From SAR202 cluster bacterium (GTDB taxonomy: Bacteria; Chloroflexota; Dehalococcoidia; Lucifugimonadales; VXLM01): a DNA stretch of 58,934 nucleotides. How positions within the stretch are numbered: the stretch's first letter is position 1; the number at the start of each line of letters is the position of its first letter. The DNA lies in NCBI GenBank assembly GCA_022448725.1, contig JAKUTR010000015.1, positions 1 to 58,934 of the forward strand, in the 5' to 3' direction. The notes under the pieces were generated by a model. It searched no databases. It was not told the origin of the DNA and was given only the letters and a program-made list of their open reading frames with translations. Made by a program: the position numbers and the translations under genes. Below, one piece after another: positions 1-58,934 of the stretch.

Positions 1-471
1 TTTCTTGGTTTGCCTAAAGACCATTCGTCTGCCACGACTATCCCGGACACGCTTGAATGTGACGCCACGAACCTGCAATTGCTCGGCTAGGTCACCGATA
101 TCCCTGGACAACCTTGAGGGGTTGTCCGGGATATCGTCGGTCACCAGCTCAAGAGCGCTGTATAGATCAGTACCAGTGCCTTCCCAGTTGCCAAGCCCCA
201 CGCCAGCATCGAGTAACGTGTTAGTGATTCTCATTTCGGGTACGACATTTGTTGTTGTCCTACTGGCCCGAGGCTTCTTGTTATGCCAAATGTCTGGACG
301 CATGCCGCGCGATAACCAAAGTATTCGTGAGTATGGATCGCAAGCTAGGTTCTTACGCAGCTCCCCATCCGAGGTGTACCAATCACAACGAGCAGGCCAA
401 ACCCTTACCCGAGGTAATCTAAGCCCCTCTAATAGATCAGTTTCTCGCTTGAGTTCTTGTGGTGTTGCCAT
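1..471 (-). CDS. Partial hypothetical protein of an integrated element (runs off left edge)
   Basis: An uninterrupted minus-strand frame starts at ATG 471 (MATPQELKRE...) and is still open at base 1, giving 157 residues without a stop, so the 3' end is missing. The visible C-terminal part is basic and winged-helix-like (it ends ...RDSRGRRMVFRQTKK), which recalls the tails of phage and plasmid replication or primase proteins, but I cannot assign a family. The competing plus-strand frame across the same bases reads as low-complexity Ser/Pro/Arg sequence and looks like a shadow. The gene sits just inside the tRNA-Sec attachment fragment at 715-780, on the side expected for the integrated element, and so is probably its cargo or terminal gene. 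Confidence 0.5.
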   Translation of the reverse strand, partial: MATPQELKRETDLLEGLRLPRVRVWPARCDWYTSDGELRKNLACDPYSRILWLSRGMRPDIWHNKKPRASRTTTNVVPEMRITNTLLDAGVGLGNWEGTGTDLYSALELVTDDIPDNPSRLSRDIGDLAEQLQVRGVTFKRVRDSRGRRMVFRQTKK

Positions 472-560
472 CGTTTATCCGTGAGCAAAACTTCTTTTGA
501 AAAATTAAACCGTCACGCGTAGATCATGTTTATATATAGAAAGGCTAAGCCCTACCCCCC

Positions 561-584
561 TGTGACCCCTTTTGTGACCCCTAT
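561..584. repeat. Two tandem 12-bp repeats (TGTGACCCCTNT type)
   Basis: The motif TGTGACCCC occurs at 561-569 and again at 573-581, exactly 12 bp apart. It lies about 130 bp inside the putative attachment site. Short direct repeats beside an att core often serve as arm-type binding sites of tyrosine recombinases or excisionases. That role is an inference; only the repeat is seen. Confidence 0.45.
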
Positions 585-714
585 CGATAAAAGGTTCCAC
601 TGACTCCGGTCATCTATCACCAAGGTTCGTTGAACCCCTCAGCCCCTTGGCATCGCAGTGGAGGATACTTATCAGCTAGCCCCGCTGAAGTTCTTCGGGC
701 TACGTTTGGGATGC

Positions 715-780
715 CTTCAAAACCGTTTGGCCCTGCCCTTCGGTAGGGTCGGTGGGTTCGACTCCCTCCCGCTCCCGCCA
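715..780 (+). tRNA. selC: 3' fragment of tRNA-Sec (UCA), probable attachment site
   Basis: This is the 3' half of a selenocysteine tRNA. The sequence shows an anticodon loop CTTCAAA (715-721, anticodon TCA at 717-719) and a long variable arm with a 9-bp stem, 729-737 pairing with 742-750 around a CTTC loop. A T loop TTCGACT (757-763) follows, then the acceptor strand CCGCTCCC (769-776), discriminator G and an encoded CCA (778-780). The T stem has one T-T mismatch. The matching 5' acceptor strand (GGGAGCGG expected) is absent upstream, and the bases before the anticodon loop do not pair with the 3' anticodon stem. Homology therefore begins at the anticodon loop, where tyrosine recombinases commonly cross over. 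I read it as the distal att site of an element integrated into selC; the intact gene would lie left of the window. Confidence 0.7.
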
Positions 781-1080
781 CCCCTTGGTGTAGGCGCTAA
801 CGGCCCATCGCATACCTTCTAGATACTGCATTATTTGTTATCTTCTTCCCCTCGATTGTGGCGTTGCGGCCTATCGTGCGACCTATCGTGCGACCTATCA
901 GGATGGAATTCCCTTCAACTCATCAGTCAACGGGATTCCGTCTATCGCACGTTGATCTCGATGTCTGGGTATCCATGAACGCTTCTATGGTACCATTGAC
1001 TAATCAGCAAAACTTTATCTAAAACAGACAAAATATATTCTTTGCTATATGGCCAATAAATTTGAGAGGAACTAGGAAAA
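781..1080. other. Non-coding stretch after the att site, with 12-bp tandem repeats
   Basis: No convincing gene is seen. At 870-899 the 12-mer CCTATCGTGCGA is repeated twice plus a third half copy. An inverted partial copy (TCGCACG) lies at 945-951. The repeats are 180 to 210 bp upstream of the 1081 gene and could be iteron-like or operator sites. A GAGAGGA ribosome-binding site ends the stretch just before ATG 1081. Confidence 0.45.
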
Positions 1081-1758
1081 ATGGCGCGACGAGATTATAA
1101 CACCACGCCAGCAGAAGTTGCAGAACTGTGGGCGCTATGGGATACCCATGTAACGGTAAAAGAAACTATTACGATGCAAGAGACAGCAGATCCACAGGAC
1201 CCAGAGGGCAAGACATTTCTATCCACAAGGTTGTCTGAACGTCAGTTAGGACGACTCCATAGTGAGTGGGCAAAGGATCGCAAGAAATACCCGATGCCAA
1301 GGTTGCGTGAAGAATTCCATTGGCCTCAAGACATAGGTGCTCGTAACGATCAAATCCCCTTTGAACTCTCACAATATACGACCCGGTGTATGGAGTTTTA
1401 CCTTGACGAATTCGAAACATGGCCACGCATTGGGTTGGTCAAGCGATTTGCAGAAGTAGCAGCGGCGCAACCCCTTTGGGACAACAGCCAAACAGCCGTG
1501 TTTGCAGAACTTCTTTGGTATGCAGATTTAATAGGTTCGACTCCTGGTGACCGTGAGAAGGGGACAACTTTGAATCGTCCTAACACCCGTCACATAGAAC
1601 TCTGTGTAATGACTAATCAATCAGACAAAATATCATTGTTAGCAGACAAATATCAAATCCCCGATGAAGTAAAAATAGAGGGCCAATGGGAGGGCTGGTT
1701 ACCGCTCTATGCAGCAACGAGACACGAGGCACCAGAGAGGATGAAGATGCAGCGGTAG
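1081..1758 (+). CDS. Hypothetical protein, 225 aa
   Basis: The frame opens with ATG preceded by GAGAGGA about 10 bases upstream, a good ribosome-binding site. The protein is soluble, rich in Trp, Glu and Arg, and has no signal peptide or membrane segment. The N-terminus (RRDYNTTPAEVAELWALWD) looks helical, and a basic stretch lies near residues 65-80. I do not recognise a family. It stands alone between the tRNA-Sec att fragment and a Zn-ribbon gene and is followed by a terminator-like hairpin, so it may belong to mobile or recently acquired DNA. A regulator or element protein is possible but not shown. Confidence 0.55.
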   Translation: MARRDYNTTPAEVAELWALWDTHVTVKETITMQETADPQDPEGKTFLSTRLSERQLGRLHSEWAKDRKKYPMPRLREEFHWPQDIGARNDQIPFELSQYTTRCMEFYLDEFETWPRIGLVKRFAEVAAAQPLWDNSQTAVFAELLWYADLIGSTPGDREKGTTLNRPNTRHIELCVMTNQSDKISLLADKYQIPDEVKIEGQWEGWLPLYAATRHEAPERMKMQR

Positions 1759-2114
1759 GCGTCGTTGAAGAGTAGGTACTAGAGCGAGACGAGACGCCCT
1801 CGGAAGGGCGCCTCGCTTGGACAGGCCCAGCTATTGCAGCCCAACTGGTTCCAGCAGCTAGGCCGATCACGTAGGAAAAAAATAAACCTACGACGTGGGC
1901 CTTTTTGTATTATCGAGAAAAGTAGCTGACATAGCAAAAATATTGAATCCCACAATTCATGGCTTATTCTAGTTGTCTAGGCCCTGCAGTAATTCATGAT
2001 CGCCTATCAATGCTTGCAAGTATGGGTGCTCACCCGCTAGCTTCATTGAGCACATAACCTTTCGTAACGTGATCACGTTCTTAACTGTAGAAACACTGAA
2101 AAGGGACAGACAAA
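1759..2114. other. Intergenic stretch with a terminator and no gene
   Basis: A small hairpin (CGCCCT-CGGA-AGGGCG) lies about 40 bases after the stop of the 1081 gene, and a stronger terminator-like structure follows at 1861-1906. The rest is AT-rich. An AAGGGA ribosome-binding site for the next gene ends the stretch. Frames seen here on the minus strand lack start signals. Confidence 0.4.
1861..1906 (+). terminator. Probable rho-independent terminator
   Basis: The inner stem CGTAGG (1870-1875) pairs with CCTACG (1887-1892), and the outer GGCC (1861-1864) pairs with GGCC (1898-1901) across an internal loop. A run of five T follows directly at 1902-1906. It would end the transcript of the 1081 gene. 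The internal loop weakens the call. Confidence 0.5.
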
Positions 2115-2324
2115 ATGACTGTAAAGAAAAATAGCCCCCTATGCCCACGTTGTGGAGGCAGGGTATGGCAAGATGCATCTGAGCATGATGATGACAAGTG
2201 CATCGTATGTGGCTGGCGACAGGTAGAGCTCAGCCCGGACGCTATTAGCCAGATAAAAATCTACACTGGGAAGCAACGTATCGAGGGTAATCATCAGCGT
2301 TACAGAACGTTAGCCACTGTATGA
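2115..2324 (+). CDS. Small zinc-ribbon protein, 69 aa
   Basis: The protein carries two CxxC knuckles, CPRCGG near residue 10 and CIVCGW near residue 34, spaced as in a rubredoxin-like zinc ribbon. Such small single-ribbon proteins often bind DNA or RNA or act as adaptors, and they are common in phages and mobile elements. The start is supported by AAGGGA about 11 bases upstream. The stop codon overlaps the ATG of the next gene (ATGA), so the two are probably translationally coupled. Substrate and partner are unknown. Confidence 0.6.
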   Translation: MTVKKNSPLCPRCGGRVWQDASEHDDDKCIVCGWRQVELSPDAISQIKIYTGKQRIEGNHQRYRTLATV

Positions 2325-2494
2325 GTAAAAAATCCAAGGATCAGAGACAGCGAGAGGCATACAAGAAGGCACTATTGAATTCCTTGTGGATTCCAGAGAC
2401 AGAGGAAGAACTTTCTTTAGTGGAGTCGAGAGGACCAGGGAAACCCACCCGCTCAGGACGGCAGTTGATCTCAAAAACGAGATCTTCTGCTTAG
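2321..2494 (+). CDS. Small basic hypothetical protein, 57 aa
   Basis: A short frame begins at ATG 2321, overlapping the stop of the Zn-ribbon gene by four bases (ATGA), and ends at TAG 2492-2494. The product (MSKKSKDQRQREAYKKALLN...) is strongly basic at both ends, with an acidic patch near residues 26-36. The overlap suggests co-translation with the Zn-ribbon protein. No family is recognised. The evidence is the coupling geometry and the intact frame, so it could still be a chance frame. Confidence 0.4.
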   Translation: MSKKSKDQRQREAYKKALLNSLWIPETEEELSLVESRGPGKPTRSGRQLISKTRSSA

Positions 2495-2553
2495 AATCAC
2501 TAGTAGGCGAACAGTGCATTTTGGGTGTTCATTTAGGGTAGTATTTGTAAACC

Positions 2554-4188
2554 ATGGCAAACCCTTATCCTTCATCTGAAAGACACCTGTTTTTCGATAA
2601 TCAGTCCATCGAGATGATTCAGGACTTGAGTCGTGTCATGCATAATCCGGTGAAAACTGGTCCCGCCATTATCTATAAGGATCAGCCTTGGGAAGTACTA
2701 CCATACTTCGGAAATAGCTTGTGGACCATTCTTCACGATCCCGTGGAGGGGCTTTTCAGATGTTGGTACGAAGATTGGGTGTTAGATCCTGATGGCTTAT
2801 CCAATTCAGACGTTGACATAACTGATCCGTCAGTGTCATCGAGTCGCGTTTTGTACGCAGAATCACGTGATGGCCTTAAATGGGACAAACCGTCTCTGGG
2901 GATAGTCCGAGAGGGCGGGCACAATACCAACATCGTTCTTGGCGATTCCCGGGACGGTCCAGAAGTATTTGGTAGCCCGCACGTCCCAACGGTTCTCGAC
3001 GATCCTCTGGATAGTGACCCATCTCGACGATTCAAGATGATCTTTCAGCATATTTCGAAAGGATCTGCTGATACAGATTCAGTCGAAGACCCGTTGGGAG
3101 AGGGCGCTCCTCAGGTTCTACACAGCCCAATCCGCATGGCCTACTCTCATGATGGAATTCACTGGACCGTGGAACCGACCCCGTTAAAGTTCGGTGGTCT
3201 CGGTCCCAAGTTGGGAGATGAGGGGGTATTATCCGCAGATTTAACAAAACGTGAATATGTCCTTCACACACGTCACCCGTATGCATGGCTAATAGATATG
3301 CCAGAAGGTACCCCCAGAACCAAGGCATGGTCCTCGCCGTACTGGCCTGAAAACCCTGCTCGGTACAATAAGCGCCGTATATTCAGAACCACGAGTAGTG
3401 ATCTGATCCACTGGAACGAGCCATACGAAGTGTTCGCCGCTGATGATGAGAGCGACAACTTAGACGACTCATTTTACAGTTTTGCATCATGGCCGCTATC
3501 GACACTCGAAACGGGGGTAAAACGACATCCCCATCCTGGGAATAACCTGCACGTAGGGATAGTTAACGTCTTCCACCAAACTGAGAACGTACTGGACGGT
3601 CAGTTAGCATATAGCCGCGACGGACTAACGTGGCAACGCGCGGGGCAACGCCAGCCTTTCCTAAACCGTGGGGCAGTTGGGGAGTGGGATGAGATGATGT
3701 CATGCGTACCAAGCATTCCAATCCGTATTGGTGATGAACTTTACATCTACTATGGAGGCTCTAACGCACACCACGATTGGTGGGTTGTCGGTGCACGTGA
3801 AGGCCTTGACGTCCCTGAGGCCAAAGACATTAATCTTGTTCAGCACGGAATTGGACTTGCAAGATTACGCTTCGATGGGTTTGTCTCTTTACGCACTGGT
3901 CTAGTTAGAGAAGGATTGCTCGTAACCCGTTCAGTGGTAGCCGGAGGCACACAACTGGTGATAAATGCCAACTGTCATACAGGAGGCTATGTTGACGTTG
4001 AGATGACTGACCAGCAAGACAACGTAATCGAAGGTTTCTCGAGAGCCGCAGTGGACAGATTCACAGGCAATGCTATCGCCCATCGGGTTAAGTGGGGACA
4101 ATCCGATAGATGGCCCCACAATCAAGTCGTCAAGGTGCGTTTCTGGATGCGAAACGCGGACTTATTTTCTTTCAGGTTTGCTGACTGA
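2554..4188 (+). CDS. Beta-propeller glycosidase-like protein (GH32/43-like fold)
   Basis: A 544-residue protein with four spaced motifs of the S-x-D-G-x-x-W type (SRDGLKW, SHDGIHW, SSDLIHW, SRDGLTW). These mark the blades of a five-bladed beta-propeller as in GH32/GH43/GH68-type glycosidases and related proteins of unknown activity. A conserved-looking YYGGSNAHHDWW stretch follows near residue 400, and a beta-rich C-terminal domain of about 110 residues ends the protein. There is no signal peptide, so it is probably cytoplasmic. Related proteins are frequent in Planctomycetes and marine Chloroflexota, where they are annotated only as glycosyl hydrolases. The substrate cannot be read from the sequence. 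The gene stands alone; the ribosome-binding site before ATG is weak. Confidence 0.6.
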   Translation: MANPYPSSERHLFFDNQSIEMIQDLSRVMHNPVKTGPAIIYKDQPWEVLPYFGNSLWTILHDPVEGLFRCWYEDWVLDPDGLSNSDVDITDPSVSSSRVLYAESRDGLKWDKPSLGIVREGGHNTNIVLGDSRDGPEVFGSPHVPTVLDDPLDSDPSRRFKMIFQHISKGSADTDSVEDPLGEGAPQVLHSPIRMAYSHDGIHWTVEPTPLKFGGLGPKLGDEGVLSADLTKREYVLHTRHPYAWLIDMPEGTPRTKAWSSPYWPENPARYNKRRIFRTTSSDLIHWNEPYEVFAADDESDNLDDSFYSFASWPLSTLETGVKRHPHPGNNLHVGIVNVFHQTENVLDGQLAYSRDGLTWQRAGQRQPFLNRGAVGEWDEMMSCVPSIPIRIGDELYIYYGGSNAHHDWWVVGAREGLDVPEAKDINLVQHGIGLARLRFDGFVSLRTGLVREGLLVTRSVVAGGTQLVINANCHTGGYVDVEMTDQQDNVIEGFSRAAVDRFTGNAIAHRVKWGQSDRWPHNQVVKVRFWMRNADLFSFRFAD

Positions 4189-4491
4189 GCCAGTTGTATG
4201 GATCGTAGATCTGAAAATCGGATCGCTGGGGTCGTGTAGCAGGTGTTCATCAAGGGGTATTCGGGTTTATATATACCCCCACTGACAATATTGGCGGCAG
4301 TATTGGTATTACTATAGGTTCATGCGATTTTTAGAGATATAGACGCACTGGCAGCCATACCAAGTATGGATACGGATGTTTTGGAACCCTTCCTAATCCT
4401 TGCTCGTCTTATAGAATCCTAGTTCCCGATTGGCAAACGGGTGATCTGGCTGCTGATAAAACCTCAGGCAGGAACTTAACGTTAAACCTGC
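4189..4491. other. Intergenic stretch between convergent genes
   Basis: No gene is seen. A hairpin GGGGTAT (4254-4260) / ATACCCC (4273-4279) with a 12-base loop lies about 70 bases after the propeller gene and may help end transcription, but it lacks a T run. The rest holds nothing I can name. Confidence 0.35.
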
Positions 4492-5772
4492 TTAGACCAC
4501 TTCAGGCGGCCTGATCTTGGTAAGTTTAATAGCTCCCACTCTCAAATTTTCCATGCGGGTTATTTCGAGTTTCAGGTCTTGGTACTCAAACTGCTCGCCC
4601 TGGTCCGGGATATGCCCAAGTATTTCCAAAACAAAACCTGCAACAGTATCGTATTCGCCTTCAGGGAGCTCGATTCCTAGCTCTGCTGTAGCCTCATCTA
4701 TGCTCATGCTTCCTTCTATTTGGAAAGTGTCAGTCCCGATGACCTCATACTCTTCTTCTGGACTGAGACCTTCCTCACCCACTCTCCCCACAACCTCTTC
4801 AAGAAGACTTTTTGCGGTAACAAGACCAGCTATCCCCCCAAACTCGTCGATCGCAACCGCCATTTGATTACCAGCTTGCCTGGTTTCTTCAAATAGTTCT
4901 GCGATTCTCTTAGTTTCCGGTACGAAGTAGACATCTCTAACAAAATCAGTTAGGGGTTCCTGATCAGTAATAGTCTTGGATGCCATTCCCTTAAGAATAT
5001 CTTTTGAAGACACGATGCCGATAACGTTATCAGTGTTTTCTTTAAAAACAGGGAAGCGAGTATGTGAATGATCAGCATAAATATCCAAGAACTCCAGTAA
5101 GGTGGTGTCTTTCTCCACAAATACTATCTCGGTTCTTGGAGTCATTACTTCGCGAACTTCTCTGTCGCCGAATCGGAATACCCTCTCAAGACGATCTGCC
5201 TCACTTGGATCAAACTCTCCTTCTGCTTCTCCAATGTCAATCAGCGTGCGGAGTTCCGCTTCAGTAATTGACGAATCGGCCCGGTCGTCACGTTTTCCTA
5301 TATCTGCTATGCGGCTTGCCCATTGGAGAACCACTACTAGCGGTAACAGAGCCAGTTCCACGATTCTTAGTGGTCGTGTGAATAGCATCGCGGTCCCAAT
5401 AGGGAAACGAACTGCTACAGTTTTAGGTATGATCTCCCCCAATAGCAGTAGGGTTGTTGTGCCTACAACAGTTGCTATTACTAGCCCAAGTCCCTGATTT
5501 TTAACCAACCCTATAATCAAAGCGGTGATTAATGCGGTGAATGCTACATTTACCAAATTATTCCCCAAAAGGATTGTTGATAAAAGCCTGCCTGGTTGTT
5601 CGAGCATGTGTGCGACCCTTCGGGCTGCCGGGACACCTTCATTTACTAGGTGCGCGAGCCTTGCAGTTCGTCGAACCGATAGGAAGGCAGCCTCTGAACT
5701 CGAAAAGAAAGCAGATAGAATAACTAGCAATACTATAACGGCGACATCTGTCGGACCCGTCCCGGTCATCAC
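4492..5772 (-). CDS. CorC/TlyC (CNNM-type) membrane protein with CBS domains
   Basis: A 426-residue hemolysin-family protein. The N-terminal DUF21/CNNM domain (about 1-190) starts with a hydrophobic helix and the typical FFSSSEAAFLS stretch, and has three to four membrane segments including GNNLVNVAFTAL. A tandem CBS pair follows (about 205-325, with MTPRTEIVFV and FPVFKENTDNVIGIVSSKDI). A CorC_HlyC domain closes it (about 340-420). The family is linked to magnesium or cobalt export and homeostasis through nucleotide-sensing CBS domains; the name hemolysin is historical. The gene is monocistronic and convergent with the propeller gene. The protein opens MMTGTG, so the second Met is an alternative start. 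Confidence 0.85.
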   Translation of the reverse strand: MMTGTGPTDVAVIVLLVILSAFFSSSEAAFLSVRRTARLAHLVNEGVPAARRVAHMLEQPGRLLSTILLGNNLVNVAFTALITALIIGLVKNQGLGLVIATVVGTTTLLLLGEIIPKTVAVRFPIGTAMLFTRPLRIVELALLPLVVVLQWASRIADIGKRDDRADSSITEAELRTLIDIGEAEGEFDPSEADRLERVFRFGDREVREVMTPRTEIVFVEKDTTLLEFLDIYADHSHTRFPVFKENTDNVIGIVSSKDILKGMASKTITDQEPLTDFVRDVYFVPETKRIAELFEETRQAGNQMAVAIDEFGGIAGLVTAKSLLEEVVGRVGEEGLSPEEEYEVIGTDTFQIEGSMSIDEATAELGIELPEGEYDTVAGFVLEILGHIPDQGEQFEYQDLKLEITRMENLRVGAIKLTKIRPPEVV

Positions 5773-5987
5773 TATCCTCCTAAGTACACTTAGAACACTC
5801 TACGTGAAATCTTCATATATATATTACAGGCAGTATCATTTAAGTTCCCCTAATCTATAGGGTGAAGTTTTCCGCTGTTTCTACCCGATCCTATACCTGG
5901 CAATCGACGTGAATGTGACATAATCAGTAGGCTTTACATATGCTACTAAGTGTGTGAACCCATTCGTCCCGTCCTCAGGAGACATAG

Positions 5988-6905
5988 GTGGACTTCGGAT
6001 TCTCGATACCTTCAGGCGGAATAAACGCAACGCCAGAGATTATTGCTCGTCTCGCCAGACGTGGTGAGGAGTTGGGGTTCGCTTACATTGGGATCCCTGA
6101 CCATATTGTTATTCCTAATAATGTAGAGTCGCGATACCCTTACAGCGAAGATGGCACGTTTAGCGGATCGGGATATATTCTTGACCAACTAACGGTAGCG
6201 TCCTTTATATCAGGACAGACCTCGAAGGCGCGTATTTTGACGTCAGTTTTGGTGCTTCCTCACAGGAGTGCTGTTTTGGCAGCCAAGATGCTAGCTTCAA
6301 TAGATGTACTTTCGAATGGCCGCTTGACTGTAGGCTGTGGGGTGGGCTGGCTGCGAGAAGAGTTCGAGGCGATTGGGGCACCGGCTTTTGACGAACGAGG
6401 ATTTGTTGCTAATGAGTATATATCCTGTTTCAAGGAGCTTTGGACGAACGATAATCCCTCATTTGATGGTGAGTACATTCAGCTGTCAGACATCATCTTT
6501 GAACCCAAACCCACCCAGAAACCGTACCCTCCAATTTGGATAGGCGGAGAGAGCCCAGCTGCACTGCGAAGGGCCGCAGAGCTTGGTGATGGATGGTATC
6601 CTCTCGGTTCCAACCCTCGTTTCCCGTTGCAAACAGCGGAACAGTTTTCAAATGCGCTTGAGAAGATTTATAGACATGGGGAGAATATAGGCCGAGACTT
6701 TACAAAGTTCGATCTAGCGTACAGTTCTCAGAGCAGTTTCACAGAGACTACAGATCAGATCGTGGAAAATATCCGTGCATTCAAAGCTGTAGGCGTGCAG
6801 CACTTGATGGTTAGTTTAGGCGCTACTTTTTCTGCTCCTGTATCGGCGACCATTGAAAGTATGGAACGCTTTGCATCCGAGATTGCTCCACAAGTTAACT
6901 CATAG
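5988..6905 (+). CDS. LLM-class flavin/F420-dependent oxidoreductase
   Basis: A 305-residue bacterial luciferase-like TIM barrel. It shows the PDHI stretch near residues 37-40, GRLTVGCGVGW followed by EEFEAIG at 111-130 (a hallmark of the family) and PPIWIGGESPAALRRAAE near 185. Members use reduced F420 or FMNH2 to reduce or oxygenate small organic substrates; which cofactor and substrate apply here cannot be told. The start is GTG at 5988, supported by CAGGAGA about 6 bases upstream and by the family N-terminus MDFGFSIP. It stands alone. Confidence 0.8.
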   Translation: MDFGFSIPSGGINATPEIIARLARRGEELGFAYIGIPDHIVIPNNVESRYPYSEDGTFSGSGYILDQLTVASFISGQTSKARILTSVLVLPHRSAVLAAKMLASIDVLSNGRLTVGCGVGWLREEFEAIGAPAFDERGFVANEYISCFKELWTNDNPSFDGEYIQLSDIIFEPKPTQKPYPPIWIGGESPAALRRAAELGDGWYPLGSNPRFPLQTAEQFSNALEKIYRHGENIGRDFTKFDLAYSSQSSFTETTDQIVENIRAFKAVGVQHLMVSLGATFSAPVSATIESMERFASEIAPQVNS

Positions 6906-7307
6906 GGATGTCTGGTTCGAAACGGGTCTATTTCAGCAACGAAGTATGACATTGTATTGATAAGCATGTTTTTATAGTAATGTAAATATCGCAATACATA
7001 AATAGACATTAATTTACGTGTAACTTACCTTATTGCGCATAAGGAATTAAGGCTGATGTGCTCTTTTGGATGATCGCATTTTCCGTTATTTGAAGGCATC
7101 GACGTTACCTAAGCTCTTTACACCAATCTATGGCCACTGTCAGCAAGTTTGTCTCTGCCCTCATTTCGATTTTGGCACGTCCCAGAAAGTTCTAGATAGA
7201 GCACGAACGTGCGGAGTGTAGAGGGTTCTCCTTATTCTCATTTGACTGGCACAAGTTGGTATTACCGTAGTATAGTTGCGGGAGCGTAGCAGCTTAGGAG
7301 GTGGGAT
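6906..7307. other. AT-rich intergenic stretch
   Basis: No gene is supported. The first half is very AT-rich; the second half presumably holds the promoter of the DUF1501 gene, but no clear -35/-10 pair with normal spacing is seen (TTGACT at 7242-7247 has TAGTAT 20 bases later). A strong AGGAGGT ribosome-binding site ends it just before ATG 7308. Confidence 0.3.
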
Positions 7308-8447
7308 ATGCCTAACGTTGCGAATACGAAGCCACCGGTTCTTGTAGTCGTTCAACTTAGTGGTGGGAACGACTTTATGAACACCGTCGTTCCATACAAT
7401 GAACCACGGTACTATGATTATCGACCTGCGCTAAGTGTTCAACCTGACAGCCTTATACCTATTGATGCTGACATCGCGTTCCATTCCAACGTCAGCCCAC
7501 TGAAGGAATTCTGGGATGCGGGTAAGCTTGCGATCGTACAGGGTGTAGGTTATCCGAACTCTAGTAGGTCTCACTTTCGGTCAATGTATATTTGGCATAC
7601 TTGTGAGCCAGATAGGATCTCAACCGAAGGATGGCTAGGTATGGCGGTCCGCGAATTTGACCCTGCGAAAGAGAATGTTCTCACTGCTGTAAATTTCGGG
7701 CGAGGACTTCCGCAGGCATTGGTTTCAAAGGGAGTTCCGGTAACTTCTGTAAGCGATCTGGACAATTATGGTTTGATGACAGGTATCTCCAGTGACGATG
7801 AAAGATACACAGCGCTTGCTCGATTCAAGGAGATGTATGCGCCCGCTGTAGGTACTGGACCAGTCATGGAATACTTAGCTGAAACTGGGCTTGGTGTTCT
7901 TGATGGCGCTGAGATTATAAAACAAGCGCCACTTATGTATCGGTCTGATGTCGAATACGCCGGAAACGAGATAGCTCAGGGTCTACGGGATGTTGCGCGT
8001 GTTCATCTCGCGGATCTTGGAACACGGATTTTCTATACCGTTCAAAACAATTATGACACCCACTCCAACCAAAATCCTACGCACGATAATCTTATTGCCG
8101 ACTTAGCAAAGGCTATAGCGGATTTCTTTCAAGACCTAGAGGACCATGACGCGGCTGATAATGTAACGATGCTCGTATTTACGGAATTCGGGCGGCGGGT
8201 TGCAGATAACGGAAGTGGTACCGACCATGGCTCAGGGGGCGGCGCATTCATCATTGGGAACAATGTGAATGGTGGTTTGTATGGGGAGTATCCTTCGCTT
8301 GACCCATTAGATCTCGTTGATGGTGAAGACCTTAAGCATACCTACGATTACCGGGGTATGTACTCGTCCATGCTTGAGCAATGGATGGGGCTTGATCCTG
8401 TCCCGATCGTGGGAGGTTCTTTCGAACAGATTCCGGTTCTTAGCTGA
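7308..8447 (+). CDS. DUF1501 domain protein
   Basis: A 379-residue protein with the DUF1501 core: VVQLSGGNDFMNTVVPY near residue 14, FHSNVSPLKEFWDAGKLAIVQGVGYP near residue 60, HFRSMYIW near residue 90, and VFTEFGRRVADNGSGTDHGSGG near residue 290. The fold belongs to the alkaline phosphatase/sulfatase superfamily; activity is unproven. Most DUF1501 proteins carry a Tat signal; this one starts almost directly with the core strand, so it looks cytoplasmic or N-terminally short. The ribosome-binding site TAGGAGGTGGG is excellent and fixes the start. Its 3' end lies 15 bases from the convergent membrane-protein gene. Confidence 0.8.
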   Translation: MPNVANTKPPVLVVVQLSGGNDFMNTVVPYNEPRYYDYRPALSVQPDSLIPIDADIAFHSNVSPLKEFWDAGKLAIVQGVGYPNSSRSHFRSMYIWHTCEPDRISTEGWLGMAVREFDPAKENVLTAVNFGRGLPQALVSKGVPVTSVSDLDNYGLMTGISSDDERYTALARFKEMYAPAVGTGPVMEYLAETGLGVLDGAEIIKQAPLMYRSDVEYAGNEIAQGLRDVARVHLADLGTRIFYTVQNNYDTHSNQNPTHDNLIADLAKAIADFFQDLEDHDAADNVTMLVFTEFGRRVADNGSGTDHGSGGGAFIIGNNVNGGLYGEYPSLDPLDLVDGEDLKHTYDYRGMYSSMLEQWMGLDPVPIVGGSFEQIPVLS

Positions 8448-8462
8448 GAGATGTCCCTACGA

Positions 8463-9047
8463 CTATAAGGGGTCGTATTTTTGTGGTTCTGCGGACTCCA
8501 CCGGGTCTTCTCGTTTAGTGTCACCAAAGGCCCGCTCCCAGACGTAAGGATTGTTGGCATCCGAGATACCCTCATCAATGTAATACTGCTCCGGGGGTCT
8601 CCAGATATACCACGTTAATGGCCAATGCTTGGCGATATCGACATAGCTTGGTTTTTTCTCTGGGTCTGGCACGATCATTAAGAATGCGGTCAGTGTCAGT
8701 GACAGTAAGCTCCCAGGCAACAAAAGCAAAGGCCTTGTAATAGGGAAGCGGAGCCAGAGCCAGCTACTACCTGCCAGCAGGCCAAGGAATGGTAACCAAG
8801 CGACAGTTAAGAAAAAGAACAGTATCAGTCCCCAGCCGACAAAGATAATTGAGAGTCTGCCCAAAAGGCGCGCTAAGCGATCGATCGGTTGTAGGGAAAA
8901 GGTAATTAGTGAGGCGAGAGGGCGTACAACGGCTACAGCGATGAACGTGAAGACGTCTCCAGGAGCGTTGCGTCGTGCCCATGAAACGCGCTCTGCAAGG
9001 TCATTAATTCGCCAGTGCCACTCGAGGAATCCCCAATCAAACGGCAC
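8463..9047 (-). CDS. Hypothetical membrane protein, 194 aa
   Basis: Two strongly hydrophobic segments are visible, about residues 66-92 and 104-126, between an amphipathic Arg/Trp-rich N-terminus and an acidic cytoplasmic-type tail with Trp and Tyr clusters (TWYIWRPPEQYYIDEG). No family is recognised. The start is GTG at 9047, supported by AGGAGGTG five to six bases upstream. The gene is convergent with the DUF1501 gene. It may be an envelope protein; nothing more specific can be said. Confidence 0.6.
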   Translation of the reverse strand: MPFDWGFLEWHWRINDLAERVSWARRNAPGDVFTFIAVAVVRPLASLITFSLQPIDRLARLLGRLSIIFVGWGLILFFFLTVAWLPFLGLLAGSSWLWLRFPITRPLLLLPGSLLSLTLTAFLMIVPDPEKKPSYVDIAKHWPLTWYIWRPPEQYYIDEGISDANNPYVWERAFGDTKREDPVESAEPQKYDPL

Positions 9048-9114
9048 ACTGCACCTCCTGCATGGCTTGATTCTAGCATACAGCCGAGGTCTTCAGGCTT
9101 TGGTATGATGCCTG

Positions 9115-9669
9115 ATGGTGGTATCTAAATATTTAAACCCTAATACAATCCGGAGCGTCAAGTTAGTGAGTTCAACTGCAATCGAACAGACCGTAATATC
9201 TTCACTTCAAGCGACGGGAGCTTCGTATCAGATCATCGACATTGATCCAAAATACGCTGATACCCTGGAGTTTTGTAAACAGTACGATTATCGAGTAGAG
9301 GAGTGTGGAAATACCATCATCGTCCGGTCTAAAAGAGGAGAGAAGAAGTTCAGTGCTTGCGTAGTACGTGGGTCTGATAGGCTTGACGTCAACAGGAGGG
9401 TCAAGGCTTTGATGCAGGTCTCTAGACTTTCCTTTGCTTCATCGGATGAAACTCGAGAGCTTACGGGTATGGAAATTGGCGGTGTGACCCCTTTCGACCT
9501 TCCCAATGATATTGTCATTTATGTTGATGCTAAGGTAATGCAGTTAGATTCAGTCATCTTGGGTTCAGGTAGTAGATCTTCCAAGATAAAGGTAGCACCA
9601 TCGGTCTTTGAGCAACTATTAAACACGGAAATTATTGAGGGCTTGTCGCTGTCTCCAGAACTTGGCTAG
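9115..9669 (+). CDS. YbaK/ProX-type aminoacyl-tRNA deacylase-like protein
   Basis: A 184-residue protein with the YbaK/INS-like fold. The signature runs from CVVRGSDRLDVNRRVKAL (about residue 85) to a TGMEIGGVTPFDLP stretch (about residue 122), followed by the strand IVIYVDAKVM. This matches the TG-x-x-x-G-G-V-x-P-F motif of YbaK, ProXp and the ProRS editing domain, which hydrolyse mischarged aminoacyl-tRNAs such as Cys- or Ala-tRNAPro. The usual lysine of the motif lies in the less conserved SDRLDVNRRVK segment. Its 3' end overlaps the convergent MFS gene by 38 bases (9632-9669). Confidence 0.7.
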   Translation: MVVSKYLNPNTIRSVKLVSSTAIEQTVISSLQATGASYQIIDIDPKYADTLEFCKQYDYRVEECGNTIIVRSKRGEKKFSACVVRGSDRLDVNRRVKALMQVSRLSFASSDETRELTGMEIGGVTPFDLPNDIVIYVDAKVMQLDSVILGSGSRSSKIKVAPSVFEQLLNTEIIEGLSLSPELG

Positions 9670-10843
9670 CTTGCCTTGGCAAGCCAATTTTTTGCCGTAA
9701 GGTTACAACTACAACCGCGGTGATGAGCAGGGTCGCTCCAAGTAATCCTAGTGTCACTACTAATCCAAAAAGATGAATTGATATCCCTCCAAGGATTGGC
9801 CCCGTAACTTTCGCTGCATTCTTTAACGTACCAACGAGCCCCAAGCTGCCACCGATATTCTTGTCGGGGACTCGCTTTGCTACAAGAGCAGTTGCTGCAG
9901 GGAACACCAAGGCTTGCGCCAGTCCAATCATTACGGCGGGTAGGAAGAGAAAGGCTGCTGATTTGGTCATTGCCACTAGTGGCAGCGCTAAGCCCATAAG
10001 GCTGATACCGGTGGCTATTGTTGGTACGTAACCAATCCGGTCGCTGATTCTTCCGCCCAGAGGCGATCCGGTCAAGTGCACTCCCTCCTGGACAGCAAAA
10101 TAAAGTCCTGCCATTGCCGCGTTCGACCCCATGCCCAGTACGTGCAATGGTAGGAATGCCCTCAGGACGTACTCTGCAAGAAGAACACTGGCATTCATAC
10201 CTCCTGCGATCCACACGGCAGTTGTCTTAGCGCCCGCCGTAAGAGAATCAACCGTTTGTCGGACTACAGATACTGACGGTCGTCCCCGGTTCGGTACTTG
10301 TTCAGGAAGTAGCATTACAGGGATAAAAGCGATACTGCTAACAAGCCCAACAATTGTGAATGCTGCTTGAGGAGTGATTGTCAAAAGCATAACCCCGGCG
10401 GCTAGCGGGCCTATTACATACCCAGCATTGCGGGCTGTTGTAAACCAGGCGATGCGTTCGGCACGGTTAGCGGGTGACAGCTCTACCACGTAAGCTAGCG
10501 TAACTGGGCCGTAGATTGCTGTGGCAATTCCATGTATAACTCGGATATAAAAAAGCTCTTCTGGAGTCCTTACCAGTAAATAGACAAAAGGCATAAAAGT
10601 AAAGAACCCCGTACCAATTAGAAGCCAAACCCGTCGTCCCCATCTGTCGGATAGGATACCGAAGAATGGTTTGAGTACCATCCCGGTTAGCGTGGAAACG
10701 GATACGATCAATCCTAGCATCACATCAGTAGCTCCAAGAGTCGCGGCAAAGATGGGCAATAAAGGGGTCTTTCCAACTTGATATGCTGATCGCACGACGA
10801 AGTCGGCTGATGTAATCAGTACGAACGCTTTTGGACGGTACAC
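9632..10843 (-). CDS. MFS transporter
   Basis: A 403-residue protein with about 12 membrane helices. The cytoplasmic loop between helices 2 and 3 reads GILSDRWGRRVWLL, the standard major-facilitator motif A, and a second copy (GGRISDRIGYVP) sits in the C-terminal half. It is of the drug/metabolite exporter type (DHA1-like). The start is GTG at 10843, directly abutting the TAA stop of the upstream Asp-box gene, which implies translational coupling and a shared transcript. The exported substrate is unknown. Confidence 0.8.
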   Translation of the reverse strand: MYRPKAFVLITSADFVVRSAYQVGKTPLLPIFAATLGATDVMLGLIVSVSTLTGMVLKPFFGILSDRWGRRVWLLIGTGFFTFMPFVYLLVRTPEELFYIRVIHGIATAIYGPVTLAYVVELSPANRAERIAWFTTARNAGYVIGPLAAGVMLLTITPQAAFTIVGLVSSIAFIPVMLLPEQVPNRGRPSVSVVRQTVDSLTAGAKTTAVWIAGGMNASVLLAEYVLRAFLPLHVLGMGSNAAMAGLYFAVQEGVHLTGSPLGGRISDRIGYVPTIATGISLMGLALPLVAMTKSAAFLFLPAVMIGLAQALVFPAATALVAKRVPDKNIGGSLGLVGTLKNAAKVTGPILGGISIHLFGLVVTLGLLGATLLITAVVVVTLRQKIGLPRQASQVLETATSPQ

Positions 10844-13800
10844 TTATGAGCCAGCTACGATCAGTGGTATCTCGTGCTCGTGTAATAACTCCACGAATTG
10901 GGCTAGATCTTGGTCAATGACAGACTGGAACTCAGTAAAAGCTGCTCCTGCCCTGTCCGAAAAGACAGTGTAGACTTCGTGTTGTTGAGTTGTTGGTCGG
11001 CTATCTGCTGACTCTATAGCAGCCATCAACTCCTTGAGCTTTACGTTCAAGCCAGCAGCATTTGCAATTCTATCGAGACCCTCCTCAATGGGGGCGTCAG
11101 TTTGAATTAATTGAAGTTCTATACTGTCCAGACTGCTTATGAGCTCGTCGACCGTTTCGGCTACTGCATCAGCTTTGCCAACTCCTCTGGCCCTATCAAT
11201 CCATTGCTTGACTTGCTTTCGAGTACTGCGCAGAGTATTAATTGTATTGTGTACTTCAGAGAGTTTGTCTCTAACGTTCACCATTAATTCGAACTGTTCT
11301 GCGAAGTCCGGGTCTGAAGTTGTGACACGGGGGTCCGAAATTACCTCAAAACTCTCTCTTTGTGATTTGTCGCCGGCTGTCAAAACTACGTGGTAGGTAC
11401 CAGGTGGGACAATTGGCCCCTGAATAGACTCTGATTTTGGTCCGTCTTTAACTACTTTTGATGAAGACTTGTACCGGAGGTCCCAAATCAAACGATTCGC
11501 GCCAGTCTTAGTTGGTAAGAATGGGCTTTCAGGTTTCTCTTCTTCGTTAAGGTCGTCGTAGTTGGATGGTTTTGGTTGGTAGGTCCTGACGATAGATCCT
11601 TTGGAGTCTAGGATGGAGAGCTCCAAGTTTGTAGGATCTTCTGAATCTAGGTAATAGTGAATTGCTGTTCCTTCAGCAGGATTCTTCCCAGCGTCAAGCC
11701 AGGTCTCGTTCATGTGTTCATCGTCATCTCGAGTCTCTTCCCAAGTAGCTGCAGTTCCAAGTCTGGTCATATACTTCTTACCAGGCCCTGTACTGCGCCC
11801 AGCCGTGCCTTGCATGGCTGATCGATAAGTGGTGGCAGGTGCAAAAAGATGTGTTTCGGTAATTGGAGGGAAAATCGCCATTCTGCGAATTTGTCGAAGA
11901 ACGGTGAGGTCATCCAGAATCCAGAAAGAACGACCGTGAGTGGCAATGGCAAGTTCGTCGCCTTTAACTGCCATGTCATGGACCGGTACGATTGGCAGGT
12001 CAGATTGTAGTGAGTGCCATTGCTTGCCGTCATTAAATGACACATACACACCGTGTTCTGTACCTGCGTATAAGAGTCCTTGAGCCTCTGTGTCTGAGCG
12101 TACGACCCAAACATGGTCGTCATTGGGAATTCCTTCTGTGATCTTTGTCCATGACACCCCATAGTCCGTAGTCTTGAATATGTACGGGTTATAGTCAGCA
12201 AGCCGGTATCTACTAACGCTTATGTAGGCGCAGCCGTCGTCGTAGGGCGATGGTTCGACTATAGTTGTCGTACCCCACTCAGGCATGTCTGGAGGGGTGA
12301 TATTGTCCCATTTTGAGCCGCCATCACGCGAAACGTGTACTAAACCATCATCAGAGGCGGCCCAAAAAACGCCTTTCTTCACAGGGGACTCGGCAAAGGC
12401 AAAGATTGTCCCAAAGTTCTCAACGAAAGTGGTGTCCTTTGTAATGGGGCCGCCAGAGGCTTCCATCTTTGTAGTGTCACCCCGAGTTAGATCTGGGCTA
12501 ATGCTTTCCCAAGAGTGTCCCTCGTCTTCAGAACGGAAGACTTGTTCTCCTGCCACGTACAGGGTCTGACCGTCATGGGGGGAAAAGACGATTGGGTAGG
12601 TCCACTGGAAACGATGTTTATGATCTTTGACCCCCGAGCCATACACAAACTCGGGCCACACGGAAACTATGCGTGTTTGTCTCGTCTTATGGTCGTATCG
12701 ATGTAAAGAATCTCCACCACCACTTGAGCTTCCGATAGCTCCTGAGAAAACCACGTTGGAATCGTTGGGGTGAACGGCGATCTGACCACTTTCCGAACTG
12801 CCGACAAAGTAGCTGTCACTGTACGGGATTGCGCCTTTTGACATATCCCTGCTTGGGGTGGATATTGCACTATTATCTTGCTGAGTTGCGTATACTCGGT
12901 AGGGGAATTCGTTATCTGTCGCCATCCGGTAGAACTGAGCGGTTGGTTGGTTGTAGATCGTTGACCAAGATTTGCCGCCATTTAGAGAGACTGTTGCTCC
13001 GCCGTCGTTACCCTGAATTATTCGCTGTGGATTTTGGGGGTCAATCCAGATATCGTGGTGATCCCCGTGAGGGAGACTGACTTCGTCAAATGATCGGCCT
13101 CCATCCACGGATTTCCAACACTTTAGGTTCATGATCCAAACCGTTTCAGGGTCAACAGGGTCACCGATGACATGGCAGTAATACCACGGACGTTGAACTA
13201 GGGCAGGGCTGTCGTTAATACGTTCCCAGTTATCTCCATTGTCTTCTGATCGGTATAGGCCACGGCCACCTTTATCTGCTTCTATAATTGCCCATACTCT
13301 GCCCTTTTGTGCTGGAGATGCCGCAATACCCATCCTACCTTTTAAGCCCTTTGGCAGACCGGTATTGGCAGTTATGTCTTGCCAGGTTGAACCTCCGTCG
13401 GTTGTACGATAAAGACTTGAGTCGGGTCCACCAGAAGAGAAGGTCCAGGGTTGGCGGCGAGCCTCCCAGATCGAAGCGAAAAGGATGCGAGGATTATTTG
13501 GATCCATGGTCAGGTCTGCCACACCCGCTCCGGCACTCCTATGCAGGACTAGATCCCATGTGCTACCACCATCCGTAGTGCGGTAAACGCCCCGCGCGGC
13601 GTTGTCACCGAAAATGTCGCCCAAGGCTCCGACGTATGCCACGTCTGGGTTAGTAGGGTGGATTCTAATGCGGGAGATGTGCTTTGTTTCTGTCAGACCA
13701 AGATGTGTCCATGTGTTACCACCGTCAGTAGTTTTATATACTCCATCGCCGCCCGATACGTTCCCTCGGGTGCAAGCCTCGCCTGTACCAACGAAAATAA

Positions 13801-14041
13801 CGTTTGGGTCAGATTCAGAAATAGCGAGTGCGCCGACCGGAGCACTGTTGAAGTACCCATCTGAGATGTTTCGCCAATATGTGCCTGCATCATCAGACAT
13901 CCATACTCCACCGTTGCAAGCTCCGAAATAAAAAGTTGCAGGCTCCGTCGGATGTCCTGCAACGGCCACAACACGGCCTCCACGATGAGGCCCAATATTC
14001 CGCCATTTAAGGGCGCTAAACTGAGGGATGTCTGTTGTCAT
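10844..14041 (-). CDS. Large Asp-box (VPS10/sortilin-like) beta-propeller protein
   Basis: About 1065 residues. At least ten Asp boxes of the S/T-x-D-x-G-x-x-W type are seen (for example TTDGGNTW, TTDGGSTW twice, SEDNGDNW, SEDEGHSW, SRDGGSKW, TTDYGVSW). They build a ten-bladed VPS10/sortilin-type or exo-sialidase-like propeller over the first 700 residues. The C-terminal 350 residues carry a beta-sandwich and a helical, coiled-coil-like stretch. Relatives are annotated glycosyl hydrolase without proven activity. No signal peptide is seen, unusual for this family. I chose ATG 14041 because GGAGA lies eight bases upstream; a longer frame starts six codons earlier at GTG 14059. It is followed without a gap by the MFS gene. 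Confidence 0.75.
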   Translation of the reverse strand: MTTDIPQFSALKWRNIGPHRGGRVVAVAGHPTEPATFYFGACNGGVWMSDDAGTYWRNISDGYFNSAPVGALAISESDPNVIFVGTGEACTRGNVSGGDGVYKTTDGGNTWTHLGLTETKHISRIRIHPTNPDVAYVGALGDIFGDNAARGVYRTTDGGSTWDLVLHRSAGAGVADLTMDPNNPRILFASIWEARRQPWTFSSGGPDSSLYRTTDGGSTWQDITANTGLPKGLKGRMGIAASPAQKGRVWAIIEADKGGRGLYRSEDNGDNWERINDSPALVQRPWYYCHVIGDPVDPETVWIMNLKCWKSVDGGRSFDEVSLPHGDHHDIWIDPQNPQRIIQGNDGGATVSLNGGKSWSTIYNQPTAQFYRMATDNEFPYRVYATQQDNSAISTPSRDMSKGAIPYSDSYFVGSSESGQIAVHPNDSNVVFSGAIGSSSGGGDSLHRYDHKTRQTRIVSVWPEFVYGSGVKDHKHRFQWTYPIVFSPHDGQTLYVAGEQVFRSEDEGHSWESISPDLTRGDTTKMEASGGPITKDTTFVENFGTIFAFAESPVKKGVFWAASDDGLVHVSRDGGSKWDNITPPDMPEWGTTTIVEPSPYDDGCAYISVSRYRLADYNPYIFKTTDYGVSWTKITEGIPNDDHVWVVRSDTEAQGLLYAGTEHGVYVSFNDGKQWHSLQSDLPIVPVHDMAVKGDELAIATHGRSFWILDDLTVLRQIRRMAIFPPITETHLFAPATTYRSAMQGTAGRSTGPGKKYMTRLGTAATWEETRDDDEHMNETWLDAGKNPAEGTAIHYYLDSEDPTNLELSILDSKGSIVRTYQPKPSNYDDLNEEEKPESPFLPTKTGANRLIWDLRYKSSSKVVKDGPKSESIQGPIVPPGTYHVVLTAGDKSQRESFEVISDPRVTTSDPDFAEQFELMVNVRDKLSEVHNTINTLRSTRKQVKQWIDRARGVGKADAVAETVDELISSLDSIELQLIQTDAPIEEGLDRIANAAGLNVKLKELMAAIESADSRPTTQQHEVYTVFSDRAGAAFTEFQSVIDQDLAQFVELLHEHEIPLIVAGS

Positions 14042-14214
14042 AAACGTGTCTCCGATCACATTATTTTGAAAGCCGGTATTCTCTCATGGCTTAGAACCGG
14101 CTTCAACAAGGCTATTGTTACAAACATCTTCGGGCCACGGTTTTTATGTTGCTGATCGCTCCTAATCCGTTTTCTGGTATTGGTAGCGTCGATAGCGACT
14201 GCTAAAATACCGGT

Positions 14215-15000
14215 GTGTCTAATAGCCCTCACATACGGTTAACTCAAGTAAGTCATTCATACCCCACGGCGATTGGAGTGTTGAATGTTCTCTCGGATAT
14301 AGAGTTGAGCGTGCCCCAAGGCAGTTTTTTGTCCGTTATAGGTCCCAGTGGGTGTGGTAAGACAACCCTTCTAAAACTGATGGGAGGGCTTCTTTCACCT
14401 GTGTCTGGTGAAGTAAGCATCGGGGACAATCGGCCAAAGTTTATGCAAGAGCGTAAGCGAATAGGATTTGTCTTTCAGGATTCCTCACTGCTCCCGTGGA
14501 GATCAGTCGAGAGGAATATTACGTTACCCCTTGAGATTAATAGTAGAGGCACTCACGAGGATAGCTCCCGGGATTTGATCCGTAGCGTTGGTCTTGAGGA
14601 GTTCCGAGATACATATCCACACCAACTTTCTGGAGGCATGCGGCAGAGAGTTGCTTTGGCAAGAGCGTTGGCGACTAATCCAGAGGTTCTGTTATTGGAC
14701 GAACCTTTAGGTTCCCTAGATGAAGTGACACGGACGATCATGCGTTATGAGGTGTTGCGTATCTGGAGCGATACCTCTCAGACGACTGTCATGGTTACGC
14801 ACAGTATCCCCGAGGCTATTATCATGTCGGATGTGGTGGTAACCCTATCATCACGACCTGGTCGCGTAATTGGTAGCGTGCCAATCGACCTTCCGCGGCC
14901 ACGCACAGATGATATGGAGGATTCTTCCGTTTTTCTTAAATCTGCGAGTGAAATTAGACAAATGTTGTTTGGGACTGGATTACGCGGAAAAGATGTCTAG
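14215..15000 (+). CDS. ABC transporter ATP-binding protein (NitT/TauT/Thi type)
   Basis: A 261-residue ABC ATPase. Walker A is GPSGCGKTT (about residue 43), the Q loop FQDSSLLPW, the signature LSGGMRQR, Walker B VLLLDEPLGSLD and the switch His VTHS. The SSLLPW stretch after the Q loop is typical of the SsuB/TauB/NrtD/ThiZ group. The start is GTG at 14215. It is first of three overlapping genes (ATPase, permease, binding protein) that form a complete importer at the membrane. A likely ligand is a thiamine pyrimidine precursor or another small organic molecule (see the binding protein). Confidence 0.85.
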   Translation: MSNSPHIRLTQVSHSYPTAIGVLNVLSDIELSVPQGSFLSVIGPSGCGKTTLLKLMGGLLSPVSGEVSIGDNRPKFMQERKRIGFVFQDSSLLPWRSVERNITLPLEINSRGTHEDSSRDLIRSVGLEEFRDTYPHQLSGGMRQRVALARALATNPEVLLLDEPLGSLDEVTRTIMRYEVLRIWSDTSQTTVMVTHSIPEAIIMSDVVVTLSSRPGRVIGSVPIDLPRPRTDDMEDSSVFLKSASEIRQMLFGTGLRGKDV

Positions 15001-15814
15001 CTGTAACAAACTAAACGACATGGTTCCTACTGCTACAAATACTCCATTTATATCGACACTACTTAAGGCAGCGATTGTTCCAGGGGTAGTCTTGACCGGG
15101 GTTGGTTTGGTGTGGGAATTGTGGGTGCGGCTCGCCGATGTAAAGACCTATCTTGTGCCACTGCCATCCGCTGTTGTTGGACGTATAGTTGGCGATGTTG
15201 GGTACTTTGTTGGACATGGCTCGGTAACGGTAATAGAAGCCACTATGGGCTTTGTATTAGGCGCATTTGTAGCATTCGCTGCAGCGAGTTTAATGGCTCA
15301 CTCTAAATCACTAGAACGGGCTCTCTATCCCCTCGCCCTTTTAGTCAAGGTCACGCCCGTCGTGGCGATTGCTCCCCTGTTTGTTATCTGGTTTGGGTTT
15401 GGGTCATTTCCTAAAATATTGATTGCCGCGCTAATCACGTTTTTCCCCATGTTAGTTAATACGGTTATAGGATTGCGCCACGTTGATCGTACGGCTCTTG
15501 ATTTTTTCAATTCCCTAGGAGCATCCCGGTGGGAAATTTTCATCAAATTACGGATTCCGAGTTCTATGCCCTACGTTTTCGCTGCTGTTAGAATAGCGGT
15601 GCCCCTTTCAATAATTGGCGCGGTGGTGGGTGAATGGTTTACTGGTGATAGGGGGCTTGGTAGTGTCATAATCGTTGCGCACAATGATATTGATACGCTG
15701 ACGCTATTCGCAGCCATCGTAGTTCTCGCCATAATTGGCGTTAGTGCGACTACGCTTGCAGCGTTCGTCGAACGAAGAGTTCTTTTTTGGCATGAATCTA
15801 TGGTGTTAATGTGA
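14993..15814 (+). CDS. ABC transporter permease (NitT/TauT/Thi type)
   Basis: A 273-residue membrane protein with about six helices and the BPD_transp_1 EAA loop (LGASRWEIFIKLRIPSSMP) near residue 180. The start ATG 14993 overlaps the 3' end of the ATPase gene by eight bases, so the pair is translationally coupled. A longer frame back to 14870 exists but would lie deep inside the ATPase gene and lacks the family N-terminus. It forms the channel of the importer encoded here. Confidence 0.85.
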   Translation: MSSCNKLNDMVPTATNTPFISTLLKAAIVPGVVLTGVGLVWELWVRLADVKTYLVPLPSAVVGRIVGDVGYFVGHGSVTVIEATMGFVLGAFVAFAAASLMAHSKSLERALYPLALLVKVTPVVAIAPLFVIWFGFGSFPKILIAALITFFPMLVNTVIGLRHVDRTALDFFNSLGASRWEIFIKLRIPSSMPYVFAAVRIAVPLSIIGAVVGEWFTGDRGLGSVIIVAHNDIDTLTLFAAIVVLAIIGVSATTLAAFVERRVLFWHESMVLM

Positions 15815-16830
15815 GAATCGCTGTTTCGTTGAGTTTGGTCATAGGTCTTCTTGGACTAGTACTAGCATGTGACCAGAGTAACTCTGCACCTGCTAAGGAA
15901 CCGGACAAGGTCGTCTTTATGGCGGGCTATAAACCACAAGCAAACCTTCCCTTTGTGGCAGTTTATGTTGCACACGAAAAAGGCTATTTCACAGACCAGG
16001 ATCTTGAAGTTGAAATTTTGCATGCTGCCAGTGGAGAGCACTTAAAATTATTGGTGGCAGGCGATATACAGGTCACAACTGCTGCTGCTACCTCGGTTCT
16101 GAAGCGTCGTGCTGATCCGGAATTGCCAATCGTCGCATTCGCTTTACTTGGGCAACGTGGTCAACAAGCGTACGTTGCACTTAAGGAATCTGGTATTGAC
16201 ACACTAAGTGATTGGGAAGAGAAAAGATTTGGATACAAGATTTCCCTTCCTCCCGACTATATAGCCCTGATGGCTGTGGGGGAGGTTGATCGGAGTAAGA
16301 TCCAAGAGGTACGGGTTGGGTTTGACCCACGAATACTGACCGAACGGCAAGTGGATATATTGTCCGTTTTTAAATCAAATGAACCGAACCTGATCCGCAA
16401 ATTAGGGCACGAAGTAAAATTATGGGATCCAAGCGATTACGGCGTACCAACAATGGGCCTAACTTATATAACAATGGATGATATTGTTACGGATAACCCA
16501 GAGGTTCTTAAGCGCTTTCTAAAGGCTACATTGAAGGCAGTGAATGACATCGTAGTTGATCCTGCTGCTGCAGTTGAAGTCACACTGAAATTTGCGCCCA
16601 ATGCGGATCGTGACCACCAATTATTCATGCTTGAATCCGAGATCGCAGATGCTGTAGGGCCAGTGACTAATGAGCGAAACTTTGGATGGATGACAAGTGA
16701 GCAATGGGAAGCTCTTTATAATGGGTTGGTCAACGTTGAGGCTCTACCCAAACGTTTTGATTATAGGACGGCATTTACGACTGAATTCCTAGATGCTATC
16801 CATGACGGACAGCATCTAGTGTGGCCTTGA
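15811..16830 (+). CDS. ABC transporter substrate-binding lipoprotein (NMT1/THI5-like)
   Basis: A 339-residue lipoprotein: a hydrophobic signal with lipobox LVLAC (Cys about residue 20), then an NMT1/THI5-like periplasmic-binding domain starting FMAGYKPQANLPFVAVYVA and AHEKGYFTDQDLEVEI. The phrase AHEKGYF is common in ThiY and SsuA-type proteins. ThiY binds the pyrimidine precursor of thiamine, but the family also takes up sulfonates, nitrate and others. No TPP riboswitch was seen upstream of the operon, so the thiamine role stays open. The GTG start overlaps the permease stop by four bases. Confidence 0.8.
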   Translation: MRIAVSLSLVIGLLGLVLACDQSNSAPAKEPDKVVFMAGYKPQANLPFVAVYVAHEKGYFTDQDLEVEILHAASGEHLKLLVAGDIQVTTAAATSVLKRRADPELPIVAFALLGQRGQQAYVALKESGIDTLSDWEEKRFGYKISLPPDYIALMAVGEVDRSKIQEVRVGFDPRILTERQVDILSVFKSNEPNLIRKLGHEVKLWDPSDYGVPTMGLTYITMDDIVTDNPEVLKRFLKATLKAVNDIVVDPAAAVEVTLKFAPNADRDHQLFMLESEIADAVGPVTNERNFGWMTSEQWEALYNGLVNVEALPKRFDYRTAFTTEFLDAIHDGQHLVWP

Positions 16831-16841
16831 CTTCGAAGCTA

Positions 16842-18890
<2,049 letters not shown>

Positions 18891-18947
18891 AAACCGCTAT
18901 CCGGGCGAATGGCACTAGGGGGCTCAATCAAGTTACGGCCAGAGGGT

Positions 18948-19127
18948 CTAAAGACGTCCTCGGCCTGTGAACCGATGGATCGCGATCAGAACTCCGCCGA
19001 TGGCACAACATGCGGCTCCAATTAAAAGCGGAGTTAGACCAGCTAAGGCGCTGCTCAATAGGAATACAACTCCAAATATGACTAAGACATACGCTACAGC
19101 TGCGACGGCGAATCGAAGACTTTCCAT
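18948..19127 (-). CDS. Small membrane protein, 59 aa
   Basis: A short minus-strand frame from ATG 19127 to TAG 18948-18950. It encodes MESLRFAVAAVAYVLVIFG... with two hydrophobic helices (about 6-28 and 30-50) and a basic tail (HRFTGRGRL), the pattern of a small two-helix inner-membrane protein. A GAGGAA ribosome-binding site lies six bases before the ATG. It sits between the DUF255 gene and the tRNA-Arg gene, on the same strand as both. The function is unknown. Confidence 0.55.
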   Translation of the reverse strand: MESLRFAVAAVAYVLVIFGVVFLLSSALAGLTPLLIGAACCAIGGVLIAIHRFTGRGRL

Positions 19128-19339
19128 GAGTTTCCTCTACTGAACGGTAGGAATCTTGCTACTCTACACATCAGGAGCATAATTGGAAAGGTTGGTTGGT
19201 TTTTGGAGATGTTGTTTTTAGGCGTAACATGTGTGATCGCCTTGGCCATGTCTAGAAAACGTCTGTAAACCGCTTTTTAAATAGGCAAGTACTTTTCTTG
19301 TGTGGAATTTGCGTATTGGAATAACCTGGCATGGGGAGA

Positions 19340-19417
19340 TGGCGTCCCTGGCAGGATTCGAACCCGCGACCCGCGGCTTAGAAGGCAGCTGCTCTATCCA
19401 GACTGAGCTACAGGGAC
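19340..19417 (-). tRNA. tRNA-Arg (UCU)
   Basis: A complete cloverleaf is read on the minus strand. Acceptor GTCCCTG pairs with CAGGGAC, with discriminator G and an encoded CCA (19340-19342). The D arm is GCTC/GAGC, the anticodon loop CTTCTAA (anticodon TCT) and the T arm GCGGG-TTCGAAT-CCTGC. The anticodon stem has one T-C mismatch at its middle pair. UCU decodes AGA and AGG arginine codons. Confidence 0.93.
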
Positions 19418-19457
19418 GCGATCACGCTTTTAGTTTAGCAATCACTCAAATAGAGGG

Positions 19458-19949
19458 TCAAATTTTGGTAGGCCCAGTTCTGATGTGAAAGACAGTTACT
19501 GGGCCGGCGCGGAATCCTCGAACGGCCTTTACTTCAGTGTCCTCCGAGTAGGGTAGGGTAGTGGCGTGTCGTTGTAGCCAAACACCTATAGGGCGGGTGG
19601 CAATGCGTGCGACGACCAATCCGGTTGTCATTCCCTGTATTCGTCTGATCCAGCTTTTTGAGCCCCTGACAATGACTGCGGAAACGATAACGGTGAGTGC
19701 AGCCGATACGAGTATATTTGTACCACAGTGCTGAGTGACTGCCAGGGAGTGTTCTCCGATGCGTAGGCGTTCGACTGCTTCTATGGCAGCTGAACGTACG
19801 CTCTCTTTGGATTCACGGCTGTAAATCAGGAAACCGCCGGGCAAGGCGTTACCGGCGATCGGCCCCTTTGTACCGCGGCTTAAGAGAATTGATACAGTTG
19901 CGTGTTCCCGTCCGTGTTGCTCACGAATCTCGCGAATAAGACCAAACAA
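19458..19949 (-). CDS. DUF6391-like membrane-associated protein
   Basis: A 163-residue protein beginning IREIREQHGREHATVSILL, with a later HCGTNILVSAALTVIVSAV stretch. The REQH-x-x-EHAT and CGTN motifs match what I recall of DUF6391, a small conserved family of unknown function with His residues that could bind a metal. A hydrophobic segment spans about residues 98-115. The gene ends about 40 bases from the tRNA-Arg 5' end and is divergent from the HTH gene at 20194. Confidence 0.6.
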   Translation of the reverse strand: MFGLIREIREQHGREHATVSILLSRGTKGPIAGNALPGGFLIYSRESKESVRSAAIEAVERLRIGEHSLAVTQHCGTNILVSAALTVIVSAVIVRGSKSWIRRIQGMTTGLVVARIATRPIGVWLQRHATTLPYSEDTEVKAVRGFRAGPVTVFHIRTGPTKI

Positions 19950-20133
19950 TTACAACCTACCTTTTAAGCTGTTTGGTACAGGCTCACCGAGTCTAGCAGC
20001 ATCTAAAGAGAGTGGTCAATGCCCGGTATTATTACAAAATACACACAAAATATACGTGGTGTATATATTTACGCCGGCCTGAAAAAGCTTTTCGAAAATT
20101 TAGAAAAAGACGGAATAGAGGTGAAAATTTGCA

Positions 20134-20163
20134 TTGACCCGACTTTATGTGCCGGGTTAGCAT
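20134..20163 (+). promoter_or_regulatory. Predicted sigma-70-type promoter of the HTH gene
   Basis: TTGACC (20134-20139) and TAGCAT (20158-20163) are separated by 18 bases and lie about 30 bases before ATG 20194. Further upstream (20040-20080) the DNA is AT-rich with repeated TATA stretches (CGTGGTGTATATATTTACG), which may hold regulator sites. Confidence 0.35.
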
Positions 20164-20193
20164 ATGTCTACAAAACATTTGGGAGGCGGATAA

Positions 20194-20427
20194 ATGCGCC
20201 GAAAAACGAAAAAGATGATCGCAGTCGAGGAACAGTTTCAGCAAACGCTGGAGAAGATGCTTCCAGAGATGGTCACCGAATACGGTTTGACCGCAACAGC
20301 GGATGAGCTCGGTGTGAGCAAGGCCACCCTTGGGTACTGGCTGCTGAAGTTGGGGATTAATGTCCAGCGAGTGGCGTTAGCACCTGGCGAAACTATAGAA
20401 GTAAAAAGGGTAGGATACAGCCGGTAG
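20194..20427 (+). CDS. Small helix-turn-helix protein, 77 aa
   Basis: The central part (about residues 33-56, TATADELGVSKATLGYWLLK) has the spacing of a Fis/resolvase- or XRE-like helix-turn-helix with the turn at LGVS. The N-terminus is basic. The start ATG 20194 is supported by GGGAGGCGG seven bases upstream. It is divergent from the DUF6391 gene and ends 30 bases before a perfect palindrome, convergent with smpB. It is probably a local DNA-binding regulator; the target is unknown. Confidence 0.65.
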   Translation: MRRKTKKMIAVEEQFQQTLEKMLPEMVTEYGLTATADELGVSKATLGYWLLKLGINVQRVALAPGETIEVKRVGYSR

Positions 20428-20456
20428 TACTCTCCCGCACTACTGGGCGAAAGTAA

Positions 20457-20496
20457 AACGAAAGAGGTGAACTCGGCCGAGTTCACCTCTTTCGTT
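20457..20496. terminator. Perfect 40-bp palindrome between convergent genes
   Basis: Arms 20457-20476 and 20477-20496 are exact inverted repeats of 20 bp, meeting at CGG|CCG. In RNA the hairpin reads the same on both strands, with A-rich bases before and CTTTCGTT after. It lies between the stop of the HTH gene (20427) and the stop of smpB (20542). The position and symmetry fit a bidirectional terminator; the lack of a clean T run is a weakness. A dimeric protein-binding site is the alternative. Confidence 0.65.
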
Positions 20497-20541
20497 AGTG
20501 ACTGTGGCTTATTGTCTTCTTGTGGCTATAATTCTCCGATT

Positions 20542-21021
20542 TCACCGTGGTAGTCGGACTCTACTCAGTGCTTCTTGAGCCTCGCGCTCCCTTGCACGAT
20601 CTATTATTGAGCGACGTTTATCGTGAAGTTTCTTTCCTTTTGCTAGCCCTAGTTCGAGTTTTGCACGGTGGTTCTTAATGTACATTTTTAAAGGTATGAT
20701 CGTGAGTCCGCGCTCAGTGACTTGTTTAGTTAACCGGCGTATTTGTACTTTGTGCATCAGTAGTTTCCGTCTACGCTTAGGATCATGCTGGGTTCCTGGG
20801 CTTGCTGCTGAGTAGTGTGATATGTGGGCGTTGTGTAGCCAAAGTTCGCCGTTCTCGGGCCGGGCATAGGCATCACTGAATGTTGCTTGCCCTTCGCGGA
20901 TAGCTTTGATTTCCGCACCAATAAGTACAATCCCAGCTTCAAATGATTCTAGAATCTCATAGTCATGGCGAGCACGTCTGTTTGTGGTAACTGGTTTGGT
21001 ACGACCGATCCGCTGAGTCAT
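20542..21021 (-). CDS. smpB: SsrA-binding protein SmpB
   Basis: A 159-residue SmpB of normal length. It shows the RARHDYEILESFEAGIVLIG start, a GAEIKAIREG stretch, YIKNHRAKLELGLAKGKKLHDKR, and a basic C-terminal tail that enters the ribosomal mRNA channel. It delivers tmRNA to stalled ribosomes for trans-translation. The ATG overlaps the TGA stop of the CtpA-type protease gene (21018-21021), so the two are co-translated. The partner ssrA (tmRNA) gene is not in this window. Confidence 0.95.
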   Translation of the reverse strand: MTQRIGRTKPVTTNRRARHDYEILESFEAGIVLIGAEIKAIREGQATFSDAYARPENGELWLHNAHISHYSAASPGTQHDPKRRRKLLMHKVQIRRLTKQVTERGLTIIPLKMYIKNHRAKLELGLAKGKKLHDKRRSIIDRAREREAQEALSRVRLPR

Positions 21022-22337
21022 GAATCTGACGTTAGTGTACTCAGTGGATTTAGGGACAACGTGTTGGACAATTTCTTCAATTCTTCCTTGGCTCTCTTGA
21101 GTTGCTGTATATCTGTTTCGCGCGCATCTCGGTCACTGACTTCGATGTCAGGCGTGATACCGTTGCCTTGGATAATGCGGCCGAGTGGGGTGAACCAATG
21201 CGCGACCGTGATGTAAAGTCCGCCACCATTGCTCAAACGCCTCAGCCAGTTCACGCTGCCCTTACCGAATGTGGTAGTGCCGATAACAGGAGCTCTTTTG
21301 TGATCCTGTAAAGCGCCGGCAAGAATTTCCGATGCGCTGGCGGTTCCACCGTTTACGAGAACGACCATTGGGATAGTAGTGAAATACTCACGTTCTTGGT
21401 TAACGCTGTGATCAGTTCGTCGTTTGTTGCCATACTCAATGTACAGGATCAGTCCGTCATTCACGAAAATGCTAGCGATATCTACCGCGGGTTCAAGGAG
21501 GCCGCCCGCATTGTCTCTAAGATCAAGTATTATTCCCTTGGCACCGCTCTCTATTTCGGGCCTTATTATTTCCGCAAGTTTTGCTGGTGTTTGGGGAAAG
21601 AACTCAGTTACTCGAACGTGGGTAAACTCGTCACCAGGTTCGCTCCTAAGTGTGACGCTTTCCAGCGGTATTGTTCCTCGGACCACCTCTATTATCACCG
21701 GATCCGACGCTCCTAGGTGCTTTACAAGTAACGCTACCGTTGATCCTTCAGGACCTCGAATTTTCGACACTGCTTCCAGTAGGGAGAGACCCTCTAAACT
21801 TTCACCATCTACCTCAAGAACTATGTCCCCTGGCCTGATACCTGCACGGTCGGCAGGGCTCCCTTCGATAGGTGAAACAATAATAATTTTCCCGCGCGCA
21901 TTCATTTGTACGTGGGCGCCGATACCTTGAAATTCTCCTTCAAATACGTCCCCGAATGAACCAGATAAAACTTCGGGGTCTACGTACGCGGTGTGTGGGT
22001 CACCAAGAGCGCTTGTAATGCCCCTGATTGCGCTTTCAGCGGATGCTTCCCCATCCAATAGTGACTGATCGACGTAGTCCCTGTTTAGGTGCTCCCAAAC
22101 TTCCCACACAATGTTGAAGTCATCTGGGGTAAGACGTGGAGGAACAATTTCAGTTTCGTTTGCCTTAAGCTCTGGAAACTCGGGGGCGCCCGTGTGAGAA
22201 GAGTTGACAACGGAGCCCTCCTGAGCGCTAGACGGAATCGATTCATCCTCTCCGGAGTTTGTTCCACATCCTACCGCTGATAAGACAAAACTCACTAGCA
22301 GCAGGGAACATATTGTGAGGGTATTCACGCTGATCAA
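21018..22337 (-). CDS. S41 C-terminal processing peptidase (CtpA type), lipoprotein
   Basis: The mature part has the expected order: N-terminal helical region (DDFNIVWEVWEHLNRDYVD), a PDZ domain with GIGAHVQMNARGKIIIVSPI and SPADRAGIRPGDIVLEVDG, then the S41 core with catalytic Ser in NGGTASASEILAGAL and Lys in TTFGKGS. It cleaves C-terminal tails of envelope proteins. I place the start at TTG 22337, since AGGAG lies six bases upstream and the product then opens with a signal peptide ending in a lipobox (LSAVGC). The longer frame from 22457 would put 40 odd residues before the signal. It overlaps smpB. Confidence 0.85.
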   Translation of the reverse strand: MISVNTLTICSLLLVSFVLSAVGCGTNSGEDESIPSSAQEGSVVNSSHTGAPEFPELKANETEIVPPRLTPDDFNIVWEVWEHLNRDYVDQSLLDGEASAESAIRGITSALGDPHTAYVDPEVLSGSFGDVFEGEFQGIGAHVQMNARGKIIIVSPIEGSPADRAGIRPGDIVLEVDGESLEGLSLLEAVSKIRGPEGSTVALLVKHLGASDPVIIEVVRGTIPLESVTLRSEPGDEFTHVRVTEFFPQTPAKLAEIIRPEIESGAKGIILDLRDNAGGLLEPAVDIASIFVNDGLILYIEYGNKRRTDHSVNQEREYFTTIPMVVLVNGGTASASEILAGALQDHKRAPVIGTTTFGKGSVNWLRRLSNGGGLYITVAHWFTPLGRIIQGNGITPDIEVSDRDARETDIQQLKRAKEELKKLSNTLSLNPLSTLTSDS

Positions 22338-22609
22338 GGGCTGCTCCTTTAGCCTGTAGATAGTAACACGGTAGTTATATTGACGACGCTCGGTGTTAAA
22401 TTCCAGCCTAAGCAGTAACTCCCTCATTAAGCTTATGTATATTTGTGCCTTACACACAAGTTTTCTGGGTTAGCGTTGACACCTTTTCAATCGAGTGCTA
22501 GTGTTTTTCTGAACAGGGGCGGCAGTGTAATCAATATGTATTCACATAAAAGCAAGCTAATACACCATGTTTAGAAAAGAAACTGAATACGATACAGGTT
22601 TATTTCAGC

Positions 22610-23686
22610 ATGATTGAAAACGACGATGGGCTAGGTTCGGGCTCTGCATTTACTGCCTCGGATAGTGCAAGGACGCGACTGGTACGCAAGTACCCGCGGC
22701 ATACCTTAGAAGCGGTTTTGCCTATGGCTGAAGCTATATACCAAGAAAACGCAGGGCAACCTTACGATCGTATCCATCTTGCTATGTCACTGGGTATAAG
22801 CCCACAAAGCAGTAACTATACGTTTCTGCTCAACTCATCTGCGATGTATGGTTTGACTCTCGGAGGGTACAGGGATCCAGTTATTAGTTTGACCAATCGC
22901 GGCGAAATGGCAGCCTTGGGAGATAGAAATGCCATACTCGATGCCGCGATGGAGCCGGATGTTTTCGCCGGTTTTTATGATTTCGTAGATCCGAAAGCGG
23001 TACCCGAAGATCAGCATGCATGCAGGTTACTAGAGGCCCAATTTGGTGTGCGTCCGGAACTCTCTGCAGAATGCCTAAACATCATAAAACACAACGCATT
23101 GAGTACCGGTATTACAACCAAGGTAGGCAGCGCATTGTACGTGAATGTGGAAGGCGCAAAGTTGCGTACACAGGGACTAGGTGTCGAGAAGCACATTGAT
23201 CGCGGAGAGGAAGGTAAAGAAAGCGGTATTATGGCAAGCGGCCCCGTAGAAGCCTCGAATCCAATCTTTGTCGGCCATACCGCTGCGCCAGATGTCTGTA
23301 GCTATGTTGAAGAAGTGCTCGACAAGTTTAATTTACCTTACGTTGTTGGCGAGAGCGACCCCGTAGGGCCGTCAGACCTGGATGACAAATTACTCGCTTC
23401 CATGCGTAGTTGTTCTGCCGGGGTTCTGGTTTTTAGTGATCCTGGGCCTGAGCTAGATGACCCATATGCTGATGAGTACTTCGAAAAGATGCAGTTGCAG
23501 CTTGGCGCGGCACGAGCTACTTTCGCGGATAAAGTTATTATTCTCCGTGAAGATACTGACAGCTGGGAGCGCGTAGCTTTGACCAGGGAGTCGATTCTGT
23601 ATGGGAGAGATCGGTTAGAAGAAATTGGGATACCGCTATTGACCGCACTACATCAGCTAGGGATTGTTACGGTCAGTAAGACCTGA
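22610..23686 (+). CDS. Winged-helix plus TIR-like nucleotide-binding domain protein
   Basis: A 358-residue two-part protein. The N-terminal half (about 25-165) looks like a helical, winged-helix-like domain with ISLTNRGEMAAL. The C-terminal half (about 217-358) begins NPIFVGHTAAPDVCSYVEEVL, passes SCSAGVLVFSDPG and ends with DKVIILRED. This is the strand order of the TIR-like predicted nucleotide-binding family (PF10137), seen in anti-phage effectors and in stand-alone proteins. In that family a Glu follows in an NVxxELG-type helix; here the place reads KMQLQLG, so the NAD-cleaving residue may be missing. No ribosome-binding site is obvious. It is alone, between ctpA and hflX, with no partner gene of a known defence system beside it. 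Confidence 0.55.
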   Translation: MIENDDGLGSGSAFTASDSARTRLVRKYPRHTLEAVLPMAEAIYQENAGQPYDRIHLAMSLGISPQSSNYTFLLNSSAMYGLTLGGYRDPVISLTNRGEMAALGDRNAILDAAMEPDVFAGFYDFVDPKAVPEDQHACRLLEAQFGVRPELSAECLNIIKHNALSTGITTKVGSALYVNVEGAKLRTQGLGVEKHIDRGEEGKESGIMASGPVEASNPIFVGHTAAPDVCSYVEEVLDKFNLPYVVGESDPVGPSDLDDKLLASMRSCSAGVLVFSDPGPELDDPYADEYFEKMQLQLGAARATFADKVIILREDTDSWERVALTRESILYGRDRLEEIGIPLLTALHQLGIVTVSKT

Positions 23687-23921
23687 CGTATTCCAAAATC
23701 CCTTTCTGGAGTTGACATAACATATATAGTGCGAACCAAACCGGAAGGTAATCCGGCCCTCCCATGTGTGTGTGAAGATTTTGACTACAGGCTCTTGTCC
23801 ACTCCCCGATAGAGCAAAACGTTTGGAATAAATCGGGAACTTGGCCCCATTGGGCTCGAAAAACGCTGTATGAGGCGCCTAGAAGGGCTGGGCGCACACT
23901 GGTGTTGTGGGCAAGCTGCCT

Positions 23922-25055
23922 TCAGGTACTCGCGATAGAGTCGAATGTTGCGTCCAATTCTTCAAGTAGGTCTGGTAAACCCAATCCCGTTGTCGCTGAC
24001 GTGTAAACCGTAGCTGGTCGCGTGGCAAATTCATCTAAAGTTAATGCCGTGTCCAGATCAGTATCTTTTTTTTCGATTGTGTCGACTTTGTTAAATACTA
24101 ATATTCTGGGCTTATGATCCAGGTGGAGGCTTTTCAAAATGTTTTCTACCTCCTTTTGATGAAGGTGGTGTTTGTCGTGTCCGATATCTACCACGTGTAA
24201 CAGGATTGACGCCTCTTCTATTTCCTCGAGCGTTGCCCTGAATGAAGCAACAATAGTTGGAGGCAATTTCTGGATGAAGCCCACCGTGTCGCTGAATAAC
24301 ATCTCTTTCCCGGAGGGTAGCCTGACTTTTCTGACTACTGGGTCCAATGTGGAAAATAATTTATTTTCTGTAGCGACAGTAGATCTGGTTACAGCGTTTA
24401 AAAGGGTGCTCTTTCCTGCATTTGTGTACCCAACAAGGCTAGCTACCGGTATCCCGGTGTCCCGTCGCCTGGATCTGTGCCGTCCACGAGCTTGGCGTAC
24501 GCTCTCAATTTCCTTTTTCAGCTTTTGAATCCGCCCTCTGACTAGTCTTCGGTCGGTCTCAATCTGGGTTTCCCCAGGCCCCCGGGTACCTATACCACCG
24601 GCTAAACGCTCTAAGTGGCTCCATTGCCCGGCCAACCTAGGCATCAAATACTCGTGCTGAGCGAGCTCGACCTGTAGTCTGCCTTCGTGTGTTCTAGCGC
24701 TCTGGGCAAATATATGCAGGATTAAAGCGGTTCTATCGATGACTTTAACTCGTTCATCAAATGCAGCTTCCAGGTTTCGTTGCTGTGTTGGTGCTAGCTC
24801 GTCGTCACAAATGACCGTATCTGCACCTTTTTCTTTTATTAATGACTTGATCTCTTGTATTTTGCCTTCCCCAAGGTAAGACGGGGTTGGCTTCTTTAGT
24901 TTTTGCGTCAATGATCCTATGACTTGTGCACCACCGGTCCGCGCAAGATCTTGTAATTCTTCCAGTGAATCTTGCAGCGGGAGTAGTTGGCGTTGGCGAA
25001 ATATATCGACTCCAACGAGGATAGCCCGCTCTCGTCTAGCACGCGTCGTTACCAG
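23922..25055 (-). CDS. hflX: GTPase HflX
   Basis: A ribosome-associated GTPase that splits stalled or stressed ribosomes. The G domain has G1 [10 protein letters not shown]3 DTVGFI and G4 NKVD. Upstream lie the glycine-rich linker [20 protein letters not shown] and the HflX N-terminal domain. The shortest usable start is TTG 24911 (329 residues), but the family N-terminus ([18 protein letters not shown] and [18 protein letters not shown]) continues in frame upstream to an in-frame TAG inside dapL. No ATG, GTG or TTG lies in that extension; CTG at 25055 is the first near-cognate codon, and an ATA nine codons further has AGGGG before it. The true start is unresolved. It follows dapL closely. 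Confidence 0.88.
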
Positions 25056-25077
25056 CTTCCTGTACTTGGCTATATTG

Positions 25078-26238
25078 CTACCCCTGCCAGCCGGCTAGCC
25101 GCTCTAGTGCAGTGTCTATAAGTGAATCCGAGAGAGTAACAGATAGGCGGACATAACCTTCGCCGGCTTCCCCGTAACTCCCACCAGGAATCATAAGGAC
25201 GTCTGTATCGTCGAGTACTTTCTCGGCGAACTCCGCAGAAGTGTATCCGTCCGGGATTCCGGCCCATATATACAGGCTTGCTTTTGGTGGAATTACACGC
25301 ATTCCCATGTCTCTGAGGACCGGTATTATGCGGTCCCTACGGCTTTGGTATACGGAATTACGCGCTTCGATACTCTCATCTGTTTGCCGTAACCCTTCGA
25401 TGGCCATATGTTGGACCGCTTGGGCTACCCCTGAGTCGAGATTTGATTTTATAGTTAATAAGGCGCTGATCATCTCTTGGTTTCCAGCCACCATGCCGAT
25501 CCGCCAACCAGTCATGTTGTATGACTTCGAAAGCGAATGAAACTCTAGGCCAACGTCTTTAGCGCCATCTACTTCCAAAAAACTTGGGGGTTGGTAGCCA
25601 TCGTACGCTACCTCTGTGTAACACGCGTCATGCATGACAGCGATGTTGTAGTCCTTGGCGAACTTGACAGCCCGGTCAAAAAACTGTTTGTCTGCTATAG
25701 CACCTGTTGGATTGTTTGGGTAGTTAAGCCACATGACAGTGGCTTTATCCGCTACGGTACGTGGTATTGCCTCGAAATCTGGTAGCCAATTGTTGTCCTC
25801 AGTCAGAGGCATGATGTAACTACTGCCGCCTGCGAACAAGGTGCCGATGCCATAAACAGGATATCCAGGGTCAGGAACGAGCGCGATATCGCCTGGATCG
25901 ATGAAACAAAAAGCTGCGTGTCCGATACCCTCTTTAGCCCCGATAAGCGATAAAACTTCAGTTTCAGGATCAAGGGTGACCCCGAAACGACGTTTATACC
26001 AATCAGCTACGGATTGCCTGAATTCGGGCAATCCTTCCGACTCTGGATACCGGTGGTTAGGTGGGTCTAGCGATGCTTCGTGAAGTGCGTCGAGGATATT
26101 TGAAGGTGTTGGTATGTCAGGATCGCCGATGCCGAAGCTAATTACCTCAATACCTTCAGCTTTCTTAGCAGCTATTTTTCTACTGATCTGTACGAATATA
26201 TATGGTGGGACTTTCCCTATCCGTTCCGACAATTTCAT
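25078..26238 (-). CDS. dapL: LL-diaminopimelate aminotransferase
   Basis: A 386-residue class I PLP aminotransferase of the DapL type. It converts tetrahydrodipicolinate directly to LL-diaminopimelate, bypassing the acylated intermediates of lysine synthesis. Seen are [10 protein letters not shown] (36-45), the NYPNNPTG substrate loop (172-179), [12 protein letters not shown] (203-214) and the PLP lysine K238 in [14 protein letters not shown]. The gene for the next enzyme, dapF, lies just upstream on the same strand, which supports DapL over a generic aminotransferase. The ribosome-binding site is AGGAGG before ATG. Confidence 0.88.
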
Positions 26239-26373
26239 AGCTCCTCCTAAATCTTATTCTGCGAATAATTAAAAAGTAAAAAAGTTTACGTGTTGGTTAG
26301 TATGTTATGTCTAGTGCAAAGCTGTAAATGAGCAATATATTGGCGTGTTGATTAGTATAAGTATAATATTGGT

Positions 26374-27216
26374 CTAATTTTCTGGCCAATCACCTTCGAA
26401 CACTTTAGCAACAGGACCTTCTAAAAATACCTGACCGTGTCCCGGCCACTGTACGATCAGGTCGCCGCCTGGTAAAGAGACAGTAAGATCGCTTTTAGTG
26501 TGGCGTTTGAGACGGCCTATCACTCCTATAGCGCATGCACCTGTACCACAAGCCTCAGTAAGGCCTGAACCACGCTCCCATACACGCGCCTTCACGTGGT
26601 TGTCGTCCAGGACGTTGACAATCTCAAAGTTGATTCTCTTGGGGAAAAGCGGATGATGCTCAACCAATGGTCCTATTTTATCCAGTTCCACATCGTCTAC
26701 AGGGGTGTCTATGAAAGCAACGGCGTGAGGGTTACCAATCGATACGGTATTTATCATAAACGTGGTGCCCTCCACGTTTAGCGGATGGTCCATCAGCATA
26801 GATTGGTCTTCCACTGCAACAGGAATATCCTCTACAGCTACGCTTGGTTCTCCCATCCCAACTCTGGCCCATACGACCTCGGCTCCATCCCATTGGGGGA
26901 CAACTTCTAAGTCGCCACTCATAGTTTCCACAACGACTGGCGATGTATCTGGAGAGATAACACCATTATTGAAGGCAAAGGAAACTAAGCATCGAAGACC
27001 GTTGCCGCACATATCCCCTTCAGAACCATCAGAGTTAAACATACGCATCCGAAAATTGGCAGTATTGGATTCCATCGCAAGTATGAGACCATCTGCGCCG
27101 ATACCAGTATGTCTATCGCTCATCGCTACTGACAATGCTGGCCAGTCCTTGTCCATGCGGCGGGCGTCTACGTAGACGTAGTCATTTCCTGCTCCATGCA
27201 TCTTAGTAAAGCGCAT
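26374..27216 (-). CDS. dapF: Diaminopimelate epimerase
   Basis: A 280-residue DapF with both catalytic cysteines: C70 in GDMCGNGLRC and C223 in EACGTGACA. The N-terminus (FTKMHGAGNDYVYVDA) is typical. It converts LL- to meso-diaminopimelate for peptidoglycan and lysine. A 135-bp AT-rich gap separates it from dapL, so dapL may also have its own promoter. It follows miaA by about 38 bases. Confidence 0.95.
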   Translation of the reverse strand: MRFTKMHGAGNDYVYVDARRMDKDWPALSVAMSDRHTGIGADGLILAMESNTANFRMRMFNSDGSEGDMCGNGLRCLVSFAFNNGVISPDTSPVVVETMSGDLEVVPQWDGAEVVWARVGMGEPSVAVEDIPVAVEDQSMLMDHPLNVEGTTFMINTVSIGNPHAVAFIDTPVDDVELDKIGPLVEHHPLFPKRINFEIVNVLDDNHVKARVWERGSGLTEACGTGACAIGVIGRLKRHTKSDLTVSLPGGDLIVQWPGHGQVFLEGPVAKVFEGDWPEN

Positions 27217-27254
27217 GTGGTCACCTCGCTACAAACTTTCTAGAATTGTAGCAC

Positions 27255-28172
27255 CTAGCCTTGGTCCAAAGTATCGGCGAGGAAGGTTGTAATCTGCGGG
27301 TGAGCGTTGTCGTCCGCATTAAACCAATGGATTCTGGGATCTGTGGGTTTAAACCACGTATATTGCTTGCGGGCGAAGCGACGTGTTTGGCGTTTTATTT
27401 CTATAACGGCTTCCTCAAGAACCAGTCCATCATTAAGATGCCGTGCTAGCTCCCGATAACCCAAGCTCGACATTGAGGGCAAATCTAGAGAGTATCCCTG
27501 GTCCAGCAACTCTTTCACCTCCCCTACCCAACCTTCAGTAATCATGGCGTCCGTTCGACGATTGATTCTGTGATCGAGTTGATCACGGTCCATCGTCAGC
27601 CCAATAATGACTGGATTGAAAGCAGGAGGTATTTGGACGGGTGATGTACCTGCGGAGCGAGCGACTTCGATCGCGCGGATAACTCTGCGAGGGTTTTTGA
27701 GATCAATGCGATTAGCAGTATCAGGATCAAGAGAGAACAATTCTTTGACGAGCAAGGTAAGCCCGCCTTCTTTTGCCTGTGATTCCAGTTTAGCTCGTAA
27801 TTCTGGCTGAGGAGGGACCGGCGGTACCTGCCATCCCTGTACCAGTCCCTCCAAGTACTGGCCGGTACCGCCAACAACTACTGGTAATTTATGGCGTGAC
27901 ATCACATCATCGATCGCTACTCGAGCATTCCGTAGGAAAGTCGCCAAATTGTATTCATCGTCTGGATCGATAATATCAATCAGATGGTGAGGGATTTGGC
28001 TTAGTTCGGACTTAGTCGGTTTAGCTGTGCCGATATCCATCTTCCGATAAACCTGGCGGCTATCACCAGAGATTATTTCACCTTGGAACTCTGCCGCGAG
28101 GTGTAGGGAAAGTGAGGTTTTCCCAATAGCTGTCGGGCCAACGATAGCCACCACGGGAGGTTGATGGGACAT
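27255..28172 (-). CDS. miaA: tRNA dimethylallyltransferase MiaA
   Basis: A 305-residue MiaA that adds an isopentenyl group to A37 of tRNAs reading UNN codons. The P loop is GPTAIGKTS (about residue 12), followed by ISGDSRQVYRKMDIGTAKPT and GTGQYLEGLVQGW. I start at ATG 28172, one base after the tpiA stop (28174), because the family N-terminus (PVVAIVGPTAIGKT) begins there; a longer frame up to 28256 lies inside tpiA. Confidence 0.93.
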   Translation of the reverse strand: MSHQPPVVAIVGPTAIGKTSLSLHLAAEFQGEIISGDSRQVYRKMDIGTAKPTKSELSQIPHHLIDIIDPDDEYNLATFLRNARVAIDDVMSRHKLPVVVGGTGQYLEGLVQGWQVPPVPPQPELRAKLESQAKEGGLTLLVKELFSLDPDTANRIDLKNPRRVIRAIEVARSAGTSPVQIPPAFNPVIIGLTMDRDQLDHRINRRTDAMITEGWVGEVKELLDQGYSLDLPSMSSLGYRELARHLNDGLVLEEAVIEIKRQTRRFARKQYTWFKPTDPRIHWFNADDNAHPQITTFLADTLDQG

Positions 28173-28173
28173 T

Positions 28174-28929
28174 TTAGGCGTTTGCAGCGTTGTGTACGAG
28201 CTCCACAAACTCTTCGGCCTCGAGACTCGCTCCTCCAACGAGGGCGCCGTCAACATCAGGCTGACGGACGAAGGCAGTTACGTTTTCTGCTTTTACACTT
28301 CCGCCGTAAAGAATCCGAACAGAGCCCGCTTCATCAGGTCCGAAAAGGCTAAGCAGGGCCTGTCTGATATGGGAGCTCATTTCCTGCGCGTCGAGATCAC
28401 TCGCTGCTGCTCCGGTTCCAATCGCCCATATAGGTTCGTAAGCTATTGAGACATCTACAAGTGAACCAAGTTTTGACAGTCCATCCTTGATCTGATTGCC
28501 AACGATCTCTTGTGCCTTACCGGCTTCTCGGTCATTCATAGTTTCCCCAACACAAACTATGGGTTTAAGACCAATGGAGACTGCAGTATCGACCTTCTTT
28601 GCGATAATATCGTCTGTCTCTCCAAAGGAGTGCCGCCGCTCAGAGTGGCCAATAATCACATAGTTACAGATGTCGATTAGCATACGGGGCGAGATTTCAC
28701 CGGTATAAGCTCCACTAATCTCATGGTGCACGTTTTGAGCGCCGAGGCTGATAGAAGAGTTTTTTAATCGTTCTGCTACAGTCGTGAGAGAGATAGAGGG
28801 CGGGCACACGACCGTATCGATGCCTTCAATTGAGTCTAACCCGGACTTTATTGCATCTGCGAGGGCCCCTGCAGATGCGATAGTTGTGTTCATCTTCCAG
28901 TTTCCAGCGATGAGCAGTCTTGTTGTCAA
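28174..28929 (-). CDS. tpiA: Triosephosphate isomerase
   Basis: A 251-residue TIM barrel with all catalytic residues: K12 in GNWKMN, H95 in IIGHSERR, E165 in AYEPIWAIGTG, and the phosphate loop LYGGSVKAEN near the end. It interconverts dihydroxyacetone phosphate and glyceraldehyde 3-phosphate. It heads the tpiA-miaA-dapF-dapL-hflX run and is divergent from gpmA, sharing a 74-bp control region. Confidence 0.96.
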   Translation of the reverse strand: MTTRLLIAGNWKMNTTIASAGALADAIKSGLDSIEGIDTVVCPPSISLTTVAERLKNSSISLGAQNVHHEISGAYTGEISPRMLIDICNYVIIGHSERRHSFGETDDIIAKKVDTAVSIGLKPIVCVGETMNDREAGKAQEIVGNQIKDGLSKLGSLVDVSIAYEPIWAIGTGAAASDLDAQEMSSHIRQALLSLFGPDEAGSVRILYGGSVKAENVTAFVRQPDVDGALVGGASLEAEEFVELVHNAANA

Positions 28930-29003
28930 TGAAATGACCTCACTTGGCGGACTCTATGCCAATTCTAATGCAACCGGATGTACAATTGGTGCTGGAGGCA
29001 CGT

Positions 29004-29744
29004 ATGGCTACACGGATTGTGCTATTACGGCACGGTCAGAGTCAATGGAACCTTGAGAACCGGTTTACGGGCTGGGAGGACCTCGACTTAACAAAAGACG
29101 GGGTTCAAGAGGCTTGTGAGGCGGGCCGATTGCTGTCTGAGGCCGGTTTCAAGTTCGATTTGGCCTTCACCTCGGTACTTAAACGAGCAATAAGAACCCT
29201 GTGGATCGTTCTTGATCAGATGGAACTTATGTGGGTTCCTACCCAGCGCTCTTGGAAATTAAACGAGCGCCACTATGGAGCCCTAACTGGCTTAAATAAA
29301 GCGGAAACTACTAAGCGCTATGGGGATGAGCAGGTATTTCAATGGCGCCGAGGTTATGATGTCCGGCCACCAGCGATGGAGGTGACCGACCTTCGGCATG
29401 CTAGTCACGACCGCAGGTACACTGGGATCGATGTACCATCATCGGAGTCTCTCAAGGACGCTATGGAGCGAGTTCTCCCCTATTGGGAAACTACCGTTAA
29501 GCCTTATGTTGCTGAAGGGCAAGAGTTGTTAATAGTGGCCCATGGCAATAGTCTGCGCGCACTTGTTAAATATTTGGATGATGTGCCAGAGAATAAGATC
29601 ACAGGGTTGAATATTCCAACCGGCGTACCTCTAGTGTACGAATTTGATGAATCTCTGAGACCTACGACTCATTATTACCTAGGGGATCCCGCAGATATTG
29701 AAAACAAGGTGCGTGCTGTAGCAAATCAGGCGAAGCTAGACTAG
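29004..29744 (+). CDS. gpmA: 2,3-bisphosphoglycerate-dependent phosphoglycerate mutase
   Basis: A 246-residue GpmA-type histidine phosphatase-superfamily enzyme. Catalytic H10 is in [11 protein letters not shown]88 is in [17 protein letters not shown]; the second His is in [13 protein letters not shown] near residue 183. It interconverts 3- and 2-phosphoglycerate. The start ATG 29004 is fixed by GGAGG five bases upstream; a longer frame from 28944 adds 20 residues without a ribosome-binding site. Its stop lies 8 bases from the stop of the convergent pgk. Confidence 0.95.
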
Positions 29745-29752
29745 CTATCTTG

Positions 29753-30946
29753 CTATTCTAATAGAACCGCAACGCCTGGTAGAGGCTTGCCTTCTAAGAA
29801 CTCTAATGACGCCCCACCCCCAGTCGAAACGTGGGTCATTTGACCCGCAAGGCCCATTTGATAGATTGCTTCTGCTGTCGAACCACCACCGATCAACGTC
29901 GTTGCGCCCGCTTTAGTTCTTGTTGCCACGGTGTTAGCAATTGATTTTGTGCCATTTGCGAAAGAGCTCCATTCGAACACTCCCTGCGTGCCGTTCCATA
30001 GGATCGTTTGAGCTGGTTGGAGCGCTGCACTGTAGGACTTGACAGTCATTTGTCCTATATCCATAACCTGCCATCCACTGGGGATTGAGCTAGCCGACAC
30101 GTTGCAGTGATCGGCATCTTTGGCAAAGGCATTGCTCGCAATAAAGTCAGTGGGTAGTAACAGATCAACGCCTAGTGATTGGGCAGAGTTGATCACTTCC
30201 CTTGCCGGACCTATAAGGTCTTCTTCAACCAGCGAATTCCCTGTATTGAAGCCCTTTGCTCGCAGGAATGTTGCCGCCATTCCGCCACCCACCAGAATAA
30301 TGTCAGCTTTAGTCATGAGATTTCGAAGGATCAGTAGTTTGTCGGAGACTTTTGCACCTCCAAAGATAGCGGCCAGCGGACGTTTAGGAGATTCAAGGAC
30401 ACGACCAAGCATTGTGAGTTCCTTGGCCATTAGGAGTCCTGATACAGCATCAAGGTGGTGAGCAACCCCCTCTGTTGAGGCGTGTGCTCGGTGAGCAGCA
30501 CCAAAGGCATCATTCACATAGATTTCTGCTAGTGAAGCAAGTGATTCCGAGAAAGTTGGGTCGTTCACCTCCTCTTCTGGATGGAATCGAAGGTTCTCAA
30601 GCATGATGATGTCCCGTGGGTTCATTGCCTTAACATTTGAGCTAACTTCCGGGCCGATACTGTCACTCATTTGTAGAACATCTGCGGATAGCTTTTCCGA
30701 GAGGCGTTGGGATACCGGTGCCATCCGTAAGTTATCCACTACTTTTCCCTGCGGGCGTCCTAGATGGGAGCAAAGCACTAATTTGCAGTCTTGGCTAAGG
30801 AGCAGTTGTAAGGTAGGCAGTGTAGCGTCGATGCGAGAGTCATCAGCAATCTGATTTGTGCCTGGATGAAAGGTCACGTTGAAATCAACTCGGACCAATA
30901 CAGTCTTCCCTGTGAGGTCAACGTCGGATACAGTTAGCTTTGCCAT
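29753..30946 (-). CDS. pgk: Phosphoglycerate kinase
   Basis: A 397-residue Pgk of normal length. Seen are KTVLVRVDFNV at the N-terminus, SHLGRP (about residue 60), the LENLRFHPEE stretch, AIFGGAKVSDKL and GGGSTAEAI near the end. It makes ATP from 1,3-bisphosphoglycerate in glycolysis. It is last in the tsaC-polyprenyl synthase-pgk run, with a five-base gap to the gene before it. Confidence 0.96.
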   Translation of the reverse strand: MAKLTVSDVDLTGKTVLVRVDFNVTFHPGTNQIADDSRIDATLPTLQLLLSQDCKLVLCSHLGRPQGKVVDNLRMAPVSQRLSEKLSADVLQMSDSIGPEVSSNVKAMNPRDIIMLENLRFHPEEEVNDPTFSESLASLAEIYVNDAFGAAHRAHASTEGVAHHLDAVSGLLMAKELTMLGRVLESPKRPLAAIFGGAKVSDKLLILRNLMTKADIILVGGGMAATFLRAKGFNTGNSLVEEDLIGPAREVINSAQSLGVDLLLPTDFIASNAFAKDADHCNVSASSIPSGWQVMDIGQMTVKSYSAALQPAQTILWNGTQGVFEWSSFANGTKSIANTVATRTKAGATTLIGGGSTAEAIYQMGLAGQMTHVSTGGGASLEFLEGKPLPGVAVLLE

Positions 30947-30951
30947 TTTAA

Positions 30952-31950
30952 CTACCTTGGAGATAGTAAGAAATCAACAAGTTCGTTGGCAGTTTGCACA
31001 CCGCTCTCCTGGATCGATTCAATGGCGTCTGACCGGTATTTTTGGACCAGACCTTTAGCGTAACCATTTGAGCCGAGTTCATCTAGCAAAAGTTTTAGAG
31101 CATCGATGTCACTTGGTTCTAGGACACGTTTAAAATAGATGTCACCGAACTTACGCTTTGCCGAAATATCGGCGGTTTCGAGCGCATGTACTACAGGTAG
31201 TAGTTTCTTCTTGTTTAAGACTTCATCACTAGCCGTAGGACCTGATTCCCAAAGTTGGGAGATATCGGATTGGATCTGGGAGGCGAGCCCAATGCTAAGT
31301 CCAGCGTGTTCAAAGGCATCACACTCACTCTCTGGTGCTCCAGCAAGATACGTACCAAGTCGCATCGCAGTTGCGTATAACACCGCGGTTCTTTGCCGTG
31401 CCATTTTGAGGTAGGAGTCTACGGTGAGGTCTATCCGTTCCTGCGCCTCAAGATTTTGATATCGCCGCTCAAAGACCTCCAAACTACATGTGTCCAACAA
31501 CTGAACAGCTTTGAATGTAGTCTCGGCATGTTCCTTATCTACCCCAAGTTCGAGTAGCAGGATGCGGCCTAGTGCATGCATGCCGTCCCCGACATTGATG
31601 CCTTGCGCAGGGCCCCAGATCCACCAAACTGAGTCACGGCCCCGTCGCTTAGGATTTCCATCTTGTACGTCATCGTGAATTTCTAGTGCGTTGGCCACGA
31701 GTTCTATAGCCAATGCGGCTGGCAGTGCTAACTCGAAGTCCCCCCCTACAGCTTTACATGATGCAAGGCAAGCGACCCCGAGCGTAGGCACGCGAGGTAT
31801 TGGGGAATCTACATAACCAGGTTGTTCATGCCACCCGAAGTGGTACGCCATCATGGAGTACATAGGGAGATCGTCTCGTGAATCGAAAGTCTTCCGAAGG
31901 GCGGAATCGATCGATGATGCCATTTCTGTAAGTTGCACGTTGTCTGTCAA
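30952..31950 (-). CDS. Polyprenyl diphosphate synthase-like protein
   Basis: A 332-residue all-helical trans-isoprenyl diphosphate synthase. The first Asp-rich motif is HDDVQDG (about residue 94) followed by RRGRDSVWWIWG. The second Asp-rich motif, normally DDxxD, reads SDISQLW near residue 238, so one or more metal-binding Asp are lost. The product chain length cannot be told, and the altered second motif leaves room for an inactive or specialised subunit. It overlaps tsaC by four bases and precedes pgk. Confidence 0.78.
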   Translation of the reverse strand: MTDNVQLTEMASSIDSALRKTFDSRDDLPMYSMMAYHFGWHEQPGYVDSPIPRVPTLGVACLASCKAVGGDFELALPAALAIELVANALEIHDDVQDGNPKRRGRDSVWWIWGPAQGINVGDGMHALGRILLLELGVDKEHAETTFKAVQLLDTCSLEVFERRYQNLEAQERIDLTVDSYLKMARQRTAVLYATAMRLGTYLAGAPESECDAFEHAGLSIGLASQIQSDISQLWESGPTASDEVLNKKKLLPVVHALETADISAKRKFGDIYFKRVLEPSDIDALKLLLDELGSNGYAKGLVQKYRSDAIESIQESGVQTANELVDFLLSPR

Positions 31951-32612
31951 CTGCTTACCTCCCCAACAATGGTGATATCACCGATTGTAGAAGCAAGGTC
32001 ACTGACGCTTATGGCGCCTTCCCGTAGCACTATTGCACGTTGTTCAGTTAGTTCAATGACCGTGGACGCGATGCCCGTATTGCATCGCCCTCCATCTAGT
32101 ACATAGTCGAGTTCATCACCAAGGGTCGCTCGAACTTCTTGAGCTGTCTTGATGCCCGGCTTTTTGGTGACGTTTGCACTAGTACCTGTAATAGCTGAAC
32201 CTAGGCTTCTCACTAGTTCTCGAGGGGCCCAGTGATCTGGAACTCGTAGGCCAACTGTGTTACGACCTGCAGTAATCGAGTCAGGAACGGTACTCGCTTT
32301 TGGTAGCACAATTGTCAGCGGGCCGGGCCAGTAGGCGTCGGCTAATATTTTCGCTCTCTCTGGTACTACGGATGCATATCGCTCAATATCTGGATTATCT
32401 GCGATAAGAAGGGGCAGCGCTGAATCGGTGGGGCGTTGTTTGATGGCAAAGAGCCGTGCTACCGCAGAATCGATCATTGGGTGTGCCGCAAGGCCATAAA
32501 GTGGGTCGGTCGGTATAGCTACTACTCCACCTGATGCTATGAAGCTTGCAGTTGTCTCCACGAGGTGTTTACGTGCTTCCGGGGAAATTATGGGCGAGCG
32601 AAATTGCGTCAT
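31947..32612 (-). CDS. tsaC: L-threonylcarbamoyladenylate synthase (TsaC/YrdC)
   Basis: A 221-residue YrdC-fold enzyme that makes threonylcarbamoyl-AMP for the t6A37 modification of ANN-decoding tRNAs. It shows the GGVVAIPTDPLYGLAAHP start, FAIKQRPTDSALPLLI and an ITGTSANVTKKPG stretch near residue 140. There is no C-terminal Sua5 domain, so it is the short form. It is divergent from guaA with only 49 bases between the starts and overlaps the next gene by four bases. Confidence 0.92.
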   Translation of the reverse strand: MTQFRSPIISPEARKHLVETTASFIASGGVVAIPTDPLYGLAAHPMIDSAVARLFAIKQRPTDSALPLLIADNPDIERYASVVPERAKILADAYWPGPLTIVLPKASTVPDSITAGRNTVGLRVPDHWAPRELVRSLGSAITGTSANVTKKPGIKTAQEVRATLGDELDYVLDGGRCNTGIASTVIELTEQRAIVLREGAISVSDLASTIGDITIVGEVSS

Positions 32613-32661
32613 GTTGAGCTTGACCGGAGTATAGCATAGGTGCTACTTTTACTCCCCCAGA

Positions 32662-34332
32662 ATGAGCATAGAAAAACCCTCTCAGCAGACTCGAAGGGTC
32701 GCAGCAAGCGACGATCTTGAGGTCTCAGCGTATCTGGAGATCGCTAAAGAGAACAGCGGGCAGGAGCGTGCGCCTGAAGTGCCGCGTCAACCCCAGCCCG
32801 AGTCAATACTGGTGATAGATTTTGGCTCACAGTACAGTCGACTTATCGCTAGGAGGGTTCGCGAGTCAAAAGTATACTGTGAAATTATTCAACACACAGT
32901 CTCATGGGAGGCTGTGTCTCACCTTAACCCCAAAGGTGTGATTTTATCGGGGGGGCCTGCGAGCGTATATGAACCGAGTGCGCCGCTAGCTCCGTCGTGG
33001 GTGTTTGAACGTGACTTACCTGTGCTCGGTATCTGTTATGGGATGCAAGCTCTGGTTCACCAGCTTGGTGGCAAAGTTGCGCCAAGTGAGCGCCGTGAAT
33101 ATGGACATGCGGTGCTGCGTCAAAACGATACCGCTCACCCGCTGTTTGCAGATCTGGATCCTTCGATAAACGTTTGGATGAGCCATGGAGACGTAATCGT
33201 TGATCAACCGCCAGGTTTCGCTGCAGTAGCGTACACGGAAAATTCCCCTGTGGCCGCGACAGCGAATCAATCAAAGTTGATGGGAATTCAGTTCCATCCC
33301 GAAGTTGTTCATACTCCTAATGGTAAACAGATCCTTGACAACTTTGTGCATGGTATCTGTGGGTGTAGTGAGTACTGGACGGCTGCAAATGTTGTCGATG
33401 AAACAATAAGTAATATCCGAGCTCAGGTTGGTGATGGAAAGGTGATTTGTGCTCTTTCCGGCGGAGTGGACTCCGCAGTGACAGCTGCCCTTATTCACAA
33501 GGCGGTTGGAGACCAACTTACTTGTGTTTTTGTGAACAACGGGCTGCTGCGTCGTGAGGAGCCAGAGCGTCTTCTCAATACCTTTGAGCGGAATCTGAAG
33601 GTCAAACTTGTCTACGTTGATGCCACAGATCAGTTCTTAGAAGACCTGCATGGTGTTGTTGACCCAGAGGAAAAACGAAAAATCATAGGTGAACGATTCA
33701 TTCGGGTTTTCGAACAGGAGGCTCGGCGACTTGGTGAAGTCGACTTCTTGGCACAAGGGACCCTGTATCCAGACGTTATCGAAAGCCAGACTCCGGATGA
33801 TAACGTTTCAGCGAAGATCAAAACACACCACAATGTCGGTGGGTTACCCAAGGATATGAAACTTAAGCTCGTGGAGCCTCTAAGATTTCTTTTCAAAGAT
33901 GAGGTACGTGCAGTTGGACGTGAGTTAGGGCTTGTAGAAGAAATGGTTAACCGACAGCCGTTCCCTGGACCCGGTCTTTCGATTCGTATTGTAGGTCCAG
34001 TTACTCGGGATAATCTGGAGATGGTTAGGGCCGCCGATTGGGTTGTGATGGACGAAATAAAGGACAACAACCTATACGGTGAACTGTGGCAGAGTTTCGC
34101 GGTTTTGACCAATACGAAATCTGTCGGTGTAGTCGGTGACTTTAGGAGCTATGGGAACGTTGTAGCCATACGGGCAGTCGCTAGTGAGGAAGCCATGACC
34201 GCTGATTGGGCTCGGCTTCCCTATCAGGTGCTCGCGCGGATCTCAAATCGAATTGTGAATGAAGTACCGGGCGTCAGCCGGGTGGTATACGACATAACAA
34301 GCAAACCGCCAGGTACCATCGAGTGGGAGTAA
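32662..34332 (+). CDS. guaA: GMP synthase (glutamine-hydrolysing)
   Basis: A 556-residue two-domain enzyme converting XMP to GMP. The glutaminase domain (about 48-235) has the nucleophile in GICYGMQ and the His in QFHPEVVH. The ATP pyrophosphatase domain has the P loop LSGGVDSAVTA, and a dimerisation domain closes the protein with GTIEWE. Most GuaA are 510-525 residues; here about 45 polar residues precede the SILVIDFGSQYSR start, with no internal Met to shorten it. A GTG inside this leader lacks a ribosome-binding site. It leads the purine operon. Confidence 0.96.
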   Translation: MSIEKPSQQTRRVAASDDLEVSAYLEIAKENSGQERAPEVPRQPQPESILVIDFGSQYSRLIARRVRESKVYCEIIQHTVSWEAVSHLNPKGVILSGGPASVYEPSAPLAPSWVFERDLPVLGICYGMQALVHQLGGKVAPSERREYGHAVLRQNDTAHPLFADLDPSINVWMSHGDVIVDQPPGFAAVAYTENSPVAATANQSKLMGIQFHPEVVHTPNGKQILDNFVHGICGCSEYWTAANVVDETISNIRAQVGDGKVICALSGGVDSAVTAALIHKAVGDQLTCVFVNNGLLRREEPERLLNTFERNLKVKLVYVDATDQFLEDLHGVVDPEEKRKIIGERFIRVFEQEARRLGEVDFLAQGTLYPDVIESQTPDDNVSAKIKTHHNVGGLPKDMKLKLVEPLRFLFKDEVRAVGRELGLVEEMVNRQPFPGPGLSIRIVGPVTRDNLEMVRAADWVVMDEIKDNNLYGELWQSFAVLTNTKSVGVVGDFRSYGNVVAIRAVASEEAMTADWARLPYQVLARISNRIVNEVPGVSRVVYDITSKPPGTIEWE

Positions 34333-34336
34333 AACC

Positions 34337-35599
34337 GTGAGAGTCTTGGTTGTTGGTGGTGGCGCGCGTGAACACACGATTGTTTGGAAATTGCTTCAGA
34401 GTCCAATGATGGACTCCCTAGCTATTGCGCCGGGTAACGGTGGTACTACTGAGTTTGCAGACAATGTCCCGATTGCAGATACGGACATCGACGGGTTACT
34501 TAACTATGTGCAAACTACAGGTGTCGAATTCACTATTGTTGGTCCAGAAGTGCCACTCGCTGGAGGCATAGTCGATAAATTTGAAGCGGCAGGCCAACGT
34601 ATATTTGGCCCTACCAAGGCAGCCGCTCGGATTGAGTCAAGTAAGAGCTTTGCGAAAGCGATTATGGCCGAAGGGAACGTCCCTACGGCTAAGGCGGCGA
34701 TGTTTGAAGATTTTGATCGTGCTAGAGAATACGTTGAATCCATTGACGCTCCGGTAGTGATAAAAGCGGATGGCCTTGCTGCCGGCAAAGGGGTCATTAT
34801 TGCTGAAACACCTGAGATAGCAGTCGCTGGACTTAGACGAGTTATGGTGAACCGTGACTTTGGTGATGCTGGGACGCTGGTTGTTGTGGAGGAGTTCTTG
34901 GAAGGACCCGAAATAAGCGCTTTTACATTCACTGATGGAGAGAGAATTAGCTCTCTAACTGCTGCTGTTGACTATCCACGTCCAGGTGAAGGTAACACTG
35001 GCGCAAACTGTGGCGGGATGGGCTCATATAGCCCTGTTATTGCACCACTATGGAATGATGAAATCGAAGCACAGGTTCAGGCGGAGATATTTGAGCCGGT
35101 AGTGAAGATAATGGCTGAACAAGGTTCGCCATACAAAGGTGTTTTATACGCAGGGATCATATTAACTCAAGAAGGCCCCAAAGTAGTTGAGTTCAATTGT
35201 CGACTGGGGGACCCCGAGGCACAGGTGTTATTGCCTCGCCTAAATACAGATTTGCTTGAATTATGTCTCGCAGTGGCTGAAGGTGATGTCAGCAGAGTGC
35301 CTCTTGAATGGGACCCAAAATCATGGGTTGGTGTCGTGATGGCTTCTGAGGGGTACCCCTTGGAGTATGACAGCGGCTTTGAAATCAGTGGTCTTGATAG
35401 CATGGATCAAGATATCCTCGTCTTCCATGCTGCGACGAAACCTGTTAAGGATACGGTATTTACGAGCGGGGGGCGGGTACTTACAGTAACTGCGTCCGGG
35501 AGCACGCATCAGGATGCGCGGAGCCGTGTATACACCAATGTTGAGCGCATCAGGTTCGAAAACGCATATTACCGACGTGATATCGCGGATTTTTCGTGA
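34337..35599 (+). CDS. purD: Phosphoribosylamine-glycine ligase
   Basis: A 420-residue ATP-grasp enzyme of purine synthesis (GAR synthetase). It begins VLVVGGGAREHTIVWKL, then shows VIKADGLAAGKGVIIAE (ATP-grasp), CGGMGSYSP and VVEFNCRLGDPEAQVLLPRL (metal-binding loop). The GTG start lies five bases after the guaA stop, so translation is probably coupled. Length and motifs are normal. Confidence 0.95.
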   Translation: MRVLVVGGGAREHTIVWKLLQSPMMDSLAIAPGNGGTTEFADNVPIADTDIDGLLNYVQTTGVEFTIVGPEVPLAGGIVDKFEAAGQRIFGPTKAAARIESSKSFAKAIMAEGNVPTAKAAMFEDFDRAREYVESIDAPVVIKADGLAAGKGVIIAETPEIAVAGLRRVMVNRDFGDAGTLVVVEEFLEGPEISAFTFTDGERISSLTAAVDYPRPGEGNTGANCGGMGSYSPVIAPLWNDEIEAQVQAEIFEPVVKIMAEQGSPYKGVLYAGIILTQEGPKVVEFNCRLGDPEAQVLLPRLNTDLLELCLAVAEGDVSRVPLEWDPKSWVGVVMASEGYPLEYDSGFEISGLDSMDQDILVFHAATKPVKDTVFTSGGRVLTVTASGSTHQDARSRVYTNVERIRFENAYYRRDIADFS

Positions 35600-35607
35600 T
35601 ATAGACG

Positions 35608-36813
35608 GTGACAACACGATATCACAGCGAGGTTCCCGACTTATTGCAGGCGTTCGAAGCCGGTAAATTAGTCCGTCCAAGCTTCAGGATTCCTAGCGTT
35701 GTTGACGTTGCATCAGCGATATTTCAGTGGGCTGAAGTTGAGGACTGCCCTATTACAGCAAACTCCCACCCTATCGTTGACGCGATTGGTGATACTGAGC
35801 ACTTAGTTTTTGTGATAGTTGATGGGCTTGGGATGAACTTAATTAGAGGCATGCCCTCGGAATCGTTTCTTCCCGACCAGGTATATATGGAACTGCAGAC
35901 GGTGTGGCCTTCAACAACGTCCGCAGTTTTGACGTCCATTGCGACGGCACGTTGGCCGAATGAGCATGCAATAGTCGGTTGGGATATGTACCTTGATGAA
36001 ATTGATGCTGTAGCAACGATTATTAAGTATCAACGTCGGAGCGATGCTGTATCCCTGGGTAATCTTGGCATAACTCCTGCCCAAGCTTACCCTCTGCCCT
36101 CTCTCTTTAGCTCAGTTAAGCACGACATGATTTCAGTGGTAAGGGATATAGCCGATACTCCCTATTCCAATTATTGGACAGGCAACCATCCATATATCAT
36201 TTACGAAAAGTCTGATAATGGTGTGAAGGCTGTGTTGGAACGAGTTGAACAAGTAAAAGGCCCTGCGATCACATATTTTTACACATCAACTATTGACTGG
36301 ATGGCACATGAATTTGGTACTGACAGCTTAAAGACCCAGAATGCCTTAAAAAAACTGGATGTTCAGATCGAACGACTTATGAAAGGTTTGAGAGGTAAAG
36401 CTAAACTCGTCTTGACTGCTGACCATGGGCATCTGAATGGTGTCATACAAGCCATAGAGTTTTCCGACCCACTTATGGATTTTCTTGATCACGAGCCTTG
36501 GGGTGATATGAGGGAGATGCATTTTGCAGTCACGCCATTCAAAGAGAGTTTATTTGAGAGGATGTTCAAAGACCGCTTCGGTGAGATCGCTTATCTGATC
36601 ACAGCCGAAGAGTTGGAGGAGTTACGTCTAATGGGTCCTGGTCTAATAACACCTACTGCTCGGAGGAGGATAGGCACGCATATAGCGATCTCGAAAGGGA
36701 CACACGCAATGAAATTTATGGCGCCGTCATTAAAGAAAGAACCCCGTATTCATCGCAGTCATCATTCTGGTCTCACGCACGACGAGATGCTGGTACCATT
36801 GATCATAGCGTAA
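35608..36813 (+). CDS. Alkaline phosphatase-superfamily (phosphodiesterase/pyrophosphatase) protein
   Basis: A 401-residue member of the type I phosphodiesterase/nucleotide pyrophosphatase group. Metal site pieces are visible: VIVDGLGMN (about residue 73), the nucleophile Thr in WPSTTSAVLTSIATARWP, STIDWMAHEFG and LTADHGHLN near residue 270. It would hydrolyse a phosphate ester or phosphodiester. The GTG start lies eight bases after the purD stop, and it sits between purD and purE, which suggests the substrate is a nucleotide or a phosphorylated by-product, but that is inference. Confidence 0.75.
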   Translation: MTTRYHSEVPDLLQAFEAGKLVRPSFRIPSVVDVASAIFQWAEVEDCPITANSHPIVDAIGDTEHLVFVIVDGLGMNLIRGMPSESFLPDQVYMELQTVWPSTTSAVLTSIATARWPNEHAIVGWDMYLDEIDAVATIIKYQRRSDAVSLGNLGITPAQAYPLPSLFSSVKHDMISVVRDIADTPYSNYWTGNHPYIIYEKSDNGVKAVLERVEQVKGPAITYFYTSTIDWMAHEFGTDSLKTQNALKKLDVQIERLMKGLRGKAKLVLTADHGHLNGVIQAIEFSDPLMDFLDHEPWGDMREMHFAVTPFKESLFERMFKDRFGEIAYLITAEELEELRLMGPGLITPTARRRIGTHIAISKGTHAMKFMAPSLKKEPRIHRSHHSGLTHDEMLVPLIIA

Positions 36814-36855
36814 TACCAATTTAGAGAAATTGATTCGTGCACAAAAGGAGGAATA

Positions 36856-37314
36856 ATGCCACTGGTAGGGATAGTAATAGGGAGTAAATCAGATCAATCG
36901 GTTGTTGACGCGACTTCTGAGGTTCTGAACGACCTTGGTGTCGACCATGAGGTAGTCGTAGCATCAGCTCACCGGACCCCTGAGAAAGTTAAAGAATATG
37001 GGGAATCAGCACGATCGCGAGGCGTAGAGGTGATCATCGCTGCTGCTGGAGGATCAGCTGGTTTACCTGGAGTGATGGCCTCATGGACAACACTCCCGGT
37101 TATCGGTATACCTGTCCCATCTAGTGACATGAACGGATTAGATTCACTGTATGCTATCGCTCAAATGCCTCCTGGTATCCCAGTGGCATGTGTTGCTATC
37201 GGTTCTTGGGGTGCGCGCAATGCTGCTTACTTAGCGGCTCAAATTCTTGGCAACAATCACGATGAGATTCGCAGTGCATACGATGACTATCGTCAAGGAC
37301 TAAAGAGTCGATAG
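36856..37314 (+). CDS. purE: N5-carboxyaminoimidazole ribonucleotide mutase
   Basis: A 152-residue class I PurE with GSKSDQSVVDAT at residue 8, the SAHRTPEKV loop near residue 37 and AAAGGSAGLPGVMA near residue 66. It moves the carboxylate from N5-CAIR to C4 of CAIR. Class I enzymes normally need PurK to make N5-CAIR; no purK is in this window. The ribosome-binding site AGGAGG lies before ATG 36856. Confidence 0.94.
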   Translation: MPLVGIVIGSKSDQSVVDATSEVLNDLGVDHEVVVASAHRTPEKVKEYGESARSRGVEVIIAAAGGSAGLPGVMASWTTLPVIGIPVPSSDMNGLDSLYAIAQMPPGIPVACVAIGSWGARNAAYLAAQILGNNHDEIRSAYDDYRQGLKSR

Positions 37315-37331
37315 TAAATAAGGATGCTTAA

Positions 37332-38624
37332 ATGATCGAGCGGTATACCAGACCCGAGATGGGTAAGGTTTGGTCTGAGCAAAATAAATACGATAAGTGG
37401 CTTCTGGTTGAGATTGCTGCTTCGGAAGCTTGGTGTGAAGACGGAGTTGTTCCGGAAGGTGATATGGCCAAGCTGCGCGATGTTACTTATGACTACGCGC
37501 GCCTGAAGGAGATTCTTGAAGTTCACAGACATGAAATGACTGCTTTCCTTCAGTCAATCACCGAAAAAATCGGTCCTGAGGGTAGGTGGCTCCATCTTGG
37601 GCTCACTACTAGCGACGTTTGGGACACTGCTACCAGTCTTCAAATACTTGATGCCATCGAGTTGATAGATGAAGGTATCGACAAGTTAATGGACGCCATC
37701 AAAGCAAGGGCGCTAGAACACAAGGACACGCTTATGATCGGTCGGACTCATGGTATACACGCTGAGCCGATCACGTTTGGCCTTAAATTGGCTGTCTGGT
37801 TTGACGAAATGCGACGTAACAAGGAGAGACTAGACCAGGCCCGTGCCAATATCGCTTACGGTAAGCTATCAGGCCCGGTTGGTACCCATGCTACCGTTCC
37901 CCCACAGATAGAGGATCGTGTTTGTCAGCGCCTTGTATTAAAACCGGCACCGGCGTCTAATCAGATTTTGCAGCGCGATAGGCATGCTCAATATGTGACT
38001 ACGCTAGCCCTGATCGCAGCGTCACTTGAGAAGTTTGGGACAGAGATTCGAGGGCTACAGCGCACAGAGATTCGGGAAGTGGCTGAACCGTTTCCCAAAG
38101 GGCAACCGGGGTCATCTTCGATGCCTCATAAACGTAATCCTGAGCTCACCGAGCGGGTGTGTGGAATCGCACGTCTTATTCGAGGATTTGCACTTACATC
38201 TCTTGAGAATGTTGCGTTATGGCATGAACGAGATATAAGCCATTCTTCTGCTGAGAGGTTGACGTTTCCTGATGCTTCGATTGCCATAGACTATATCCTC
38301 GATCTTCTAACGGGCGTGATTCGGGATATGAATGTTGACGCTGACCGTATGATGCAGAACATCGAGTCGACATATGGAGTTCTATTTTCCCAGCGGGTTT
38401 TGTTGGCTTTGGTCGAAAAGGGAATGGCGCGTGAAGAGGCATACGGTATCGTGCATGAACAGGCAATGCAGAGTTGGGAAGTTGGGGATGATTTTCGTGA
38501 GAGGATGCGTTCTGAGACTCAGGTTACAGAGCGACTTTCAACAGAAGAGTTGGAAACCTTGTTTGATTATAGATACTACGTCCGTCACGTTGATGAAATT
38601 TTTCAACGTACAGGCCTAAACTAA
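37332..38624 (+). CDS. purB: Adenylosuccinate lyase
   Basis: A 430-residue PurB of the fumarase/aspartase superfamily that acts twice in purine synthesis (SAICAR to AICAR, adenylosuccinate to AMP). Seen are TTSDVWDTATSLQ, GRTHGIHAEPITFG and the signature GSSSMPHKRNP near residue 260. Length is normal. The gap to purE is 17 bases and to purC 23. Confidence 0.95.
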   Translation: MIERYTRPEMGKVWSEQNKYDKWLLVEIAASEAWCEDGVVPEGDMAKLRDVTYDYARLKEILEVHRHEMTAFLQSITEKIGPEGRWLHLGLTTSDVWDTATSLQILDAIELIDEGIDKLMDAIKARALEHKDTLMIGRTHGIHAEPITFGLKLAVWFDEMRRNKERLDQARANIAYGKLSGPVGTHATVPPQIEDRVCQRLVLKPAPASNQILQRDRHAQYVTTLALIAASLEKFGTEIRGLQRTEIREVAEPFPKGQPGSSSMPHKRNPELTERVCGIARLIRGFALTSLENVALWHERDISHSSAERLTFPDASIAIDYILDLLTGVIRDMNVDADRMMQNIESTYGVLFSQRVLLALVEKGMAREEAYGIVHEQAMQSWEVGDDFRERMRSETQVTERLSTEELETLFDYRYYVRHVDEIFQRTGLN

Positions 38625-38647
38625 AAAATAAAAAATAGGAGAGATTA

Positions 38648-39523
38648 ATGACAGCCTTGATGGAGTCCCCTCTTGCAGACCTTATATACCGAGGTAAGGT
38701 CCGTGATACGCATGACATCGGAGACGGAAGATACCTAATGGTGGCGACTGATCGTATTTCCGCATTTGATGTGGTATTCCCCACCGGCATTCCGGATAAG
38801 GGAGCTGTACTATCGCAGATCTCGAGGTTCTGGTTTAGTAAGACTGAACATATCATTCCTAATCATCTTATTGGCATGGCATACGACGTTGAGGGGATTG
38901 ATATAGACAAAGATATCGCACGCCGTTCGATGATCGTAAAGAAAGCCGAACGCGTTGATATCGAATGTATTGTTCGTGGCTACATCACAGGTTCAGCATG
39001 GTCCGAATATCGGAAGACGGGCACTGTGCAAGGAGATAGGATCCAGGCGGGGTTAGTAGAAGGTGATAAATTTCCTGACCCACTCTTCACCCCGACGACT
39101 AAGGCTGAAGAAGGTCACGACGAGAATATGAGTTTTCAAGAGGTTGTTGATATGGTGGGTTCCGAGACGGCGGATAGATTACGGGAGCTCTCAATCGAAG
39201 TCTATGATTTCGCCCATGATGTTGCTCGCGAACGGGGTATCATCCTCGCTGATACGAAGATGGAGTTCGGCTTTATTGATGGCGAACTTTCTCTAATAGA
39301 TGAATTGCTTACTCCTGACTCAAGTCGCTTCTGGGATAATGATGGATATGCACCTGGTAAATCACAACCGAATTATGACAAACAGTTTGTTCGGGACTGG
39401 GCGGATGCGCAGGGTTGGGACCATGAACCCCCGGCTCCTCCGCTGCCCGAGGATATAGTGGAACGCACTCGCGAACGCTATCTGGAGGCGTATAAGTTGT
39501 TGACTGGCGAAGAAATCAACTAG
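38648..39523 (+). CDS. purC: SAICAR synthetase
   Basis: A 291-residue PurC. It begins with YRGKVRDTHDIGDGRYLMVATDRISAFD-type residues (about 14-40) and has the ECIVRGYITGSAWSEY loop, PLFTPTTKAEEGHDEN and LADTKMEFGF near residue 200. It couples Asp to CAIR using ATP. It is of the longer, yeast-like form (about 290 rather than 240 residues). AGGAGA precedes the ATG. Confidence 0.95.
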   Translation: MTALMESPLADLIYRGKVRDTHDIGDGRYLMVATDRISAFDVVFPTGIPDKGAVLSQISRFWFSKTEHIIPNHLIGMAYDVEGIDIDKDIARRSMIVKKAERVDIECIVRGYITGSAWSEYRKTGTVQGDRIQAGLVEGDKFPDPLFTPTTKAEEGHDENMSFQEVVDMVGSETADRLRELSIEVYDFAHDVARERGIILADTKMEFGFIDGELSLIDELLTPDSSRFWDNDGYAPGKSQPNYDKQFVRDWADAQGWDHEPPAPPLPEDIVERTRERYLEAYKLLTGEEIN

Positions 39524-39558
39524 CAAAATAAACGAAAAAGCGTTAGTAGTGAGGATCA

Positions 39559-40173
39559 ATGTCCAACGAAGCACAACAGGGTAAGCGGTTAACACCTACT
39601 CAGGCTCGCGCGGCCAGGCGTGACCGAAAGAATCGACGTACGCGCTTTAAGCGATGGTTAGCTGTTTCGGCGGTAGGATTAGTTACAGCACTCTTTATCC
39701 TTGCTCTGTTTGTTCCCAGCAATTTTGGTGGGGGTGGAGGTGGAACTACTCCCACCGGTCCTGGTGAACGGTTCGATAACCAAGGAAACACTCATATCGA
39801 ATTGGGCGGTTCGCACCCGGTCTATAACAGCAATCCGGCCACATCTGGATGGCACTATGACCAACCCGCATCTTGGGGTGTTAAGACAGAACCACTACCT
39901 CCCGAACGGTTTGTACATAACATGGAACACGGAGGTATAGTCCTACACCACAATTGTGCTGATGGGTGCGAGGATGTCGTCAACAAGATGACCGCAATTG
40001 CGAATGCTGCAAACGAGGCGATTGTGATGCCGAATCCAGAGATGGAAAGCCGGTTTGCTCTAACAGCATGGAACTTCCTATTGACTATGGAGGAATGGGA
40101 TGATGAGTTGGCGCGCGAGTTCGTCACAAACCATCTCAATTCACCCAACGCCCCTGAGTGGCAGGCAAGGTAG
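39559..40173 (+). CDS. DUF3105 membrane-anchored protein (first copy)
   Basis: A 204-residue protein. A very basic N-terminus (ARAARRDRKNRRTRFKRW) precedes one membrane helix (about 33-53) and a Gly/Thr linker. The outer DUF3105 domain then carries HPVYNSNPATSGWHYDQP, VHNMEHGGIVLHHNC and a second Cys five residues on. The conserved His and Cys suggest metal binding, but the function is unknown. A second DUF3105 gene follows after six bases, and both sit inside the purine operon. Confidence 0.78.
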   Translation: MSNEAQQGKRLTPTQARAARRDRKNRRTRFKRWLAVSAVGLVTALFILALFVPSNFGGGGGGTTPTGPGERFDNQGNTHIELGGSHPVYNSNPATSGWHYDQPASWGVKTEPLPPERFVHNMEHGGIVLHHNCADGCEDVVNKMTAIANAANEAIVMPNPEMESRFALTAWNFLLTMEEWDDELAREFVTNHLNSPNAPEWQAR

Positions 40174-40179
40174 AACCTA

Positions 40180-40719
40180 TTGCGCATGATGGGGGTGCTG
40201 CTAGTCTCATGGTTGGCAGTTTTGACTCTAGCAGGGTGCTCGTCATCAGAGGTTGAGACGCCAGAGACGAGTGACCCAGAAGCTGTGTGGGCGGTTGGTG
40301 GGGAAAAAGTGCCAATTATGCCGAGTAGGCGTCACCTTGATCCGAATGAGTCTCATGAACCATACAACTCATTCCCGGCGACATCTGGTCCACACTACCC
40401 TATTTGGTGGCAGGAATGGGGTGTCGTCGAATTTGAGATGCCGGATGAAGTTGCAGTGCACAACATGGAGCATGGGGGCGTACTCATTCGGTATGATTGT
40501 CCCCAAGGATGCGCTGAGCTTGTAACGAAACTTGTTGCGATCACTGAGCAGTTTTCAAAAGTTATTCTTAGCCCCCTGAGTAAAATGGATACGACAATTG
40601 CCCTGACGGCATGGGGTTACTTGGATAAGTTCAACGACTTCGATAGTGAAAGGATTCTCGGGTTTATTGACCAGCATTTGAATTCGCCGGAATCACCAGA
40701 ACCTCTCGTATTTCCTTAG
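40180..40719 (+). CDS. DUF3105 lipoprotein (second copy)
   Basis: A 179-residue lipoprotein with signal MMGVLLVSWLAVLTLAGC (lipobox LAGC). The DUF3105 domain repeats the motifs of the gene before it: SFPATSGPHYPIWW, VHNMEHGGVLIRYDC and LTAWGYLDKF. The tandem pair, one helix-anchored and one lipid-anchored, looks like a duplication. The start may be TTG 40180 or ATG 40186; the latter gives a cleaner signal peptide. It ends 32 bases before purS. Confidence 0.76.
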   Translation: MRMMGVLLVSWLAVLTLAGCSSSEVETPETSDPEAVWAVGGEKVPIMPSRRHLDPNESHEPYNSFPATSGPHYPIWWQEWGVVEFEMPDEVAVHNMEHGGVLIRYDCPQGCAELVTKLVAITEQFSKVILSPLSKMDTTIALTAWGYLDKFNDFDSERILGFIDQHLNSPESPEPLVFP

Positions 40720-40751
40720 TGTGGTGACAGGTTGATGGCGGGTCGGCTACT

Positions 40752-41018
40752 ATGGGGCATATGAAATTTCAAGCTAAAATCCACGTAATATTGAAACCTA
40801 CGGTCAATGACCCGCAAGGTCTCACTATAAAGGGTGGTCTCCAGCAGCTTGGATTCCAAGGAGTAGAGTCAGTCCGCTCTGGCAAGTACTTCGAGATTTC
40901 TATCCAGGCCGAAGACGAGAGTGACGCTAAAGTATTAGTTGATGGTATGTGCGAGAAACTGCTCGCGAATCCTGTTATTGAGAATTACGAATTTACCGTT
41001 AGTAAGTCCAATTCGTGA
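40752..41018 (+). CDS. purS: Phosphoribosylformylglycinamidine synthase subunit PurS
   Basis: An 88-residue PurS, the small bridging subunit of the FGAM synthase complex with PurQ and PurL. It shows the ferredoxin-like strand FQAKIHVILKPTVNDPQG and GVESVRSGKYFEI. Alternative starts lie at Met 1 and Met 4 (40752 or 40761). In most genomes purQ and purL follow at once; here the next gene is on the other strand, so purS is the last gene of this operon. Confidence 0.9.
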   Translation: MGHMKFQAKIHVILKPTVNDPQGLTIKGGLQQLGFQGVESVRSGKYFEISIQAEDESDAKVLVDGMCEKLLANPVIENYEFTVSKSNS

Positions 41019-41092
41019 AGTTCGCTGAGTTGATCGTCCCTGAGGCACGGGAATGTCAAGTGCGCCACCCCATCTGTATTCCAGCGGGATTA

Positions 41093-41965
41093 TTAGCCCG
41101 GTAGATCCTCAAGAGATCGGTACCTAGGACGCCAACCCCACTGCTGATCCCCGAGCAGGTAAGCGTGGTATTTTTCTGGAGTGTTTTCCAGAAATTCCCT
41201 ACTAGGTTCCTGGCCGGAGTCGGCTTTAAACATCGGTGGTGTATACCCAGTGATAATGATGGCACGTTCTCGATCGCTGCGGATTTGGCCAGTTGCATGA
41301 ATTAGTGACTCAGGAAACAGAACAGTCGATCCGGCAGGGGCGACTACCTGGTGGATAAGTGACCGGTCTTGGTAGGCTGCTTTGATAATAGTTTCCTCAG
41401 GTGCTTGAATCTTGTGGCTACCTGCTATCACGACCGTGCCGCCATCGTCCGGACCAAGTTCAGTCAGATTGGTCAGGGTCTTCACAAAGTTACTATGGAA
41501 CAAATCATTACCTGTGTACGTTCCATAGCCCGGCCTCGTTCCCGTGTGGAATCCAAATTCCGGCTGGGCCTCTTGAAAGCTATTCGGGTCTCGGGAGTTA
41601 ATAATTGCTTCCGATTCTGACAGACGTACGGTACCGCCGACAACTTCCTCCGCCATGCTAACTAGTCGAGGATGTGTTACGTGATCCAATACAGCTGGAT
41701 CTGTTTCAAGAACATGTGCGAAGTGAATGTTGTATGGAGTGTAACCAGTGCAGCGGCAACCGCGTACTACCTCCCCAAGCGGGTTGTCACGAATCGACTC
41801 AAAGTCGCGTTTGAGTTTGTGGAGGGCCTCTAGTAAACCGTCGCGCTCATCCGCCGCCAGAGTGTTCTCGATTACCACATAGCCATAGACATCAAAATGA
41901 TAGCGCTGGGAGGCAGTCAAAGCGGGAAATGTTCTGGTAAAACCATTGGTACTGTCTTGAGTCAT
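41093..41965 (-). CDS. PhyH-like 2-oxoglutarate/Fe(II) oxygenase with HxG motif
   Basis: A 290-residue phytanoyl-CoA dioxygenase-family protein. The jelly-roll core has GPDDGGTVVIAGSHK (171-185) and the distal iron His in PESLIHATGQIRSDRER (H223, then Arg). The proximal motif, normally HxD, reads H140-T-G142 in GFHTGTRPGYG, so the carboxylate ligand is replaced by Gly. I start at ATG 41965, with GGAG about ten bases upstream; a TTG 16 codons earlier is the alternative. It is convergent with purS and opens the accessory region. Substrate unknown. Confidence 0.75.
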   Translation of the reverse strand: MTQDSTNGFTRTFPALTASQRYHFDVYGYVVIENTLAADERDGLLEALHKLKRDFESIRDNPLGEVVRGCRCTGYTPYNIHFAHVLETDPAVLDHVTHPRLVSMAEEVVGGTVRLSESEAIINSRDPNSFQEAQPEFGFHTGTRPGYGTYTGNDLFHSNFVKTLTNLTELGPDDGGTVVIAGSHKIQAPEETIIKAAYQDRSLIHQVVAPAGSTVLFPESLIHATGQIRSDRERAIIITGYTPPMFKADSGQEPSREFLENTPEKYHAYLLGDQQWGWRPRYRSLEDLPG

Positions 41966-42108
41966 CTGGTGTGCTCCAATATAGCTAGAAACATTAGCAG
42001 TGGGACTCTGCAACCGTCAACGGACGGTTACTTTAGACGAAATTGGAGGACGAAAGCTCCTGTCGTAGTTTGGTTGGGAGCAGTCGTTCTTTGGCTAGCG
42101 GTGAGAGT

Positions 42109-43212
42109 CTATATGGAACCGAATCCTTGTACGAAGGTCAATAATGTTTTGGGGTTTTGAATGAATATCATCTCGATATTTTCCCCAGTTACTCCGAGAG
42201 TTGCTAGGTGAGGTACGAAGGTCTCTTGCATATACGAATACCCACCCCCTCCATAATGCTTTAGGTGAGTCTTTATGCAAACATCTTGCGCTAATAACAC
42301 TTTGTCACAGTAGCCATCTTCGATCAGTTCCACCACCGCTTCAGCAGCCTGTTTCTGTACACTGACTCCTAAAGCCTCTGACTGCCCGATCAGTTCGAAC
42401 TCGACGTACACCCCCCGTTCCAAAAGTTCTTTCAGGAAGGGGAGATCGTTCGCTGACTTGTTACAGTGACCAACCACTACGCGTTCTAGATCCGCTCCTT
42501 CATCCTCGACCCAGTTCAGGACGTCATGTTTTTCTTTTTCGAAACCGGCTTCATGGAAAGTTATAGCGGCTCCGGTGATCACACTCGCACGTGCGGATGC
42601 ACGGATGCTCTTCTCTTCGTTGTGAGTAATGGGATTGCCATTCACACCGCCCTCACCAATTATCCCTGACTGAATCCCTGTATCTCCGACACCGGACGTC
42701 AGATCACTAATGATTTCTTGGGTTAGGTCTTTCTCACTACGTCGATCCATGTCATCTGGATGAAAGACCTTTTGATACCAGCCTGAGCCCATCACGATGT
42801 GAAGCCCAGTAGCGCTTGAGACACGCTTGAGTGCTGCGGGGTCTCGTTTCAGACCAATGTTGGTTACATCGACAATCGTCCCGCCTCCACGTCTTTTGAA
42901 CTCTAGTGTTTCGTGGATAGCTAGTTGCTCGTCCGCGAGAACCCATTGATCCGACACTGGAGCTAGTTCATTAGGGAGATTAAGGTTTCCTATTGAAACA
43001 GGTGATCCCCATTGGGCTAGTTCTGTTGCGGCGAAATCTTTGGTTGTGGAGATTGGTTGGGAACGGCCTGGAACCGCTATGTCCCGTCCATGAGGTAGAT
43101 GATATCGCCGAAGGTCAATGAACAGATGCTCGTGCATCAGGGTGAATCCAAGATCCTCAGGGGATATTGGCCCGTGCACTGTCATTACCTTACCGGCAAT
43201 GTTTTCGGTCAC
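42109..43212 (-). CDS. Phosphotriesterase-family hydrolase (downstream copy)
   Basis: A 367-residue TIM-barrel amidohydrolase of the phosphotriesterase family. All metal ligands can be placed: H27/H29 in LMHEHL, E187 in IIGEGGV, H220, H249 in VVGHCN and D310 in LLAQDVC. Glu at the bridging position replaces carboxylated Lys, as in E. coli PHP. Known activities include lactonase, phosphotriesterase and amidase; which applies is unclear. The ATG overlaps the TGA of the upstream paralogue (43209-43212), so the two are coupled. Confidence 0.82.
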   Translation of the reverse strand: MTENIAGKVMTVHGPISPEDLGFTLMHEHLFIDLRRYHLPHGRDIAVPGRSQPISTTKDFAATELAQWGSPVSIGNLNLPNELAPVSDQWVLADEQLAIHETLEFKRRGGGTIVDVTNIGLKRDPAALKRVSSATGLHIVMGSGWYQKVFHPDDMDRRSEKDLTQEIISDLTSGVGDTGIQSGIIGEGGVNGNPITHNEEKSIRASARASVITGAAITFHEAGFEKEKHDVLNWVEDEGADLERVVVGHCNKSANDLPFLKELLERGVYVEFELIGQSEALGVSVQKQAAEAVVELIEDGYCDKVLLAQDVCIKTHLKHYGGGGYSYMQETFVPHLATLGVTGENIEMIFIQNPKTLLTFVQGFGSI

Positions 43213-44396
43213 TTTTGGCTGGGAGGATCGAAAGGCAGAATGCGTGCCGGGTTTTCCACCATCATCTTTTCTGTTTGGAGACGTGTCACCCCGTTTTCTC
43301 GTAAATGAGGTAGGAATTTTTCCGGGATGAAGCTATAGCCTGCACCACCGTAGTGTTGGAGATGTACCTTTAAGCACACATCGTGAGACAGGAGAAGCCT
43401 ATTCTCGAATCCTGCACCCAGTAGCTCTGGGATAGCCTTAGCTGCCAGCGATGTTGGGCTTTCGGTAAGTGTCGTTGCCCGCCCGAGGAGGTCGAATTGG
43501 AGATACACACCTCGTTCCAGGAGTTCGATCATTAGGTCAGGATCTTCAGCGATTTCATCTGAGTGACCAAGTACCACTCGATCCAAATTGGCCCCCTCCT
43601 CACCCAGAATGTTTAGGGTCTCTAGACGCTCTCTGCCGGTACCACCCCTGTGGAATGATATGGCTGCCCCAGTTAGCCTACTGGCTCTGGCAGCGGCTTT
43701 TATACTTTTTGTTTCATTGGGTCCCAAGGGATCCCCGTTCACCCCGACCTCTCCGATGATTCCAGAGCGAATACCGGTATCGCCGACTCCGGTGACTATG
43801 TCGGCGACGATTTCGTTGGTCAACTCTTCCACGGTACGATCGTCCATATCTTCTGGGTGGTACACACTGTGGTAGTACCCCGTTCCCATAACGATGTTTA
43901 ACCCGGTACGTTCCGAGACTCGACGCATTGATTCGGGGGCACGTTTCAACCCGATACTCGTTACCTCGACCACTGTACTGCCGCCCAGGTTTTTGAATTC
44001 CAGGATTTCTTTGGCTGCGACGTCCTCATCAGCCAGGACATAATTGTCCGCGATTGGCCCCATATCACGTGCTATATGTAAGTTGCCTAGTTGCACTTTT
44101 GCTTCATACACGGCAAGTTGAGTAGCCGGGAAGTCCTCGGTTGTTAGGATAGGTTCGGTTCGTCCCTCCAATTCCACGTTGATTGCATGCGGGAGATGGG
44201 TTTTACGAAGATCCACAAATAGGTGTTCGTGCATCAAGGTCATCCCAAGTTGGTTTGGGGATAGTGGCCCTCTAACTGCTAAAACATGGCCAGCCATATT
44301 TGGGATTGCGTCCGGGGCAACCCACCGGGACCTATCACTCTTGCGCAAATCGGCCAGATTCTTATTGTTTTGTTCACCAAAATAGATGTTTGACAT
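43209..44396 (-). CDS. Phosphotriesterase-family hydrolase (upstream copy)
   Basis: A 395-residue paralogue of the gene that follows it, sharing long stretches such as LMHEHLF, DMD(D/R)R(T/S) and LERGVY. Ligands are H56/H58, E216, H249, H278 and D339. It has about 28 extra residues at the N-terminus before the domain (NMAGHVLAVRGPLSPNQLG). The pair arose by tandem duplication and may form a heteromer or act on related substrates. It is divergent from the 44567 gene. Confidence 0.82.
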   Translation of the reverse strand: MSNIYFGEQNNKNLADLRKSDRSRWVAPDAIPNMAGHVLAVRGPLSPNQLGMTLMHEHLFVDLRKTHLPHAINVELEGRTEPILTTEDFPATQLAVYEAKVQLGNLHIARDMGPIADNYVLADEDVAAKEILEFKNLGGSTVVEVTSIGLKRAPESMRRVSERTGLNIVMGTGYYHSVYHPEDMDDRTVEELTNEIVADIVTGVGDTGIRSGIIGEVGVNGDPLGPNETKSIKAAARASRLTGAAISFHRGGTGRERLETLNILGEEGANLDRVVLGHSDEIAEDPDLMIELLERGVYLQFDLLGRATTLTESPTSLAAKAIPELLGAGFENRLLLSHDVCLKVHLQHYGGAGYSFIPEKFLPHLRENGVTRLQTEKMMVENPARILPFDPPSQK

Positions 44397-44566
44397 TAAA
44401 GTGTTACCAGAGTCAAAGTTGATTTTCGGTTAGGCTCGACCAATAAATGAAGTCTTAGTTCTTCACTCTCTGGTGCTGATCCATAGGTCACAGCAAGTAT
44501 ATAGAACATGTGGTGTGTGTCATAATCGCATCCCGCTGGTAATGTGATATTCCGGAAGGGGCAAAT

Positions 44567-45829
44567 TTGGCTCAGCGTAAGAAGATAGCAGCTATCCTAA
44601 CGGCCTTTTTCCCGGCTGCCCACGGATCCCATGCAGATCTCGTTGTGTCCAAGCTCGCACGAGGCTTTCCTACAACAGAAGGTCTTATTGACCCCCAGGT
44701 TGACCTTGTATCGATGTATATTGATCAACCTCACTGGACGAACCTGGGGCAGGAGTTAGCTCAAGAATACGGTATCGAGATATTCGAAAGTATTCGAGGA
44801 GCATTGACCATGAAGCCGCAGCAGAGACCTGGACACTGGACCCCCGATAACGAAGCCCAAGCTGGAGAGTTGGCGGTTGATGGAGTGATGATTGTAGCTG
44901 AACATGGTGACTATGCTAGTAATGAACAGCAACGTCATCTCTACCCGCGCAGATACTTTTTTGAACAGGTCTGCGGAGTGTTTGCGACTTCAGGTCGGTC
45001 GGTACCTGTTTTCAATGATAAACACCTTTCTTACAACTGGGACGATTCATTATGGATGTATAAACGAGCTCAGGAACTAGAAATACCATTTATGGCTGGC
45101 TCCGCTCTGCCGCTTTGTTCCCGAGGACCGGAACTTGAACACGAAATTGGCACTCCCATCGATGAAGCTCTTTCCATTGGATACATTCATCCTTTCTTGT
45201 ACGGGCTTGACTCATATGGTTTTCATAGCTTGGAGGGATTGCAATGTATGGTGGAGCGACGCAATGGAGGCGAGACAGGTATACGGTCTGTGCAGTGTTT
45301 AGAGGGAGATGACGTATGGGCTGCTGGTAAAGAGGGAGCTTGGTCACAACCTCTTGCTCTAGCAGCAGAGAGCCGTATAGAAGCCTTACCTCCAATGAGG
45401 GCATACGGGGCGGGTGATGGACTGACTGATTCGCCGGTGCCTCTCAAAGAGCCAGGCCGCATGGAGGACAACTGTCGCAGCCCAATTGTTTTTATTCTCG
45501 AATACAACGATGGTCTTCGAGCTTCCACTCTCCTACTTCCGGGACATCTCCGTGCAAATGGATATGCCGCACGCGTGGACGGAGAAATTCTCAGTACTGG
45601 GTTCATTCGAACTGGGAACCAGGATGAACCGTTTAGTTACCAAGCGATGAACATTCAGCAGATGTTTATAACCGGTCAGCCACAGTACCCGGTGGAGCGC
45701 ACATTACTCGTTAGCGGGGCCCTGGATGCTTTAATGGAATCCAAGCACAACGGCCACGTTCGAGTGGAAACCCCACACTTGGATGTAACGTACAGGCCAC
45801 TCGAAACAGATCCGATAAGGATACGTTAA
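44567..45829 (+). CDS. Conserved hypothetical protein, 420 aa (EHGDYA motif family)
   Basis: A soluble protein starting with a Rossmann-like strand (KKIAAILTAFFPAAHGSHAD), then LAVDGVMIVAEHGDYASNEQ (about 103-122), YPRRYFFEQV and VFNDKHLSYNWDD, and a second half with HSLEGLQCMVERRNGGETG. I recall relatives in Planctomycetes and marine Chloroflexota that carry no named function; they tend to sit beside oxygenases and dehydrogenases. The start is TTG 44567, supported by GGAAGGGG five bases upstream. It is probably part of the same degradative set as its neighbours, but this is inference. Confidence 0.6.
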   Translation: MAQRKKIAAILTAFFPAAHGSHADLVVSKLARGFPTTEGLIDPQVDLVSMYIDQPHWTNLGQELAQEYGIEIFESIRGALTMKPQQRPGHWTPDNEAQAGELAVDGVMIVAEHGDYASNEQQRHLYPRRYFFEQVCGVFATSGRSVPVFNDKHLSYNWDDSLWMYKRAQELEIPFMAGSALPLCSRGPELEHEIGTPIDEALSIGYIHPFLYGLDSYGFHSLEGLQCMVERRNGGETGIRSVQCLEGDDVWAAGKEGAWSQPLALAAESRIEALPPMRAYGAGDGLTDSPVPLKEPGRMEDNCRSPIVFILEYNDGLRASTLLLPGHLRANGYAARVDGEILSTGFIRTGNQDEPFSYQAMNIQQMFITGQPQYPVERTLLVSGALDALMESKHNGHVRVETPHLDVTYRPLETDPIRIR

Positions 45830-45922
45830 CAAGAACGAAAGACTGAAGGCCTGAGAATTTCGTGATAAGGCTGATGCAGCGGAGCTTGGCCCAAAGGGGT
45901 TGTTTGTGTCAGTAACTACCAG

Positions 45923-46570
45923 CTAGTTTGAGCCGACTTGGCGCGGGTCGGGTCCATATTTGTTAGGACCGAGATTTCCTTTTCGTATCATCATTACAAA
46001 CAGCGCGATCGAGCTGATAAAAAAGAAAATATACGTAACAACAAACAAAAGACCCCCTAAACTCTCAGCAACAGACATTACTATTAGGGACAGGATCCCT
46101 CCAAACACCAGGGTGGCCCAGGGAGTTACTTGCCACCATCCAGATAGGCCCAAATCGTGTAGTCGCCGTGCAGTAAGTGAGATATTGGGGATCCACAGAA
46201 ACACCGAGATGAGTCCAACTACGGGAACCAATCCGACTAGGAACGTGAATAACACCCACCACCACAATTCCGATCTTCGGGCACGTCCACTATAGGTAAA
46301 ACTTTTCTTAAAACCCAGAGAGATCGCTTCCCCGAAGCTCACCATGGGCAATTGCTGTGAGTCATCAGGAGTATGTTGATAGCCGGCAGGTGTAGCAGTG
46401 AGAGACGTACCACAGTCTCCACAGAACTGGTCGTTTAGATCATTCTCTTGGCCGCACTGGGGGCATTTCCCCTCACTTGCCGATTGTAATGATGCACCAC
46501 ATTGAAGACAGAATGATGCATCTTGACTGGCCGGGGAGCCGCAGTTGTGGCAAAAATGTTGACTAGCCAT
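45923..46570 (-). CDS. Double zinc-ribbon DUF805 membrane protein
   Basis: A 215-residue protein. Two zinc ribbons lie at the N-terminus (CHNCG and CLQCG, about 8-26; CPQCGQ and CGDCG, about 36-54). After a linker, the DUF805 domain follows with SGRARRSELWWWVLF and SLTARRLHDLGLSGWW and four membrane segments. DUF805 proteins sit in the inner membrane with unknown function. The gene is convergent with the 44567 gene. Confidence 0.8.
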   Translation of the reverse strand: MASQHFCHNCGSPASQDASFCLQCGASLQSASEGKCPQCGQENDLNDQFCGDCGTSLTATPAGYQHTPDDSQQLPMVSFGEAISLGFKKSFTYSGRARRSELWWWVLFTFLVGLVPVVGLISVFLWIPNISLTARRLHDLGLSGWWQVTPWATLVFGGILSLIVMSVAESLGGLLFVVTYIFFFISSIALFVMMIRKGNLGPNKYGPDPRQVGSN

Positions 46571-46726
46571 TTACCGTCCTGGTTCGTCCTCTATTAAGCT
46601 CTGTGCCCTACCCGTCATGAGGGGGACCAAGTTTACATGTTTACATCAGTTATGCAAACACGCGAAGAGACGGCAAGAGCTAATGCAAGGTTGCCATCCG
46701 ATGTTGAAAATTTAGAAATCGGCGGA

Positions 46727-47056
46727 CTAATTACCTGGCTTGGAGTAGACGATACTGGCAGCTTTTTTCATAGCTGCTACGCTCTCTTCAGCGGTCATGA
46801 TTCGACTGACCTTCATTGAATTGACAATACCAGAGGCACACACCGCCATCACAAGTGCCTGAGTATCCACGTCGTTGTCATTGCTGGTGAACACCAAGTA
46901 GAGGTTGGTTTCCCCTACTCCAAACCAGTAGTGCTCAATTTCGAACCCTAGAGAAGTGAACAGTGGTTGGTTTGCGGTCTTTCGGTCCTCGGGGTTTTGT
47001 ATAAATCCTTGGAATGCTTCCGTAGTACCTTCAATTGTAGCTAAATACCTGGCCAT
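46727..47056 (-). CDS. GYD domain protein
   Basis: A 109-residue protein matching the GYD family, a small ferredoxin-like fold (MARYLATIEGT, IEHYWFGVGETNLYLVF, and LVMAVCASGIVNSMKVSRIMTAEE-type residues). These proteins are thought to bind small molecules or form dimers like Dabb domains. The ribosome-binding site AGGGAGG before ATG 47056 is strong. It stands between the DUF805 and YgjP genes, all on the minus strand but with gaps over 100 bases. Confidence 0.75.
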   Translation of the reverse strand: MARYLATIEGTTEAFQGFIQNPEDRKTANQPLFTSLGFEIEHYWFGVGETNLYLVFTSNDNDVDTQALVMAVCASGIVNSMKVSRIMTAEESVAAMKKAASIVYSKPGN

Positions 47057-47217
47057 ATCTTTCCTCCCTGGTGATTAAATACAGATATTGCCCGGGACAT
47101 TTCATTCTAGATGTAGATAAATATCCTAGACTATTCTCCTCTCGATATATTGTCCTAATTTAAGCCTATGATCAAGAGTTTAGGTGGCGAGAATCCATAC
47201 GGGATCAAAGCGTGCAT

Positions 47218-47988
47218 TCAAAGCTTCTCAAGGCGCGGCGATGCCCAGAGGGGCGTGTCTGTTAATTCGACTTCTCTCAGTTCCCGTCTAAGTTCTCCAC
47301 AATTTGGTAGAACATGCGTGAATGCCGTCCAAAACCTACCTGAATGGTCCAGATGTTCAAGATGTGTGAGCTCGTGATGAAGTACATACTCGACAAGATG
47401 GTGTGGGATAAATAACAGATTTCGATTTAAGTTGATGTTGCGCTTAATAGAGCAGCTACCCCACCGACTTACTTGGTTTTTTATGTATATTCGGTTGAAC
47501 TGTAAGTTCCTTTCCTCGGCCAGAGAGGAGATCCAAGGCAATAGCGATAACTTCGCTCGTTGGTGAAACCATTGTTGTAGCTGGCGCGCACTATGGAAAG
47601 GATCTTTTGAGTCTGTGGTGATGGATAGTGAGTGATCTCCACTTAGAGTGAGTTTATTGGTAGCGGGCTTGTGCTCTCTGTATTGCACTGACCAATTTTC
47701 ATCCAGTGCCTTGAGATTAATTGTTACCGGTTTGAGTTGGCTGCGTCCGTCTCTAACGTAATTACGAGAGCTCTTTATCCAAGAGATGTTACTTGTCACC
47801 GTATCTATGACCCATGACGAATCCTTGCCCTTCGGCACAACAATCTCCACCCCTTTTTTCAAGGATGCTTTGAAGATCAGCCGTTTTGCTCTGGGATTCG
47901 ATTTCACCGTTACTAGATCGGCAGGAACCGAGTGGTTTGATAGGAGCTGCTCAATAGCAGCCAGGTCTGACGAGGTCAATGGTGCCAA
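47218..47988 (-). CDS. YgjP-like zinc metallopeptidase (DUF45)
   Basis: A 256-residue protein. The C-terminal domain has RWGSCSIKRNINLN and the zincin motif HHELTHLEHLDHS near residue 205, the YgjP/SprT-like arrangement of M48-related peptidases. The N-terminal half is beta-rich and typical of the family. It is cytoplasmic. It follows the secreted nuclease gene by 15 bases on the same strand. Confidence 0.85.
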   Translation of the reverse strand: MAPLTSSDLAAIEQLLSNHSVPADLVTVKSNPRAKRLIFKASLKKGVEIVVPKGKDSSWVIDTVTSNISWIKSSRNYVRDGRSQLKPVTINLKALDENWSVQYREHKPATNKLTLSGDHSLSITTDSKDPFHSARQLQQWFHQRAKLSLLPWISSLAEERNLQFNRIYIKNQVSRWGSCSIKRNINLNRNLLFIPHHLVEYVLHHELTHLEHLDHSGRFWTAFTHVLPNCGELRRELREVELTDTPLWASPRLEKL

Positions 47989-48003
47989 CTTAAAGGACTG
48001 CCG

Positions 48004-48762
48004 TTAATTTTCACATCCCACTCCATTTTTGTTTCCGTCAAATCTGTGAGGGTCCGGGGGCAGTACTTTGAATCGTCGAAACGAGACGTCTTTGCAGTCG
48101 AGATCTGGAGGGGTTGGTGGGATACAGACATCGGGATAGGACGAGTCACAATCAGAGGTGTTGGATGAGGCAGGTGTATTTGGGTTTGTAGGTGACCATA
48201 GGCCAATACCCTGGTCAACTGCTTGTTGCTGGAGGGCTCGAAGATCATCTGAATACTTAACATCGGGTGGATAGGTGGACACTTGCGCATACCCTTCCTG
48301 TACTAGGATCGCGTTTACCATCTGGCCATTGATATAGACGTAACGTAGAAGGCGTCCGTATCGGTCCATTTCAGATACGTCTTTTTCTAGTTGGACAATT
48401 TTGCCTTCTACAAGGGCTCTATTCCGTGCAAACGCTTCGGGGCCTAGGAACTCTACCTCTTTGGAGGGGTGCCTGGTCTCAGGGGTGTCGATCCCTATGT
48501 AGCGGACGCTGTGAGATTTGCCATCAATCTGCACCTCGATGGTATCTCCGTCAATCACCCGGAGGACTTTGGCATTTGAAGGCTTGGGTGATATATAAGA
48601 TGGAGGGGTTTCTTCAGCGTTATCTGGCCCAAGATCCGGCTTAGCGTCGCTGTCACAAGCAGTGGCGAAACTTGCGGCGAGTGTTATACATCCAAGAAAT
48701 CCTCGAACCATATGTTTCGTGTAGACGCGCATTAACGATGCTGGTCGAGCCAGTCTATTCAT
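48004..48762 (-). CDS. Secreted thermonuclease-like lipoprotein with excalibur tail
   Basis: A 252-residue protein. A signal peptide ends in a lipobox (FATAC, about residue 36). The staphylococcal-nuclease domain (about 64-190) has VLRVIDGDTIEV, YIGIDTPETRHP, DRYGRLLRYVYI and LVQEGYA, with the catalytic Arg and Glu in place. The C-terminal excalibur calcium-binding motif has DLDCKDV and DGNKNGVGCEN. It would degrade extracellular DNA or RNA. It is upstream of the YgjP gene. Confidence 0.85.
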   Translation of the reverse strand: MNRLARPASLMRVYTKHMVRGFLGCITLAASFATACDSDAKPDLGPDNAEETPPSYISPKPSNAKVLRVIDGDTIEVQIDGKSHSVRYIGIDTPETRHPSKEVEFLGPEAFARNRALVEGKIVQLEKDVSEMDRYGRLLRYVYINGQMVNAILVQEGYAQVSTYPPDVKYSDDLRALQQQAVDQGIGLWSPTNPNTPASSNTSDCDSSYPDVCIPPTPPDLDCKDVSFRRFKVLPPDPHRFDGNKNGVGCEN

Positions 48763-48851
48763 AAAGTCTCATAGAGGTCCAAGCACAACATACAGGATCC
48801 ATAGAGGCTTACTCGTACTTCAGCAAATTTCCATATGGGATTATAAATTGT

Positions 48852-49667
48852 TCAGGGGTGAACGTAAGTGTCTTTGCACACTCGATGGAGCATCCCTGAG
48901 GCTGGTCTTGTGGTAACCCATTCGTTGCAGAGACTGTTATTGCCCGTTGCTACCGCTGTTTTTACTCGTTCTGCTACGTCTGGTGTTACCCATTTTGTCC
49001 AAACATCCTCGTTTTGCTTCAGGAAAATAATTGCGGCCACGTTGTCACGTAGGGCCATCCTGCCACCGCTCATTCGTGCGGTTAGCTCTCTAATCACCTT
49101 GTCGCCTGGAGCGAACGATTGAAGCACGCTTATAGCATAGGGCGCTCGTTCAGTCAGACCCGCATTGATACCGATCAGGATATCTGGTTCGGAAGTGTAC
49201 GGCTGTGCCAGCGAAGTTACCTTATCGGTTTTGCCTAGGCCCTGATGCCAATCGGCTGACGTTTCCATTACAAGATCTGCATGTCCGTCAAGCAGGGTGG
49301 CCTTGTAGCCTTCCACCTCGGTTTCTAAAATCTCGATTTTTTGCTGGTGTCCGTGAAATAGAATGTAGCCGGCGATGAAACTGACGAGCTTTACCCTGTT
49401 GTCGTCCCATGTCACGATTCGAATTACGTCCGTAGTCTGAGACTCCCCTGTCTCTTCTTGGACAACAGGTGTTTGCTCAGGGACAGGGGTCGAGGTCACG
49501 ACAATAGCGGTTTCACTGGTAGCTGGTGTTGGAGTGCCTTGGCGGTGTTCTTTGAGCCTTCCGACATCGAAAGGGTCATTGTTGTCGGCGCAGCCGGTCA
49601 GGAGCAATGAGGTAATCGTTGCCGCCAATATTATTCCAGCCGACCCGAAATTAAACATGACAGACAC
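48852..49667 (-). CDS. Substrate-binding lipoprotein (glycine-betaine OpuAC-like)
   Basis: A 271-residue lipoprotein with lipobox LLTGC, then a Thr/Pro-rich linker of about 55 residues. A binding domain starts IRIVTWDDNRVKLVSFIAGYI and includes DGHADLVMETSADWHQGLG, as in OpuAC/ProX betaine and choline binding proteins. No permease or ATPase gene is beside it, so it is an orphan, perhaps working with a distant transporter or as a sensor. The domain is rather short. Confidence 0.65.
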   Translation of the reverse strand: MSVMFNFGSAGIILAATITSLLLTGCADNNDPFDVGRLKEHRQGTPTPATSETAIVVTSTPVPEQTPVVQEETGESQTTDVIRIVTWDDNRVKLVSFIAGYILFHGHQQKIEILETEVEGYKATLLDGHADLVMETSADWHQGLGKTDKVTSLAQPYTSEPDILIGINAGLTERAPYAISVLQSFAPGDKVIRELTARMSGGRMALRDNVAAIIFLKQNEDVWTKWVTPDVAERVKTAVATGNNSLCNEWVTTRPASGMLHRVCKDTYVHP

Positions 49668-49768
49668 ATGCCCTTTTGTTATGAGGAGTCTATACCGATA
49701 GAATTCTACACTTAGTCCCAGTTGACCGTCTTTATCCTGCCTGTCAGCGTTAATATTCGGTCAGTTCG

Positions 49769-50419
49769 TTATCTGTCGGAAACTCTTTTACGCCATCTCA
49801 AGTACCATCGTGCGAAAGCCAGCCAGCCTATTCTCGAATCCGTTTTGAGAGCATCAAAGGCGTGCTGGTGAAATTCTAGAGCGTCATCAACGGTAAGTCG
49901 AAACACCCGGCCAGGGTTTCCCTGGAGGCCCGGGGAAACCAACCATTCTTTTTGTTTAAAGACTAACGTATGCCCAATGGCCGCTTGCTCCTGGACAGGT
50001 GGAGTTATATATACATGGATCAAGTCTTCCATACGTAGGAGCCGACGGAATAGGCGGTTTGAGAGCAAGGGGTTGGATACTGTGATTCCTTGCAGGCAAT
50101 GGAAAGGATTTACAGCAGCATCAATGGCTGGGGTAAATAGCGTGCTTAGAATTCTATATCGTCGGATGTGATCGATATGCTTTGTTGACATTAATTCCAA
50201 CAGATTATTCACCTGTGTTGTGGTCAGTTCGATGACATAGTCGACGCTAGCTTCATCTAGTACCTCTTTGAATTCGATATAAGTACCTTGGTGATAGCAG
50301 CTAAACTCTTCTCTGCTATCAGAGATTCGGATTCCCGCCGCCTCAAAGAGCTTCCCGAATAGCTCAAGCGTATCTGGCGTTTGCTCTATAGACTTAAGCT
50401 TGTCGATGCTTTGTGCCAT
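49769..50419 (-). CDS. Hypothetical protein, 216 aa
   Basis: A soluble protein without signal peptide. It has a helical N-terminus (SIEQTPDTLELFGKLFEA), a mixed middle with IELTTTQVNNLLELM, and a basic, Trp-rich C-terminus (WLAFARWYLRWRKRV). The segment FSCYHQGTYIEF to LPxxVDYVIEL recalls SCP2-like or steroid-carrier folds but I cannot support that. It is divergent from the nitrilase gene. Confidence 0.5.
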   Translation of the reverse strand: MAQSIDKLKSIEQTPDTLELFGKLFEAAGIRISDSREEFSCYHQGTYIEFKEVLDEASVDYVIELTTTQVNNLLELMSTKHIDHIRRYRILSTLFTPAIDAAVNPFHCLQGITVSNPLLSNRLFRRLLRMEDLIHVYITPPVQEQAAIGHTLVFKQKEWLVSPGLQGNPGRVFRLTVDDALEFHQHAFDALKTDSRIGWLAFARWYLRWRKRVSDR

Positions 50420-50524
50420 GATGTTGATTATGCACTAGAACAGTGATTACTATCGGTCGCTATTGATACGAAGCTAGGAACACGGTACCCAGATCCGGTA
50501 AAAACCTGGGGAGAGGATAAATAG

Positions 50525-51406
50525 ATGTTCACGTCGATCAAAGCCTCAGCGATTTCGATAAAGCCCCGAAAATGGGACAAACCACATAATGCAGACAAAT
50601 TGGAGGCCTTAGTTGCCCAAGCCGCCAAGGAGCGTCCCGATCTCGTTGTTACCACGGAAGGTGTTCTAGAAGGCTATGTTGTAATGGACGTGCTTGAGGA
50701 TCCGAGTAGAACGGCAGAGATGATTGATATCGCAGAGCCAATCGATGGCCCATATATTCGTCGCTTCCGAAAATTGGCAAGCCAACTTCGAACGTGCCTG
50801 TGTCTGGGTTTCGCGGAACGGATTGAAGATGAGGTTTACAACGCAGCGGTTTTCATAGATCACGAGGGAGAAATTCGTGGTAAATATCACAAAACCATGC
50901 TTGCTGAAGGAACGGGACCCAATTGTAACTTTAACCGTGTGGGTAAGGCCCTAAGAGCCTTTGATACCCCGGTCGGGAGAGTGGGTATCGTTATCTGTAA
51001 TGATAGATGGAACCCTATGATTACTCGAACGCTAGTGCTTGACGGCGCACAGTTGATACTGATCCCATCCTATGGTTCTAAGACTAGTGAACAGAACGAG
51101 ACGGTTCTTGCTCGAGCTAGAGAGAATGGCGTCCCCATAGTTGAGGCAAATGTTGGGATGAACTTGATAATAAGTAAGGGTGAGATTGTCGCTTACAAAT
51201 GGGGTAATGATCAGATTACGACTGCGGTGGTAGCGGTGCCGGAACTGTCCTCCCCCAAAGCTGCCCGTATGCTTGAGTCGGAGTACCTGGCACTCCAAGG
51301 TCCTGAGATGCAACGACGATACCTTGAAATGGCTAAAAAACTAAGAGGTGAGCCAAATCTGCATGATCTTGCTGCAGCGGGTAATTTGATTATCAACGAA
51401 CCTTAG
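50525..51406 (+). CDS. Nitrilase/carbon-nitrogen hydrolase
   Basis: A 293-residue CN hydrolase with the full triad: E45 in TTEG, K123 in KYHKTML and C158 in IVICNDRWNP. It would cleave an amide, carbamate or nitrile. It has no membrane or glutamine-transfer domain. It precedes a Gfo/Idh/MocA gene by 90 bases on the same strand. The substrate is unknown. Confidence 0.85.
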   Translation: MFTSIKASAISIKPRKWDKPHNADKLEALVAQAAKERPDLVVTTEGVLEGYVVMDVLEDPSRTAEMIDIAEPIDGPYIRRFRKLASQLRTCLCLGFAERIEDEVYNAAVFIDHEGEIRGKYHKTMLAEGTGPNCNFNRVGKALRAFDTPVGRVGIVICNDRWNPMITRTLVLDGAQLILIPSYGSKTSEQNETVLARARENGVPIVEANVGMNLIISKGEIVAYKWGNDQITTAVVAVPELSSPKAARMLESEYLALQGPEMQRRYLEMAKKLRGEPNLHDLAAAGNLIINEP

Positions 51407-51497
51407 CTACTAGATTGGTATTAGACCCATTTAATTTCGTTACATTCAAGGTATCTTAAGGAAGATGGCCGGTTTTGTAAGGAACAAGGAGACTTCA

Positions 51498-52571
51498 ATG
51501 ACGGAAGCAAAATTCCGGGTGGCAATCATCGGGTGCGGACGGATGGGCCAGCATTACGCAGAGGCTTACTCAGCCTATCCTGATACCGAAATTGTCGCTA
51601 TAGCCGAGCATGATCCAGATCGACTCCAAGTAGTGGGAGAGCGTTTCGGAGTCAAAGCACTTTACCCGGATGTAGATTCATTACTGCGGGATGTAGTTCC
51701 TGATGTTGCAGCGGTGATTACACCGACTAAGTTTTACAAACACGCGGTGATAGCTTGCGCTCAAGCAGGTGTGAAGGGCGTGTCAACTGATAAACCCATA
51801 GCCGCAAGGCTCTCAGATGCTGATGAGATGATCGAAGCGTGCGAGAGTCGGGGCGTTGTACATGCCGGCGGTAATCTAATGAAGTGTCTTGACGAGACCC
51901 AAGAGACCGCTCGCCGACTGCGTGATGGTGTATATGGGGAAATCATTGGAGGGGCAATTCCCGGGTTCAGACGCCAGATTGTGGGTGGTGGATGTCAGTC
52001 AATACTGCTAGCGGAGTTGTTAATGGACGCCGAAATCGAGGAAGTGATTGCTTGGGGCGAGCCTCCAGAGGTTTTAGAGACGAACACTGATGTCGGTTTA
52101 AGTATCAGCGGTGTGTTCCGCATGGGTAATGGACTGGAATGTAACGTGTACGGTATGGAAGTTAGTCGAGGGTATGTTGATGTCTGGACAGAGGACACCT
52201 TTATCCGGGGGACTAATTTACCCCCTGAGATCTATCGAGGTTATGACGAAAAAGGAGCACGGATTCGTCTCGAACCTGATTTTCAACCCTATGAGTGGAG
52301 CGAGTTTGGCTATCTAACAGGGTCCATTCGTTCACTACTGGCAGCTGTTGATACCGGAAGTACACCGCGAGTCACAGGAGCAGACCTACGTAAAGCACTG
52401 GAGGTTGCTATCGCAGCAAAGCAGTCAGTGCTCTTACGTAACGCGCCTGTGAAATTGCCTCTGGAAGATCGTTCATTGACCCTGTATCCCACACCACACC
52501 GCTGGGGTGGTTATGACTCTGTGGGCAACCCACAGCCCCTGGCTGATGCAGCCAAACCTAAGTTCAGCTAA
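51498..52571 (+). CDS. Gfo/Idh/MocA-family dehydrogenase (first copy)
   Basis: A 357-residue NAD(P)-dependent oxidoreductase. The Rossmann start is VAIIGCGRMGQHYAEAYSA, then VSTDKPIAARLSDADEMIEACE and a C-terminal substrate domain. It ends with KLPLEDRSLTLYP, a phrase also found in the copy at 56437. Sugars, inositols or their amine derivatives are typical substrates. I start at ATG 51498 with AAGGAG six bases upstream; ATG 51465 gives 11 more residues. Confidence 0.8.
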   Translation: MTEAKFRVAIIGCGRMGQHYAEAYSAYPDTEIVAIAEHDPDRLQVVGERFGVKALYPDVDSLLRDVVPDVAAVITPTKFYKHAVIACAQAGVKGVSTDKPIAARLSDADEMIEACESRGVVHAGGNLMKCLDETQETARRLRDGVYGEIIGGAIPGFRRQIVGGGCQSILLAELLMDAEIEEVIAWGEPPEVLETNTDVGLSISGVFRMGNGLECNVYGMEVSRGYVDVWTEDTFIRGTNLPPEIYRGYDEKGARIRLEPDFQPYEWSEFGYLTGSIRSLLAAVDTGSTPRVTGADLRKALEVAIAAKQSVLLRNAPVKLPLEDRSLTLYPTPHRWGGYDSVGNPQPLADAAKPKFS

Positions 52572-52631
52572 TGCATCTATCGAGTTAGGATTGGGGGGTG
52601 TCTGAGTCTGTATTCAGCCTGATAACCCGGG

Positions 52632-53141
52632 TTACTTTTCTTTCGAATGATGCTCTACGATTACGCTACAAAGAGCATCCGAATTCTGGGAGCCGATTAA
52701 GATGTTGGTACCCTCTTTGAGTGCCAGATAGACGCCCCGGTTGCCGCTGACGTTGTAGGCCTTACCTTTCTTGCCGTACCGGATCCCCCAACCGCCATAC
52801 TCTTTAAGCGGGCTGTATGTTACAGACTCTATCTGTTGGATATTTTTGAAATCCAATACGATCCATGCCCGATGGAACGGGCGAAATCGTATGTATATCC
52901 CTTCGGATCTAACCTCTGTATCGAGCCCTGTGAAATAAAGAAATATAGGGATAGCGCTGCTTAGAACTAGTCCCAGTAGCAGGGTAAGGTTCGTTATCAC
53001 GACACTACTCGATGGAGAGTTCGAAAGAATTTGTTGGAATATGATTGCCAGTAGCCACGCTGGTGCGGCAAGGGCTAGAACCCATATCCACCAATGACGA
53101 AATCTCTGTTTCTCTGAATAAAGTGGTGTATCGGTCTGCAT
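52632..53141 (-). CDS. DUF6141-like membrane protein
   Basis: A 169-residue protein with two membrane helices (about 16-36 and 48-70) and a C-terminal beta domain with GGWGIRYGKKGKAYNVSGN. This resembles the DUF6141 family of unknown function. It is convergent with the first Gfo/Idh gene and divergent from the 53297 gene. Confidence 0.55.
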   Translation of the reverse strand: MQTDTPLYSEKQRFRHWWIWVLALAAPAWLLAIIFQQILSNSPSSSVVITNLTLLLGLVLSSAIPIFLYFTGLDTEVRSEGIYIRFRPFHRAWIVLDFKNIQQIESVTYSPLKEYGGWGIRYGKKGKAYNVSGNRGVYLALKEGTNILIGSQNSDALCSVIVEHHSKEK

Positions 53142-53296
53142 ATATGACCTGGTGAGTTGGTTACGACTGGTTAATGGCGAAGATTCTACGGCATAGTTTA
53201 ACCAATATCGAACCGCTCAAACCCGTGGTGATCCCCGGCTTCGGGGTGTAGCTACGCCATTCGCGATCAGGTAGTATCTGAACCCTGGAGGCATCG

Positions 53297-54748
53297 ATGC
53301 CACGACAACGGACCATATATTTCAACGACGCCCGCCACTACTACCTCTTTGTTTTTGAACCACCGATGGCACTCGAAGACGCATGGATCCCTATCGACGA
53401 ATGTGCAGGTACTGCGGTGGATACCTTCATCTATGGTGTCGCTCGCGTTGACGGGGTCTTTTACCCATCAAAAATAGGACAACGGTTCAGAGATAATCAG
53501 GTTTTCGAGTCTGCCCCTTACTACCGCGCCTATAGAAACATGCAGAGCCTGGTGGATCGAGGTCTTGATCCCCTAACGGTACTTATTGACCGAGCTCACG
53601 ACAAAGGCATGGAATTCATCGCGAGTCTTCGTGTTGGCCTTCTGGGTGCCACCGACCCCTCTCAGAACACTAGAGCGGGCGGGGCAGGCTTCCTAAACCA
53701 GGAGATACGGGACCATAACTTTGATCTACTTCGTGAACTCGCTATCGACTATCCTTCTGATGGAATCGAACTCGATCTCGCAGCCCCGCCTCGTGCTGGT
53801 GCTCCTATTTTTCGTCCCGAGGATGTCGCTGAACACACGCCCCTGATGACGGAGTGGGTCCGAAGCGTTTCGGAGATGGTTCATGGGCGACCTGGTAGCC
53901 GAGGCGTCGTTGGCGCTCGAGTATACCCGACTGAAGAGACCAATACCCGAGTTGGCTACGATGTAAAAACATGGCTGGCAGAAGGACTCGTAGACTATGT
54001 AACCCCGCTCATTTACAGTCACTTTGTTATCGACAGCAACATGCCGATACAGTGGCTTATTGATGCTGCTCACCAGTATGACGTACCTGTCTATCCACTA
54101 CTTGGGCCATACTCTGCAGAAGAGCAAAGAGATTTCCATACTCGTGAATGGGCAACACCTGAGATGATGCGTGCTGCCTTCGCGAACTACTGGGATATGG
54201 GAGTCGATGGTCTCTACGCATTTTTCTTCAAGTGGCCAATAGATGCGGCAGGTAAGCTCACCCTTACAGAGATGGGCGATCCTGAACTGGTCGCCGATAA
54301 GTCCAAGCACTACCTTGTGGGGAGAAAGAGTGATGTGACCGAGGAGATGGGGTATCACCTACCCTTACCACTCGAGATTGCACACGATGATACGAGCCGG
54401 CACGATATCCCGATCCGAATAGCTGACGATATTGAAGGTAACGCCGACCGTATAAAAGAAATCCGTATAAGGATGCTAATTGCTGACCTGGTTACAGATG
54501 ATGATGTCACCTTCGAATTAAACGGTAAATCGCTAGAGCACGAGCTAATTCGTCGTGAATACGGTAACTCAATTGACGCATATTGGGGCCAGTGGTTGGA
54601 GTTTATGTTGGAGGGAGTACGACCAAACAAAGGAGAGAATACCCTCTCGATAACACTAAACAAACGGGCTGAAGGTTGTATCGGCACCCTTGTCATAGAG
54701 GACGTAGAGACGATCGTCGAGTATCATCCATTTCGATCGCGTCTTTAA
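53297..54748 (+). CDS. Glycosidase-like TIM-barrel protein (GH10-like)
   Basis: A 483-residue protein. The first 340 residues form a TIM barrel of the hypothetical glycoside hydrolase type (GHL10): IYFNDARHYYLFVFE, HDKGMEFIASLRVG, SDGIELDLAAPP (candidate acid residues) and YVTPLIYSHF. The last 130 residues are a beta-sandwich. It has no signal peptide. Substrate unknown; relatives occur in Planctomycetes and Verrucomicrobia. Confidence 0.65.
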   Translation: MPRQRTIYFNDARHYYLFVFEPPMALEDAWIPIDECAGTAVDTFIYGVARVDGVFYPSKIGQRFRDNQVFESAPYYRAYRNMQSLVDRGLDPLTVLIDRAHDKGMEFIASLRVGLLGATDPSQNTRAGGAGFLNQEIRDHNFDLLRELAIDYPSDGIELDLAAPPRAGAPIFRPEDVAEHTPLMTEWVRSVSEMVHGRPGSRGVVGARVYPTEETNTRVGYDVKTWLAEGLVDYVTPLIYSHFVIDSNMPIQWLIDAAHQYDVPVYPLLGPYSAEEQRDFHTREWATPEMMRAAFANYWDMGVDGLYAFFFKWPIDAAGKLTLTEMGDPELVADKSKHYLVGRKSDVTEEMGYHLPLPLEIAHDDTSRHDIPIRIADDIEGNADRIKEIRIRMLIADLVTDDDVTFELNGKSLEHELIRREYGNSIDAYWGQWLEFMLEGVRPNKGENTLSITLNKRAEGCIGTLVIEDVETIVEYHPFRSRL

Positions 54749-54786
54749 TAGTTTTCAACGCTTATTAGTTTCTATGAGGAGTATCT

Positions 54787-55533
54787 ATGAGAAATAATCA
54801 CCTATCATTCCGCTCGGGTAATCCGGTATTGTCAGCGAAGACTTTTGCCGGCTCATATGGAACCACTCAGGATGTGATGACTATCGATGGGACGGTGAAC
54901 CGTACTGTCGTAAGCCTGTTGATCCTACTCACAGCTGGGTTTATAACCTTTGCACTTGAAATCGTGGCCTTTGCACTCATAGGCGCCTTGGTTGCATTCG
55001 CCTTACTAATTGCAACGATGTTTAAGCCGCAATGGTCCCCGAAAACAGTACCTATTTATGCAGTATTTCAAGGAGCTGCACTTGGTGGGATTTCGTTCAT
55101 ATTTAATGAGCTTTATGATGGGATTGTTACTCAAGCAATAGTTCTTACTATTGGGATATTTGTTTCACTATTAGCAGCATACAAATCCAGGCTTATTAAA
55201 GTCACTGAGAACTTTAAACTTGGAGTGGTTGCTGCTACCTTTGGCATAGGGATTTTGTATGTCGTGAGCATGTTTATGAGCATGTTTGGTATGGGCCAGA
55301 TGCCCATCATGGATATTACCAACAGTTCGTTAATTAGTATTGGATTTAGCTTGTTCGTTGTTGTTATCGCCTCTCTAAATTTGGTCCTTGATTTTGATTT
55401 CATAGAAGAGGCTGCCGAGCAAGGGGTTCCGAAATATATGGAATGGCGTGCTGCTTTGGGATTAATGGTCACACTAGTATGGCTATATATCGAGATACTT
55501 CGATTACTTGCTAAACTACAGTCTCGGCGATAA
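54787..55533 (+). CDS. Bax inhibitor-1/YccA-family membrane protein
   Basis: A 248-residue protein with seven membrane helices and a polar N-terminus of about 40 residues (RSGNPVLSAKTFAGS). It includes AVFQGAALGGISFIFNELYDGIVTQA and LNLVLDFDFIEEAAEQGVPKYMEW-type residues, which mark the BaxI_1 (PF12811) group. Relatives act as pH-sensitive calcium leak channels or modulate membrane proteases. The ATG has TGAGGAG upstream. Confidence 0.85.
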   Translation: MRNNHLSFRSGNPVLSAKTFAGSYGTTQDVMTIDGTVNRTVVSLLILLTAGFITFALEIVAFALIGALVAFALLIATMFKPQWSPKTVPIYAVFQGAALGGISFIFNELYDGIVTQAIVLTIGIFVSLLAAYKSRLIKVTENFKLGVVAATFGIGILYVVSMFMSMFGMGQMPIMDITNSSLISIGFSLFVVVIASLNLVLDFDFIEEAAEQGVPKYMEWRAALGLMVTLVWLYIEILRLLAKLQSRR

Positions 55534-55569
55534 CTCTAACGAAACGTAGTAAAAAGGTTGACGTCTGAT

Positions 55570-56391
55570 CTAGTCGATATCGCTTAGCAGTTTGCGGAGG
55601 TGGTTGGTGGCAAGGGTGATACCTTCAAAGTCATCACAGGTGCTGTAATTTTTGCCAAGGTAGTAGATTGAGAGTACTCCATTGTAGTTAACCTTGCGCA
55701 GAATCTTGATGATGCGCTCGTAATCAAACCACTCCTCCCAGCCTTTATCGATCTTGAATATCTTCGCCCTCACGTAAGAGGCTATCGGCGCGGTCTGCTC
55801 CATAAATTCATAGAAATCGATGCTACGATCCCATTGCCCTTTGGGGGTAACACCTGGTGAGCCAACCCACCTGCCAGTATCCATACTGAAAGTGAAATTT
55901 TCCCTATTCACATCTCTGTGGAGGCGTAAAATATCTTCCCCTGTTGGTTCTGTAACCGGTGCGTGACCACGCATGCCGACCATAATGCCCCGTTTAACGG
56001 CATAATCGCAGACCTCTTGGTAGCACCGAACCATAGGTGGCCTGATAGCCTCAGGAACCCCACCAGTGGCTAACAAAATCATCGGAGCGCCTAAGAAAAC
56101 AGCAGTGTCGACCCTGTCCTTTGCCTGCTGGACTCGTTGGATGAGCTCCTCGTCAGTGCCAACGAAGCTGCCTCCTCCATCTATAAAGCCAATAGATAGA
56201 CCGCGGCTTAGGCAGGCGAGCTTCAAACTCATGAGGTAATCTAAATCGGTTCGCGGAAAGCCCTTGTCGAGAGCAAAATCGATCGCATCGAGCTTCAGGC
56301 TATCTGCAAAGTCGATAAATGTTTCTGGATCGACAAGTTGAGAAGAAGTCTCGCGGTCATAGGCGAACGAGAAACTGCCGAGTTTAATCAC
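55570..56391 (-). CDS. Sugar-phosphate isomerase/epimerase-like protein
   Basis: A 273-residue xylose isomerase-like TIM barrel. Candidate metal-site residues are in LDAIDFALDKGF, IGFIDGGGSF, GMRGHAPVTEPTGEDIL and FSMDTGRWVGSPG. It is of the kind that acts with Gfo/Idh/MocA dehydrogenases in inositol or keto-sugar breakdown, and it follows the second such gene on the same strand by 45 bases. Confidence 0.72.
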   Translation of the reverse strand: MIKLGSFSFAYDRETSSQLVDPETFIDFADSLKLDAIDFALDKGFPRTDLDYLMSLKLACLSRGLSIGFIDGGGSFVGTDEELIQRVQQAKDRVDTAVFLGAPMILLATGGVPEAIRPPMVRCYQEVCDYAVKRGIMVGMRGHAPVTEPTGEDILRLHRDVNRENFTFSMDTGRWVGSPGVTPKGQWDRSIDFYEFMEQTAPIASYVRAKIFKIDKGWEEWFDYERIIKILRKVNYNGVLSIYYLGKNYSTCDDFEGITLATNHLRKLLSDID

Positions 56392-56436
56392 TACGGAGAC
56401 TCCTTCGGTTGTTTATGAGTGGATTGGCAGATTGCT

Positions 56437-57561
56437 CTAGTCTTTAGTTGCTCTTCCAATCTGTCGAGCATATTCCTCTTCACCAAGCAATCCTTTTTTA
56501 TTCATCCAGCGGAACTTTTGCGGCATGAGCGTTAAACTACGGTCTTCTAGGGGGAGGCTGACTGGAGTGTTACCCTGACGCGCTGATTCCCTCATGGCAA
56601 CAGTTGCCTCAAAGGACCTATGTTGCACATACCCAGGAGTCTTTGGTTCGATACCGTGTGTAATCGCGTCAACGATTGACTGCATCGAATCCATGAGTCG
56701 GTCACCGGGGTACAGCCATCCATCCTCGTCGTACCCATCCACCGCGTGTCCTCTGAAGCCTTTGAATACCTTTGAGTCGTTGTGTTGCAGACCACAAAGT
56801 AAATCCACATCGCTGGACTCCGGCTTATGATAGAACCGGTGGCGGCGCTTGTCGGTCACGTAGACTCCCTGCGTACCCGTTACGATAAGGCCGGTCATCG
56901 CGCTGCTTTTTGCCTGGATAAAACACTCAATACCATTGGCATAGCGCATGTAGCCCCCAATACCCAGATAGTCATCGTCACCCTCGCCAAATGGATCCCC
57001 ATTAGTCCAGCCTGTTACCCAGTCGACTTCAGCGTCTTGAGCAAACATATGCGCGACACTCAAACCTTGGCATCCTCCCTGCATTGTTGGCTCATACAGG
57101 TTGATGCTCAATACTTCACCGATTTCTCCTGCTTCGATCATCTGTCGTGCTTCCCAGAGTTGGGACAGACTTCGATCGACGTTGCCTCCCTGCCACGGGA
57201 TGCCCCGAGATCTACAGGCTTCAACCATACGGTCTGCGTCCCTCAGGCTTGCAGCTAGTGGCTTCTCGGATACGATGCCTTTGGCTCCTGATTGCTCCGC
57301 GGCTAGCACGACCATGTCGGGATTGAACTGCACGGGTAGGACACAGTCCACGATGTCCAGTTTCTCGTTAGCGTACATTTCTTCCGCAGTGGAGTAGCCG
57401 CGTGCTGAGAAACGTCTCATCCCCAGTTGAAGATTATCAGGATCGGGATCAGCGAGCGCTACCACCTGTGTGTCTGGAAGCAGGGTGAAGCCACGCGCGT
57501 GCTGCGTTCCCTGGCGCCCACATCCGACCATTCCAACCTGGTATTTCGGAGTATTGGTCAT
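56437..57561 (-). CDS. Gfo/Idh/MocA-family dehydrogenase (second copy)
   Basis: A 374-residue oxidoreductase with VGMVGCGRQGTQHARGF, VSEKPLAASLRDADRMVEACR and the C-terminal phrase SLPLEDRSLTLMPQKFRW. The C-terminal phrase, and the placement of KPLAA, match the copy at 51498, so the two are paralogues. It is probably co-transcribed with the isomerase-like gene. AAGGAG lies before ATG 57561. Confidence 0.82.
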   Translation of the reverse strand: MTNTPKYQVGMVGCGRQGTQHARGFTLLPDTQVVALADPDPDNLQLGMRRFSARGYSTAEEMYANEKLDIVDCVLPVQFNPDMVVLAAEQSGAKGIVSEKPLAASLRDADRMVEACRSRGIPWQGGNVDRSLSQLWEARQMIEAGEIGEVLSINLYEPTMQGGCQGLSVAHMFAQDAEVDWVTGWTNGDPFGEGDDDYLGIGGYMRYANGIECFIQAKSSAMTGLIVTGTQGVYVTDKRRHRFYHKPESSDVDLLCGLQHNDSKVFKGFRGHAVDGYDEDGWLYPGDRLMDSMQSIVDAITHGIEPKTPGYVQHRSFEATVAMRESARQGNTPVSLPLEDRSLTLMPQKFRWMNKKGLLGEEEYARQIGRATKD

Positions 57562-57668
57562 CGATAGGTCTCCTTTTTTTAACTCGTTAGACTAATAAGC
57601 TAGCTTGTAGCAGTCGTACCCTGATATTCCCGGCTCGTAAGATCACAGAGTGCTGGTTAGGAATCTGT

Positions 57669-58379
57669 TTATTGTGCAGTAGCACTCATCCGTTCTCGGT
57701 CTTCATCTGTTAAGTAGGGATCCACCTTGCTGATAAATTCTTGAAGACTCTCGTCTACTGTTACATCTGTTGTATCAATCGTAATTTTGTTTTTAATTAG
57801 TGAGTTGTCGAATTCTTCTTGGAAACGGCCCAGAATAAATTCTGCATCTTCTGCTTTGAATAGCGTGCCAGCATGTCGGTCTGGGAAGGGACTCTTTCCT
57901 TCGGCCATGCGGTTTTGAATGACGTCAGCTGATGTCTTTACAAGTACCAAAACGGTATCTGGCATCATTTCCATGACCTCCTCATCGTGATGTCTGGCCA
58001 TTTGGCGACGGTCCGCGTACTCTCCTGGTCCACCAAACCCCCAATAGAATGGACCGAATACAGCGTCAGCGTAGTACCAATCGATATTCCAGTGGTCTGG
58101 TCCGTTCACAAACCCTGAACTGAAGTGATAGGCGGTTTGGAAACGCTGAAAATGCTCTAAAAGCCCCGGGTTAAGCGACAAAATCTGGCTCTCGGATAGG
58201 TCTTTATGGTCATTGTGACCTTCTGCATGGACGACATGAGGCAGAGTGTAGTGGTCGTGGAAATGTATTCCAGGCGGAGGATGGAACTCACCTCCCGTTT
58301 GTTCTGACCACCATCTTGAAATCTCAACTCCCAGCGTTCTTTTACCTGCCCATTCGCAGCCAATCAACATGAGATGCAT
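57669..58379 (-). CDS. P-loop kinase-like protein, 236 aa
   Basis: The N-terminus (MLIGCEWAGKRTLGVEI) is a Walker A loop of the GxxxxGK-R/T type. Later parts (WYYADAVFGPFYWG, DTVLVLVKTSADVIQNRMAEGKSPF, HAGTLFKAEDAEFILGRF) resemble the body and lid of a nucleoside- or adenylate-kinase-like enzyme. Related proteins occur beside sugar and oxygenase genes in marine bacteria. No substrate can be named. AGGAGG precedes ATG 58379. Confidence 0.6.
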   Translation of the reverse strand: MHLMLIGCEWAGKRTLGVEISRWWSEQTGGEFHPPPGIHFHDHYTLPHVVHAEGHNDHKDLSESQILSLNPGLLEHFQRFQTAYHFSSGFVNGPDHWNIDWYYADAVFGPFYWGFGGPGEYADRRQMARHHDEEVMEMMPDTVLVLVKTSADVIQNRMAEGKSPFPDRHAGTLFKAEDAEFILGRFQEEFDNSLIKNKITIDTTDVTVDESLQEFISKVDPYLTDEDRERMSATAQ

Positions 58380-58406
58380 AGATTCCTCCTAAACTTATAG
58401 TGGTCA

Positions 58407-58904
58407 TTAGCAGTATTCATCGTCTAGTTTACAGGCTAGGTTACGATTCTCAACTGCTGGCTCCTGTTGTCCAAGGGTGTAGTATGTCTGACTTTTGTTG
58501 TAATAAGCTCTCGCATTCTCTGGGTCGAGTCGGATTGATTCATCGTAGCTTTGTAAGGCTCGATCGAATTGTCCCAATTTATAGTATGAAAAGCCCCTGC
58601 TGTTGTAAGCCTCTGCTCCTTGATGGTCAAGGGTGATAGCATCGTTGAAGTCCTGGATAGCTCGCTCGTACTTACCCAGATTTAGGCTACATGCTCCCCT
58701 GTTGTGCAAGGCAGCGCTAGCATTCGGCTGAGAACGGATAACTTTATTATATTCCTCGACCGCTAGCTCATACTGACCACCGTTGTAATGTGCATCACCT
58801 CTCTCCATTGGGGTACTGGGAGTATCTCTACAAGCGCTTAATGCGAGTAGTAGCAGTGATACGCCTAGTATGACTGAGCCCCTTTGTTTGTTACTGAGTT
58901 GCAC
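58407..58904 (-). CDS. TPR-repeat lipoprotein
   Basis: A 165-residue lipoprotein (signal peptide with lipobox LSAC, about residue 25). It carries about three and a half TPR units (GDAHYNGGQYELAVEEY, NRGACSLNLGKYERAIQDF, SRGFSYYKLGQFDRALQSY, NKSQTYYTLGQQEPAVE), each a helix pair for protein-protein contact. Its partner is unknown. It ends 27 bases before the start of the kinase-like gene on the same strand. Confidence 0.8.
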   Translation of the reverse strand: MQLSNKQRGSVILGVSLLLLALSACRDTPSTPMERGDAHYNGGQYELAVEEYNKVIRSQPNASAALHNRGACSLNLGKYERAIQDFNDAITLDHQGAEAYNSRGFSYYKLGQFDRALQSYDESIRLDPENARAYYNKSQTYYTLGQQEPAVENRNLACKLDDEYC

Positions 58905-58934
58905 TAGCTAGAAGATCGCGCCTTAATTAATTTA

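Follow-up and report, generated by a model that had tools for sequence, protein, structure and literature searches.

The window analysed here, a stretch of 58,934 nucleotides that makes up the entire contig C7 of the SAR202 cluster genome G000 (a 2.09-Mb assembly in 75 contigs, 95% complete), carries on its plus strand, at positions 715 to 780, the 3' half of a gene for the selenocysteine tRNA (tRNA-Sec). It opens with the anticodon loop CTTCAAA (anticodon UCA), continues through the 3' side of the anticodon stem, a variable arm of 9 bp (GGCCCTGCC/GGTAGGGTC) and a T arm whose loop is TTCGACT, and closes with the 3' side of the acceptor stem and CCA. No 5' half of a tRNA lies to the left of 715. 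A sequence-only reading of the same DNA had described this anatomy, including the UCA loop, the 9-bp variable arm, the T loop, the CCA and the missing 5' half, and the description was confirmed. Neither ARAGORN nor Rfam at its gathering threshold calls the feature, as is expected because half of the tRNA gene is missing. Against a covariance model made for tRNA-Sec 3' halves it scores 85.9 bits (E = 3.4e-22, searched over window positions 1-20000), and at that score the match is not due to chance. Short direct repeats flank the half at 564-583 (GTGACCCC, twice) and 861-898 (CCTATCGTGCGA, in tandem); these could be candidate arm sites of an integrase.

A complete tRNA-Sec gene (selC) with the same 3' end is found on a second, separate contig of the genome, C22, at positions 12732-12829. 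Its last 66 nucleotides match window positions 715-780 at 66 of 66 positions. Followed leftward, the match ends exactly at 715, where the anticodon loop begins, which bears out the earlier claim that homology begins at that loop. The intact gene scores 68.4 bits against RF01852 (cut-off 47) and is called by ARAGORN as tRNA-SeC (tca); the gene order on C22 is nifS-like gene, trxA, selC, contig end. An A-C mismatch is present in the acceptor stem of this tRNA (locus L012), and tRNA-Sec genes across the order commonly have a U-U mismatch in their T stem. Genes for selA (518.5 bits, cut-off 268) and selB (335.5 bits, cut-off 242) are also present in G000, so that tRNA-Sec, selA and selB, each above its curated cut-off, class the genome as selenocysteine-decoding. 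According to the sequence-only reading, selenocysteine use would be noteworthy in its own right. That expectation does not stand: tRNA-Sec exceeds the Rfam cut-off in 52 of 60 relatives and is near-universal in the order, and selenocysteine use is therefore ordinary there.

No homologue was found for the 714 bases to the left of the half. Positions 1 to 471 are occupied by an orphan open reading frame on the minus strand that runs off the contig end (157 amino acids seen) and that has no match in 250 genomes of the order, IMG/VR, phage records, Pfam, PHROGs or NCBIfam. The interval 1-714 contains no recognisable mobile-element gene, has no match elsewhere in its own genome and is not set apart by base composition from the rest of the window. 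We infer that this sequence is the end of an inserted element specific for selC.

To the right of the half, the window returns to chromosomal DNA. Two genomes of the same genus keep the genes from 7308 onward immediately after selC: in G003 the order is trxA, selC, about 0.3 kb, and then homologues, in unchanged order, of the window genes at 7308, 8463, 9632, 10844, 14215 and beyond, and in G001, whose contig starts only ~100 bp before selC, about 0.7 kb separates selC from the same genes up to 10844. The flank at 7308-16830 is thus collinear with the sequence that closely follows selC in G003, and also in G001 as far as its contig extends, and the right part of the window therefore belongs downstream of selC. 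Farther right, at 19340-19417 on the minus strand, lies an intact tRNA-Arg gene (tct).

The 6.5 kb at 781-7300 is extra DNA, absent between selC and the gene at 7308 in both congeners, and was probably accreted. Its first gene (1081-1758, plus strand) encodes a rare protein with homologues in only two other genomes of the order and one paralogue on contig C47; the interval also holds a gene for a CNNM/CorC-type protein (4492-5772) and one for an F420-type LLM oxidoreductase (5988-6905). These observations, together with the tandem 3' halves found in another genome of the order, G229, raise the possibility that 781-7300 is an older selC insertion and that the half at 715-780 is the internal junction of two elements. 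A search with filters off, however, revealed no second, decayed 3' half above noise at the right end of the interval (6900-7310), its genes are mostly of ordinary chromosomal types, and the congeners may instead have lost the 6.5 kb by deletion. We regard two successive insertions as conceivable, with a probability clearly below even.

Position 715 very probably marks the attR-like right-hand end of DNA that a tyrosine recombinase inserted, with the crossover in the anticodon loop of selC. In the proposed sequence of events, a tyrosine recombinase would cross an element into selC at the anticodon loop; the element would itself carry a copy of the 3' half, so that an intact selC, the one on C22, would be rebuilt at the other end, and the chromosomal 3' half would be displaced to 715-780. 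The sequence-only reading had noted that tyrosine recombinases cross over at the anticodon or T arms of tRNA genes, and the anticodon loop is a known tRNA subsite: such integrases often use the anticodon loop as a 7-bp overlap, the 3'-half copy carried by the element restores the tRNA gene, and the displaced fragment stays at the far end (PMC4383910, PMC8371274).

The same reading placed an island to the left of 715 with the intact selC beyond it. The intact gene on C22, the unrelated sequence to the left of the half and the chromosome to its right agree with that arrangement, but C22 stops 11 bp beyond the tRNA and the island is not assembled: the G000 bin yielded no integrase, excisionase or second element end, and its tyrosine recombinases number only two, XerD (above cut-off) and a second Xer-type protein. 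An integrase was likewise expected beside selC; in G000 there are only the Xer-type proteins, whereas integrases do occur beside selC halves in relatives. The missing integrase would be of the kind seen there. The earlier interpretation gives the correct type of event, with the G000 island inferred and not directly seen.

The end of C22 can be explained by the assembly. The stretch common to the window (715-791, plus strand) and the right end of C22 is 77 bp long; it reaches the end of C22 and includes 11 bases beyond the CCA. Another pair of contigs in the genome, the start of C11 and the end of C6, also has exactly 77 bases in common, so the assembler's k was most likely 77, with C22 stopping at a branch in the assembly graph. 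Both contigs break at an assembly repeat, and the linkage of C22 to the window is therefore not proven. The coincidence of the 77-bp k-mer repeat with the junction and with the end of C22 would also suit a chimera in which the left 714 bases were misjoined at the repeat. To be joined there, however, the left sequence would need its own copy of the 3' half, which would point to attP or attR in any case, and the same anatomy lies within single contigs of ten other genomes; we judge a chimera improbable.

The length of the shared stretch bears on the state of the population. In 19 other genomes the identity between the intact gene and the displaced half extends 0-8 bases past the CCA, mostly 0-2, ending at or near the CCA; in G000 it extends at least 11 bases, a poor fit to a simple attL/attR pair. 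Some cells may have an uninterrupted selC that runs into the right side of the window and others the island, the assembly having merged both. C22 continues past the CCA exactly as the window does for those 11 bases before stopping at the 77-base branch, and no third contig of G000 offers another continuation of the repeat. Because the shared stretch runs 11 bases beyond the CCA, coexistence of occupied and empty sites is its simplest reading, but the same picture would arise from attP identity that extends beyond the tRNA or from a second, related element at 781 onward. We put a mixed population at a little under an even chance, and treat it as a refinement of the integration explanation, not its opposite.

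A covariance model for the 3' half of tRNA-Sec, built from 27 sequences and run against 250 genomes of the order, revealed cut 3' halves in at least 27 of them, in 8 families (G000 and at least 26 others; G015 and G058 are weaker cases). This prevalence is a lower bound, second copies having been fully listed for 160 chosen genomes that include those already seen to have two copies. In two genomes, G164 and G068, no intact tRNA-Sec copy was found. Nearly all of the displaced halves begin at the anticodon-loop motif CTTCAA or a decayed form of it, and in most of the 27 genomes the cut falls at the first base of the anticodon loop, as in G000, or within a few bases of it. Their 5' sides bear no relation to tRNA-Sec, with 16-41% identity across the 5' half. 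Identity between a displaced half and the intact gene of its own genome ranges from 100% (G131, G220, G223, G228 and G000) down to ~70-80%, and the halves therefore differ in age. Where the half and the intact gene share a contig, which is the case for 11 copies in 10 genomes (G015, G144, G162, G208, G215, G216, G227, G229 twice, G230 and G249), all 11 lie downstream of the intact selC on the same strand, an arrangement expected by chance for one copy in four. The offset from the start of the intact gene to the start of the half is 1.1 to 7.4 kb.

These regularities also bear on the idea that the half is a functional tRNA fragment, such as a terminator or regulatory RNA, or a random duplication, in either case unrelated to integration. 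The half gene does fold stably, but the uniform cut at the anticodon loop next to unrelated 5' sides, the strict downstream orientation, the integrases that adjoin halves in relatives and the decay of many copies all speak against such an origin, to which we give practically no credence. Integration is the reading we retain, and selC is a recurrent landing site for mobile DNA in this order. The claim is one of recurrence and does not extend to enrichment over other tRNA genes.

Several further features of tRNA-Sec loci in the order were observed. One short contig (L107, G130:C329) has two intact tRNA-Sec genes 1.66 kb apart, at 731-828 and 2389-2486, with different upstream sequences, and a divergent second complete tRNA-Sec (L140, G171:C64, 2937-3032) occurs beside a typical one in its genome. 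Displaced halves at L142, L143, L113 and L154 (G146, G121, G144 and G164) have extra bases inside the variable arm. Contigs begin or end at tRNA-Sec in G144 (L113/L114), G129 (L120) and G136 (L119), and the two G144 contig ends have a tRNA-Sec region of ~99 bases, by reading, in common; such contig ends suggest alternatives at selC that were left unresolved within populations. In several genomes of family f41, similar AGGCAYGAAATC-type sequence follows directly after the CCA of displaced halves (L115, L132, L134, L135, L137 and L139) and is perhaps a shared element end.

In five genomes a PF00589 tyrosine integrase overlaps a selC half or lies no more than ~135 bp from it. The integrase gene lies 9 bp past the CCA on the opposite strand in G131, lies about 70 bp from the half in G126 and about 130 bp from it in G136, is found about 130 bp beyond the displaced half in G066, and overlaps the 3' end of the half in G071 (25.9 bits, just below the Pfam cut-off of 27.1). 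In a sixth genome, G163, a fragment of an integrase is found 1.5 kb from the half. By sequence these proteins form two groups, G131/G126/G136/G163 and G066/G071 (50% identity), and their named relatives come from MAGs of Chloroflexota, Dehalococcoidia and the SAR202 cluster. Elsewhere in Chloroflexota, relatives of the first group adjoin tRNA-Ser and tRNA-Lys genes, a pattern that would fit target switching between tRNA genes. In the element beside selC at L111 (G131:C47, 9436-17180, in selC orientation), the integrase is accompanied by a large TIR-like repeat protein, perhaps a defence gene, and by an ORF resembling a terminase small subunit; both were named by eye. A pattern search for viral contigs with a tRNA-Sec 3' half, and a search for one near integrase relatives, gave weak matches only, none at tRNA-Sec level.

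Most compact intervals in the order carry ordinary genes and no integrase. The same-contig intervals that were read, from intact selC to half or from half to half, are 1.0-6.2 kb long, contain ordinary genes and have no integrase. Their cargo includes a monomeric isocitrate dehydrogenase in G215 (with an equally long protein in G216, near-identical by eye), a short-chain dehydrogenase in G249, an alpha/beta hydrolase in G229, an exonuclease in G227, a NIPSNAP protein in G208, a DUF3105 protein in G162 and, in G144, two tandem kinase-like proteins, one of which was tested. Such intervals are either decayed islands or cassettes moved in trans. A bolder version of the latter, which we consider unlikely, would make selC an accretion platform for integrase-less cassettes of ~1-4 kb, each with one to three ordinary genes between halves of ~66 bp, moved by trans-acting selC-specific tyrosine integrases in an integron-like manner and polymorphic within populations.

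In Enterobacteria, selC is a site of island integration and is rebuilt by the incoming element. Our loci resemble those islands, and the Pf-tRNA-Sec prophages of Pseudomonas (PMC7549136), in having tRNA-Sec as the target and the gene rebuilt by the element. The Pf repeat is only the last 27 bp of the gene, whereas the one in our loci begins at the anticodon loop, and the phylum and the integrases are different. The loci also resemble class A of the Islander scheme (PMC4383910), with an intact tRNA gene and a displaced 3' fragment in one genome, an anticodon crossover and a tyrosine integrase (beside the halves in relatives), although Islander demands an integrase between the ends and the compact selC intervals mostly lack one. 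Tycheposons, as PMC10872708 describes them with reference to the original work, are likewise tRNA-bounded cargo elements found in marine bacteria, where they combine tyrosine recombinases with genes of metabolism, but they span 4-200 kb and use other tRNA genes, unlike the selC intervals.

Another of the closest analogues comes from Dehalococcoides, also in the Dehalococcoidia, where tandem islands lie downstream of ssrA and are bounded by copies of the ssrA 3' end (PMC3146451). Besides belonging to the same class, the two systems share a single-copy RNA gene as target, diverse cargo and the accretion of some units without an integration module. They differ in that the ssrA islands have a tmRNA target, a 20-bp repeat and the serine recombinase DsiB (PMC3146451), and the loci described here have selC, a half of ~66 bp and, in relatives, PF00589 integrases. 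The selC insertions are a parallel to the ssrA islands in a related order. No paper on selC insertion in this order was found in a literature search that mostly excluded subscription journals. Islands targeted to tRNA genes are already known as a kind of system; the lineage and the recurrence are new. A lone scar such as the one at 715-780 is ordinary; the interest lies in its repeated occurrence across the order.

Most SAR202-type Chloroflexota have yet to be cultured, and their gene gain is poorly known. Displaced tRNA-Sec 3' halves provide a handle for acquired cargo that can be scanned for in any genome. These observations also show recurrent targeting of a single-copy recoding tRNA in many selenocysteine-retaining families, with integrases whose relatives adjoin the genes for tRNA-Ser and tRNA-Lys.

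Follow-up and report, generated by a model that had tools for sequence, protein, structure and literature searches.

In the window, by which we mean the whole analysed stretch of 58,934 nucleotides from a SAR202 cluster bacterium, two genes for proteins of the phosphotriesterase (PTE) family overlap on the minus strand and stand divergent from a gene for a 420-residue protein with an EHGDYA motif. The features, in order of position, are as follows.

41093-42013, minus strand: PhyH-family oxygenase gene, 306 aa, downstream of PTE2 and on the same strand (Pfam PhyH, E 2.8e-15)
42109-43212, minus strand: PTE2, 367 aa, GTG start, second gene of the pair (Pfam PTE, E 3.1e-67)
43209-44396, minus strand: PTE1, 395 aa, ATG start, first gene of the coupled pair (Pfam PTE, E 1.3e-69)
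44397-44566, no strand: divergent intergenic region of 170 bp, from the PTE1 start (44396) to the TTG of the 420-aa gene
44567-45829, plus strand: 420-aa EHGDYA gene, TTG start, divergent from PTE1 and PTE2

The gene positions, the four-base overlap between PTE1 and PTE2 (GTGA), the 170-bp divergent spacer and the PhyH neighbour, all described in an earlier note on this DNA, are borne out by the coordinates and the Pfam assignments. Near relatives of the 420-aa protein start at about the same residue as the TTG at 44567, and the frame is a real gene, because homologues that share its motifs occur across many phyla. A shared operator in the 170-bp region was considered and rejected, since the region contains no inverted repeat of length 8 or more and its one promoter-like match, a sigma-70-like sequence on the minus strand (44523-44496, 10/12), compares with 0.4 expected.

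Both hydrolases are full-length members of Pfam PTE (PF02126), scoring 227.6 and 235.3 bits against a gathering score of 22.4 and covering positions 1–297 and 2–297 of the 298-position profile, and they are 52.7% identical to each other over 357 aa. The nearest solved relative of both is 3k2g, a resiniferatoxin-binding, phosphotriesterase-related protein (E 8.5e-56 for PTE1 and 1.2e-58 for PTE2), followed in both cases by 9efa, also a phosphotriesterase-related protein. The metal ligands H,H,E,H,H,D are complete in PTE1 and PTE2 and are kept in 44/44 rows of a PTE alignment that omits the own-genome PTE on contig C23 (L164) and in which some genes appear in two rows; with all ligands kept in the aligned rows, neither copy in the window looks dead. 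We read PTE1 and PTE2 as co-translated binuclear-metal hydrolases, both of them probably active. As in 3k2g and the PTER/PHP branch of PF02126, the fold family, the HxH motif, a bridging Glu (not Lys), the two His and the Asp, and a domain of ~350 aa are all present, but the window differs in having two overlapping paralogous genes and in lacking the PTER substrate residues. According to passages in PMC11374699, PTER hydrolyses N-acetyltaurine, and R204, R233 and H300 are the residues tied to this substrate. Together with the rank of 9efa among the solved matches, this activity would favour an assignment of PTE1 and PTE2 as PTER-type N-acyl-taurine or N-acyl-amino-acid amidases, but 3k2g outscores 9efa, and the equivalents of the three residues are Gly, Glu and Cys in PTE1 and Gly, Lys and Cys in PTE2, in a mapping made by motif and with numbering that is partly provisional. 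N-acetyltaurine was rejected as a substrate because all three residues are replaced in both proteins, and the amidase assignment as a whole is highly improbable. Nor do the results favour an organophosphate, a carbamate or a lactone, the candidates named in the earlier note, as the substrate.

The history of the pair was followed in a sample of 250 genomes of the order, in which G000 is the window's own genome. PTE2 has matches at 1e-90 in 19 of these, while PTE1 and PTE2 occur together only in G000 and in G039, a member of another family of the order, where the two genes stand in the same order and with the same GTGA overlap (L115, 734-1837 and 1834-3081). The coupling of the two paralogues, one of the proposals of the earlier note, is thus kept in a second family. 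In a tree of 37 PTE proteins of the order, PTE1 groups with a G039 protein (support 100/100) and PTE2 with proteins of G039 and G047 (100/100). Since the two are not exclusive sisters in this tree, the duplication is old, and it predates the divergence of the order's families. Sequence identities to G039 are 70% for PTE1 and 67% for PTE2, matching the 67% of the housekeeping lyase PurB, which fits vertical descent; a recent horizontal transfer of the pair is not favoured for the same reason. Adjoining PTE genes are also seen in other subfamilies, for example on G043:C48, G041:C48 and G050:C11.

Retention of the four-base overlap and of the gene order in two families would suit an obligate heteromeric hydrolase made up of PTE1 and PTE2 chains, one of them perhaps tuned for binding over catalysis, and so would the residue that precedes the metal Asp, which is Gln in PTE2 of the window, G039 and G047, and His in PTE1 of the window and G039. 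Such a heteromer is nevertheless unlikely, as each protein retains every metal ligand, the PTE2 of G047 stands without a PTE1, and Gln in this position is also common among other PTEs. It is weighed here on its own, being compatible both with a route shared with the 420-aa enzyme and with a chance neighbourhood.

For the 420-aa protein, no match was found in Pfam up to E 10, in NCBIfam at 1e-3 or, by single-sequence search, in the PDB at E 1, and a search of 40 family members for Pfam GFO_IDH_MocA domains at E 10 gave none, only weak matches to unrelated families. The description as an unnamed family is therefore correct at the level of sequence, but the fold is a known one. All the rows shown from a Foldseek search with the AlphaFold2 model (pLDDT 90.6, pTM 0.91) are oxidoreductases of the Gfo/Idh/MocA type or relatives of these (best E 2.6e-14), and the best VIA-align match is 6nor_C, with Z 26.1 and rmsd 3.1 over 287 aligned residues, spanning model residues 2–404. 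The Rossmann N-domain and the C-terminal open-sheet domain are both present in the model.

One scan of genome contigs yielded 68 distant loci of the family, spanning Acidobacteriota, Planctomycetota, Latescibacterota, Poribacteria, Verrucomicrobiota and others. Residues that are invariant in a 40-member alignment include H22, E112-H113-G114, Y116, P127-R128, D151-K152-H153, H220, E223, Q226, R231-R232 and D315-G316; EHGxY and DKH are each found in 53/53 proteins, and (F/Y)HxxE in 52/53. The DKH motif aligns with EKP/DKP, the catalytic Lys motif, in three sequence comparisons, with RgNanOx (6z3b) and the window's two canonical Gfo/Idh genes as counterparts, each of them weak alone (hhalign probabilities of 2% and 22%, HMMER E 0.16) but concordant with the fold. 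The confident fold and the DKH alignment together identify the family as a divergent offshoot of a fold already known. The GxGxxG sequence after strand 1, present in both canonical Gfo/Idh genes of the window, is found at this loop in 0/53 proteins (L004 is truncated before the loop), and two pattern matches, in L021 and L028, fall after helix 1 by alignment. In most rows the loop reads T-x-Y/F ... S-H-A. Going by the model, we read the 420-aa protein as a divergent Gfo/Idh/MocA-fold enzyme in which the usual dinucleotide loop appears to be rebuilt. A Rossmann domain of this kind may still bind NAD without GxGxxG, as AlphaFold gives the fold and not the use of a cofactor. Compared with GenD2 (6nor), myo-inositol dehydrogenase (4mie) and KanD2 (6jw6), the likeness extends over the whole length of the fold (Z 24.7–26.1) and to the Lys motif, with DKH in place of EKP, but the family lacks GxGxxG, has its own EHGxY, DKH and (F/Y)HxxE motifs, and is unrecognised by Pfam and NCBIfam. 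A literature search for MocA proteins that have lost the glycine loop, or that occur with a phosphotriesterase or with a membrane dipeptidase, found none. In 26/67 loci the family is present as two or three adjacent copies, and in a tree of the 67/68 loci with a near-full-length copy (L069 was dropped), the two main tandem copies form two well-supported clades, that is, they are old paralogues kept together.

The surroundings of the distant loci were surveyed by a Pfam scan of ORFs within 1.5 kb, with families not preselected, covering 180 of the 221 ORFs listed (91 + 89; 41 were left out by hand, mostly overlapping or antisense), with ORFs at least 3.5 kb away as a far control (118 drawn from 253, 116 scanned). 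Peptidase_M19 accounts for 9/91 and 1/89 of the near ORFs (10/180) and AP_endonuc_2 for 6/91 and 2/89 (8/180), against at most one each among the 116 far ORFs. The second near batch consists mostly of Planctomycetes and tandem loci, and other families are commoner there, such as FAD oxidoreductase (5/89). With a local profile, M19 is found to adjoin the family directly in 10/68 loci (292 kb of near sequence), and the same profile finds none in the 445,037 bp lying further than 2.5 kb away. In nine of the ten, M19 and the 420-aa gene are divergent, like PTE1 and the 420-aa gene in the window. In the tree, these nine loci form one acidobacterial group, which implies few independent events, and L012, with a co-directional M19 gene, is separate; 58/68 distant loci are without M19 nearby. 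Four distant loci have a xylose-isomerase-like gene within ~600 bp of the family. Pairs of Gfo/Idh/MocA and AP_endonuc_2 genes are known from sugar and inositol catabolism, and these four loci resemble them, whereas the partner is a PTE pair in the window and M19 or Amidohydro_2 elsewhere. Because the Amidohydro_2 counts include weak cross-hits of M19 proteins, the argument rests on M19; L107 1-585, which by eye resembles an amidohydrolase, has no Pfam match and was not counted. The neighbours of the family are thus not random, and the commoner partner is an M19 dipeptidase.

Within the order, the family is detected at 1e-60 in 11/250 genomes, with 14 rows listed. A Pfam-confirmed metal hydrolase lies within ~2 kb of the 420-aa gene in 5/14 rows, as a raw count over flanks that for several loci extended just ~1.5 kb. 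These five are:

Window: PTE pair, divergent
G039:C45: PTE of another subfamily, ~550 bp from a 420-aa paralogue
G047: Amidohydro_2
G015: M19, convergent, 1 base apart
G033: M19

The M19 proteins of this order are ~26% identical to those of the acidobacterial group. The window type of the 420-aa gene is found in G000, G022 and G039 (support 100/99), and G022, which has the closest orthologue (75%), is without a PTE of the window clade. Six of the 250 genomes (G000, G047, G033, G027, G039 and G015) are shared between the 19 with the PTE clade and the 11 with the 420-aa family, which corresponds to a hypergeometric probability of 3e-5, or 2e-4 without the own genome, uncorrected for relatedness. 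The co-occurrence on which the earlier note had staked its proposal accordingly stands for genome sharing, which is above expectation, but not for the 68 distant loci, where fetched flanks of up to 8 kb contain no PTE near the family. Nor does the set behave as an inherited cluster. The PTE pair faces the 420-aa gene in one genome only. Its divergent neighbour in G039 is a DUF1800 gene, with the 420-aa orthologue carried on a different contig, which means that the cluster is not conserved in its exact form; in the three other genomes of the genus there is no PTE2 match at 1e-80 and the pair is missing. A conserved PTE-PTE-EHGDYA cluster was rejected on these grounds, as just two of the 250 genomes have both PTEs and their divergent neighbours differ.

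The PhyH gene had also been counted in the proposed set. The own genome contains 7 PTE and 21 PhyH genes, and the two families lie close together in three places, at the pair (C7), on C45 (64868/66141) and on C23 (27710/24616). In six other near-complete genomes, PTE-PhyH proximity is not enriched (1/24, p 0.38); the own genome was left out of this test because it is split into 75 contigs. A general PTE-PhyH pairing, suggestive at home and at chance level in the six genomes, was rejected. G015 has a co-directional PhyH gene immediately upstream of its 420-aa gene, which with the M19 gene gives the hydrolase/420-aa/PhyH grouping one parallel; membership of PhyH in the module is uncertain. PTE genes beside DUF1501/DUF1800 were seen in L115, L123 and L131, and this pairing was likewise rejected (DUF1501 1/24, p 0.34 in the six genomes). 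As for published work, the only paper found for SAR202 or Chloroflexota with phosphotriesterase deals with thermal adaptation in Anaerolineaceae. Lactone opening and phytanoyl-CoA dioxygenase are mentioned in passages of the SAR202 paper PMC5395668; in a word search of two other SAR202 papers, PMC6946804 contains none of the terms and PMC10444878 none but glycoside hydrolases, mentioned once.

These observations bear on whether the genes belong together at all. The PTE pair could have a role of its own, as a maintained duplication, and its place next to a widespread gene of the Gfo/Idh/MocA fold could be accidental, in a genome with many catabolic paralogues and with no pathway in common. The 7 PTE and 21 PhyH genes are in keeping with this, as are the chance-level PTE-PhyH and PTE-DUF1501 proximities and the separation of the pair from the 420-aa gene in G039, which alone besides G000 combines PTE1 and PTE2 with a 420-aa gene of the window type. 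The non-random placement of the 420-aa family beside metal hydrolases generally argues against it, as does the PTE of another subfamily close to the 420-aa paralogue on G039:C45. A chance neighbourhood is a serious contender, at somewhat under even odds.

We see two conserved but separable units in the locus: the coupled hydrolases, and an enzyme of the Gfo/Idh/MocA fold with a tendency to adjoin metal hydrolases. The best single explanation, with chance neighbours close behind, is that PTE1/PTE2 and the 420-aa enzyme share one catabolic route, to which we assign a probability of about 0.5; the common pathway and regulation are what we infer. In such a route, PTE1 and PTE2 would hydrolyse a bond of the ester, lactone or N-acyl kind, and the 420-aa protein would act on the polar part of the substrate, sugar- or hydroxy-acid-like, before or after cleavage. 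The hydrolase slot would be exchangeable, and relatives would fill it with an M19 dipeptidase, Amidohydro_2, a PTE of another subfamily or a xylose-isomerase-like protein. A wider proposal, rather doubtful at present, is that the family forms a Gfo/Idh/MocA-fold branch without the classical NAD loop that serves, in several phyla and often as two tandem copies, in a two-part catabolic module whose other part is exchangeable, being a metal hydrolase (M19, Amidohydro_2 or PTE) or a xylose-isomerase-like enzyme; the PTE1-PTE2 pair of the window would then be a local form in which the hydrolase is doubled instead.

The coupled PTE genes, as a clean pair of old paralogues, lend themselves to the question of how specificities come to be divided within the PTE family. 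The 420-aa family, found in many phyla and unrecognised by curated libraries, can now be described by its fold, its invariant residues and the kind of gene that recurs as its partner, by which its chemistry becomes testable. If it works without the classical NAD loop, it would extend what the Gfo/Idh/MocA scaffold can do.

The SAR202 genome that holds the window carries a second member of the 420-residue, EHGDYA-motif family, which is 60% identical to the window copy, and no hydrolase was seen within its 1.5-kb flanks. In another genome of the same order (G015), the family member may belong to a compact module, where it is convergent with an M19 (membrane dipeptidase) gene, with one base between them, and is preceded by a PhyH oxygenase gene and an overlapping cupin-like gene.

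Contig C23 (locus L002), 65826-66989: second 420-residue family member
L166 (G015), 4304-8070: M19, 420-residue family, PhyH and cupin-like genes

Both substrate arginines of the N-acetyltaurine hydrolase PTER are kept in other phosphotriesterase-family (PTE) proteins, with Phe or Cys in the place of His300. The proteins are possible N-acyl-amino-acid amidases.

Own genome, contig C45 (L161, L162)
Own genome, contig C56 (L163)
L131, 8615-9679

At three loci, PTE genes are adjoined by DUF1800, DUF1501 and NHL-repeat-like genes; across six genomes, the closeness of DUF1501 to PTE genes was not above chance.

L115, 3171-5807
L123, 5212-7829
L131, 2131-8406

A DUF3105 gene pair, adjacent in tandem, lies at 39559-40719 of the window, just downstream of purine-biosynthesis genes.

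Side-by-side copies of the 420-residue family, two or three each, occur at 26 of the 67 distant loci in the tree (L047, L054, L057, L060 and 22 others). The two main tandem copies are old paralogues in this tree, which suggests a heteromer or a two-step role.
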